Source of the DNA: Apostichopus japonicus
Taxonomy: Eukaryota > Echinodermata > Holothuroidea > Aspidochirotida > Stichopodidae
Reading direction: 5' to 3'
Length of the DNA: 64,000 bases
NCBI RefSeq assembly: GCF_037975245.1
Contig: NC_092561.1
Span: 17,985,001 to 18,049,000, forward strand
The notes under the pieces were generated by a model. That model had not been told where the DNA came from and made no database searches. It saw nothing but the letters and a program-made list of their open reading frames with translations. A program made the position numbers and the translations under genes. This document shows positions 1 to 64,000 of this stretch, piece after piece (position 1 is the first letter of the stretch; each line of letters begins with the position of its first letter).

Positions 1-256
1 TACCATGAACAAGAGCCACAGCTGCATTTGTGCTTTTTTGCTCGTAATTGTTTTGTTGCCCTAAGGGCGAAAAAGTAGCTTTTGGAGATAAATAAATATG
101 TGCTCATCAACCAAGTATTACTTGCTATCTACATTTCATATTCAGTAACAAACCAGTGAGTAACGGATCTAAGTGAGGCTGAACCCACAAAGTCATACCA
201 CATGTACATGATGACCAATTTAAATCACCGAGTTCATAAATTGCTATGTTTCTTAC

Positions 257-3200
257 ATCATTTGACATTGTGTAGTTTGGATATAAGGAGTTCCTAAGAC
301 CACTGAACCATCGTAATACAATTTGATGGTACCCCTGTCCACCGTGACTACCTGCATTCCGTCCAATTTCACACTGTGAATTAAATGAAAAGTAACATTT
401 TCAATACGAGGAATCAAATTATATAATTTCCCGCTGAAATCATTGAAAGTTATCTATATGTCAACATATAACAAAAACATCTTCCTGGTGATAAGATTGC
501 TCATATTCTTTATCCATGTTATGATGTGAATGAAATTATTAATAGCAGCTTTTGTTTTGCATTCATGTTCGTTTATATTGCTTTTAATTTTCATTTCCCT
601 TTCACTTTTACCACCGTTTACAGAAACATTTATTAAATTGTCTAAATCTTCTTCTCGTTGCCTCTTTTCTTTCCTCTCTAAACTGTCTCGTCTTCCACAT
701 ATTTTTTTCTAAGTTAATACTTATCGCATGTATTTTTATTATCCTATGTTTGTTTTACTCTAAAGATCATAATGGAAAATCACTTGAGTAAGCAGTTTGC
801 GCACATTGATTTTCCAAGCCAACCGTAGAAACATATAGGGCAATTTATTCCACATGTCAGCGAGTCAACTTAAGTCTAAACGATTATATACTGTTTCGAG
901 TTTCTTGGGCTAGTCTCTAAACTCAAACTCGAAATTCTTAAGTCAGAAATATACTAATTATTATCATTTCTATAATATCCTTTCATTACATATTTATTTG
1001 AGTTACTTACGCGTATGTGAGAACTATGGATGGTGTCCAAATTTCATCGTAGTAAACAATGACGTTATCAGAGCCTTCGAATTCATTGGGATCCCAAGTT
1101 AGTCGTTCGTCTCGCCAAGTCTATAGACATGAGATAAATACATGATTGTGCGCAGGGGGAATAGTCTGAATCTTACAGCCTCCCTCCCCTTAAAGAAATA
1201 CATAAAAATGAATACTGGAAGCTGTAGGAGATGTTCATGGGTGACACTTATTAGGTTTTTAACCTGTATCTATTACAAGGTGAACACACAACTCCTTTTA
1301 CGAATAAAAGAGACTTGTGCATGTTGTTATTTCTTTTCTAAAAATGAATTATTATGATAGCTTACTTTCATTTTGTATATACATTTAGGATTCTATACCT
1401 TACTACCAGTATGCGTTTATTATTAAAATGTTTTTAAAGATACTGTCACATCATTTTAATGGTCGGTTTCTTCCAACATTAGAAGAAAAACTAAATTTAT
1501 CGTAACCATTTGCATGCGTGTAACAATTGAAAAATAAATATCCATTTGGCACTTTGAAATATGTCCTCGTTCTTAAAAAACAAATACGGGTGAAATAAGG
1601 CTACAATACTTCAGAGTGAATTGAATGACAGTACTCGTGAATAGTCTTTCTTTATCTATTAATTCAACTTTCATTATGATCATTTAATTAAAATTAACTT
1701 TAAGTAAATCAATCTCATCAATCTCATCACTATGTTTTTTATTCTTGCTTAGATAGTAATTTCATGATAAGTGAACATATCTTGATTAATTGGAAATAAA
1801 TTAACCCACAAGACTCGGGAATGAGTCTATTTTATATCAGCTATATTATTTTAACTTTCAATAATATATTTTTTATTAAATTAACTTTCATCAAATTATT
1901 CGAGTTTAACGTAACATAAATTGGCGACGAAATGATTGTACTTTTGAGTAGACAAAATTACATCACTATTTATGTGTGTGCTTAGATAGTAATTTCATGA
2001 TAACTAAACATTTCTTGATTAATTGGAAATAAATGAACTATTAAGTTATTGAATTAAATTTGCACATACACACAGTCTTATACACTTGAAATTAAACTCT
2101 CATATTTAAGGAATTATAATAGACCGCGCATTAAGTGTCTTCAAATGATCATGTTAGACAATACACAACAACTTGTATTCCATCTGCACGTACATGTCAG
2201 ACTTATAATTAGACTAACGTATTCTATAAAATTTCTCTCTGATAAAGTTCGACCACTTCTATTTATCAAGTACTGTGGAAAGTATAACTTTACCGAGATG
2301 CTAAGTTGATGAAGTACTTCGTTATTTGTGATCAATTCACGATAAATGTCTGTAATTTTCGGAAGTTACCGTAACTGTTCTGAAGAGATATCAATCAAAG
2401 ACTGGTATATTTATACCACAGACTTACATCGAGTTCAGTGCTATAGTTACTTAGTATTGTAATTAATTTGAGTATGTAATTTTTAAAATGTATTTTTATT
2501 ATTATTAACATGCAACAAAAACATTTACCAACGTTATCCAGGAGGCTGTCGTTATCGTTTGGTCCTTTTCATTCTGTAAGTGACACAATGTAATTACACC
2601 ATAGACTGAATTTCACATAAATGTTCAAAACAATAATAAACACACAAAATTACCGCGTTACAATCTATATCTTGATTTCAAATGATTTATAAATACGTAA
2701 ATCCCCCCCCCCCCCGCAAAAAAAAAATGTTAAAATAAAACGAGCACTTAAAAGAAAGGCTATCACTTATATCTAAAAACCGATTTTGATATATTACATA
2801 AATGTTTGGTACAAGAAAATTTAAAAATCTACCATTCATTAATTGCAACTTAGATTTCAAAAGTTTGCAATGAAACGATTTACAGAATTAACAATACCTA
2901 TATTTTCTAATTTGATTTTCAAATAATTGACAAATTACATCATACGTTATAAATTATTAATAATAACTTCCTTCCTTATGCTTCCAATAAATCTAACATT
3001 TTCAATCAGTGAGCATAGAGGTACAGCATCCTATTATTTATAATAATTTGTTCATTTCTTAATATTTGTAAATCTGGAAGAATACAAATAAATGGAAGAA
3101 GAATAAGATTGTTTTTCAGTTTAAATGCTTTTTTGAGTACTTACCAAGTCTACCATTGCGTAAATTTGCAACGATAATGTTACATTGACAGGATCGCTGG

Positions 3201-3343
3201 CATTTAGGACTGGTCTTTCTCTGGGAGAATATCCCGGCTGGTTCAAGACATATTCTCGAATCCTTCCCTCTGCATTTTTCCTAGCAAAAGCTTATATTTG
3301 GATGTAAGATTTTAAGCAAAAATATTTGTGGCAAATTCGGAAC

Positions 3344-3411
<68 letters not shown>

Positions 3412-4159
3412 AAATGCGGTAAGATATGTGAAATTATGAAATTCAACGATTAAATACTTTACTAACATATTTAAACTGTTATTAACCCTCACAGCAATAA
3501 ATATAAAAATAGACAAAAGTATTGCAAATTGTAACGATTTAGCAATGAATATGGTATTGTAGTATGAACAATTGTCTCTACAATTCAAAGACATTAGAAA
3601 ATTTCTTTCATAAATGTACAAATATTGTTAATCATATCCAAGTTGTGTCATCACCCGATAATAAAATATTGAGAGATGATGAAACCAAATTAAATATTTT
3701 GATCGGTTTGGAAGGTTTAAAAATGCTTGGTGACATTTATAATAACCTTAAGTAACGCCAAAAAGAAAAATGTCATCTTTACAGGAACAACATTCTATTC
3801 CTGTTCAATCAATTAGTAACGTAATTGCAAAATCGGTAATTTTATCCAAATGTCCGTTTGAAATATGAATAAAATATTAAAGTAATTATAACAATAATGA
3901 CTAATCCAAAAGCAGAAATATAACTGTGAATCCTTTGTACATTTTCAATCTTTCGTGTCCTGGACTTTCATTTGTGTCCTGCTAGTCTATTAAGAATTGT
4001 TACTTTTTTTGTTATTTCTTTTAGACAGTTATTTAGCTTTTCTTCGTCACTCGATAATAATATTACAACAGCCTCACGCAATATCTGTGAAGATTCACGA
4101 CATTTGCAAAAAAACTCACCAGGTGTTGCGATGATGAGCAAAAAAACGTAGAACTCCAT
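257..4159 (-). CDS. Gene A: Cys-loop ligand-gated channel subunit, exons 1-5 only (cut by window edge)
   Basis: Five minus-strand exons can be placed: exon 1 4120-4159, exon 2 3145-3290, exon 3 2529-2573 (45 nt), exon 4 1011-1120 (110 nt), exon 5 257-373 (117 nt). All have GT donors and AG acceptors and consistent phases. Exon 1 encodes a hydrophobic signal peptide beginning MEFYVFLL. Exon 2 has the family block RERPVLNASDPV. Exon 3 starts NEKDQ. Exon 4 has the loop D region TWRDERLTWDP and ends WTPSI. Exon 5 ends at the first Cys-loop cysteine, TTQCQM. The product should be an extracellular domain of a cation-channel subunit. Exons 6 and 7 (M1-M4) lie beyond position 1. Exons 2-5 are identical to those of gene A', and exon 1 differs at one codon (Phe3 versus Leu3). 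The exon 2 acceptor has a weak pyrimidine tract, with an AT microsatellite just upstream of it. Confidence 0.85.
3347..3408. repeat. (TA)n microsatellite in gene A intron 1
   Basis: About 31 TA units lie 57-118 nt upstream, in the sense of gene A, of the exon 2 acceptor. The counterpart at 58713-58793 is a compound TA/CATA tract, so the two copies differ in length and composition. A mixed poly-C/poly-A tract at 2703-2725 lies in the next intron. Confidence 0.95.
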
Positions 4160-4429
4160 ATCCCGCAGATGAAATATATAGCAAATAGAAAAGTTGAAGT
4201 CGACCAGCGGTAGATATCACCAGTAATGAAGATAACTTGAAAATATGACACATTTACCGTTTTTTTCACTCTTGTTAGAATTTTCTGATTTCTAAGAATG
4301 ACTGACGAATGATACCTTGCTACCAATAAGATGCATAATTCCAATAGACTAGAGAACTTTTCACTTGAAGTAAGCAAATACAGTTTGAGATGGTAATTTC
4401 CTGTGGTAAACATATCATGTAGCCATATG

Positions 4430-4541
4430 TTTGCTAATAACGAGAAAACGGGTCGATATCTGAAAATGGTTAAGCAACCAGATAATTAAATGGTTACTTA
4501 ACAATTTTCAGATATCGATCTGCTTTCTCGTTATTAGCAAA
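4430..4541. repeat. Foldback hairpin (MITE-like) upstream of gene A
   Basis: A 51-nt left arm (4430-4480) is followed by a 10-nt AT-rich spacer and a 51-nt right arm (4491-4541) that is its reverse complement with about five mismatches. The arm ends read TTTGCTAATAACG. It starts about 270 bp upstream of the gene A start codon and recurs at 59815-59926. It may be a miniature foldback element. No target-site duplication was identified with confidence. Confidence 0.8.
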
Positions 4542-6273
4542 CGTTTCGCTTATGTTTTGCATCTTTTCACTCGTTCGTGTCTTTTGAAACACCACTCCTC
4601 TAGTTATTAAATCCACTACTTTATTAAATAGTCCAACCATTAGAACCTTGTTCGTGTGAGATGTTATAAAAAGAGCTTCCAGTTTTGATTTGGACCTCCA
4701 TTTTGATGGGCTTTTAGTAAAGAGTAGAATTGACAATGTTTATCCTACAAGTTTTATGCAGTAGAAACGATTATTATTTACAATAACCTATGCTTAAATA
4801 GACACTGATTGATAGGAGCAAAAACGCCAAAAATATCATTCTCTTAAACAAAGCAAATTATTCCAAATCCTTGAGTGTAGAATTAGAACTTTTATAGCTT
4901 TTGTAACAAAAGATTGTGTTAAGGGACGATATTTTTAATGTTGTTAAATTGTGGTTAGAACACTTGATCGCAATTAAGTAATTATTCACGTTACTTGTAC
5001 TGCCCCACCCGATACACACATAGATTTCAGTAACTATTATAAATCTTAAAATTTTTGTACCAGAGTAAAAACTGGATCGTGCTATAAATCGGTAGCGTGT
5101 GCTATTAGGATTACAGAAAGAAATAAGGATATGTGTAATTCCAACAAATCCAGTTGTTTGGTAAGCTGTGATTTAAAGTATTTCATAACAATACAAAATA
5201 ATTTCAATTTATAGTAGGATTCCTTAAATATGTAAGTGAAGAACAATAAAAAATGAAGTCAATTAATTTTCTTAAAGAAAGGAGACCGCTGTACCCTATA
5301 TTAGCTATGAATGAATTATTTAACTGCGTTTCAATGTGAAATTAAAATCACAACTTTGTAACCAATATTTTTTTTGACCAATAAACACAATGTAGAAGAC
5401 TTACGTTAAATAAACTGTTAAGAAATTATGTTACTAAGTTTGTTCCTGGCAAACATCAAAATACTATATTTTGTATCTAGTATTACAATGAAACCAAATA
5501 ATTAAAAAACAGATATATACATAGATTATTCATCTCCATACAGTGATGCGAGCTCTGCCAATGTGACAACAAGTACAACACGAAAAGTGATTAAAAGCAA
5601 AGCAGAACAATCCTGTACATTACCAAACCATCTGTGCGAGATTCAAGTTTTATATGCAAAGAAAAATCGAAAAAAACGATCATAAACGATTAGGCAGAAA
5701 CCCAAAGTGGAAAGGTGGCATTAAATTGACGTTCAGACATTTTTAATTTTTAACTGTGTCATTGTTTTCAATTAATTAAACGTACTCACATCATGGATGT
5801 GTTAATGACGTTAAAGGAGCTGGCGTTTACCATTTAGAATATGCTTTCAATAATACAATTTAATCGCCTTCTTCTAAATAATACATTGAAAGGCGTCTGT
5901 TGACGATATGTTACTGTAAAACATATTAAGAACCATGGACGGTTTACTTGAATTGATTCAAAGCCAATCCACTAGAAATGTGTGTGTAAGATTTTATTCA
6001 TGGAGAGTTTTACTAAATCTATGAAAATTACTTTGTAAATAACTATATAATTTAAGAACGATCATTATACAAATTCTTAGTAGATATTTAAGAAACTAGC
6101 AGTCTATAGCATATGTAATGTAGCATGTTCATGGTGTTATTTAGCCAAACCGACAGTTCGTTAGTATGGACACTGACAATATTTATTACAAAGGGGAAAA
6201 TGAGGTATTATCTTTTGCTTGCATTAGGTGGCATATATTTGATGGCAATACACTGCGAAGGGAACCTACTTCC
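4542..6273. other. Noncoding DNA upstream of gene A
   Basis: AT-rich sequence with no supportable exon. Its last part, from about 5820, is the outer end of the left arm of the inverted duplication that also carries genes B and R. Confidence 0.6.
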
Positions 6274-6413
6274 AAGATCTAAGAACGCATAAACGTGCAA
6301 CTTTAATTCTACATTCAATGAATTATTTAAGCTGAGCACTGGTCTGTCTCCGACAGAATAGTTAGACTGCTGTAATAAATATCTGCAAATCCGTCCTTGC
6401 ATTGATTGTTTTT
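6274..6413 (-). pseudogene. Orphan receptor exon 2 with ruined 5' splice site
   Basis: The minus-strand reading contains GRICRYLLQQSNYS, GDRPVLSLNNSLN and YAFLDL, the family exon 2 pattern (GRIRxYLL, RPVL, YAMLDL). With an AAG acceptor at the 5' side the piece is 140 nt and keeps the phase-1-to-0 pattern. The donor reads CTT|GGAAGT instead of GTAAGT. The other copy (61643-61782) retains GTAAGT, so the GT was lost by one substitution in this copy. No exon 3-7 partners lie downstream before gene A exon 1, so this is a relic of a lost receptor copy. Confidence 0.75.
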
Positions 6414-6479
6414 CTTTGGTAACATTAAGAAGAAAACAGTACATTTTAAGAAATTTATTACCACACATACAGCTGTTGC

Positions 6480-8299
6480 AGTACTTACCTGTTATAAGTT
6501 TTTCTTTCCTTCATACAATACGTGAAACATCCATACTGTAGCTTCCTGGCTAAAGTCTACATTACATTGTTGATTCATATCTATCCATTCAGTCATTTAT
6601 TCATCCATCTATTTATCCATACTACATTATTTTATTCTTCGCTCTTAGTATCCATGCATTCTCCTAGTGCTTCTTCCCTTCATTCTTCAAATCAGATGAT
6701 GTCGTTTTGAAGATACCGTTCTCTGCTGTGTTTGTCATTTTATTTTGAAACATATTATTATGGCATTGTACGCGACATGCATGAAGAAATGGCTAACCTT
6801 AACTACCCAAAAAAAACTAGTTTATTGAGAACCCTAGGCTCACCTTTATTACCAAACATCTAGTTTACTGAGCACCCTATTTTCAGCCATGCACCAATGA
6901 TAGTTGGGTACTCAAGATTTTTTCATTACCGTCCAAACCTTGAAATATTGATAGACTATAAACGTACCCGATGAGTTGCCCCCTACCAAAGTTACTGACA
7001 AACACCACCAGCCTCTCTCTAACCAGATAACTTCACTTGGAAATAATTTTATAGTTTTCTTAACAAGAAAACATTTTTTGGCTTACTGCTGCAATACAAA
7101 TTATATCATTCAAAAATTGAAACTATAATCGACTCGACAACACAAATAAAAAACTAAATCAATTACTATAAGCAAAAGCTTACTATCTCACACACGAGAG
7201 CAACTGTTTGACAATACCGTTAAACTTTAAACCTGGAATACTTGTTATTTCTTTCTGTAAAGGTTGCATTTGTAAGTTTGTTGTTGTTATGTGTCACTTA
7301 CAGACTGAGAAAATGAAATCACAACTAACAACTTACACGAAGGTAATACGTAGATATATCGTTGAAGATTAGGCAAAAATGTTCATGCCATCAAATAATT
7401 TTAATAAAACGATTATTCAGTAACCTATATTTGACAATACTTAATTACTTTTTTTGGAGGCGAAACTGAGCTTTATTTGATGTAGTATGTTGCCCTTTTC
7501 CTGACTTCTATCCTCTATGGTGGCCATCTAATTAGGTTTTGTAGTGGCACACACATTATTCCAATTGCATGGGCTCAAGAATGTACACACGGAAACGTCT
7601 AAAGTGGTGCTTTTAATGATTATTGACCCTCTTGATTGTCAGCTTTATCAATTACAGGGTAAACTAACATTTGAGTCCTCAAACAGACCACATCAAGTAA
7701 AAAAGAACTAATTATGGACTCTATTCTGTTGATTTTGCAGACATTTCCGTTGTGTGCTTAGTCTGTTTAAGAAAAAGAATATAATCAGTTATTTAACACT
7801 GACAAAATTAACTTTAGACATTGTTTTACAAAATAGGTACTCAATCTTTCAATTTATACTCTACTCTTAAAATTATAAACAAATACGCTTGGGATGCTGA
7901 TTGAGTTATCTAACGTTTAATTTACCCCAAAGAAAACGTTTAAAGAAAACTTGAAAGCTGAGAATAAAAGTAAATGGTAATAAAATATCGTAACCTTGCT
8001 GTTTGTAAGGATTATATATATTGTAATTTCCCTTTTTTTATATTTGTAATGTTTCCTACAGGGAACATTGTTCCCTACTGTTTCCTACAGGGCATATCAT
8101 ATATTATATATCATATATTTTTTTAAACAATGATTTTTACACTTATCAAGAGACAATATAGTCATACGAACATACTTAGAATGAAACAATGACAAGGTAT
8201 TTACATGGCATTGAAATATATGTAATTGTGTGGCAGGCCTTGCCACATTTTGACAAGTTTTCACTAACTTCTTTGTATGTAACGTCTCTAAAAGAGGTT
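6480..8299. other. Noncoding DNA downstream of gene B
   Basis: No exons are visible. From about 7190 onward this is the left arm of the inverted duplication, matching 18.1-19.58 kb in reverse complement. About 1.2 kb, from 5.96 to 7.19 kb and including the orphan exon 2, has no counterpart in the right arm. Confidence 0.6.
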
Positions 8300-11200
8300 T
8301 CAGCAACTTTCTTCCGTTCGTCCAAGATCTTGCTTAAAGAGCATTATCACAAATACAGTGACAGCAAAGAACGCAATGATGAACAAAATCAGGAACAATC
8401 TATCCATCACCAAGGCAACCGTCCGCGCTTCCAGTTGCGCCTGTAATGGTAACATGGAAAAAAAAGAGAAACAATCACTCGTTTATCTGGTTATAAGGAG
8501 TTGTTTGCACCAAATGGTAAAATATATTGGCAGGCATATCGTTCCAAGCAACAACAAAAAAAGGTAATAAATTGCACTGAATCATATCATAATATATCAT
8601 ATCATATTATATGTTACATGACTTCATCATTGAATCATGTTACCTACATATTATTAAACCAATGAAAAGTCAGCATTTCCATTAATCTGTCGGGTGTTTT
8701 TACCTTCTCACTAGCTGATAACTTCTCCGTTTGCCTTCCTGGCGACGGCGGTGGCAAAGGCGTTGGTGGCAAAGGTGCCTCGTGGTTCTTCTTTGGCGTT
8801 CCTTCCGAAGTTGACAAGGTAATAACTTCATCCATCTTATTGAAAAGTGGTTTTGGTTTTACGACAATGAGTACGCTATGAACTCTGTCTCGGTAAGTTG
8901 GCATGCAGAACATTTTAGGCAGTATCTCTAGCAGGATGTTCCTACACAATGAGTCCTTCAGGACCCATAATCGACTGTCTCCATAAGCTATGGAAATGTT
9001 AGCCAAAGAGAAAGGAACAGCGAGACAGGCAAGAATAAAGGTTGCAGTCAAATAATTGCCGATAATCGGAGGCGTCTTGCTTGATGATGGCAATGTATCC
9101 ACGATAAGCAACTGGAATACAGTTAAGCCAAGTACCATTGATACACCCAGTGATATTCTTTCGCCGCTATCAGGTGGAGCCAAAAATGTTACAAATGCCA
9201 TTACACAGAGACAGGTTGAAGGTAGGAGGAGAGCAGTAAGATAGTAAGTAGGGTCTCTTTGGAGATGAACGCACACTAGTCCAAGTGAATAATTATCAAC
9301 ATGGCGTCCTTTTATGAATTCTTCATGTTGAGACACCCAGTTGACCACGGTTACATTGAGGAGGTCCCATTGATTGCTAACAAGACTGTGTGTCTGCCCT
9401 GGCTGGACAATGTAGAAATAAACTTGATGAGCAAGCAAGTTGTCTGGGAGATAACTAAAAGGACAATGTTTGTCGAACGGAAAGTATGTGATGCTGTAAA
9501 CAATAAAGAAGAAAGGTAAACGTGAACAGTAATGCGCGTTCTAGCCAATCATTATGAGGAAACCACAGCTATAAGATATAACTTTTCGTAAGTAACCATA
9601 ATATTCAACAACAAAAAATCGTATTATCAGTTAACCATAAAATCAGCGCTTCAAGCCACGTCCAACTATCCATGTTATTTTTAGTCTTGCCGTTGACATG
9701 ATCAAATCAGACAACAAATGGAATCGTTGTGACGGTAGTATCATTCTTTTGGAAGTTGGAGCATTATGGAATCGGCGTCTTAGCTAGATAACTTCTAGTA
9801 AACAACTTAACACGCTACTTTGATTCATACGATGTGACACATGTTTAACTTTCTATTCTAACGTTTATAAATATTCAATATGTCATTATCATGACATTAA
9901 TTGACTTTCTAAACTTACATGATAGGGCATTGTGTAGACTGGACAACAGCAGTCCCGAGCTGAACGTGACCATTTGACGTCAGTAAGATAGATCCTTCTG
10001 AGTTTACTATACCAAGAGCTTTTTCACTCAATCTGGATAAAATAAAATAAAATAATCCTCTAAAATAACCCTTAATAATATACCAAGTCGCCTTAGAGAG
10101 GTTTCCAAGGTGTCGTTCAAATTGTGTATTATTTTTATTTTGTAATAGCATTACTGGTATGTTTTTCAGCTTCAGTGTTTTCCTGTTCATATGACCATGA
10201 CTAAAACTTTATATTTACATTTTATGTTAGTAGAGTGTAATGCAGTGTGTTTTATTCATTACAGCATCTAAACTTTTGGGGACTATATTTTACAGAGACA
10301 ATGTCTCTTTTATTTTGTTATGGACGCAATGTAGCGTCTCTGATCAGTTACTATGTTCTTATCTAAAAGGATTCTACTAAACATCTACCTACGTTAGCCT
10401 GTTTTCAGTAATATAGACAAGAGTACTTACGAGTTGCTCAGGAATATCTTTGGTGTCCAAATTTCGTCAACGTACATATGTATTAGATCAACGCCGCTGA
10501 AATTACTCGGATCCCATGACATACGCTCATCTGTCCAGGTCTGAAATAAAAATATGCAAATGTGATTAATTGTTATCATAAATAAACATTTATTTTGATA
10601 CTTTCAATTTGTGCTAACGATAGTTAGCACCTGTCAGTGCTGAGAAATATGTAACACCTCATTTTAAGTCATCTCTGTAGAACATTAACAAACGAGTTAC
10701 ATCAGAATGCGAAATAATGTTACTCTTTCACTTGTTAGTTTGTTTGTAAAGATTTTCCAAAGTTTTTCAACTACTGTTCCAGCAAATTGTTTGTTTCCAA
10801 TAATTGTCAACTACGGTTTCAGCAAATTGTGTCAGCAGATTTTATTTGAATATATCACTAAATATCGTAACTATTATGACAACATATATTTGGAATTAGT
10901 AAAATATCAAGTGAGGTAAATTTAAAAAAATAAAAATTTGACTAATTGTACGAAACCAAACTATTAAATCAGCTTTCAAAGCTAAGATTCTATCGATATT
11001 AACCCATCTGAAATGTCAGCAAGTAACATAAAACTGAAAACATTTGAAAAGTTGAAAAGTTACAAGTGTGTTTAAAGATCACGTAACATTTTCAACACAA
11101 GTTGTTACCATTGTCAACCAAGAAGCAGTCGTTAGTACTTGATCCTTTTCATTCTGGAAAGAAACAACACAAATAGAAATATGACTTCTGTATTTTTGTT

Positions 11201-12789
11201 ATTGTAATATTCAACTATACGTAATAAACTTGAGCAAATATTAAAGAATATTTAATGTCACTCGGTTGCAGTTGCCTAACAAGTCTCTCAAATCTTTTCT
11301 ACTTGTGTGGCGTAGATTTCAAAGAAAGACATTGGTCCTATAGTGATTGTTTGTCTTCTACTAAATGATGTGTTTACTAACTTCTTTACAATATTAGTCT
11401 CATTCACATCTTACACACTGCGTAGTTATAATTTGTTACTTCGTATTTATGAATTTCTTAAAAATGGTACACCGAATAATAATTAATTATCAATAACAAA
11501 ATTTCAATTTGTTTGATAATTTTTTTTTAAAAGGTCAAACTCAAAAAAAGTCATTATGTGTAGCTAATTTAGAAAGCCAATCGCGCCCTGCTCACCAGAT
11601 CAAGCATGGCGTAAAATTTGACCTTTAGTCCTACAACTACAGTATCACTGGCGTTCAGAACTGGTCGGTCCCTCGGTGAACGGTTTTCTTGATTTAATAA
11701 AAAGTGGCGAAGCTCTCCTTCAGCACTTCTGGGGTACCTGGCTGCAATACCTGAGAAAAGACAATTATACCGTACATATCACTCTTTTAATGTGCGGAAA
11801 TAAAATAACATTCTTGTTATGACACCCCCATCAAATTTAAGGAACCCTTTAAACAGATATTCGTAGACTGTAGAATAAACGTGTCTGTGCAATTCGAATA
11901 TATGGTGTTGATCACATTCAAAACGTTGAATTAAACAATCGATATTAAATTGAAAAAAAAGAGTAATATGTGACTGTCCCTTTTGTAAATTAGATAGCCA
12001 ATAGGAAAGTCATACTGATAAGTCATACGGTACATTAATACACTAAATTCATACTAGAAGCCAGTAAAATTTTCATCATATTGGGTAACCTGCAACACAC
12101 TACAACATTGTCAGATGTATTCGTGTACCGAGGATTATTGTGACAGTATTATTTAATACAGCAGCATTTGCGATTGACTTGGCAGTCTTGTTGATCACAC
12201 TTTTACTGAGAAAACTTAGTTTATATATCCATCATCTAATTATCACACTGCCTTTATAGCGATATGATACCAGGATTACAAATTAATACAATATCGCTAA
12301 GAACTGTACGATAAAACTAACAAAAGTGATAAATAAACATTCCTTTTCTTTTTTTTAATTTCCTTTCCGACTTTCTTAAGTATGCAGCGCCAAACACGTT
12401 TACATGGTCATAGATATCATTCTATACTATTGAATCTAACTTTGATTGATTTTTTAGCAACGTCGTCCGGTTTTTAAGGCAACGAGGTAGCATTAAAGTA
12501 ACAACCTTCCGTCCGTCCGTCCATCCGTCCATCCGCCCGTACAACCTTTGTACTTCTTGCCTATTTTATGTTGTTCTTTAAATTCGAAAGAATTAAATGA
12601 AAGATTTATTCGTCCAATTGCTTGATCGCTAAATAAATTTCACGTATGGCATGTGATTCGCATGATTACAGTCACGATGACTACTTAAAAAAAGGTAAAT
12701 GATATATCCAACATATAACATATATTAAGTTAAAATAATATCGTACCTGATACTATAAACAGCAAAATACAGGTAGTGAGAATATCCAT
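8300..12789 (-). CDS. Gene B: Cys-loop ligand-gated channel subunit, complete, 465 aa
   Basis: Seven exons on the minus strand: 12747-12789, 11596-11750, 11109-11153, 10431-10540, 9919-10032, 8704-9493, 8300-8440. All have GT-AG junctions and compatible phases (1,0,0,2,2,0), giving 1398 nt. The signal peptide starts MDILTTCILLFIVSG. Loop D reads TWTDERMSWDP. The Cys-loop cysteines are C153 and C166, only 12 residues apart internally where the family has 13, because one codon is missing beside PFD. M1 is about 239-261, M2 about 268-290 (preceded by PPDSGER, cation-type Glu), M3 about 298-322, then a proline-rich M3-M4 loop, with M4 in the last exon. There is no loop C CC pair and no loop B SW motif, so it is a non-alpha, orphan-type subunit at the plasma membrane. 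It is head-to-head with its closest paralogue, gene R. Confidence 0.88.
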
Positions 12790-12878
12790 TTTAGAGTGAA
12801 CCGCATGTCACCTGTTTCCAAAGTAATCAGAGAATGACAAAGCAATGACTATAACCTTTGCGGTCACCTGGAGCGATT

Positions 12879-12888
12879 TAATATATTA
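12879..12888 (-). promoter_or_regulatory. Possible TATA-like core promoter element of gene B
   Basis: TAATATATTA lies 90 bp upstream of the gene B start codon. The same palindromic element, at nearly the same distance, precedes gene R, and the flanking sequence between it and both ATGs is conserved. No transcript data are available, and AT-rich DNA makes chance likely. Confidence 0.3.
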
Positions 12889-12962
12889 CCTTGCTGACTA
12901 GAGTTAATCAATGTATGTGTGTTTGCAGACTTTCAATCTCAACGCAAAGACATTATGACTAT

Positions 12963-13958
12963 TTGATAGGGGGAAAATAAGGAGGTAGTTCAAGAATAGA
13001 GAACACCTCATGTTATAACGAATACGAATAGTTTATTATCAAAAACACTGCAGTAAAAAGAAATGTGTTGAAAATTTTTCTCAATAGTGAATATTATGTT
13101 AGGGTGCCTGGTATTGGTATATTGCTTCATTCTCATTTTTGAAAAAACAGAAAATATGTTAATATATCTACGGTAGTAAGGTTTGGATAGAACAGACAAA
13201 TCATAAAGAAAATGATTTTTCTCCATATGCCAGTGGCCAAAAACCGGTGTTAATGAAGGACCCATTGCCACACCATCTACTTGTTTGTAGTCATTACCTT
13301 TTAGTCGGAAATGCGTTTGTGGGGTTGCAAACACGAACAGTTTTCTAGAGGTCTCGTCTATCAACATCAATATCTGGATAGTTTTGCATGCTAACATCGA
13401 TGGCACTATCAATGTGTTCAGATAGTGGAATGTTAGTGAACAAACTGACACCATGGTACGACAACATATATTGATCAGACATGTCCATTGAGTTAATTTC
13501 TTGGACAAATGAGGACGGATCATATGTGCAATAATAAAAACAAATGTAGGGTGAGATAAGATCACTCAAAACCTTGACAAAGGTGGCAGTTGTAAGTACC
13601 GAGACTGGATACAATAGAATGGAAGGTAGGACATGTTTTACTATTATTGCATCTGTAAATGTTGGGCAGTCCATAAATTCTAGCGGGGTGAGAGCCTGTA
13701 GAGTAAATGTTTATATAGAGTTTTCTGAGAAGTCTCTCTAAATGTCCCTCTCTGTATAAAGTTGGATCAGTATTTGTCTTGAACCTTGTTTCATCATTGA
13801 TCATTTGACTGATTCTGGCGTTGTAAGCTTGACGATCCACCAAATAACTAAATTACCTTAGTCAGGTTCAAAATTACAAAGCGTGTACTATGTTTTAGTT
13901 TTCTAAGATCTTATACTTGTACAATTGGATACATATCTCCATGTTCTCCCTATTAATT
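12963..13958 (-). mobile_element. Decayed Penelope-like retroelement fragment between the inverted arms
   Basis: Minus-strand frames at 13008-13843 contain broken reverse-transcriptase motifs of the Penelope-like type. RIYGLPNIYRC with IVSSLGTYNCHL matches the YGLPKxHK...IVSSxxTYNxxLAK block. KQVDGVAMGPSLTPVF matches the KQxDGVAMGSPLxP block. YYRRYINIF stands where the YxRYxDD box should be, so the catalytic aspartates are lost. At least two frameshifts split it into three frames. It fills the approximately 1-kb spacer between the arms of the inverted duplication and adds nothing to the receptor genes. Confidence 0.8.
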
Positions 13959-14030
13959 AGTCATAACTTCGTTGCATTGAAACTGAAAGTCTGCAAACAT
14001 ACATAAATCGATTAACTCTAGTCAGCAAGG

Positions 14031-14040
14031 TAATATATTA
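14031..14040 (+). promoter_or_regulatory. Possible TATA-like core promoter element of gene R
   Basis: TAATATATTA lies 85 bp upstream of the gene R start and is the mirror of the element before gene B. It is conserved between diverged arms, but this is positional evidence only. Confidence 0.3.
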
Positions 14041-14124
14041 CTGCCGGCGACCAGTAAGGTTATAGTCAGTGCTTTGTCAGCCTCTGAATACCTTGGAAAC
14101 AGGTGGCACGCAGTTTAGTCTAAA

Positions 14125-17100
14125 ATGGATATTCCAGCTATCTGTATATTGGTGTCTATAGTATCAGGTAAGATATTATTTGAATTAAAAATTTTATATG
14201 TTGAATAAATAATTCTTTATTGTTTTAGTAGTCACCGTGACAGTTTGTATTCATGCAGAACCTTGAACGTAATCACATAATGTTTCGTGAAATATACTGA
14301 GCAATTAAGCAATCGGTAGAATAAATCTTTCACTAAATATTTCGAACTTAAAACATGACATGAAATAGGCCAGAAGTACAAAGTTGAATTTAAAATAACG
14401 GTACGAGAGGTTTTTACTTAACATTTGGTAAATCTTTGACATAACCGGATGAGGTTGATAAAAATAAACTGAAGTTTGTTTCAACAATGAAGAATGATAA
14501 TGGAATTAAGAGTATTAATTTGTCGTTTGACTGAGCAATATTAATTTTCTATTGGCTATCTAATTAACAAAAAGACAGTCACATATTACTTTTTGTTCAA
14601 TTTGATGTCGATGGTTTATTTTAACGATTTGAAAGTGATTAACAACAAATGATCGAACTTTACAGACACATTTCCTTTACAGTCTAAGAATATATATTTG
14701 TTAAAAGAGTTCCGTAAATTTGTTTCGTTAATGGTTTATAAATACATAACAACAATGGTGTATTATTTCTGTACATTTATAAACTGGTATATATGATATG
14801 ATTGTCTTTCTCAGGTATATCAGCCAGGTTCCCCAAAAGTGCTGAAGGCGAGCTTCGCCACTTTTTATTAAATCAAGAAAACCATTCACCGAGGGAAAGA
14901 CCAGTTCTGAACGCCAGTGATACAGTAGTTGTAGGACTAAAGGTCCAATTTTACGCCATGCTTGATCTGGTGAGCAGGGAGCGGTTGAGGCGCGTTTCAA
15001 AATTATCCACACATAATGACGTATTTGGTATTGACCTTTCGAAGAACGTTTTGTCAAACAAATCAAATTTTGTTTTCGATAATTAAATATTATTCGTTGT
15101 ACTATTTATAAGAATTTATAAATATGAAGTAACATATTATAACCAAGTAATGTGTTACATGTGAATAAGACTAATATGGTATATTGTTAATTACTTTTAT
15201 TTAGAATAGAAAATTTACCACAGGACCAATTTCCTTCCTTTCAAACTCCGCGTCACACCGGCAGAAAATAACTGAGATTTTATTATCTATACTTGTTATT
15301 GCATTTTACCATAACACGAATTCAAAATTCATACTTTTATTTGTATTGTTTCTTTACAGAATGAAAAAGATCAAGTACTAACCACTGCTTCTTGGTTGAC
15401 CATGGTAAGAAGTAGCGTTGGCAATTTTACGTAGTCTTTACACACACTTTGTAAATGTAAACTTTCGACTCTTCAAATGTTTCAGTTTTATATTACATGC
15501 TGAAATTGCAACTGACTTACTTAAGATTGAAAAATAGCTTGAAAATTGTTTCAATAGTTTTGTCTTTAGTCTAAGCTAGCTTATGATTTCGAATTTGTCA
15601 TCACTACGATATTATTACTAATTAAAATATATTTTTGTCTAATAGTTTGGCTATTTAATGATATAATCAAATTAAATCAACGACAATTTGCTTTACGAGC
15701 AAACAAAGAAATGGAAGAATACAAATATTCCCCAGTCTAATGTCAAACTTTCCTTAAACAAAGATGGTTTAAAATAAGAAGTTACATATTTTTCAGCACT
15801 AAACTGTAAACTATCTCTAGCAAAACTTGAAAAATATCATAATAAATGTGTTTATTGTTTTCATTTCTTGAATACAATTAATCACATTCGAACATTTTTT
15901 ATTTCAGACCTGGACAGATGAGCGAATGTCATGGGATCCGAGTAATTTCAGTGGCGTTGATCTTATACATATGTACGTTGACGAAATTTGGACACCAAGG
16001 ATATACCTGAGCAGCTCGTAAGTACCCTTGTCTATGTTACTGGAAAGAGGCTAACAAAGGTGGATGTTTAGTAGAATACTTGTAGATGAGAACATAGTAA
16101 CTGGTCAGAGGCGCTACATTGCGTCGGTAAGAAAATAAAAACAGACATTCTCTCTGTAAAATATATTCCCTAAAAGTTCAGATGCTGTAATGAATAACAT
16201 ATATTGCAGTGCACTCTAGTAAAATGTAATATTAATATAATACTTTAGTCATGGTCATATAAATAGGTAAACACCAAAGCTGAAAAAGATTCCAGTTGAG
16301 CGATGACAAAGGTAAAACAGTACTCAAGGAATATATCCGACCGCCACCTGTGAAACCTCTGTAACGCGACTCGGTATGTTATTAATGGTTATTTTAGAGA
16401 TTTTTCCGTTTATTTTAATCTAGATTGAGCAAGGACGCTCTTGGCATTGTAAACTCAGAACAAGGATCGATCTTACTGACGTCAAATGGTCACGTGTACT
16501 TCGGGACTCCTGCTGTCCAGGCTATACACTGCCCTATCATGTAAGTTTAGAAACCAACTAATGTCATGATAATGACATATTGAATATATATATAAACGTT
16601 AGAATAGAAATGTAAACATGTGTCACATCGTATGAAAAAAGGTAACGTGTTTATCTGTTTACTGGAAAGTTCACTAGTTCAGACACTGATTCAATTACAA
16701 TCCAACGTTCAAACAAATGATACTACCATCATAAGAATTATATTTGTTGTCTGATTTAATCATGTCAACTGCAAGATTAAAAATAACATGTATGGTTAGA
16801 AGTGAGTAGAATCGTTATCCCTGTGGTGAGCTGATCACATGACTTTAGTTGAACACCAAGGTTACTTACGAATAGTTATATCTTATAGCTATAGTTTCCC
16901 CAGAATGATTAGCTAGAACGCGCATTACTGTTCTCTTTCACCTGTCTTCTTTATTTTGTGCAGCATCACATACTTTCCGTTCGACACACAACATTGTGCT
17001 TTTAACTATATTCCTGAAAACTTGTTTGCTCATCAAGTTGATTTCTATATCGACTCGTCACTGCAGCCACACAATCTTGATAGCAATCAATGGGACCTCC

Positions 17101-18108
17101 TTAATGTAACCTTGTACAACTGGGGGTATCCAGTTGAAGAATACATAGAAGGACGCGACAATGATCATTTTAAATTGGGCACACTGTGCGTTCATCTACA
17201 AAGAGACCCTACCTACTATATAACAGCTCTCCTACCTTCAACCTGTCTCTGTGTCATGACATTTCTAACATTTTTGGCTCCACCCGATTGCGGCGAGAGA
17301 ATCTCACTGGGTGTATCAATGGTACTTGGCTTAACTGTATTCCAGTTGCTCATCGTGGATACATTGCCAACATCTAGCAAGACGCCTCCGATTATCGGCA
17401 CTTATCTGACTGCAACCTTTATTCTGGCCTCTCTCGCTGTTCCTTTCTCTCTGGCTAACATTGCCATAGCTTATGGAGACAGTCGATTATGGGTCCTGAA
17501 GTACTCATTGTTTAGGAACATCCTCCTAGAGATGCTGCCTAAAATTTTCCGCATGCCATCTTACCGAGACAGAGTTAATAGCGTGCTTGATGTCGTAAAA
17601 CCACAACCATTTTTCAATGAGAAGGATGAAGTTAGTACCTTGTCAACCACGGAAGGTGCACCAAAGAAGAACCACGAGGCACCTCTGCCACCAACACTTT
17701 CTCCACCGCCGTCGCCAGGAAGGCATAGAGAGAAGTTATCACCTAGTGAGAAGGTAAGACAGATTAAAAGGAAATGCTAACTTTTCTTTAGTTAGTAACA
17801 TGATTCGATAATGAGGTCATATAACAAATAAGATCATATGATTCGTTATTGGAACGAAATGCATGCCGAAGTATCAGACCATTTGGTGCTAGCAATTCCT
17901 TATAACTAAATTTAACCAAATTAAACGAATCATTTGTTTTTTCTTCCTGATTTCATTACAGGTGAAAATGGAAGCGCGCACAGTTGCTTTGGTAGTGGAT
18001 AAATTGTTCCTGACTTTGTTCATCATTGCGTTCTTTGCTGTCACTGCATATGTGATCATTCTCTTTAGGCAAGATCTTGGACAAACGAAAGAAACTTGTT
18101 GGCAATAA
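14125..18108 (+). CDS. Gene R: Cys-loop ligand-gated channel subunit, complete, 468 aa
   Basis: Seven exons: 14125-14167, 14815-14969, 15360-15404, 15908-16017, 16424-16540, 16964-17753, 17962-18108 (1407 nt), all GT-AG and in phase. The signal peptide begins MDIPAICILVSIVSG. Exon 3 is NEKDQVLTTASWLTM, and loop D reads TWTDERMSWDP. The Cys-loop runs C154-C168 with the canonical 13 residues and YFPFDTQHC. M1 is about 241-262, M2 about 269-291, M3 about 300-323, M4 about 435-455. M1 has YY-ITALL-P, one residue shorter than the family spacing of six between YY and Pro. PPDCGER replaces PPDSGER before M2. There is no vicinal CC and no loop B SW motif. A proline-rich stretch (PPTLSPPPSPGR) lies in the cytoplasmic M3-M4 loop. 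The TAA stop lies inside an AATAAA hexamer. It is the diverged mirror paralogue of gene B. Confidence 0.9.
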
Positions 18109-19756
18109 ACAAAAAAGAAACCTCAATTTAGAGACATTGCAAATTAAGAAGTTATAGTTCAAAGCCATTGTCGTTTTTGCTAGAGACCGCAAACCTATGG
18201 GATATTTGCAAATTAATGGTATAAAAACGTTAAATTTTGAAATGTTGAAATCTTGTAATAATTTCGTAATCGTGAGGTTTCTAAGTATGTTTGCATGACC
18301 ATATAGTCACTTCAAAAGTGTTAAAGTCGTTGTTTCTAAATATGTTATATATATATTATGTTTAATATGTCTTGTAGGAAACAGTATTGCCCACTGGTTG
18401 ATCATCATCGATATATCACAGTAAACAATGAAACGTGCTTCGATATTGAAAAAAGCATGGAAATGATTTCCATGTGGTTAAGTGACGGTATAAATATAGT
18501 GTATAACTGAATTAAACAAAAAAGGTAAAATTACAATATATCTGGTCTTTACAAACGTAACGATACATCATTACCATTTGCTTTTATTCTCAGCTTTAAT
18601 TTCTTCTTTAAACCTTTTTGGTAAATTAAAGGTAAGGAAACTGAATGAGTAGCACAAGCGTATTTGTCCATAATGTACAACAATATATGAAAAGATTGAT
18701 TAACTGTTTGTGTACAAACTATCTAAACTTAATTTTATCAGTGTTAAATAACTGATTGTATTCTTTTTCTTAAAAAGAATAAGCAAAACAAAAAACATAT
18801 TTCTGCAAAATCAACAGAAAAGAGTCCTTCATGACCTTCTGATTACTTAATGTTAACGAAATATTCAAGACAATACATTAGGTGGCCAAAGTTGTCAACA
18901 TTTTAATCATGGTATGATGAAACTTTCTATCATTTTTTCATGTTTTTCTAGTAACATCGTACTGGAACAGGAAAACCTTGGGCGTCGTCATGGGGATGAA
19001 AAAAACCCCACAATAACCACAATTGTGGACAGAAATTTGGGGAAAGTAGATTATTTGAGGACTCAACTGTTATTTAACCTGTTATTAATGAAACTGACAA
19101 TCAAATTGATCAATTTTCATTATAGGCACTACTTTAGACGTTTCCGTGTGTACATTCAGGAGCCCATGTAATGAGTATAAGTGTGTGCAGCTACAAAAAA
19201 AAAACTAACTAGTTGGCAATCCTAGACTAACGAAGTGAGGAAAAAATACTACATCAATTAATACTCAGTTTCGCCATAATTAAAAAGTATTGTCGGACAT
19301 AGGTCACTAAAGAATCATTTATTAAATTTATCTGATGACATGGACATCTTTGCCAACATTTTAACGATATATCTACGTATCACCTTCGTGATTAATTTCA
19401 TTCCATGTAAGTTTCAAATGCATTTACTCAAACTGTAACTGACACGTAAATTAATATAAACAAAACGGTCTTACGAATGCAACGTTGATCTAAACAGAAA
19501 TAGAAAGAATAACTATTTCAGGTTTAAACTTTAACAGAATTGCCAAACAGTTGAGCTCCCTTGTGCCAGATAGTACAATCGTACAAACACATTTCAAGCA
19601 GATTGGCCTCGTATCAATTCGAGTAAACCATCCATGGTTAGTAAATATGGTATAACGTAACATATCGTCAACAGACGCTTTAAATGTATTATTTAGAAGT
19701 AGGTGATTTTATTGTTTTATTAAATGCATATTCAAAATGGTAATCGCCAGCTACTT

Positions 19757-22329
19757 TGATGTACTTTACACATCATTCAGCAATTAGCAAGGAGGTTGAA
19801 TGTTTCTCAGTCATGAATTGTGAGATTGATTAAGCAATTTGATTGGTAGATATGTGTAGTATGATTACAACACTCCGTCGGTACATTGCACATACGGCTA
19901 AACCCTTGTTTAAGCGATGTAACAGTTAACACAGAATAATGTTTCATAGATTTATAACGAAACCGAAGAATATCTGCTCGTTTTATGCGGAATCACATAT
20001 TTATTTTGTCTGGAACCTGATAACAGGTTAACCTTTTTTTAAATGTACGTACTCTTTTTACAATTTTGTGAAACTGGATGTTTAAGCATGAAATAAGCGT
20101 AATATGTTGATGTTCTGATTTTAACATGCCTTGACTTTCAAAACTCTCATTGGGATTTTTTCACTTTAATAGTCTTTATAGCATAATCACTATCTTGACC
20201 AGTCACATTTGTATTCTAATGATGAGTAATATATTATTGGTTCAAACATTTTGGATGCTAGCATTTGTGTTATATCTGTGATTGACACATTTATGCACAT
20301 TTCTCTGGAAATGTATTGTATAACCTGCTCGTTTACCTCCATTTCATATGGAACGCAAACCGCAGTAGACGTGATTATTTTGCCGACTAACATAAAACGA
20401 TTTTCAGAGTAGAAACATTGACACAAGCTTGTTCAAATATTGAATACAAATCGATCCGTCATACCTATAAGAACTATTATTAATTTCCTTTTCTTTGCTT
20501 AAAGTGTTCGAGAATTTTCTACTATCGCTACAAAAGTTAATTACCTGGCCAAACTCAAAACTGAGCGATGAGGCCATAATTCACTCTCTGCAAGGACTAA
20601 TTAGATCACCAGTAACATTTATGTCTGATAATATGACAGAGGTTTTACTTCCAAATTTATTCTAGCAGGGAATGTCTTTGCTTTTTTCGTAATGTAGTTA
20701 GCTTTCTCGACCAGTTTGACGTTGTAGGTTTAATACTTATCAGTGAACAGTTTAGTTGCAGAGGGTCCGTCTCTTTGATCTTTACCAATTGAGTTAAGGG
20801 TTATCTTTTTCCATATATGCCTTGTATCAGGTTAGGCATAATAAAAATATATTTGGCATGTATCAGAGGTTAAAAAGACACTTAGTAAGCTTTATCTGTT
20901 GTTAGAATTAGGTTTTTTAATGGACCGCAATTACTTATCTCACATTTGATGGTATAATGCCATCTGGATTTAGCTGGTTGTAGTTAATTGTATTCATTAG
21001 TCACCAGTCATTGTGGTAACGTAAACGTAGAGTCACATGGTCTGATGGTCTAAGATAATGTAGCTTATTATAATGAGTAGTCATCTGGCTAAGCACGTGG
21101 CGCCATATACATGGCACGGAAATTCGAAAGCATTAATTTGAAAATATTTCCTGTAATTTATTATAACGGAATACATCAGGAGAGCTTCTTAAAAATAACT
21201 CGTTGGCGTTTTAATAGGGAAATAATCGTATAAATAAAATACCATAAATGCTTTAGATTTGACATGAATGATTAAATCAAACGTTTTTAGGTATATAAAT
21301 AAAAAAAAAACGATAGATCTGCCACATGAACCTATTATGGAATATTTAATAAATTTAATATCTTTATATCTTGTTAATATACTTGTCATGGTACTGTTTT
21401 GGAATGCATTAAAAAAAAGAACATTAATCGATTAACCATATAATGTTTCTTTTAAAGTAATATAAAGTGAATCAAAAGTTTTAGACGAATTGTAAACTTT
21501 TTCTTTCATAATTAAATTTGCATTCCGACAAAGAGTTCTGGTCATGGACAGGCTTGTCTATGTTTTCCTTAGTCGCCTTCGTAATTGAAAGGATGGTGAA
21601 TTCGACAACACTTGCACCTTATGCGTACCACGAGATACACTGCCGGTTTTCTTAATCTTAATCAAGTGGTAAAATAAATGGAAGGTATTGACACCTTCAG
21701 CGCAATTAAAATAACATGAAATGTCCCTCTAATCAACTATTGTCTACTGTAGATTGATTTCCTTGGTCCAATTATACCCCAGATTCAGGAATACATCTTT
21801 ATCTGTTATTGAATTTGTGTTATTTCTTTGAAGAAATGAAACATGCAAATATATTCGTGTCAAATGTATGTATATGTTCATATGAGAAGTTGAAAGATTC
21901 CACAGCGAACAAAGCAATCGAGATTAATGTTTTAACATATTTTTTTACCATGGAAACACTTCATACTCGTCATATTGGTGGAAGTTTACCAAGTTCCAGA
22001 TTGTCATGGTGATATGTAAAGAACAATTTTGTCTTCAATGACTTTTTTAATCTTCTCAGACTCAATGATTTTATTAATCATTGTTAAGTGTCTAGCAATA
22101 TATCCATTACATAAAAAAAGGAATTATTCCCTTTTAAAGAAATCTTCACACAAAAACGACATCAAGTTCCCTGTATTTTTACATACGTCATCTGGGAATA
22201 AATACCAAAAGTCAGTGGTACTCAAGCAAGCACTCAATTACATTCATTTTTAAGGAATATCTCTAGAGTAAAAAACAGAGAAGTATAAAAGGAAAGCTGA
22301 GATAAGGGATTAACTATCACAATCTTGTA
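19757..22329. other. Intergenic DNA, no gene seen
   Basis: AT-rich sequence after the right arm ends. Short open frames are present, for example on the minus strand at 20190-20426, but none has recognisable motifs, splice context or a homologue in the other copies. Confidence 0.6.
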
Positions 22330-24226
22330 ATGATCAATGCAATCAATTCAGGTAATCAAGGGGTTGCCCATACCAATCCATGTTCTCCCAACATATCCTT
22401 GGGTCTCTGGAATTCTCGTTCAATGAAAAACAAAACTGCTGCCATATGTAATTTGGTCATCGGAAATAAACTCGACACATTGGTTATAACTGAGAAATGG
22501 TTTAAAGGGGATGCTAAGGGTGATTATTTTCTTTCTGACCACACCAAGACATTACCAAATTACATTGTTTTTTATTTACCACGCAAATCTCGTGGAGGTG
22601 GTCTCTGCATTATTTTCCGTTCTGGATTCCAAATTACGCAGAACAAACCTGTTTCTTTTGAATCATTTGAATGTAAACAAATGAGATTATCATCTGGCCC
22701 TGCTGCCCTAACTTTATTTTCCATTTAATGGCCTCCAGCTTCTACAAAAAACAAGTTAACATCAGATATTTTCTTTACAGAATTTTCCACTTTGCTAAAA
22801 TCATTATCTGTGCTATCTAATCATTTCGTTTTTGCAGGTGATGTTCCACATAGATGATGATAGCATTACAGACGCCAGACTGTTTTCTGAATTGATTTAA
22901 TTCAGCTAGTCCTCATCAACATGTTCAAACCCAACTCAGCTCGGCGGCTACACATTATATTTGGTGATATCACGTTAAGAAAATAACATAGTTTTTGATA
23001 CAGCGATTTATCTGGTCTTCTTTCAGATAATTCTGCTATTATCAGTTCTATTCATTTTACGCGGCCGATTCCATCTAAGAAAATCATTACATATCTTAAG
23101 TTGCGTGAAGTTAACGAACAAAAATTCATAAATGGTTCATCACTGGTACTTTATACCGCCCCCAGTACTACTTACCTTGCTCAGCAACACACCGACGTAT
23201 TGATCAATCTGCTGGACATGCACGCCCCTCTCAAAACCGGGACAATGTCTCACAGACCACAATTACCTTTGTATTCTGAGGAAATGTTATCGTGCTAAGC
23301 AAGTAAGTCGGCTTTTAGAGCGCAAATTGCTGAAATCTGGATCTGAAGTCAACAAACAGCTATAAAATGAGCAGTGTAAGATATACAACAACCTGCTTAC
23401 TTCTACTAAGTGATGTTATTGTCGTAAACAATTGCACGATGTGACGACAAAGAACTATTTTGCATTGTCAACAAATGATGTTTACCGAACTCAACTCATA
23501 CGTTACCAGCCTTTACTTCAGCGAAAGAACTTGCTGATGATTATTGCAGATTCTTTCACAATAAGATTAAAACACTTGATTATTTACCAACATTTACTTA
23601 TGATGCTGCCATTTCTCAGTCTTGTACTATTAGCTTCTCATTTTTGGGTACTGTATCAGAAGAAGACATGCGCAAAGTGATTAGAGAAAGTGCATCTAAA
23701 TCCTGCAGTTGTGGAACTAGTTTCAAATTGTCTGTTGAAAGAGTGTATTGATGTTTTGCTTCCTGATATTACTAAAATTGTCAATTAATCTCTCTCTCTT
23801 CTGGAATTTTTCCAGACTGCATTAAAGCATTGTGCCCATTCTGAAGAAGTCTAATATAAAGCCAGATGATCTTAAGAACTAACGACACATTGCTAATTTA
23901 TTTTACATCTCTAAAATTCTAAATAGGATTGCTGCAACACAGTTGACGGTTTATCTCAATGACAATAATCTTTATGATATTTTGCTAGATGTTGACAAAG
24001 GAGTACCTGTGTTGTTAGATTATTCAGCAGCATTTGACACTATCGACCCCAACATATGATTCCACCGTTTACAACACATTTATGGAATTAGTGAAACTGC
24101 ACTGAAATGGATCATTTCCTACCTATCAGATCGCAAGCAGTCTGTAATTATTGACTGATGTGCTTTCAGATTACCCTTCTTTACAATGGGGTGTCCCCTA
24201 GGGTTCAGTTACAGGCCCTTTAGAAT
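22330..24226 (+). mobile_element. Decayed non-LTR retrotransposon (CR1/L2/Jockey-like), endonuclease and RT pieces
   Basis: A frame at 22330-22728 shows an APE-type endonuclease N-terminus: LWNSRSMKNK, LDTLVITEKWF (usually TETW), and RGGGLCIIF. Downstream, near 23.9-24.2 kb, broken frames give reverse-transcriptase blocks: LLDYSAAFDTIDPN, GISETALKWIISYLSDRKQS and a stop-interrupted GVP-GSVTGPL. Stops and frameshifts are numerous. The 3' side carries a short CTCAAAA tandem near 24299-24322. The element is inactive. Clade assignment is tentative. Confidence 0.82.
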
Positions 24227-25170
24227 TTTCAACCGTCGCTCCAAAACCGTGGTTTTCTTTCAATAAACGCAACATACCCTCAATATCTACATTCAAATAT
24301 AAACTCAAAACTCAAAACTCAAAACATTCTTGACGATTAAGTATGTTTCATGCTGGTCTTTATCGAAGAAAATAAACGTGAATAAGGATTTCTTTGTAAA
24401 ATAACAAGTTACAAAATCATTTGTTTATTCCATCCACCATTTATTAAGTCTTCATATAACCAAGTTTGAAAATAATTACGCATTGCAAAAGTATTATATA
24501 TATAAATTCGCTAAGATGTGAATACACTTTATATTACTGTTTGAAGGACAATCAGATCAGCTGTTTTCACTTAAAGATATACAACGACTGGGGACGAGTT
24601 TCATATAACACATTTCTAATAGGCTTGATGCCTATTTGTTTTTTGTACATAGCATTTGCTAAGCATCGTCAACCATTGCATAAGTAGATTTAACGCAAAA
24701 CTGAGGTAAAATAGCAAAATGCTGGAGATTTAAATATTGTACAAAGTTTAATACACAACTTGGTAATCGTAACTCAAAGAAGAACACGAAAATACTTTAA
24801 CCGAGCTTCGCTCTTACTTAATCAATAATAATACCAATATAATATAGAACAGTACAATACTAAAAATGTACATTTGCAAGGCATCTTTTAAAATGAAGTA
24901 GGCGAGCTATAAAACTACGTTAATACTCCCTAGGTGGCCTTGCTCCCCACAACCACAAATACATTCCGCAAAAGCGCCTGTTATTAAGCGTGAGTAATAC
25001 TTAAGTTAGATATTATGACCTTTTCATTCCATATGCTCAACACTGACTTCTACGTTTTCGGAGTTCTTACCTGGAGGAGCTGATCGTCTAAGTCATTTCG
25101 ATGCAAACATAAATTGCGAATAGAATGTTTAGATGTAGCCAAACGTTGTCAGTACTATTAACTTTCAACG
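24227..25170. other. Intergenic DNA, no gene seen
   Basis: It lies between the LINE remnant and the 3' end of the LRR-Ig gene. It holds the LINE 3' tail repeat at 24299-24322. The remainder would include the 3' untranslated region of the minus-strand LRR-Ig gene, but no other signal is supportable. Confidence 0.5.
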
Positions 25171-26763
25171 CTATTTGAATCTTCTAGACCTCTGCGTTCT
25201 AAAAGTTGGGATTGTAATACGCCGCATCAACAGGAATTTCCCCCGGTATTTCGATGATCTGTTCTGGTATTGAGCCGTGTTGGTATTCTCATAATCGATC
25301 ACTCCCTCTTTTGCCATCGTGTCATCTGTCATCTCGTATAAATCCATATCATTCCGACCAGTCTCTGCTTTGTTTGCTTTGCTAAGTGTTGGACTAGGGC
25401 ATCTTTCCTTTGTTTCTTTTACTTTAACCTTCCTTAAAAGTCGGCAGTAATTTGCAATAACAATTACTAAAGCTGTGAGAAGAGCTAAGATAAAACATGT
25501 CAATGGTATCAACACTATGAGGAAAACAGAGCTTTCTTGCTGATAGTTTTCATCAGTTGAAGTTTCATGTGAATTGTCTAATGATACGTTGATGTCAACT
25601 GACACTGAACTCTTAGGAAAGAGAGGTGTGCATTTGAAGATTCCATCCGATGAAAAATTATTTATGATCAATTCATCTGTTTTCGTAGTCGTCGCAAACT
25701 GTGGATCCCATCCGCTTATGGGAGATGGAGGTGGATTGCTTGGAGTGAAAACCCAATCAAAAAACTCTACTGGGGGATCAGCTTTGATGAATGGACAACT
25801 CAGAGATAATTTTTTTCCTGAAATTGCCTGGATGTTTAATGTGGCATTCGGATCAAGCATACGAGGGCAGGTAAAGTTCTGAGGAAATAGTGACATCAGA
25901 TAACGTTCCGTGAAGATATCAGGGGTTTTGCATCTAGGAGCATTACTCTGTCCAGTTGCTTGAATGGCTTGTCTTATGGAAGAGTTTGTTTCAGCTATCC
26001 ACCTTAGATTACAATCACAAGCTATTGGGTTCTCGTTCAAGTATATTAGTGCACTGATGTTTGATTTTAAAAGAGCCAGTTCCTCTGTATACTCCATAGT
26101 TGTGATATTATTGTGTTCAATGTAAAAATATCCCAGTGAGGAAATCTCTAGCAAGTGACTGAATCCTGTACTTGAAAGAGACACGATGTAATTATATCTT
26201 AGATTGAGAATAAATCTTTGACTGGCATGCAAGTCAAATGCACCGGATGGTATGTAACTGATCTTATTGTAGTGCAAATAAATATATAGCCATTCGATTC
26301 TATTGTGGACGATAATAGAACCTCTTGCCATATTCCTGATTCGATTGTTGTTTAAAAAGAAATCGAAAGAACCCAATTCCTCTCCGCCGCTGTCCGTTAC
26401 AAAGAATCCTAAAGGAAGCTCTTGTAGTGCATTATAGTCTAAGCGTACTGTCAGGCTATTGCACTGGTTGGCTCTATAGGTTCCTGTTGAAGCAGTAATT
26501 GCATTATTGCGAAAGTCATTGTAACAATATTGATTTTGAGCTGTGGAATTTCCAAAAAGGTCCCAGTCAATGATCTCAATTTTATTGTCGGAAAAGTCGA
26601 AACTACTTGGAGGATCAGTGCATGACAGTGCTGAGGTTAAGTTGAGGTTGTCGCAGTAAAGGTTGGAACCGGAACAGCGACAAGGACCGTCGCATAACTC
26701 ACACTCTTGTGAGACAGTCTGCCTGAGATATATCAACAGTATCACGATGATTATGGCTTTCAT
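25171..26763 (-). CDS. Intronless LRR-Ig single-pass membrane protein, 530 aa
   Basis: The chosen start is the Met at 26763, because MKAIIIVILLIYLRQ is an immediate signal peptide. The frame stays open 33 codons further to an ATG at 26862, which would bury it. Order: signal peptide 1-19; cysteine-rich LRRNT cap about 21-48; irregular leucine-rich repeats about 53-243; LRRCT cap with CDCNLRW at 249-255, C278 and C299; one Ig-like domain with C323, W337 and C378; transmembrane helix about 412-440; basic stop-transfer; cytoplasmic tail of about 90 residues. The tail carries Tyr476, and YEN at 491 and YQN at 499 are of the YxN type bound by GRB2-like SH2 domains. The architecture resembles neuronal or immune LRR-Ig adhesion receptors, but no orthologue can be named. 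The ligand is unknown. A TATATATATA stretch lies about 245 bp upstream. It stands alone among the receptor genes. Confidence 0.88.
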   Translation of the reverse strand: MKAIIIVILLIYLRQTVSQECELCDGPCRCSGSNLYCDNLNLTSALSCTDPPSSFDFSDNKIEIIDWDLFGNSTAQNQYCYNDFRNNAITASTGTYRANQCNSLTVRLDYNALQELPLGFFVTDSGGEELGSFDFFLNNNRIRNMARGSIIVHNRIEWLYIYLHYNKISYIPSGAFDLHASQRFILNLRYNYIVSLSSTGFSHLLEISSLGYFYIEHNNITTMEYTEELALLKSNISALIYLNENPIACDCNLRWIAETNSSIRQAIQATGQSNAPRCKTPDIFTERYLMSLFPQNFTCPRMLDPNATLNIQAISGKKLSLSCPFIKADPPVEFFDWVFTPSNPPPSPISGWDPQFATTTKTDELIINNFSSDGIFKCTPLFPKSSVSVDINVSLDNSHETSTDENYQQESSVFLIVLIPLTCFILALLTALVIVIANYCRLLRKVKVKETKERCPSPTLSKANKAETGRNDMDLYEMTDDTMAKEGVIDYENTNTAQYQNRSSKYRGKFLLMRRITIPTFRTQRSRRFK

Positions 26764-29498
26764 TTTGGAAAAGTATAAAAAGTCCCCCCAAAAACAGTTG
26801 AAATGGGCTGGTATGTATTTCCTCAGCACCAATTTATGTTCCAGAAAAACGTTGATCGTCAAATTTAAGTTAAAATCCAGAAGAAGGTTTCCCTTAACAT
26901 AAAAAGACGATGAATTTGTTGAATCCGATAAATTCCTTTGACGTCATTGGCTTTAGTTAACGCACTTCACTTGACGTAGTTTGCAAGTGCAAAATAATCC
27001 CACTGTCTATATATATACAAGTCTAAAAGGAATAACTGAGATAAATGCTTTGAACAGGCATCAAGTCGTCATTTAAACTAGGTCAAATATGACAGAGACA
27101 CTTAAGAACGTGCGAAAGGATGTACAGGTTTTTGTAAACATATTTGAATTTCTAGCAGGTCCTTCCTACATCCCTACAGACCTCTTTGAAAACATGCACA
27201 CTAAAGTACCTCTACAGGAACGCACAATACTTAGTTGAACTTGTGCACAATAAAATCAAACGATGAAAGCTGTAACTAGTATACAGCAACAAAATTATTG
27301 TCAAATTCTGAAGCGTGAAGTTTGCCTTAGGCGGGTTACTATATAGTTACACCTAGTTGCATTTAAACAACACCCTTTGTGTTCATTGAAAACTGTACAT
27401 GCAAGTATGCTTCCAGACTATGAAATGGGCTATTAGCCAAGCATATCACAATAAATTTAGAAACCACAATTGACTATTTTAGCATGGAAATCTCTGTAAT
27501 GGAATTGTTGCTAACAAAGTACTTGCTTTGATTGTTCTGATTTTTGGGTTTTCAAACAAATTCAATCATCTGTGCAAAGGATTGGAATTTGGGTTCTTTC
27601 GAGAAGTAGTTGAGAGTAGTAGTAAAGAGAGAAAGATATTCATTCCAAAAATGGTTATGTTTTTTATAGGCCTAGCTGTGAGTGGGTGTACTTTGGTTGT
27701 GTTTACCCTATAATGTAGGAGGAAGCAACTTAAAGGTTTTTTGTCCCTGGCTAAAAGTAAGGTCACTCACTAAGGCCGAAAGACATGGCCCGCGAAGCAT
27801 AACGTTACGGTACTCACCTACATGGCTAAATTAATACATTGTCGTATTACTTACGTACGGCTCTCGTGCAAGGCGCTCCATATTAAAACTCCCAAGTGTT
27901 TGAAAATCTATAACATATATAATAGTCCCTGGGCATATATTCAGTAACTTTAGTGCACACGATGTGTGCGAAGTACCACGTCATGCAACTCCAGTAGTAT
28001 TTTTTGTTTCGCTATGAGAGAACCTACGGCTCCCAACAAGTTGAGCAACGAAACAGTTTTTGGTACAACAAAGGCATGCTTCATTTTGCCTTATATTAAA
28101 CTACAACTCATGCAATCAAGTTGAAAGTTCCACACAATTAGTTGCAAGGCTATTGATACCATGAACATGTTATGCATGTAGAGGTCAATTGAGGTCACTG
28201 GAACCATTGCAGTAACCATAAGGTCTCACTACCATACACTTCCTCCTCTAAAAGTGTTGTTTTTTATTGATTTATCATCGCAAAAGATTGGTCACTTACT
28301 CTCCGCCAAGTGTGGAATCATATCTCAAAGCCAATCATTGCTGAAGTCTTCAACTTTTTATTAGAGGAATTTTCTCAGTTAAATTAAACTGCTTGTTTCT
28401 TCGAAATTTCAAAACAAAAAAGCGTATGCCAGTCCTAGAATGAAGGGAAAAATATTCCCCAAATAAGGACAGTGGAGATCTAAAAAGAATATATTCCTTA
28501 TACAATTTCTTTGCAATGAGTTTATTCAAAGGACTTTGCAAATATACATTTTGATGGATAACATTTCAGTGGGAAGTACAAGGACGGTAACACATATAAA
28601 GGTTACGAATAGCGACAGTCCGATGCTATTGAAAGGGTTGCTTTCCCATCAGAGGAAAGTTTCAACTTTATAATGAAAAAAAATGACAACAAAATTTGAG
28701 AGTTGCAGGCCCAAGACATACTCATCCTCAGATGTTTTATTATAGTCCCAGACTGTTTAGATTCTCTTTTGCGTGCAATGACCGAATGAATTAGAATATG
28801 GACAGTTTGCACATATCGAAAAAACAAAATAAGTTTGCTGTTATATTCATGACATAACGGAATAATGTTTTTATGAACGGCCCGTCTAAATTAGCTTTCC
28901 GAAAATCAAGAGTCGTATGGATCCAAACGGAATGCTAAAACTTTACGATAACTTGAGTAGTTCTAAAAAAAAAAGATTTATTTAGGTAACCGATGAAGAC
29001 AACAAATACTGTATTAACCTATTTTTGTATTGTATTGTACAAATATTCCAATGTAATGGGTTGTAGAGTAAAAGACATAAAAGAGAGACGATATTCACGT
29101 ATGTGCATATTAAATTGGTTGGTTCTGTAAAAACGCAGTTGGACTAACAAGAAGCGAAAATTTTCTGTTGAACTTACTGCATGTGTGTTACTATTTGAAA
29201 TCGATACTTGTCTCACCTTCTAATTAAAAATATTGAGTCGGACAGAATCGATACCGAATGAACGGAAACCAATCTTGTTTCCTAACAAATAAATGGATAC
29301 CTGACAAGCATACAATTATGGTGCTAGCGTTGTGGAAAATAATTAAATACATGTATGTCGCAATGTCACTTTACTTGAAGAACATTCCCAAGAGAGGTGT
29401 AGAATTTATTTGATGTGGTGGACGCCTGTCCTGCTCCGAAGTTTGTTCGTTGGAAACTCGTTTCTCGTACATGTGCATGTAAGAGTCAACAGTTACAG
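26764..29498. other. Intergenic DNA, no gene seen
   Basis: AT-rich DNA between the divergent LRR-Ig gene and the first plus-strand receptor relic. Short frames such as 27528-27713 have no family features. Confidence 0.55.
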
Positions 29499-31480
29499 AT
29501 GGAACTGTACATCATTTTGTTGTTTACCTTCATACCAGGTGAGTAGTTATATTCTACCGTAATTATATTATGTTTGATGAAGTCAAGTCGAATATTATCA
29601 ATAGTCGAATGGTGTCAATATCCAGTAGGATAGGGACATGTTTGGCATTTTTTTAATAAGTTATACAGAGACACAAATAGTAATAGTCCAAGAAACACAA
29701 AAAAAAGAAAAGCAAAACAGAAGAAAGAAATGATAAAAAAAAACTGTTACAGATGAGAAGTAGAATTACAAAGAATTATACTCCGTTCTTTAATACATTG
29801 CTTTCAAATCTTATTAAGAACACAATAATGGTGAGTGTGTATTGTTTGAAGGCATTAAAGAGGCACAGCGGAAAAAAATGTTTTATATGTAGGCACAAAT
29901 TTCGGAGGCCAATGGCCAGTGACTATGATTTGAGTGGCAAACCGAAAATTCTCCTCAAAACGATCCGGAAGAGTAAACTCTTCGGGTGTTATGACAGAAA
30001 ATATCAGTAGTTTGAATGTTCTGCCATAAAAAAAAGCCACTTTATGACTAGTACTTTGTCATTGTTTCAACAAGTAGGACTTTCTAATTCAATTTACTTT
30101 ATTCCACAACTAAAGGACAACTCGTGTTTTATATCTTAAACACATTTTCTTATATTACAGCTATTTCAGGGAGAAATCCAATCAATGCAGAGGGGAGAAT
30201 TCGTAGATATTTATTAGATCAACCAGGATTTTCTTCTCATGACAGACCAGTGCTTAGTTCTAACGATACAGTGCAGGTCCAATTGGACGTTAGGTTGTAT
30301 GCATTGTGTGATGTTGTAAGTTGATCTTGATGTCAGTGCGTATGTTTCTGCTTTTTTCCGATTTGCATGATTGTGATGGTTATAAATGTTGCTCAAAGCT
30401 TTCAAATTGATATCCATTGGTTTTCATATTATGGTTTCATATTTTCGTTTTATATGGTTTCATATTTTGGATATTTTGTACGGCTATCGTATTATGCCTA
30501 CAATGGTCTTTCTAAAATGTTCACCGTCGACACATAATCATCCAGCATTTGAACTATATGAATTAAGGTACCTTCCAATTCATTATATTGCACATTAAAT
30601 GAAGGTGTTTATTACTTTGTCGACAAGAACGTTTTAGTTCCCGTGTATTTATGTCGCCGTTTTTCCGGTATAGAAGCAGCTATTCCAACATGGTACAATG
30701 TGAACGATGTATTGGGGGCTTGCCATCATTTGAAGTATTCGAAGTGATCAGTGCTAGATTTGTCATGACATTTAAGATACACAATTTATATGATATATAA
30801 AACAAGCGACTTACGTAATTGAGTAACTATTCATCTGGTTAATATAATGTGCACTCTTATTTGAGTATACCGTATCAATGCTTCTTATAAAGCAGCTGAA
30901 AGCTACAGTTGTTCGTATTATAACATCTTTTAAACTGATTAAGTTTATAAATGAAACAAATATGAAAGTCAATAAGAAATTCCTGCGGAAATTTGTTATT
31001 AAATATTCAGAGTATCGGATTCTAACGTAAAGTAACAGCAACATCAGTTTCCTAAAGTACACGAAAGTTGAAAAAATCTAGTCGCTACCCCCCCCCCCCC
31101 CCTTTCTCTCTTTCAACAAGATTAACAAAATAGGAAATTAGCAACTATTTAGCAAGGCAGCGGTACATTAGTTTGATGTTAAGTATGTCGTGTGAAATAA
31201 ATAGTACTATTGTTGCATTTCATTTCGAAGAATGAGAAAGATCAAGTTATCAGCGTGGCTGTGTGGACGGACTTGGTAAGACAGGAAATGTCATTGTTTT
31301 TACTACGTACTACTTTGCTTATTCAGTTGTGCCAGTCATACTCCATTCTATCAAATATTTTCGTCTCTTTAGATGTTCCATGCACTTACATACTATAAAC
31401 ACATTTAGATGTATCTATTTGTTCTGTTTCAGACGTGGAAAGACCAGCGACTGGTTTGGGATCACAATAGTTTTGGTGAA
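29499..31480 (+). pseudogene. Receptor relic D1: intact exons 1-3, broken exon 4
   Basis: Exon 1 29499-29538 (signal peptide MELYIILLFTFIPG), exon 2 30161-30315 (155 nt; NAEGRIRRYLL, DRPVLSSND, YALCDV) and exon 3 31231-31275 (45 nt, NEKDQVISVAVWTDL) all keep sound splice sites and phases. Exon 4 begins properly at 31433 with TWKDQRLVWDHNSFG, but homology is lost after about 31475. The frame then runs to a stop with no donor, and exon 5 is absent. The gene is truncated by a deletion or rearrangement that joins it to relic D2. Whether it is transcribed is unknown. Confidence 0.8.
31088..31102. repeat. Poly-C tract
   Basis: A run of 15 C residues lies in the intron before exon 3 of relic D1. 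Similar G/C homopolymer runs occur at 34424-34435, 34493-34501 and 38037-38065. These are likely points of sequencing or assembly length error. Confidence 0.9.
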
Positions 31481-31579
31481 ATAAATTTAGTTCCGACTAG
31501 TTTTTTAAAACCCAGCCTTATGCAAAGTTTGCAAAACTCGAATCACGTTATTGTCACATTTAGTAACATTAAGATGTAG

Positions 31580-32200
31580 CAGAGGCCAGGTATCCAATGA
31601 GTAATGAGGCTCGAATTCGAGATTACCTACTCAACCAGGCCAACTTCTCAGCAAGGGAGAGGCCTGTTCTTGACTCCGATGACCCTGTCCATGTAATAAT
31701 GACGATGGAGTTTTATGCAATGCTAGACCTGGTAAGAGCAATTATATACATACTACATCAGAACACTTATGGTACCTTCGACCCTCCTTTGCATCATGGC
31801 ATTTATGACTTTTGTTGCTCCACCTGATAGTGGAGAGAGAATCTCCCTAAGTGTATCGATGGTTCTTGGCCTTACCGTATTTCAGCTTCTAGTTGCTGAT
31901 ATCTTACCGGCAACAAACGAGCGATCACCAATATTGAGTGCATACCTTACTACCACTTTCGTATTAGCCGGTGCTACTGTACCTTTCTCATTGGTTAATA
32001 TCAACATTGCTTACGGGGATAGTGCGATTCTGGCTTTGAAGTATCGTTGGTTGAGAAAATTATGTTTAGACTATCTGCCTCGATTGACCGCGGTTCCCTC
32101 TTACAGTGAAAGGATTCGCACCCTCCATGACGAAACGGCACAAACAAATTTAACGGAGTCAAGCCCTAATAGAAATGATCAGGGTGTTTCATATATTTAA
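31580..32200 (+). pseudogene. Receptor relic D2: exon 2 fused to M1-M3 of exon 6
   Basis: 31580-31731 is a complete second exon 2 (152 nt; EARIRDYLLNQANFS, RERPVLDSDDPV, YAMLDL) with a GTAAGA donor. Nine bases past the exon end the sequence becomes exon 6 at the start of M1 (TYYIRTLMVPSTLLC). It continues through PPDSGERISLSVSM, M2, M3 and a short loop to a stop at 32198-32200. Exons 3-5, the Cys-loop, the EK|V exon 6 donor and the M4 exon are missing. This is an internal-deletion product with an intact pore-region frame of about 145 codons. It cannot make a ligand-binding receptor. Confidence 0.82.
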
Positions 32201-33826
32201 AAGGATAAGTCTAACATGAATTAAAATTGACATGTAAAAGAGGAATTGATTTTAGCACCCTGATGAAACGGTTAAACTGTATAACATACATTATTATATA
32301 CTTCTCGGTACAACAACATCCACAATTATTCAAATATTTTCGCAACCACTATACTTCATTTTGATAATGTTCAGAATTAACTAATGAAGTAATACTAAGA
32401 CAGTTGAAAAAAACATTTCAAGCACCTCAATAATACTAACTTCTTATCATTCTGGCTTTGATTAAGTTGAAGAACATTTAAAAACACTTTATGCTGGTAG
32501 AAAAACTTTATTTATTGAAATATATTAACAAACATATTTAGAAATGTAAATTTATCGCACCAGTAAAACACGCTTTATTCTGTAAGACGAATAAAAATAG
32601 TTTAAGTAGGTTTTCATTGCCTGACAGTTGCCTTCTTTATTAACTAAAATGTTTCTTGCTTTTGAGTAAATGAATTTGTTTTTAAAGTAAAATTTAAGTA
32701 AAATTATAAAATTATGTAGCAAAAATATAGATGGAACCATTTATCTTATGTTTTAACTTAAACAAACTTTTATATTACTATCAATGAATGAGTATCATAT
32801 CAGAAAAGATGACTACAAAAAAATAATAACATTTCACCAGTATAAATTGTCTCACAAAAAGTAATATAGTTGTGATATGTGAGCTTTTTGTGTAACGTCT
32901 ATTGTTTCCTTCATGTAATAAATTTCGATTTCTCCCCACTATATCATTACTTGCTTACTGTTTCTCGTTTTACATATTTAGTTAATAAGTAAATACATTT
33001 ATTAACCACATTATTAGTAAGCGTTGCAATGTATTTGACTAAAAATTATTTTACTTGGTTTTGATTTATTGATTTGGCAAAATCATTACAGATATATAAG
33101 TTTTGTAACTACATCAATGTCTCGTAAGAACAATTATTCAATCTGCTATAAACTTTGGAAATCGTATATACGATCTGTATCGGGTTTGATAAGGAATTAC
33201 AACTTCCTTTGTGGTTTGTCATCGCGTATTATAACGTTTGTGTTACCAAATGTTAAAGTTACAACAAAACCAAACCTGGAGCAAACTGCTTATCCACTTA
33301 AGATCATGTGTAAGAGAATGTGTAAAAGTAAGTGGGCCTGAAGTTTTGATCCTAGCAGGATCTTCAGACGCTGACTGACATTCAGCTTCTGAAGAAGATA
33401 GTTGTTGTCACCACACTGATAATCCAAGTGTCCCTTTGAATAACATGTATGTTTATTCATGTAGTTTGAAGGTCGTTACAACACTTACGTTTCATTTATT
33501 TGAGCAAATGTAACATTGATTATGTTAAATAGGAACCAGAAAATGTTCATAATTTCGAATGCAGTATATAACTGGAATAGAAAAGCAGTTAACGTTCTGC
33601 ACCATCAAGGAACAAGTAATCAAATTATATGTTGAATAATGGAACATACCTTTTCTTGTGAACCAAAGAGGAACAATTAAATAGAATTTTAGATATAGAA
33701 GTGACAATTAAATCCAAGGAAGTGCCGACATTTAAAGGAATAAGTTAAATTAACGACATGTACTACTAATGAGGAAAATGAGGTTAATTGTAGTTAAAGT
33801 ATCAACAAACATGACAATTATTTTAG
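32201..33826. other. AT-rich DNA, no gene seen
   Basis: No M4 exon or other receptor exon could be found after relic D2. An open frame at 33069-33341 has no recognisable domain. Confidence 0.5.
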
Positions 33827-35303
33827 CGGCAAAACTACACTTCTATGGGATGGCTTCCATAACAGCACATCAGGAGGACAGTTTGAGAGCGGATTTGTTT
33901 ATGTTATTCAGAACCACAAAGTATGTACGCTCTCTTGAACAACAATGAAGTATTTGTTTTGCTATACGTTATATATACAGGCAGAGTTGCATCAACGTAA
34001 GTTTGTATTTTCATATTTATTTATGCTTAGTCTTAGATATTAGTCTATTTTCTGTAATAAAATGTTGTGATTTCCCTGGTCAAATTATCACACTATACGA
34101 TGCTTACGGTAATCCTACTTAAACTGCAATGCGACATTGATTGAATTGTTAGTTAAATAGCACAATAGCTGATGGATATTAATTTGATTTATTTCAATAT
34201 TTGATAAACCTACTAATTGCTTAAACTGTAAAAAGTTTATGAAATGATCTGTTAAATATCTCCTCCTTAGTTGATTCTGAATAACTCCAATCTTGGGAGA
34301 AATTTTAGTATATTTAGTGTTACTTAAGTGTGTTCTATGATTGTGATAGAGAACATTCTCCTTGTTTTCGGTGCGGAATGCCAGTGTTTGTAGAATTGAA
34401 GGCATGTAAGGCATCAGACTAAAGGGGGGGGGGGGAGAGCTACGAGAAGAGGGGTGACAGAGGGAAAAAGGCTGAGATGGAATGGAGGGGTTGGGGGGGG
34501 GGGATACGTTAGTCATGTCCTTCCTGAATGTTGAGCCCATGGGGTTCCATGGTTATATATAGTTCGGTGTAAAGATATCATCATTTCATATTAGGTAAGA
34601 TCATCATTCCATATTAAGTAAGAGCATCATTCCATATTAAGATGTAAGGTATCATTATCCTATAGAAAATGAGGTGAGCAGCTGTCATCATTTAATAGAT
34701 AAATGCGGTGTCGAGATACCTTCAACTTATATGATACGAAGTGAAGAGATATCATAACTATACAATCCACATGACATGACATGAACATCCACCAATTACC
34801 GATCTCGCATTTGTATCAGTTTAATATAGCATTATTTTATAACTTTCAGAAAGAGTAAAAGCCAGATATCCAAAGACTAATGAGACTGAAATTTCGTAGC
34901 TATCTGCTGAATCATGCCAACTACTCTTCAAATGACAGACCTGTCCTTGAATCCGATATAAATTTATTTTTGCAATGCTGGATTTGGTGAGAAAAAATAT
35001 AATGGAGCATCCTGGATACTGTTTTCACATTCATTATCATATTTTTGATATTCTAGAGTTGAATAATAATCAAGTTTATGATAGACTAGGGTAGTTATGG
35101 TATCAATTAGGTGTTACACAACAGAATTTTACCTGTTGCTACATTCTCGCACAATTTCCCTACAGAGAATGAAAACGAAAGTTTTAATTGTTGTTAAATG
35201 ATCTTTGTTTACACGTTTTAGTCACGAATTTTTAAGCATGTTTATCTTTCTTGACCAGAATGTACGAGATCAAGTTATAACGACTGCATCGTGGTTGACC
35301 ATG
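33827..35303 (+). pseudogene. Receptor relic E: exon 1, frameshifted exon 2, intact exon 3
   Basis: 33945-33996 is a signal-exon candidate starting MKYLFCYTLY and ending in phase 1 at GTAAGT. 34866-34987 is an exon 2 relic: YLLNHANYSSNDRPVLESD is readable in one frame, AMLDL|GTGAG in another, with an in-frame stop upstream. 35259-35303 is an intact 45-nt exon 3 (NVRDQVITTASWLTM) with a GTAACT donor. 33827-33920, with an AG before and GTATGT after, reads LLWDGFHNSTSGGQFE and may be a diverged exon 4 of the preceding relic, but this is weak. No exons 4-7 follow before the next signal exon. Confidence 0.65.
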
Positions 35304-36168
35304 GTAACTTCGTACATTCACCGTTGACTGTTTCTTTATAAGATTGAAAATGTCAGCAAAATAATCATAAGCCACTTTGTAGCCACCGTGATTTCTATGT
35401 AAAAATGTACGATTGTTTTTCTTTGTGATGATTTCCAAGCTCATATAGGCTTATACACATATCTGAAGGACGTTACTGTTAGAGTTCTGATGAGAATGTA
35501 GGTAAAACGATATCAGATACCTCTCGTAGCAATTCTCAAGCCCAAAACCTGCATGTTACAAGCAGAAATTATCCTGACATTTTTCGAACATATTCTAGAT
35601 CCTTGGTGGGGTCCAGGGGCGAGACCTGGGAAGGAAAATTACTTTCAGATACTTCTTGGTCCCACGTAGTGAAACTATTAACAATAGTCCTAATGAAGTA
35701 TGATTATAATAACGGCAAAGGAAATTATATTTACGGAACATCTTTAGGTACACTACTAATAAAAAACGTCCTATCCTCGATGGTGTATATATAATGAATA
35801 CTTAACTGGTTCTCAACAAAACTAGCACATGATATTTAGTATACCAAAATAACACGTGAATAATGGCGATTTTTTAGATTCTTAGATTGATTAATTTTGC
35901 GGCTAGTTACACAGTCCGGGCTTACTAACAAGATTCAACCAAAAATAAATAAATCAAGAAGGTTGGTAAACTTGAAGGAAACGCAAAATTTCAGACCTCT
36001 TGTTTGCAGACATTTGGCTGTATAATATCAAGAAAGGAAGACGATTAGTTTAACAGGGAAAGCGTAGTTCCGGTTAAATATTTCATTAACTTCAAACGTA
36101 AAAGAAAAGAAATATCTTTTCAGAGACTCTCACCTAGTATTTAATTTAAAACTCTCTTCCCAACAACC

Positions 36169-38626
36169 ATGAAGTATTTCTTGCGTTATTCACTGCGTGT
36201 TGCGGTGACTATCTTAGGTTTCAACCAAGGTAAGACTACATTTTATTAGGATTTGGCGACCGTTATTAGAATGAAGCCTGTGCATTGGCAAATTTCCTTA
36301 CAAGACACAAAAGTCAGATATTACATTATATTAAATGTTAATACTTTCGTAATGGAAATTTTTATTTCGTCATTGGAAGTCACGATGAAGCACATAATGA
36401 TTGCCTTGTTCACAGTTCAGTGACATTAAGGAACACCTTGAAAGTATTGATCAGTTTCAACATTGATTGCTCAAATTTTTAGTGTTTCTCACCGTGAGAT
36501 TTATGTGCCTTTCTGTAGAACCTTCACTGTTCAACTTGAACCGTCCGGTGAGAACCCTAATGTAGCTCATGTGGACACCAGTGATCTACCCGTGTATCAA
36601 GCCTTTGGTGAAGTCTGCGATTAAATCAAGTACATGCCATCTTTTTCTTATTATTTTCTGATTAACTTTACAATAGTATTATTGTAGTATCGCATCAGAT
36701 TCAACGAATTTTAAGATATACATCATCAACGCAATATAATGAAAATAGAATGCAAATCATCAATCTATACGTTTTGAGGTGTGAAGAAAATGGCCCGATA
36801 TATGCCCTTTCTTTGCAATTCCGATTGGTTTGTTCAAACCCTGTCTTATGCAAAGCGAGGAGAAACATATCAGTAAAGCTGAAAAAAAAGTTAAGTGTTT
36901 GTTTTTGATCATTCTTCTTTCTTCTGCAGAAAATTTACGCGAGGAAACAAAGGTCAGTGACGCTACTAAATGTTAAGGTTGTGTGATTTTTCATATGTGT
37001 CTGATATTTTTAAGCAGTCTTTTACGATCCATGATAATCAAACTTTTACACGGTAGCTGGTTTTCGAATTCTAAAATAAGACATCAGCCCAACATGAACC
37101 AAATTGAGATCGAATACAGACGTAAACAAGAATAGGATCTCTAACGAAACTATAAAATAATGATTAAATTTAGTGCATAAAGTAGAACATATCACTGTTA
37201 TGCCTTGATCTTTTAACACATAAACGTGAATATTATCTTCATTCGGAATCGGCGTGTGGCTTGAAGATCAGATTGCAAAGAACTCCGTCTTCATTTTCTT
37301 TATAGGCTCCGTTACATCCATAGTTCAAACCCATTCTCTGTCTGGATTAAGTTCTCTGATTGCAATCCTAATCTATCGTATGTTAAAACTGCACATATTA
37401 TGCTGAAACCCTTTAACATAGAGTAATTCAAATCGTATCACCATATTAAACAAAGACGTTCTTTTTACGATCCATGATAATCAAACTTTTACATGGTAAC
37501 TGATTTTTGGATTCTTAAATAAGAAATAAGCCAACATGAACCAAATTTAGCTCGAAAACAGACGTAAACAAGAATAGAATCTCTAACGGAACTATAAAAT
37601 AAAGACTAAAGATATTGCATAAAGTAGTACATTTCACTGCTATGCCTTGAATTTTAAACAAACTATTATTTCATTCGGAATCGGCGTGTGGCTTGAAGAT
37701 CAGATTACAAAGAGCTCCGTCTTTAGTCTCTTCGTAGTCTCCGTTACATTCATAGTTCAAACCCATTCTCTGTCTGGGTTAAGATCTCTGATTGCAATCC
37801 TAATCTAGCGTTTGTTGACACTACACATGTTATTCTGACCCCCTTTAACATAGAGTGATTCACAGCTTATCACCAAACTAAAGAAACACGTTCTTTTTGT
37901 TGTTGTTTTAAGTCCATGAAATGTTAAAACTGAATGTTTAAAACGAAAATGTAATATTTATACATTATGACATTTTACAGGAAGGTTACGGTTTCATAGA
38001 GAGCACAAATCATTCTTCCTCCATTTTGCCATGTTAGTGGGGGGGAGGCGGGGGGGGGGGGGGGGAGAACCATGGTGTGTCCTGAAATATAAATTGGCTT
38101 TAAATTGCAGAAAAATCTTTACATTATAACATTCATCGACTCTTGGTTCATAATTCAAGTAATAGTCATTAGTTTTTTTATTTATTTGGAATTCTGTTGA
38201 ACGAAAATAAATAGGGTAGATTACAAAAAAAAGTTTAAACATTGGCACGAAAATTTAATTCTCATCAAACACTGATTTCAAATTTAATTTATTTGCCATT
38301 TTTAATTTATTGTTTAATTCTACTATTATAATAATAAAAATTAAAGAAAAGACCACCATTCCCTAGTGTTCTGTGAGAAATTGAATTTGGTCCATCTATC
38401 CATCGCGTCTATAACATTTTACAAACTTCATCTGATTTTTGCATTCGTCATGTAACTTATTTTTTATCACCAGACAAAGATTCAAGCTAGAACTGCTGCC
38501 CTGGTAATGCACCGACTGGTGAGTGTAGTTTTCAACACTGTATTTGCTGTCCTCTTTATTAAAACCTTTCTCAATTTAACAGAAATTCGGGAGCTCAGAG
38601 TGACATTTGTCAATCTCTCGACATGA
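36169..38626 (+). pseudogene. Receptor relic F: signal exon and orphan M4 exon
   Basis: 36169-36229 is a 61-nt signal exon (MKYFLRYSLRVAVTILGFNQ) ending in phase 1 at GTAAGA, with the same opening as relic E. 38474-38626 is a perfect terminal exon: AG before it, then TKIQARTAALVMHRL as in the family M4 exon (KMEARTVALVVDKL), a hydrophobic helix and a TGA stop, 153 nt in phase 0. Between them exon 6 is missing. Only a faint exon-2-like patch (LNRPVR, then a shifted NVAHVDTS) is seen at 36521-36640. The two ends of a gene remain with the core deleted. Confidence 0.6.
37018..37895. repeat. Tandem duplication, two units of about 440 bp
   Basis: The segment beginning TTTTACGATCCATGATAATC at about 37020 recurs at about 37464, followed by the same succession of landmarks (AACAAGAATAG, GGCGTGTGGCTTGAAGATCA, CCCATTCTCTGTCTGG). 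Divergence is roughly 10% by eye. It is noncoding, inside the deleted core of relic F. Confidence 0.85.
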
Positions 38627-40165
38627 TGTAAGAGTTCCAGGACTAAAAGTCACACTTAGGTTAAAATAGAATCGGAATGATATACTCGAAAAAACAAAAA
38701 CAATTTAAAGTAACAGAATGTTGACATTTATTTATGTGATTATGCATATTTTTTGTTTCTTTATTACGAATTTTAATTCTTAAATGTTATGTGTTGCACT
38801 TTAACATCAACTAATACCCTGCTTAGGCCAAAACTAATTCACAATGGGTCACAAGTGTTATTTTCATATAGTGGAAATCTGGGTAAAATAATATTTTTGG
38901 GTAAACAAAGATATTAATAGGAACCATCCGACGATAAAAGCAATTTGATTAATGTAAGCTGACTTGGTCAAGCTGGTAATGTTTTATTTTAAAATGTAAA
39001 AATTTATGGTTTTCTTATTGAAAATAATATTGAGTTATGATTGACTGTTAATAATTTTGTTTTTAAAAAATCGAAAACAGAAAACAACTACAGAGAGAGA
39101 TTGTAATTTTAAATCATTTCAATATTGTGACTGTCATGACACAATAGATTTTGCGAATTTAAGATATGATATGGCAATCCAATTCCGTCTAACTTTACCT
39201 CTATTTAAAAAAAATAAGAACTAGGAAATCAATCAAATCGCACCTAGTTCCCATTGTAACGTGATCTCGTTCATTGTGCAAGGTAATACATTGTTGTTAG
39301 TTGCTGAGAGCCTTTCTGCTTGGATGCTATCAAATTACAAGTAATTATTTTTAGTGATGAACATATGACGAAGCATTTTAGCTTGAGTATCTTTCTATTG
39401 CATGATTCTGGATTTTGGTTTTATTATTTATGTCCATATAGTTATGTATTACGTGGAATGTTCAATTGTTGCTCATATTTAAATGTGTGTGATAAATAAA
39501 CGTTTTTTAAAATTCACGGTTCTGTACTTTGTGAGATTCTTCTACAAGTATCTGTCCTACTCACATTTTGTGAATGGCAATGTTAACATTCACTCAGACA
39601 AAATTGATTTTGTTAACATTAATTCAGACAAAATTGATTTTGATCACATTAATAAAACATCATTTTTTAAATTATAAAAACCAGAAGGTGGTATAGAATA
39701 AGAGAACAACATTTACATGTGTGCTCCAATTTTCTGTTTAGATGTCGTTTATGGTAAAAGTAAACAGAAATGGATCCGTTAACATACATCAGGAATACGT
39801 GGATAATTGTTTTGGGTGCCTGAAGGCTATATCAGTGTAAAGCATTGAATTGAGATAACAAAACAGCACCAGGTATATATCAAAGTGACACTATCGTCGG
39901 TCTTCAAAAAGAAACAACTGGTTTTGAATTTCGGAATAAAGTGTCTGGTTAGACATGACTACATTTTATTTATTGTATTGAACACTAATACGCAAACATG
40001 ATCATTTATTTGTTCAAATTAAAGTTACATCCACAAATTTTACAACTTTTACAAATTTCGATTGAAAAAATCAATACTTTCACATTTCAATCCATTCAGA
40101 CCATTTATAGCTATTATATTTATTATTGCAAATTCCGCAACACTTTGAAGTTTAATATATCACTC
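38627..40165. other. Intergenic DNA between converging relic F and gene C
   Basis: No exon recognised. A short 27-28-bp tandem (TCAGACAAAATTGATTTTG, two to three copies) lies at 39586-39650. The 3' untranslated region of gene C should fall near the right end. Confidence 0.5.
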
Positions 40166-43100
40166 CTATACAGACGTTTTGTTACCAGAAAACTTTATCA
40201 CCACAGATATGGCAACAATAAAGTAAGCAAGGAGAAATAATAGAAGAACCAATCTGTCCATCACTAAACTTGCTGTACGAGCTTCCAATTGCATCTGCCG
40301 AAAGATAAAATGAATCAAATCAAAGTTTTTCCAGAAAGCATAATATTTTAGTTACAAGCAGTTGTGGCAAAAGCCAATACGACCTTGCATGATATTCCAT
40401 ATGGGTGACAAAGTTGTAACCAAACAGTGCATTGTTTTGTCGAGTCATAACTTGTAAACTTTTCTCATTTCTATTTTATTCATTCTTTTGTGTCACTTTA
40501 TTATTTGGGATAAACTTGATAACATTTCTTTTGAAATTTAGTGACACGAGTCTTGACTCGTTTCAACGCTGGTATATTAATCATAGTTTAGCTAATGTAT
40601 TTACATTTTTGCCACAGTGAACTGGAAAATGTCCTAATTTATTTTCCTATGGTAAAACTTATGACTTACTGTTGCGCCGTGCAAATACACTGACAACCTC
40701 TTATTACTTGGTACAGATATTTGAGCAAATTCATGTTATATACAAGCGTATATTCGGGATAGAAGTGTTATCACGCAAATAAATTTGTAGGGAATATATT
40801 CTCACCTTTTCCTTGTGAGTAAGTTTCTTTGTCACATAACCAGGAGTCAGTGGCTGGACTTTATTCAAAACTGGTGGTGTCTCAATCGTTGTTACCCGAA
40901 TTAACCCTCCATCGTTCAAAATTTGACTCATCCCTTGATTCATATTCCCACTGTAAGCTCTCTCTTCGTAGGTAAGTACACCGAGAATTTTCGGAAGAAC
41001 ATCCAAGATCAAATGATTAACGAAAGGATACTTTAGCATTCCAATTCTTCGTTCACCGTAAGCGATATTTATATTGAACAAAGAAAAGGGAACAGCCAGA
41101 CACGAAATGATGAATGTCGTTGTAAGGTATTCACTTAGGATTGGTGGATTTTTGCTGGCTGGGAGTGTATTGGCAACCAATAACTGAAAAACTGTCAGAC
41201 CAAGAACCATAGAAACCCCAAGAGATATTCTTTCTCCGCTTTCAGGAGGAGCCAGGAACGTGGCAAATGACATGAGACAAAGTAAAGTTGATGGAATAAT
41301 AAGAGTAGTGATGTAGTAGCGTGGATCCCTTTTGAGGATAACATGAATCGTAGCGAATGAAACTAAAAGTGCATCTTCATCGTCTAGATAATTCTCAAAT
41401 GGATAGAGTTCGTTCAAAATCGTTGTGTTTATATGTTCCCATTCACTACTTAGTAGGGTAGAGGGATATGATACTTCTGAAGATGTGAGGTTTAGTTTGT
41501 CAACCTCTTGGTTTTCCGGCACAAAATAATAGGCGCAGATTTGGGTGTCAAAGGGAAAATATCGAATCCTGAATGAAAATGAAAAATAAAAGTATCTAAT
41601 TTAGTCCATAAACCAAGAAAGGCAAATATATTTTGTTTAGGGTATGGGAAAGTAACGGATATTACAACATAGTAGTTTAAGTTCACCAAGATTACAAACA
41701 AAATATATGGTCTTATGCATGCACTTTGGATAAATGTCTGTGTAGCAATAATGCAATTAAACAAAATAATAACAAAAGTGTTCTGTTTGTAGAGGGGCAT
41801 ATTGATCGTGAGTATGGATCATGTTAGCAGTAATCACTTTCCGACCCACAGCCTAAGAGTGGTTATAAACATCTCCACATATTAAGTCAAATTCACAACA
41901 ATAGATAGCTATTACATTCATCATTAACTCTATCAATTAAAAAGCAGAGCTTGATGAATATCACAATAACCCTTCTCAGTATGATTCAATATCTAACAAC
42001 CATGGACGTACCCAAATAAACACTGATGTGCATATAATTGCCAAGCATATCACTTAATCACAAACTCATTTAACTTCAGGAAAAAAAGAGAATGCAATAA
42101 TTAATCGATATAAATCAATTTTTGAAAGTGATTTGAGTAACTGAACATTGTTGGAATCATTAACACTGTTTCGAATTTCATATTTATAAAATGGACGTTT
42201 TATAAAGCCAAGTAACATATGCAATATGACACTAAGTGGACTTTATAACCGATAACCTCAAAACACTTGCATCATATGACACAGAATGGACTGTATGACC
42301 CATGTCCTCACAACACTTATATCGTATGACACTGGGCCCATGTCCTCACAACATAATCATATGACACAGAATTCACTGTATGACCGATGTCCTCACAACA
42401 CTTACATCGTATGACACAGAACGGACTGTATGACCCACGTCCTCACAACACTTACATCGTATGACACAGAATGGACTGTATGACCCATGTCCTCACAACA
42501 CTTACATCGTATGACACTGGATGGACTGTATGACCGATGTACCCAAAACATAATCATATGACACAGAATGGACTGTATGACCGATGTCCCCAAAACACTT
42601 ACATCGTATGACACTGGATGGACTGTATGAACCACGTCCTCACAACACTTACATCACATGATACAGAATGGACTGTATGACCGATGTACCCAAAACACTT
42701 ACATCATATGACACAGAATGGACTGTATGACCGATGTCCCCAATACACTTGCATCATATGACACAGAATGGACTGTATGACCCACGTCCTCACAACACTT
42801 ACATCGTATGACACTGGATGGACTGTATGACCGATGTACCCAAAACATAATCATATGACACAGAATGGACTGTATGACCGATGTCCCCAAAACACTTACA
42901 TCATATGACACAGAATGGACTGTATGACCCACGTCCTCACAACACTTACATCGTATGACACTGGATGGACTGTATGACCGATGTACCCAAAACATAATCA
43001 TATGACACAGAATGGACTGTATGACCGATGTCCCCAAAACACTTACATCATATGACACTGGATGGACTGTATGACCCATGTCCTCACAACACTTACATCG

Positions 43101-43603
43101 TATGACACTGGATGGACTGTATGACCCACGTCCTCACAACACTTACATCACATTGCCACATTTTTGAAAGTGATTTGAGTAACTGAACATTGTTGGAATC
43201 ATTAACACTGTTTCGACTTTCATATTTATAAAATGGACGTTTTATAAAGCCAAGTAACATATGCAATATGACACTAAGTGGACTGTATGACCGATGTCCC
43301 CAAAACACTTACATCATATGACACTGGATGGACTGTATGACCGATGGCCCCAAAACACTTACATCATATGACACTGGATGGACTGTATGACCGATGTCCC
43401 CAAAACACTTGCATCATATGACACTGGATGGACTGTATAACCGATGTCCCTAAGACACTTACATCATATGACACTGGATGGACTGTACGACCGATGTCCC
43501 CAAAACAAGCTTTCCGTTATACATGAGCCATATGGTACCTCGATCCTCCTTAACAACATCCAATGCATCAGTACTCACACTATAACAAATTAAAAATTAC
43601 AAT

Positions 43604-43635
<32 letters not shown>

Positions 43636-43699
43636 GATAACTTATATTACATTATATATGTTATGTTATGTTAAATTATATTATACATGTTGATATATA

Positions 43700-43735
<36 letters not shown>

Positions 43736-44543
43736 TAATATATAATAGCTATATTACTGAGTGCAAATAAATCCTTTATACAGAATGGGAACAATTTGCA
43801 AGTTGCTACATGTACGTTAGAACTATAACCTTTCTCCAGCTTTAACGATTGTCGTCTGACAATTTCCTTACCGATTCTCACTTCTAACGTTGCTCTCGCT
43901 TTCTGTTTTACCTTTGTGGGGTGGGCAACTTTGGTCTCAACTGTCCATCCCTGAGTTTAGCATACAAGCAATGTTGTCTGCGCAAAAAGACTATTGTGCT
44001 GCATACCTATACTGTGGTTATATCCCACATTATTGTATGAACGGTTCTATACTGCAGAGATTGATTACACATGTACGATCTGTGTTACCTAATACTAACT
44101 GAAAGGCTCAATAGAATTTTGCAATACTTGCGTCCTGCTCATTGGATATTTTGAATCGCCCATGAATTATGAAGTAAACTACTGGAAATGTAGTGGAGTG
44201 TTGTTCAGAATGGAAGGAAGGCTCCCTTTGAGTACCTTGAGCATTCTACAACAAATATCTTTGATCACAGTACTTGTAATGTCATTGTATGAAGGAGAAA
44301 GAATTACAAAGTAATGATAGCTTTTAATAATGGTAGCTATTTTACATGTGAAATTAATATAATAAACAGCAATTAAATAATAACTGTTCAACTTACGCGT
44401 TGCCAAGCATTATTCTTGGTACCCATACATCTTTATTGAATATTACGATACTTCTTACGCCATCGAATTCTTCGGGGTCCCAAACTAATCGTTCATCCAT
44501 CCATGTCTATAAAGAAGTATGTAATATACATATATGTATAAAC

Positions 44544-44576
<33 letters not shown>

Positions 44577-47500
44577 AATATATATATATATTTATATATA
44601 TATATATATATATTTATATGCACAAGAATAAAACAAAATTTAATCAAATATTTTAAGGTAATTTAATAGGTATACTAAAGAGAAAATAGTGTGTATTCAA
44701 TTAACAATACATATTATGTATTATAATAAACTCTTAATAAAGTAACGTGGAACATGCTAACGGTTACATATTATAAGTAATATGATATATAATACAATAT
44801 TTGTAAGAACTAGTCTTAATCAAAGTATTCCAGAATTGATTAAACTTTCCAACAAATTACTAAGCAATGCATTCAAATAATGTATGCATACCACACCGGA
44901 TGTTTTTATATAAACCATGACAATAATGGGTTGTACTATACTTGCTACAAGCACAGGAATATCAAGATAGCTTACCAAAGTCAACCAAGAGGCAGTGGTA
45001 AGTGTTTGATCCTTCTCGTTCTGCATTGAATCAATTGTTCCAAAAGTATCAGATGTTTAAGAAAAGGGGAAAACATGTATATAACGAAATTTATAATAAA
45101 CAGCCAATCAGGAGAGGAAACAACTAAATCGTGCCAAAGGCTGCCTTTATTCTTTAAGTCTTTCAAAAAGGGACGTGGTTAACGGATATGATATGATTTC
45201 TAACTGAAAATAATCTGGAGTAAAAAACTAGGGCCCAGTATTTCATTGAGAAATACTTTTGTTTAAATATAAACTTGATACCATATACGTACCATGAACA
45301 AAATGTTGTTTCTTTCTCACACACATTTGGCGCATTTTACAGGAAAATATCTCCCCCCCAAAAAAAAATAAATAAATAAAAAACAACAACAGGCAAACGC
45401 TTATCGAAATATTATGAAATAAGTTAATTGTTTGTATCAACTGCGTATTTTTAAGTACAACTAAGAAAATATTTCATCAAAGTCTGAACTGGATCCCTAA
45501 GATTTGCGATGTATGGGGTTTAAGAATGGTAGTACTTTAAGATAAGAGTAAAATAAAAAGTTATTCCTAAAATGTGTTCATTCTGACATTTTCATCCGAG
45601 AGTAGGGGTTAAAAAATGTAACAATGTAGCTCAATTCTTCCCCGGAAGATCAGAGTAAAGGTATTCATGTACTCACCAGATCTATTAAGGCGTAAAAGTC
45701 TGTTTTTATTTCAATATGAACAGATTTGTTGGCATGAAGAACAGGTCTGTCGGTCAGATGGAGGTTCGGATGAGTTAATATGTAATCACGTATTCTCCCT
45801 TCTGCGTTTCTCTCGTACCTCCCATGAATAGCTACATAAACACAAAACAATACAAACTAAAGTTTATAGCTGCATGAACACAAAATAATACAAACTAGAA
45901 GGTGTTAGATGCTTGTACACAAATAATACAAACTAAAGGTAATAGCTGAATGAACACAAAATAATACAAACTAAAGGTTATAACTACATGAACACAAACT
46001 AATACAAACCAAAAGTTATAGATACATGAACACAACATAACGAAAACATGAACACAACATAACGTAAATTAAAAGTAATAGCAACGTGAACACAATAATT
46101 CAAACTAATGGTAATATCCTGAACACAAAATAATACAAACTAAAATTTATAGCTACATGAACACAAACTAATACAAACCAAAGGTAATAGCTACATGAAC
46201 ACAAAATAATACATGTCAAAGTGAAAGTATAACTAATCGTATCTTTGTTGAATTGCATTAATTAGGAAAATTCAATAGTATTTTTGTTTTCTAATATGCG
46301 TGACATATATTGGTTTAATTATTTTGGGTTCTTTGTTTCCAATATAATCTTTAACAAGAATTTGGGAAAAGCGGAGTCATTTATTTTTCTTTAATTTAAT
46401 AGTAAAGGTTACTTGTCATAATTATATGATCAAACCTGATGATTTTATTTTAATGTAAATGTGATAAATATATCTTAAACAAAACCACAGGTTAGTTACA
46501 GAGTGTAGATATACGCACTTATATTAGAATTTATGAGGGAGAACAGAATGGAATGAAAATGACTGGTATTGTGTAAAATGTAATGTATTAGCGAATTATT
46601 TCATTACACGTTTAGGTGAAAATTTAATTTTCGACACACCCACTTTTTAGGGTGGTGAGTACTAGTCTTAAACCGTACACCAGAAACACATCAGATCTGG
46701 AAATATTAATATGAATAATAATTGACAATTCGAATTACAGAAGAGAACTAACTCTGTCAGTTGAGATTTTCAGTTTTTAAAATTTTTAAAATTATGTAAC
46801 TAAATGCAACGAAACAAGTCTATGGCAAAGTTCAATACTGAACTTTGGTAAGTCTAGACTGACTACTGACTGGCATATTTCAACATATTTACTGATTTTG
46901 TTTAAGCTAATGAAGTTGAAATCTGAAAAAGAAAATTAATACTTTGGTAAATTATTTGCTGTTTTATCAAAGACGAACCATATTTAAATTGCCGATAGCA
47001 AATTGCTTCGTTGGTGGATTTAAGTAAGCTTCACAACAATAAATTATCGTTTATTGTATAATTTTATTTTCCATTTTAACAGTTTAATCACAGCTATAAT
47101 GCTACTGAAATACAACTGTAACCCAGTTCGGTAGTCATATCAATGTATAAAGGAAATCACTGTGTACCTGAAACGTAATTTGGTACTTTCGGACAGGGAA
47201 AATGTACAAGGAGAAATTAAAGTAGGCACAAAGGGGGTAATTGTTTTCGAATTACCAAATTATATATGATTATACTTTTTACTAGTAACGTAGCCAGATG
47301 TTATGTAATAACGTTAAACCAGTGATAACACAAACATGCGCTAATAGACTTAGCAATAACTTTATTACGGTACTAACATTTATACTATTAGAGTTTCTTA
47401 TGAAATCTATTAAGATTTTAGCTAGAATATGTCAATAAGTATCTTCATCATGATACTGAATTGATACGATATTCAGTTCAGTGGAGTAATCATCAAGTAT

Positions 47501-47896
47501 TTCATTGCTAATGCAACATAACTTTAATTAAATTAAGTGGATGGAAAGTTGTATACAAATAATGACCTCAAGATATAAACTAACTATATTCAAAACACAC
47601 CTTCACATCATAATCACTTAGTCAATTTAATACTTGTATATTATCAATGAACTGCTCGTATAATATGGATCAACTCATTAGGTGATGTTAGACATTTTTT
47701 AAATTCACACAAATCAGTGCGTACTCGCAGCAAATTCTTGGACACTGTCTCCTGAATCCAACGACAGCCCATATCAACGCCATGTATTCAATTAACAGAG
47801 CTGATTACTTTACAATATAACTCTAACTAAGTTATTTTGTTAAAACGACTTTAACTTACCTGGAATGAAGATGAGACATGTTATTAGCTTGAGCAT
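40166..47896 (-). CDS. Gene C: Cys-loop ligand-gated channel subunit, complete, 451 aa, with splice-site minisatellites
   Basis: Seven minus-strand exons: 47860-47896, 45677-45831, 44976-45020, 44397-44506, 43463-43579, 40806-41568, 40166-40294 (1356 nt, all phases consistent). Signal peptide MLKLITCLIFIPG. Exon 2 has NAEGRIRDYIL and DRPVLHANKSV. Exon 3 is NEKDQTLTTASWLTL. Exon 4 has TWMDERLVWDPEEFDG and ends WVPRIMLGN. The Cys-loop runs C152-C166 (13 residues, YFPFDTQIC). M1 about 239-260, M2 about 268-290 after PPESGER, M3 about 297-320, M4 about 424-445. No loop C CC and no loop B SW motif, so the agonist is unknown. The exon 5 donor and exon 2 acceptor each head a minisatellite made of copies of themselves, so splicing must select the exon-proximal site. 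Using any distal exon 5 donor reads ATG-TAA, an immediate stop. Confidence 0.9.
42119..43279. repeat. Higher-order duplication of intron 5 flank with the array
   Basis: A block of about 120 bp at 43158-43279 (TTTTTGAAAGTGATTTGAG ... GCAATATGACACTAAG) recurs almost unchanged at 42119-42240, at the far edge of the distal array block. The array and its intron flank therefore grew by at least one duplication of about 1.04 kb on top of unit-by-unit expansion. Confidence 0.9.
42236..43506 (-). repeat. Minisatellite of the gene C exon 5 end plus 5' splice site (about 23 units)
   Basis: In the sense of gene C each unit of about 50 bp holds the last approximately 43 nt of exon 5 (GGGACATCGGTC, CAGTCCATCC, GTGTCATATGAT) followed by the donor GTAAGTG and then runs into the next unit. 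The first unit is the real exon end and donor at 43462/43463. Four units (43280-43506, real one included) are followed by a non-repeat intron patch, then about 19 more down to 42236. About 15 units keep GTAAGTG exactly, three have GCAAGTG, and a few shortened ones have lost it. In antisense frames the array is partly open, but that coding is spurious. Confidence 0.93.
43611..43735. repeat. (TA)n and (TAA)n microsatellites in gene C intron 4
   Basis: A (TA)n run at 43611-43635 begins about 31 nt before the exon 5 acceptor in gene C sense, where a branch point and pyrimidine tract would be expected. An (ATA)n run follows near 43703-43735. A further TA-rich tract is at 44524-44616 in intron 3, beside the exon 4 acceptor. 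Confidence 0.9.
45831..46228 (-). repeat. Minisatellite of the gene C exon 2 3' splice site (about 11 units)
   Basis: In gene C sense each unit of about 38 bp reads roughly TTTAGTTTGTATTATTTTG, then TGTTCATGTAG, then CTAT. This is the pyrimidine-rich tract, the AG acceptor and the first bases of exon 2. The last unit is the real acceptor (TTTATGTAG before exon 2 at 45831). Upstream units carry TAG, CAG or AAG at the same place in about seven cases; others have lost AG. The array lies entirely in intron 1, directly abutting exon 2. Confidence 0.9.
46229..47859. other. Gene C intron 1, remainder
   Basis: AT-rich intron between exon 1 and the acceptor minisatellite. No additional exon or element is recognised. 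Confidence 0.6.
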
Positions 47897-48603
47897 ATTG
47901 GATGTCCAACTTGTGTGAGTTTCACGTGCTTTAATTTTGAAATGGATGTCTTGGAATGGCGTTGTAGCAATGAAGATTTAATTCATAAAAGGTTCTTTCA
48001 GATCATCTGAGGTTAAGACAATTATCAGTTATAAGCGCTCATTTCCCTCCTCTCTTTTGAATATTCAGGCACTACCTTTTTAATTAGACGCGGTGTTAAT
48101 CAAATATTACCTTGTTGGCAAAAAAGATTAGCAAACAAAGTGGTACTTTATAATCCTGTAATAATGGATTCCGTCGAAGATTTACGTCACCCCTAATTAT
48201 ATGTATTGATCACCCCTATTTTAAAAACTGAATTTACGTTTTACATTAAATTGTTCTTGGAATGGCGTATGTGTTATCAATTGCATACTTTCTAAATGTC
48301 CTGGTTACCCAGTAACTGTAATGGAAATGAATTCACCTTTTAAAGTCATAAATAGTTGCACGTCATTGTAATAATTATGTGTTATTCTGCTCTACATTAG
48401 ATCTTCACATGTACATACAAAAAATATTCAAATTTATAAGTTACATACTTTTTATAATCAATTGAGAAATAAAACGGTCCATACTTAAGCGTTTATGCAA
48501 TACCTCTGGAGTTGTGTGTTCTGATTAAAGGGAAATAAAAACCCGGTACATCGAAGACTTCATTGATAGAGTTCCATGACAGTTAGATATTTAGATAGTT
48601 AGT

Positions 48604-48605
<2 letters not shown>
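47897..48605. other. Upstream flank of gene C
   Basis: Should hold the gene C promoter. No convincing core element can be singled out in this AT-rich DNA. Confidence 0.45.
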
Positions 48606-48647
<42 letters not shown>

Positions 48648-49250
48648 TATATATCTGTCATACCACTTGCTACACATTCATTTCTATATATGTGGATGGA
48701 TGGATAGATGGATGAATGGATGGATGGATGGATGGATGGATGGGTGGGTGGGTGGGTGGGTGGGTGGGTGGATGGATGGATGGATGGATGGATGGATGGA
48801 TGGATGGATGGATGGATGGATGGATGGATGGATGGATGGATGGATGGATGGATGGATGGATGGATGGATGGATGGATGGATGGATGGATGGATGGATGGA
48901 TGGATGGATGGATGGATGGATGGATGGATGGATGGATGGATGGATGGATGGATGGATGGATGGATGGATGGATGGATGGATGGATGGATGGATGGATGGA
49001 TGGATGGATGGATGGATGGATGGATGGATGGATGGATGGATGGATGGATGGATGGATGGATGGATGGATGGATGGATGGATGGATGGATGGATGGATGGA
49101 TGGATGGATGGATGGATGGATGGATGGATGGATGGATGGATGGATGGATGGATGGATGGATGGATGGATGGATGGATGGATGGATGGATGGATGGATGGA
49201 TGGATGGATGGATGGATGGATGGATGGATGGATGGATGGATGGATGGATA
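48606..49250. repeat. (TA)n followed by a 0.56-kb (TGGA)n tetranucleotide array
   Basis: A TA tract at 48606-48648 is followed after about 45 bp by TGGA repeats from 48693 to 49249, about 139 units. There is one block of GGGT variants at 48741-48768 and otherwise near-perfect units. The array ends exactly where LINE coding homology begins. Open frames of about 200 codons in several frames on both strands are a by-product of the repeat having no stop codon. Confidence 0.97.
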
Positions 49251-50530
49251 GCCTCGAGTCAATTTTGCTCAATTTTATTTGGTCTGGCAAGCCGGATAAG
49301 GTTAAGCGTAGTACTATGATAAATCCTATTGCTTAAGGTGGTTTAAATGTTACTCATATTTCTAGCTTTATCCATAGCTTGAAGTGCACATGGGTAAAAC
49401 GTTAGGTCGGTTGCAAATACGCTCATTGGGCTAAGTTGTTTGATTTTTATCAAAGAAAATATAGCGGTCCTTCCTTTTTCAATGTAATTTTCATAAAGAT
49501 GACGTAAAAACCGGCACTGTTTTCATTGACGAAATTTTTTTATGCTTGGGCAAGATGTAATTTCTGCGTCCCAAGTGGTTCGTATAAGAAGCAGATCTTA
49601 TGGAATATTTATAATATTAAAATTAATCATTCGATTACATTTTTGAGTCATGGTACGGGAAAGGTATTTTTTGTATAAAAGACCTCTTTTATGATAACAA
49701 GGAGCTATTGAGTTTTCAGCTTTTTAAGAGTAAGTTTAATTTACGTTGCTCCTTTTTGCAACATTACAGTATTATTCATGCCATTCCCGATGAATAGACA
49801 CAAGAAGTAAATAACAATCTTAATGAGAATAGGGAGGGATCATTGTCCTGTAGGATTCATTGTTATCCGTCCTTATCACGTTATATTTACAACATTTTAA
49901 TTCAAAATGTTGTCTCTGCTCCAAGCTTGGGCAGTTTCTAAATGGAACTTAATTTTAAATCTTAACAACAAACAACGGCGAAATATCTTTCTTATTCAAT
50001 TTAAATCTCTTAGAGGGAATGAGCTTCAATACTTCCAGTTTCGTTTCATTCATAGAATCCTTGCCACTAATTATCTGTTATATCGCATGGGAAGCAGGGA
50101 AATCCTAGGTGTACGTTTTGTGGAGAAAAAGATGAAAGACTAGAACATATTTTCTGGGAATGTAAAGTTACGTCTAATTTCATTCTTGATGTTGAGTAGG
50201 CACTAATTGGTAGACAGTTTGTTTTCAAAACAAGATTTTTTGTTTGGTTATAAACTTACTCTCAAACATCCCTAAAACTTTCTAATTTTTCATGCAAAAT
50301 ATTTCATATTTCAACAGAAAACTCTGGTTAGTATTCCCTATAGTATAGATTTCCTATCTAAATTTAAGTTTAAATCACATATTGAATATTATCTATGTAA
50401 GAATAAACCTAATCCTCCCATCTCCCTTCAAGAATTTAATACTTGTAGTCTAAACTCCACAATAAACTTATTTCTCGCAGTTATTACGTATCATCATAAT
50501 TTTGCATTTTACTATATTTGGTTTTAATCC
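49251..50530 (+). mobile_element. 3' fragment of an L1/Tx1-like non-LTR retrotransposon
   Basis: Broken plus-strand frames match the C-terminal part of L1/Tx1-type ORF2. [19 protein letters not shown], then GGLNVTHISSFIHSLK, lie just after the GGAT array. FRFIHRILATNYLLYRMG lies at 50036-50092, then after a frameshift CTFCGEKDERLEHIFWEC gives the terminal Cys/His knuckle. Several stops and shifts make it inactive. It is 5' truncated at the tetranucleotide array. Confidence 0.78.
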
Positions 50531-50910
50531 CCACCATATTGAATCAAAATAAATTGTCAACATTTTAAATGTAGATCTTTTGCATTGTCGACAAACTGAT
50601 TGATATAATATTCCATGATTGAATTTTAATTAATCAAGAGGTTGGTTCGGGAAGCCACAATAATATAGGTATAAACCTGTCGAGTCAAAAGTTTGAAAAG
50701 AAAAATCAAACAAACGTTTAACTTGTACAAACATATTCTGTATTACTCGATTAATAAGTGCAATCTTAGTTTAAACAATCTTGGATGGGTTTGACAAAGT
50801 TGTGATTAACTGTAATGTTGCATACATATTTACAGTTTCAAAAGTTCTAAGACTTTCTTCTCCGGTGTCCGAAGGTGTCCTCCAAGGCTGTATTTATTTT
50901 TAGTTGTAAT

Positions 50911-51345
50911 TTACACTTTGTCATTTCTTTCATCGTAAATCCTCTCCTGGTAACTTGGTAGGCACATTACTCTGGGTAACAACTCCAACAGGAACATTTG
51001 AATCCTTCCGTGTTTAAAAAAAAACGCATTTTGCTGTCTCTGTATGCGATGGTTATGTTGGACAAAGAGAAAGGTACGGCGAGACAAGAAAGGACGAAGG
51101 CATTTGTGAGATATGTAGAAATAAGTGGACCGTTTTTGCTCGCAGTTGGTAGTATATTGGTGACCAGTAGTTGAAACACAGTGAGACCTAGGACCATTGA
51201 TTCACCAAGTCCGATCCTTTCACCGCTGCCAGGAGGTGCTAAAAACGTCGCACACGTCATCAGACACAGTAAGGTAGACGGAATCACGATTGTTGAGATG
51301 TATTTTGTGATGTAACTGTTCTGGATTTCCGTACTGGTTATATTT
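50911..51345 (-). pseudogene. Broken extra copy of receptor exon 6 downstream of gene A'
   Basis: From M1 (KYISTIVIPSTLLCLM) through PPGSGERIGLGESMVLG, M2 and M3 the minus strand closely follows gene A' exon 6. A long T run then shifts frame in the M3-M4 loop. The downstream homology (FLLELLPRVMCLPSYQERI) continues in a different frame and stops at 50911-50913. The extracellular part, the exon 6 donor and the M4 exon are absent. Asp-to-Gly in PPD and Val-to-Glu in M2 also argue against function. It lies beyond the last exon of gene A', so it is not an alternative exon of it. Confidence 0.82.
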
Positions 51346-51787
51346 TCAATCTGCATCATAATAATTGATGCCAAACACCGGTTGCAAATTATGCATTGCT
51401 ATATAACATTAATTTTTTACGAATATCTCTATATTTCTTTACAGTGATAGGAGGATAAAACAAATACTAACTCTATTATCTATCATAACTACCGTAACAA
51501 TATGGATATATAATATTAATATATTTTGCCTTTTTACACTTAAAGAGAACTATGTCAAATTACTATTAAAATTTAGAATACGTTATATCAATACTCGCTT
51601 AACGGTAATGTTCAACATCTTTGCAATGCCAATCTAACATGTAAACAAAATGTTATTATATAAGTATATTAATTATTATAGAATCATGCAATCTAATACC
51701 AAGATACTTTATGATATTGAATTCTACTCCCAAAAAATTACGATATTTTTTCTAACAACCTTACAACCAAAAAGTGATATTTGTCAT

Positions 51788-52844
51788 TTAAACAGCTGTA
51801 TCCGCCCAAGTCATATTCATGCCACTTGTCGAGTTAAACTTCAAGACGACAATGATGACAATGATCATGTACGCAATAAGGAAACAGAGCAATACCAGTC
51901 TGTCCATCACCAATCCCACAATACGAGCTTCGAGTTTTTTCTGAAAAACAAGTATAATTTTTTTTTTAAATTTTATATACCTTTCCATATTTTCACACCA
52001 TAAAAGAACAAAAAGTAAGCTATTAACAAATGCATTGGATCGTTTTGATCGTGTAAGAATATAATTTGATTATTAGATACCATACAATTTAAACTGGATA
52101 GAAGTTGTTTGTTAGTATATTTCTTTCGTCAAGTGCAATATTTTATAATTACTAGAAATATCGTTATCAGAAGAAAACTGCAATAATTACGACAAATCAG
52201 TCACAAATCAACAAAAAAGCGTAACAAACCAGTAGTTGTGAATGTGGTTGACATCATGGATTATGAAAAGCATGACGTCAAACGCAATCTTAATTTGCGA
52301 AACAGTCAAGACTTTGTAACACGTTGTGTCAAATTGTCTAATGTCCTTCTTTGCACATTATTACCTACTTCCTTGTTGGTTCTTATTTGCAAAATGTGGG
52401 GTTCTGTTTCATTCTCTAAATGGAATCTGTTTCGAAAATGAGAATAATTGTTTTCGACCAAAAGTGAAACAGACATGCTTTGTTTCTTAATAGTGTGGAT
52501 AAGATGATGTGTCAACGAGGTTCTTTAAGTCAATTGTAATAGTGTTACTGTGTTACTAAATATTTATTGACGTATGAATCAAATGTTGTCATCATAGTTG
52601 GTTACAATAGTGAGATATGTATTTATTCTGTGTTCATTTCTAGTATTTAATATAAGCATTAGTCAAGACCGATACTGGGATATCATAAAGCCGGTATGGT
52701 CCTGATGTGGTTGAAGTGAACGCGCGTGTTTAGAGAAATCTGGGGCGACTGGTCTGATACAAACGTTTTTTTTTTAAGACGTCAAGTGGTTCATTTCTAA
52801 GGCATAATTTGAATTTACATGCTAATATATATATGTGTATATAA

Positions 52845-52879
<35 letters not shown>

Positions 52880-55800
52880 AATATATATATATGATATTTT
52901 ATTTAGTAACCACACCCCATCCTTCGTAGCCCATATTCCAAGGACCCGCCCCTGGCTATTGTTCAGTATTTTCTTATTAACAAAACACCTCCATCCCACC
53001 CCTACCCTACTCTTACCTGACCCCCCCCCCATCCGATATGATATTTACCTTTTCCTGGTAACCCAGTGTTTCAGATATCGTAGCTGGAATTGTTTGCATG
53101 GGTTGTACCTTATTGGTAGGTAATTCTTCCACCGTTGCCATGGTTACTATGTCGCTATCCTTGCTCACAATACCAAAGTCTCCTTGAACCCTTTCCCTGT
53201 ACGTTGTCAAGAAGAGTAATCTGGGTAAAGTCTCTAGTAAGAGTTTCCTAAATTTCGGTCGCCTCAGAACTGAAATTTTGCTGTCTCCATATACGATTGT
53301 TATGTTGAACAAAGAGAAGGGTACGGCGAGACACGAAAGGACGAAGGTATTTGTGAGATAAGTTGAAATAATTGGAGCGTTTTTGCTCGCAGTTGGTAGT
53401 ATGTTGGTGACCAGTAGTTGAAACACAGTGAGACCTAGGACCATTGATACACCAAGTCCGATCCTTTCACCGCTGTCAGGAGGTGCTAAAAACGTCGCAT
53501 ACGACATCAGACACAGTAAGGTAGATGGAATCACAATTGTTGTGATGTAATAGTTTGGATCTCGTTTCAAGGACAAGGAGTATATACCAGTTTGAAAAGT
53601 ATGCAAAGTTCCACTAAATTCCAAATCTGCTTGATAATTGGTCGCGGTAAAAGCTAAAAGTTCCCATTGGTTGTTCACGATACTTGACGGATACCATGAC
53701 GTAGTCGTTGTAAAATTCAACTCTCTTTTAGACTGATTCTCAGGGGTGAATATTAATAAACATGTCTGGGTGTCGAAAGGAAAATAGTATATTCTGAAAT
53801 CAAAAGATAAAAATAAAATGTGTTAATTGATCGGGAAGCTAAATTCAATACAATTTTGATCAGTTTTATGTAACTAGATAGAAAGGAGCTGTATAAGAGT
53901 GTAACTGGTTTTGCATTTAAACATTTTTACATTATTCATGTATATTTAAATTTTAAACATTATCATCGTCTTAAATGAGCAGAGTGAATAAAAATATAAT
54001 TTGTACACGGTTTCAAATGTTTCCAACATTGGCTGCAGCTGTTAACTTTGCCTCATGATTCAGCATCAATTTGATTATTATGTTGAAGTTTTACCTTTAA
54101 ATCCAATTAAAGCACCATTTTGCGTTAGATTTTAACAGTCTTAAGAAAATAGTTTGATAGTACTGTAAATAATGAGACAATCATGACAAGGTACTTCTCT
54201 TGCCAGTCTTTGTAAGATGAATAAGGGTGAGGTCAATTTTAGAACAAGTTTCAGAGACCGTTTCAGTAACGTTCATGCTTTACAAGGAAAGGTAGCCGAT
54301 ACTCATAGCTGGTACATTAACTACTGTTAATGTCCTGTAACGCATGTTACCGTGTTACGAACACAAAGTAGTAACTACCGATGCATGGTTGTGGGATGTA
54401 AAAAGTAGTTGCTGTACCAACCATTGAGTGCGAGTTCTGTAATACGCAATTCTAAAATGAAGTCGTATCCAATCGTTTTATGCTATAAGTAGGCATATGG
54501 ATATACCCGAACATGGCCCTTTTTTCGTTAACGGCAAGACGAATTGGCAAAATTTAAAGATAGGTGTGACTTTGAATCAAGCGGTACCGTACCTCATTTA
54601 CTTCATCCCGTAGGCATTCTCATATTCATAGACTACTTGTCCAGTCACACAGTTCTTTGTCTTACATGGGAACAAGATAACAGCGTTGTAGTTGTTACAG
54701 TGCCACTTTACCGTGTAACGAACACAACGTAGTAATTACTGATGCACGGTTGTGGGACATGAACAGTAGCTGCTGCACCAGCAACCGGGTATGAGTATCG
54801 GGTGGGTGCAAAGAGTCTCCGATGTACTGGTAATGTGATACTGTGACTATACAACTGAACGACCCGACATATTTAAACTTACTATAATTATGTAAACAAG
54901 TGCAGTTAGCAGGCCACACGGAATGCAGTACGCGGTGCTAGTCAAAAATTAAACCTATTGTTTTAGTACTCACTTTACCTTACTGTTGTACTACCATGTA
55001 TACTGTCGTGCATTTTCCTACCGTCAATTGACTAAAATATTTGGAGGTAATAGTTGACAAGAAGTTGATGAGAAAATGATTGCAATATGATTAACGAAGG
55101 CTGATTATTTCATTATAGTTTTAATTATAGCAAAATCTTTGTGCAATGTTATGACTTTCATGAATCACTACTCTTGTTAACACGAAACCGCTCGTGTGAG
55201 TTTTTCTTTTTTAAACGCATATTATTGTCAAATGAAATAACACAGTTTTATTTACATGATACTGGCATCTGTCAATATACTCTCTTGAAGGCCGGTCCAT
55301 ACCATGAACAAGAGCCACAGCTGCATTTGTGCTTTTTTGCTCGTAATTGTTTCGTTGCCTTAAGGGCGAAAAAGTAGCTTTTGGAGATAAATAAATATGT
55401 GCTCATCAACCAAGTATTACTTGCTATCTACATTTCATATTCAGTAACAAACCAGTGAGTAACGGATCTAAGTGAGGCTGAACCCACAAAGTCATACCAC
55501 ATGTACATGATGACCAATTTAAATCACCGAGTTCATAAATTGCTATGTTTCTTACATCATTTGACATTGTGTAGTTTGGATATAAGGAGTTCCTAAGACC
55601 ACTGAACCATCGTAATACAATTTGATGGTACCCCTGTCCACCGTGACTACCTGCATTCCGTCCAATTTCACACTGTGAATTAAATGAAAAGTAACATTTT
55701 CAATACGAGGAATCAAATTATATAATTTCCCGCTGAAATCAATGAAAGTTATCTATATGTCAACATATAACAAAAACATCTTCCTGGTGATAAGATTGCT

Positions 55801-58740
55801 CATATTCTTTATCCATGTTATGATGTGAATGAAATTAATTAATAGCAGCTTTTGTTTTGCATTCATGTTCGTTTATATTGCTTTTAATTTTCATTTCCCT
55901 TTCACTTTTACCACCGTTTAAAGAAACATTTATTAAATTGTCTAACTCTTCTTCTCGTTGCCTCTTTTCTTTCCTCTCTAAACTTTCTCGTCTTCTACAT
56001 ATTTTTTTCTAAGTTAATACTTATGGCATGTATTTTTATTATCCTATGTTTGTTTTACTCTAAAAATCATAATGGAAAATCACTTGAGTAAGCAGCTTGC
56101 GCACATTGATTTTCCAAGCCAACCGTAGAAACATATAGGGCAATTTATTCCACATGTCAGCGAGTCAACTGAAGTCTAAACGATTATATACTGTTTCGAG
56201 TTTCTTGGGCTAGTCTCTAAACTCAAACTCGAAATTCTAAAGTCAGAAATATACTAATTATAATTATTTCTATAATATCCTTTCATTACATATTTATTTG
56301 AGTTACTTACGCGTATGTGAGAACTATGGATGGTGTCCAAATTTCATCGTAGTAAACAATGACGTTATCAGAGCCTTCGAATTCATTGGGATCCCAAGTT
56401 AGTCGTTCGTCTCGCCAAGTCTATAGACATGAGATAAATACATGATTGTGCGCAGGGGGGAATAGCCTGAATCTTACAGCCTCCCCCCCCCCCCCTTAAA
56501 GAAATACATAAAAATGAATACTGGAAGCTGTAGATGTTCATGGGTGACACTTATTAGGTTTTTAACCTGTATCTATTACAAGGCGTATACACAACTCCCT
56601 TTACGAATAAAAGAAATTGCTGCATGTTTGTTTTTTCTTTTCTAAAAATGAAATATTATGATAGCTTACTTTCATTTTGTATATACATTTAGCATTCCGT
56701 TCCTTACTACCAGTGTGCGTTTATTATTAAAATGTTTTTAAAGATACTGTCACATCATTTTAATGGTCGGTTTCTTCCAACATTAGAAGAAAAACTAAAT
56801 TTATCGTAACCATTTGCATGCGTGTAACAATTGAAAAATAAATATCCATTTGGCACTTTGAAATATGTCCTCGTTCTTAAAAAACAAATACGGGTGAAAT
56901 AAAGCTACAATACTTCAGAGTGAATTGAATGACAGTACTCGTGAGTAGTCTTTCTTTATCAGCTATTAATTCAACTTTCATTATGATCATTTAATTAAAA
57001 TTAACTTTCATGCAATTAATCGAAGCTTACGGTCAACATAACCTGCCGACTATATTAGAGTCTTTTTAAGAAAATCAATCTCATCAATCTCATCACTATG
57101 TTTTTTATTCTTGCTTAGATAGTAATTTCATGATAAGTGAACATATCTTGATTAATTGGAAATAAATTAAAACACAAGACTCGGGAATGAGTCTATTTTA
57201 TATCAGCTACATTATTTTAACTTTCAATAATATATTTTTTATTAAATTAACTTTCATAAAATTATTCGAGTTTAACGTAACATAAAATGCGACGAAATTA
57301 TTGTACTTTTGAGTAGACAAAATTGCATCACTATTTATGTGTGTGCTTAGATAGTAATTTCATGATAACTTAACATTTCTTGATTAATTGGAAATAAATG
57401 AACTATTAAGTTATTGAATTAAATTTACACATACACACAGTCTTATACACTTGAAATTAAACTCTTATATTTAAGGAATTATAATAGACCGCGCATTAAG
57501 TGTCTTCAAATGATCATGTTAGACAATACACAACAACTTGTATTCAATCTGCACGTACATGTCAGACTTATAATTAGACTACGTATTCTATAAAATTTCT
57601 CTCTGATAAAGTTCGACCACTTCTATTTATCAAGTACTGTGGAAAGTATAACTTTACCGAGATGCTAAGTTGATGAAGTACTTCGTTATTTGTGATCAAT
57701 TCACGATAAATGTCTGTAATTTTCGGAAGTTACCGTAACTGTTCTGAAGATATATCAATCAAAGACTGGTATATTTATACCACAGACTTACATCGAGTTC
57801 AGTGCTATAGTTACTTAGTATTGTAATTAATTTGAGTATGTAATTTTTAAAATGTATTTTTATTATTATTAACATGCAACAAAAACATTTACCAACGTTA
57901 TCCAGGAGGCTGTCGTTATCGTTTGGTCCTTTTCATTCTGTAAGTAACACAATGTAATTACACGATAGACTGAATTTCACATAAATGTTCAAAACAATAA
58001 TAAACACACAAAATTACCGCGTTACTATTTATATCTTGATTTCAAATGATTTATAAATACGTAAATTCCCCCCCCCCCCCGCAAAAAAAAAATGTTAAAA
58101 TATAACGAGCTTTTAAAAGAAAGGCTATCACTTATATCTAAAAACCGATTTTGATATATTACATAAATGTTTGGTACAAGAAAATTTAAAAATCTACCAT
58201 TCATTAATTGCAACTAAGATTTCAAAAGTTTGCAATGAAACGATTTACAGAATTAACAATACTTATATTTTCTAATTTAATTTTCAAATATTTGACCAAT
58301 TACATCATACGTTATAAATTATTAATAATAACTTCCTTCCTTATGCTTCCAATAAATCTAACATTTTCAATCAGTGAGCATATAGGTACAGCATCCTATT
58401 ATTTAAAATAATTCGTTCATTTCTTAATATTTGTAAATCTGGAAGAATACAAATAAATGGAAGAAGAATAAGATTGTTTTTTCAGTTTAAATGCTTTTTT
58501 GAGTACTTACCAAGTCTACCATTGCGTAAATTTGCAACGATAATGTTACATTGACAGGATCGCTGGCATTTAGGACTGGTCTTTCTCTGGGAGAATATCC
58601 CGGCTGGTTCAAGACATATTCTCGAATCCTTCCCTCTGCATTTTTCCTAGCAAAAGCTTATATTTGGATGTAAGATTTTAAGCAAAAATATTTGTTGCAA
58701 ATTCGGAACATGTATATATATATATATATATACATACATA

Positions 58741-58797
<57 letters not shown>

Positions 58798-59542
58798 AAA
58801 TGCGGTAAGATATGTGAAATTATGAAATTCAAGGATTAAATACTTTACTAACATATTTAAACTGTTATTAACCCTCACAGCAATAAATATAAAAATAGAC
58901 AAAAGTATTGCAAATTGTAACGATTTAGCAATGAATATGGTATTGTAGTATGAACAATTGTCTCTACAATTCAAAGACATTAGAAAATTTCTTTCGTAAA
59001 TGTACAAATATTGTTAATCATATCCAAGTTGTGTCATCACCCGATAATAAAATATTGAGAGATGATGAAACCAAATTAAATATTTTGATCGGTTTGGAAG
59101 TTTAAAAATGCTTGGTGACATTTATAATAACCTTAAGTAACGCCAAAAAGAAAAAATTCATCTTTACAGGAACAACATTCTATTCCTGTTCAATCAATTA
59201 GTAACGTAATTGCAAAATTGGTAATTTTATCCAAATGTCCGTTTGAAATATGAATAAACTATTAAAGTAATTATAACAATAATGACTAATCCAAAAGCAG
59301 AAATATAACTGTGAATCTTTTGTACATTTTCAGTCTTTCATGTACTGGACTTTCATTTGTGTCCTGTTAGTCTATTAAGAATTGTTACTTTTTTGTTATT
59401 TCTTTTAGACAGTTATTTAGCTTTTCTTCGTCACTGGATAATAATATTAAAGTAGCCTTACGTAATATCTGTGAAGATTCACGACATTTACAAAAAACTC
59501 ACCAGGTGTTGCGATGATGAGCAAAAAAACGTACAACTCCAT
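51788..59542 (-). CDS. Gene A': Cys-loop ligand-gated channel subunit, complete, 451 aa
   Basis: Exons on the minus strand: 59503-59542, 58511-58656, 57893-57937, 56311-56420, 55556-55672, 53049-53793, 51788-51940 (1356 nt, phases consistent). Signal peptide MELYVFLLIIATPG. Exon 2 has RKNAEGRIREYVLNQ and RERPVLNASDPV. Exon 3 is NEKDQTITTASWITL. Exon 4 has TWRDERLTWDP. The Cys-loop runs C150-C164 with 13 residues (YFPFDTQTC). M1 about 234-256, M2 about 263-285 after PPDSGERIGL, M3 about 292-317, M4 about 415-437. The loop C pair and loop B SW motif are absent. Its exons 1-5 lie partly in the right copy of the large direct duplication, so gene A is its near-identical twin. A TA/CATA microsatellite precedes the exon 2 acceptor. 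Confidence 0.9.
52826..52892. repeat. TA-rich microsatellite in gene A' intron 6
   Basis: Interrupted (TA)n with GTA and AAA variants, between the M3-M4 exon and the M4 exon of gene A'. Confidence 0.85.
53794..55555. other. Gene A' intron 5
   Basis: About 1.76 kb of noncoding DNA. A short imperfect duplication is visible, with ACCGTGTTACGAACACAAAGTAGTAA near 54350 resembling sequence near 54709. The left edge of visible homology to position 1 of the window falls at 55300. Confidence 0.6.
58713..58793. repeat. TA/CATA compound microsatellite in gene A' intron 1
   Basis: TA units flank a central block of CATA units. The equivalent site in the left copy is pure TA. It sits just upstream of the exon 2 acceptor in gene A' sense. 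Confidence 0.95.
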
Positions 59543-59814
59543 ATCCCGCAGATGAAATATATAGCAAATAGTGAAAAGTTGAAGTCGACCAGCGGTAGAT
59601 ATCACCAGTAATGAAGATAACTTGAAAATATGACACATTTACCGTTTTTTTCACTCTTGTTAGAATTTTCTGAATTTTAAGTATGACTGACGAATGATAC
59701 CTTGCTACCAATAAGAAGCATAATTCCAATAGACTAGAGGACTTTTCACTTGAAGTAAGCAAATAAAGTTTGAGATGGTAATTTCCTGCGGTAAACATAT
59801 CATGTAGCCATATG

Positions 59815-59926
59815 TTTGCTAATAACGAGAAAACGGGTCGATATCTGAAAATGGTTAAGCAACCAGATAATTAAATGGTTGCTTAACAATTTTCAGATAT
59901 CGATCTGCTTTCTCGTTATTAGCAAA
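59815..59926. repeat. Foldback hairpin, right copy
   Basis: Same 51-nt arms and 10-nt spacer as 4430-4541, about 270 bp upstream of the gene A' start codon. One arm position differs from the left copy in a way that improves pairing (GGTTGCTTAAC). Confidence 0.8.
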
Positions 59927-61642
59927 GGTTTCGCTTATGTTTTGCATCTTTTCACTCGTTCGTGTCTTTTGAAACACCACTCCTCTAGTTATTAAATCCA
60001 CTACTTTATTAAATAGTCCAACCATTAGAACCTTGTTCGTGTGAGATGTTATAAAGGAGCTTCCAGTTTTGATTTGGACCTACATTTTGATGGGCTTTTA
60101 GTAAAGAGTAGAATTGACAATGTTTATCCTACAAGTTTTATACAGTAGAAACGATTATTATTTACAATAACCTATGCTTAAATAGACACTGATTGATAGG
60201 AGCAAAAATATCATTCTCGTAAACAAAGCAAATTATTCCAAATCCTTGAGTGTAGAATTAGAACTTTTATAGCCCTTGTAACAAAAGATTGTGTTAAGGG
60301 ACGATATTTTTAATGTTGTTAAATTGTGGTTAGAACACTTGATCGCAATTAAGTAATTATTCACGTTACTTGTACTGCCCCACCCGATACCCACAAAGAT
60401 TACAGTAACTACTATAAATCTTAAAATTTTTGTACCAGAGTAAAAACTGGATCGTGCTATAAATTTTAGCGTGTGCTATTAGGATTACAGAAAGAACTAA
60501 GGATATGTGTTATTCCAACAAATCCAGTTGTTTGGTAAGCTGTGATTTAACGCATTTCATAACAATACAAAATAATTTCAATTTATAGTAGGATTCCTTA
60601 AATATGTTAGTGAAGAACAATAAAAAATGAAGTCAATTAATTTTCTTAAAGAAAGGAGACCGCTGTACCCTATATTAGCTATGAATGAATTATTTAACTG
60701 CGTTTCAATGTGAAATTAAAATCACAACTTTGTAACCAATATTATTTTTGACCAATAAACACAATGTAGACTTACGTTAAATAAACTGTTAAGAAATTAT
60801 GTTACTAAGTTTGTTCCTGGCAAACATCAAAATACTATATTTTGTATCTAGTACTACAATGAAACCAAATAATTGAAAAACAGATATATACATAGATTAT
60901 TCATCTCCATACAGTGATGCGAGCTCTGCCAATGTGACAACAAGTACAACACCAAAAGCGATTAAAAGCAAAGCAGAACAATCCTGTACATTACCAAACC
61001 ATCTGTGCGAGATTCAAGTTTTACATGCAAAGAAAAATCGAAATAAACGATCATAAACAATTAGGCAGAAACCCAAAGTGGAAAGGTGGCAATAAATTGA
61101 CGCTCAGACATTTTTAATTTCTAACTGTGTCATTGTTTTCAATTAATTAAACGTACTCACATCATGGATGTGTTAATGACGTTAAAGGAGCTGGCGTTTA
61201 CCATTTAGAATATGCTTTCAATAATACAATTTAATCGCCTTCTTCTAAATAATACATTGAAAGGCGTCTGTTGACGATATGTTACTGTAAAACATATTAA
61301 GAACCATGGACGGTTTACTTGAATTGATTCAAAGCCAATCCACTAGAAATATGTGTGTAAGATTTTATTCATGGACAGTTTTACTAATCTATGAAAATTA
61401 CTTTGTAAATAACTATATAATTTAAGAACGATCATTATACAATTTTTAGTAGATATTTAAGAAACTAGCAGTCTATAGCATATGTAATGTAGCATTTTCA
61501 TGGTGTTATTTAGCCAAACCGACAGTTCGTTAGTATGGACACTGACAATATTTATTACAAAGGGGAAAATGAGGTATTATCTTTTGCTTGCATTATGTGG
61601 CATATATTTGATGGTAATACGCTGCGAAGGGAACCTACTTAC

Positions 61643-61782
61643 AAGATCTAAGAACGCATAAACGTGCAACTTTAATTCTACATTCAATGAATCATTTAAG
61701 CTGAGCACCGGTCTGTCTCCGACAGAATTGTCAGACTGCTGTAATAAATATCTGCAAATCCGTCCTTGCATTGATTATTATT
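61643..61782 (-). pseudogene. Orphan receptor exon 2, right copy, donor intact
   Basis: Counterpart of 6274-6413 with MQGRICRYLLQQSDNS, GDRPVLSLNDSLN and YAFLDL, followed by a normal GTAAGT donor. The 5' boundary is uncertain because the AAG acceptor of the other copy is altered here. No partner exons are seen on either side. Confidence 0.7.
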
Positions 61783-63730
61783 TTTTGCTTACATTAAGAA
61801 GACAACAGTACATTTAAAAAAAAAATATTATCACACATACAGCTGTTGAAGTATTTACCTGTTAGAAGTTGTTCTTTCCTTCATACAATCCTTGTAACAT
61901 CCATACTGTAGCTTCCTGGCTAAAGTCTACATGACATTGTTGATTCATATCTATCCATTCAGTCATTTGTTCATCCATCTATTTATCCATACTACATTAC
62001 TTTATTCTTCGCTCTTAGTATCCATGCATTCTCCTAATGCTTCTTCCCTTCATTCTTGAAATCCTGTGATGTCGTTTTGAGGATACCGCTCTCTGTTGTG
62101 CTTGTCAATTTATTTTGAGACAATGTATTATGGCATTGTACGCGACATGCATGAAGAAATGGCTAACCTTAACAAGGGAGCTGCTACTCGTTAGCAGCTC
62201 CCTGCCTTAAGTACCAAAAAACACCTAGTTTATTGAGAACCCGAGGCTCACCTCAACTACCAAGCATCTAGTTTACTGAGCACCCTATTTTGAAGTCATC
62301 ACTGGAGTGTTCAACCATGCACCAATGATAGTTGAGGGTGCTCAAAGTTTTTCTTTACCGTCCAAACCTTGAAAGAATGATAGACTATAAACGTACTCGA
62401 TGAATTGCCCCTTACCAAAGTTACTGACAAACACCACCAACCTCTCTCTAACCAGATAACTTCACTTGGACATAATTTTGTAGTTTTCTTAACTAGAAAA
62501 CATTTTTTTTTTGCTTACTGCTACAATACTAATTATATCATTCAAAAATTGAAACTATAATCGACTCGACAACACAAATAAGAAACGAAATCAATTACTA
62601 TAAGCAAAAGCTTACTATCTCACACACGAGAGCAACTGTTTGACAATACCGTTAAACTTTAAACCTGGAATACTTGTTATTTCTTTCTGTGAAGGTTGCA
62701 TTTGTAAGTTTGTTGTTGTTATGTGTCACTTACAGACTGAGAAAATGAAATCACAACTAACAACTTACACCAGGTAATACGTAGATATATCGTTGAAGAT
62801 TAGGCAAAAATGTTCATGCCATCAAATAATTTTAATAAAACGATTATTCAGTAACCTATATTCGACAATACTTAATTACTTTTTTTGGAGGCGAAACTGA
62901 GCTTTATTTGATGTAGTATGTTGCCCTTTTCCTGACTTCTATCCTCTATGGTGGCCATCTAATTAGGTTTTGTAGTGGCACACACATTATTCCTATTGCA
63001 TGGGCTCAAGAATGTACACACGGAAACGTCTAAAGTGGTGCTTTTAATGATTATTGACCCTCTTGATTGTCAGCTTTATCAATTACAGGGTAAACTAACA
63101 TTTGAGTCCTCAAACAGACCACATCAAGTAAAAAAGAACTAATTATGGACTCTATTCTGTTGATTTTGCAGACATTTCCGTTGTGTGCTTAGTCTGTTTA
63201 AGAAAAAGAATATAATCAGTTATTTAACACTGACAAAATTAACTTTAGACATTGTTTTACAAAATAGGTACTCAATCTTTCAATTTATACTCTACTCTTA
63301 AAATTATAGACAAATACGCTTGGGATGCTGATTGAGTTATCTAACGTTTAATTTACCCCAAAGAAAACGTTTAAAGAAAACTTGAAAGCTGAGAATAAAA
63401 GTAAATGGTAATAAAATATCGTAATCTTGCTGTTTGTAAGGATTATATATATTGTAATTTCCCTTTTTTTAAATTTGTAATGTTTCCTACAGGTAACATT
63501 GTTCCCTACTGTTTCCTACAGGGCATATCATATATTATATATCATATATTTTTTTAAACAATGATTTTTACACTTATCAAGAGACAATATAGTCATACGA
63601 ACATACTTAGAATGAAACAATGACAAGGTATTTACATGGCATTGAAATATATGTAATTGTGTGGCAGGCCTTGCCACATTTTGACAAGTTTTCACTAACT
63701 TCTTTGTATGTAACGTCTCTAAAAGAGGTT
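61783..63730. other. Noncoding DNA, right-copy equivalent of 6.48-8.30 kb
   Basis: Apart from the short hairpin, no feature beyond those described for the left copy. No exon is recognised. Confidence 0.55.
62175..62203. repeat. Perfect short hairpin inserted in right copy only
   Basis: Arms AGGGAGCTGCT and AGCAGCTCCCT (11 bp, perfect) surround a 7-nt loop. The left copy lacks this block at about 6800. Confidence 0.85.
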
Positions 63731-63871
63731 TCAGCAACTTTCTTCCGTTCGTCCAAGATCTTGCTTAAAGAGCATTATCACAAATACAGTGACAGCAAAG
63801 AACGCAATGATGAACAAAATCAGGAACAATCTATCCATCACCAAGGCAACCGTCCGCGCTTCCAGTTGCGC
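63731..63871 (-). CDS. Gene B': last (M4) exon of a second gene B copy, rest beyond window
   Basis: 141 nt identical to the gene B terminal exon: AG acceptor, AQLEARTVALVMDRL, a hydrophobic M4 helix, and a TGA stop. Exons 1-6 would lie past position 64000 if the duplication continues. Confidence 0.8.
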   Translation of the reverse strand, partial: AQLEARTVALVMDRLFLILFIIAFFAVTVFVIMLFKQDLGRTEESC

Positions 63872-64000
63872 CTGTAATGGTAACATGGAAAAAAAAGAGA
63901 AACAATCACTCGTTTATCTGGTTATAAGGAGTTGTTTGCACCAAATGGTAAAATATATTGGCAGGCATATCGTTCCAAGCAACAACAAAAAAAGGTAATA

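Follow-up and report, generated by a model that had tools for sequence, protein, structure and literature searches.

Two boundary-spanning minisatellite ladders of splice-site copies in one Cys-loop receptor gene of Apostichopus japonicus

Tandem duplications of exon/intron boundaries have been named 'mirages' in two lancelet papers (PMC3087553, PMC3902484). In the text available from these sources, such arrays are described in BflGb6 (one haplotype with 6 units and another with 3, the units being of 150-160 nt), in BflGb9 (a 157-nt duplicate) and in Adh3 (units of 10-72 nt; PMC3087553, with the original description in Canestro et al. 2002), to which PMC3902484 adds PGBD5 (2 or 7 units of 60 nt and 3 or 6 units of 108 nt) and troponin C. 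According to the accessible part of PMC3087553, mirages affect both 5' and 3' boundaries, their length is unstable, with additional somatic instability at Adh3, and the border units of the globin arrays are exempt from homogenisation. The same part builds a model of intron gain on boundary duplication, and remarks that repeat-borne signals could serve as cryptic sites. Regular splicing is held to be undisturbed by lancelet mirages, at least in the passages at hand of PMC3087553 and PMC3902484. In humans, the available portion of PMC2812944 links internal tandem repeats at exon/intron boundaries to alternative transcripts and to putative novel introns, and intron gain via tandem genomic duplication is treated in PMC4974935, in PMC2812944 and in the model of PMC3087553, again as far as the accessible text of these sources goes.

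A literature search for further mirage cases and for work on donor competition returned little or nothing beyond the two lancelet papers. A minisatellite of the human IFI6 (6-16) gene is said, from the title of a 1995 report by Turri et al., to provide multiple splice donor sites; its unit reportedly measures about 12 nt and resembles a bare donor consensus.

Two ladders of splice-site copies are found in a single receptor gene of Apostichopus japonicus, here called gene C, within a window of 64,000 nt of contig NC_092561.1 (the whole stretch of DNA that was analysed). As in lancelet mirages, the repeats cross an exon/intron boundary at a 5' or a 3' splice site, and both kinds of boundary are affected, by a donor ladder and an acceptor ladder, respectively. 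Splice signals (AG/GT) are likewise present in many, not all, copies: GTAAGT terminates 14 of the 23 donor-ladder units and GCAAGT three of them, while five of 10 acceptor copies upstream of the real site keep an in-register AG. The donor ladder also shares with lancelet mirages a homogenised interior, visible as classes of identical units, and a divergent border, represented by units 5 and 23. Lancelet mirages have been reported from several genes. Gene C differs from the published cases given above in unit number and length, with 23 units of 50 nt and 11 units of about 38 nt at two boundaries of one receptor gene. The likeness is one of anatomy, and on that anatomy the gene C ladders are best assigned to a known, seldom described kind of repeat, the 'mirage' minisatellites. 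An earlier note on this DNA, which had described the donor ladder, called such an array unusual; it is less so than was claimed, since such arrays have already been named in print.

The IFI6 minisatellite resembles the gene C array in bearing several donor sequences; the gene C unit differs in that 44 of its nt are conserved coding sequence. Tandem duplication that leads to intron gain also involves the duplication of exon edges that bear splice sites, but no new intron is evident in gene C, where the copies sit in an existing intron.

Gene C is a Cys-loop receptor gene of the nicotinic type, encoded on the minus strand, and its exons 2-7 were located using tblastn among the window's own paralogues together with splice signals. 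These are exon 2 (45677-45831, with the acceptor TATGTAG/CTATTCATGGG and the donor GATCTG/GTGAGT), exon 3 (44976-45020, NEKDQTLTTASWLTL), exon 4 (44397-44506), exon 5 (43463-43579), exon 6 (40806-41568, IRYFPFDTQIC followed by transmembrane segments), and exon 7 (40166-40294, the last transmembrane segment and the stop), all on the minus strand. Once joined, they form a single open frame of 438 residues, with canonical junctions and a sole, terminal stop. No exon 1 was found in a search for a signal-peptide-like open reading frame with a donor, and the phase of exon 2 was therefore inferred from its own frame. The protein matches Pfam PF02931 (ligand-binding, 5e-32) and PF02932 (transmembrane, 3.4e-17); its top PDB match is nicotinic beta-2 (2.1e-36), and nicotinic and 5-HT3 receptors lead its solved relatives among the best 60 of 322 matches. 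Both domains of Cys-loop receptors are thus present, together with the C-x13-C loop.

Exon 5 continues the reading phase of exon 4, and its own frame closes with ...QSIQCHM AT; the exon ends at 43463, reading CATATGAT/GTAAGTGT, and exon 6 takes up the frame at 41568 with G ATT CGA TAT TTT CCC. The join between exons 5 and 6 falls inside the Cys-loop, which reads C-HMMIRYFPFDTQI-C in the joined frame. Because exons 4, 5, and 6 join in phase and give a Cys-loop of 13 residues, the exon 5/intron 5 boundary on which the donor ladder had first been placed is right.

A cluster of Cys-loop receptor genes and gene fragments, on both strands, extends across the whole window, with receptor exon matches near 0.3-3.3, 5.6-6.4, 8.4-11.8, 14.8-18, 30-32, 34.9-38.5, 40-46, 51-58.7, and 61-64 kb. 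G+C content is 28-39% per 2-kb step. A direct duplication of about 8.5 kb (1-8569 and about 55300-64000, 96.6-97.3% identical) carries receptor exons in each copy, and represents either a recent segmental duplication or uncollapsed haplotypes. Exon 2 of one fragment ends at 6274 with GGAAGT and its near-identical copy at 61643 with GTAAGT; the donor was probably lost in the 6274 copy. An exon-6-like fragment in two pieces (50935-51302) is possibly a pseudogene. A TGGA array of about 139 copies (48693-49249) lies upstream of exon 2 of gene C, and a 432-bp tandem duplication with 86% matches is found at 37020-37898. Rfam gave no match in the window at gathering thresholds, and plasmid and viral collections gave none, as expected of an animal gene.

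The donor ladder (42215-43506, minus strand) runs down intron 5, from 43506 to about 42215 when the minus strand is split into units. It consists of 23 units with the exon-5 end and GTAAGT, or a decayed version of it, in agreement with the roughly 23 copies first reported; the genuine exon/intron boundary is that of unit 1 (43457-43506), to which exon 5 contributes its 44 terminal nt. Each full unit measures 50 nt, namely, the final 44 coding nt of exon 5 plus GTAAGT, which is equivalent to the 43 nt plus GTAAGTG of the original description. Tandem Repeats Finder places the array at 42224-43507, with a main period of 50 and an overlapping period of 147 nt. The length is 50 nt in 18 of the 23 units (including the last one, which the splitting script cut at 50 nt), and the mean pairwise identity of these fifty-mers is 0.87. 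The donor has been lost from units 8, 11, and 17, each 47 nt long; units 5 and 21 have an irregular form and are followed by other sequence, and an extra GTAAGT at 43147 stands in a partial unit adjoining a duplicated flank. The 11-mer GATGTAAGTGT occurs 15 times, the real donor included, always within the array and nowhere else on either strand of the window, so the earlier figure of about 15 perfect donors holds; GATGCAAGTGT occurs three times in the ladder. In a blastn search of the 64-kb window (word 11, E 1e-3), no DNA resembling the ladder was found outside 42050-43650. The ladder is therefore not a product of chance, and an origin from a dispersed repeat was, within the window, rejected on the same result.

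Four paralogous copies of exon 5 are present in the window, namely A and D, which lie in near-identical segments, B+, and B-. They all carry the coding end of gene C, [L/F]GTxxxQxxxCxxM, with 44.4-52.5% identity over the aligned exon, and agree with unit 1 of the ladder in 31-33 of its 50 positions; a scan for junction copies found none of the exon-5 junction at these four paralogues. Because the paralogues have the coding end without junction copies, exon 5 is taken to be ancestral and the array derived, that is, grown from the exon, which upholds the coding-exon origin put forward in the earlier note.

Within the ladder, units 8, 11, and 17 are identical to one another, as are units 9, 12, and 18, in line with the 147-nt period, and the ladder probably spread recently in three-unit blocks. 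Its distal flank in intron 5 (42118-42223, minus strand) has a second copy inside the ladder (43160-43265, minus strand), matching at 105 of 106 positions. This 106-nt recurrence, with its one mismatch, suggests that units 6-23 are products of block duplication, so that duplication probably involved a larger block as well. Units 5 and 23 each adjoin a copy of the flank, have a divergent border in common, and are not homogenised with the rest. Since identical units recur in three-unit blocks, length polymorphism of the donor ladder is plausible.

The acceptor ladder, missed in the earlier note, is made of copies of the exon-2 3' splice site and crosses the intron 1/exon 2 boundary of gene C (45827-46213, minus strand). 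It contains 11 units of TTTGTATTATTTTGTGTTCATGTAG/CTATT, spaced by 22-39 nt, mostly 38, of which the final one is the real exon-2 3' splice site at 45831. Paralogue E matches the exonic bases CTATT at the start of exon 2 (AG/CTATTTCAGGGAG). Besides the upstream copies with AG in register, one further copy has AG 4 nt earlier. Two of the in-register decoy acceptors read CAG and the real acceptor reads TAG; a CAG acceptor is, if anything, stronger than TAG. The AGs listed upstream of the real acceptor (46290 to 45856) lead to a premature stop in 18 of 18 cases, in the phase inferred from exon 2. With two ladders in existence, the observation is stronger than first stated.

The scan for junction copies was given 50 junctions and provided 47 valid tests, the invalid ones being the acceptor of gene C exon 7 (one base off), the donor of B- exon 6 (guessed), and the donor of H exon 2 (non-canonical). 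Copies were sought within 3 kb, at a threshold of 7 mismatches in 28, and were found at 2 of the 50 junctions, both in gene C: the exon-5 donor, with 17 copies, and the exon-2 acceptor, with only one, the other nine upstream acceptor units coming from a looser pattern than the scan threshold. According to Tandem Repeats Finder, no array in the window other than these two ladders has a period of at least 20 and at least four copies once an A/T-only array is set aside (44524-44619, the 22-nt row of which also falls within the period and copy cut-off). Under random placement, the probability of an array ending inside an exon edge is 0.049 and 0.050 for the two ladders, and jointly 0.0025, a post hoc estimate for which some exon ends are approximate.

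Decoy donors reading G[T/C]AAGT lead, in 17 of 17 cases, to a stop at the same codon, ATG-TAA (...QSIQCHMM, then the stop), as had been predicted for any donor other than the exon-proximal one. This stop predates the array, since AT/GTAAG is read at each of the five exon-5 ends identified in the window, whether or not an array follows. Donor strength was assessed as the RNA duplex energy against the 5' end of U1. On this measure, 14 decoys are identical to the real donor over 11 nt and have an equal duplex energy of -7.3 kcal/mol; elsewhere in intron 5, over 646 nt, the best site reaches -6.1 kcal/mol, and none comes within 0.5 kcal/mol of these donors. As 14 decoys are identical over these 11 nt, site strength cannot explain a preference for the real donor, which would have to rest on position or exon definition.

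Retention of the donors was compared with that of the rest of the unit, leaving out units 5 and 23 (border) and unit 1 (the exon itself), with the irregular unit 21 force-aligned. GTAAGT is intact in 13 of the 20 decoy units, the six-column blocks of the unit are intact in 5 to 20 (median 12), and 17 of the 45 blocks, donor block included, are at least as intact as the donor block. This test, a weak one owing to few and non-independent units, gave no sign that selection favours or removes the decoy donors, which tentatively look neither guarded nor purged.

Both ladders of this Cys-loop receptor gene are probably boundary-spanning 'mirage' minisatellites of a largely neutral kind. They would have arisen by tandem duplication and grown through unequal exchange or replication slippage, and the spliceosome would act mainly on the real sites next to the exons, in keeping with what is reported of lancelet mirages. 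Occasional use of an exon-5 decoy would yield a transcript that stops at ATG-TAA, and occasional use of an exon-2 decoy acceptor would bring a stop in or soon after the extended exon 2; owing to the premature stop, the product would be decayed or truncated, without receptor function. Several points speak against decoys that are mostly ignored: the identity of 14 decoy donors to the real one, the CAG decoy acceptors, the human boundary repeats, and the remark on cryptic sites in the accessible part of PMC3087553. If the decoys did compete for U1, the number of intact copies would set the share of productive mRNA, and the acceptor ladder would act as a second control. Such a splicing rheostat, the function proposed in the earlier note for the donor array, is possible, quite unlikely, and unsupported. 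The 14 decoys equal to the real donor at -7.3 kcal/mol, a value approached to within 0.5 kcal/mol by no site elsewhere in intron 5, would suit it, as would the premature stops predicted for all 17 decoy donors and all 18 listed upstream AGs, and the IFI6 minisatellite, reportedly titled as supplying multiple splice donor sites. The link between human boundary repeats and alternative transcripts in the available text of PMC2812944 points the same way. Nevertheless, donor retention is no higher than the unit background, the read-through stop is common to all five exon-5 ends and older than the array, and lancelet mirages are held harmless to splicing in the portions at hand of PMC3087553 and PMC3902484. 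It is very unlikely that decoy acceptors and donors form a two-ended rheostat, in which a length change of the ladders, inherited or somatic, would adjust how much of one receptor subunit is made.

Decoys identical to the real donor could also be used some of the time as weakly harmful noise, lowering the output of one member of the cluster, with gene C maybe bound to become a pseudogene. The related receptor genes clustered within 64 kb would fit this reading, as weak harm may be tolerated because paralogues cover for gene C, but it is unlikely: the frame stays open through exons 2-7, their junctions are canonical, and no decay was seen. An assembly or sequencing artefact, through an inflated unit number or a false block duplication, is most improbable. 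The segments of about 8.5 kb at both window ends, at 96.6-97.3% identity, could be uncollapsed haplotypes, and the assembly may therefore hold false duplications; however, the units of the donor ladder differ in a structured way (mean pairwise identity of 0.87 over the 18 fifty-mers) between sharp borders, and a second, separate ladder of different sequence is present.

With gene C, a receptor gene that bears two ladders joins the known cases of boundary-spanning minisatellites, a proposed source of new introns. The ladders, probably a pair of largely neutral mirages, constitute a natural test of spliceosome choice among identical donors that differ by position only. Were the decoys in use, the number of units would set receptor dose in a heritable way.
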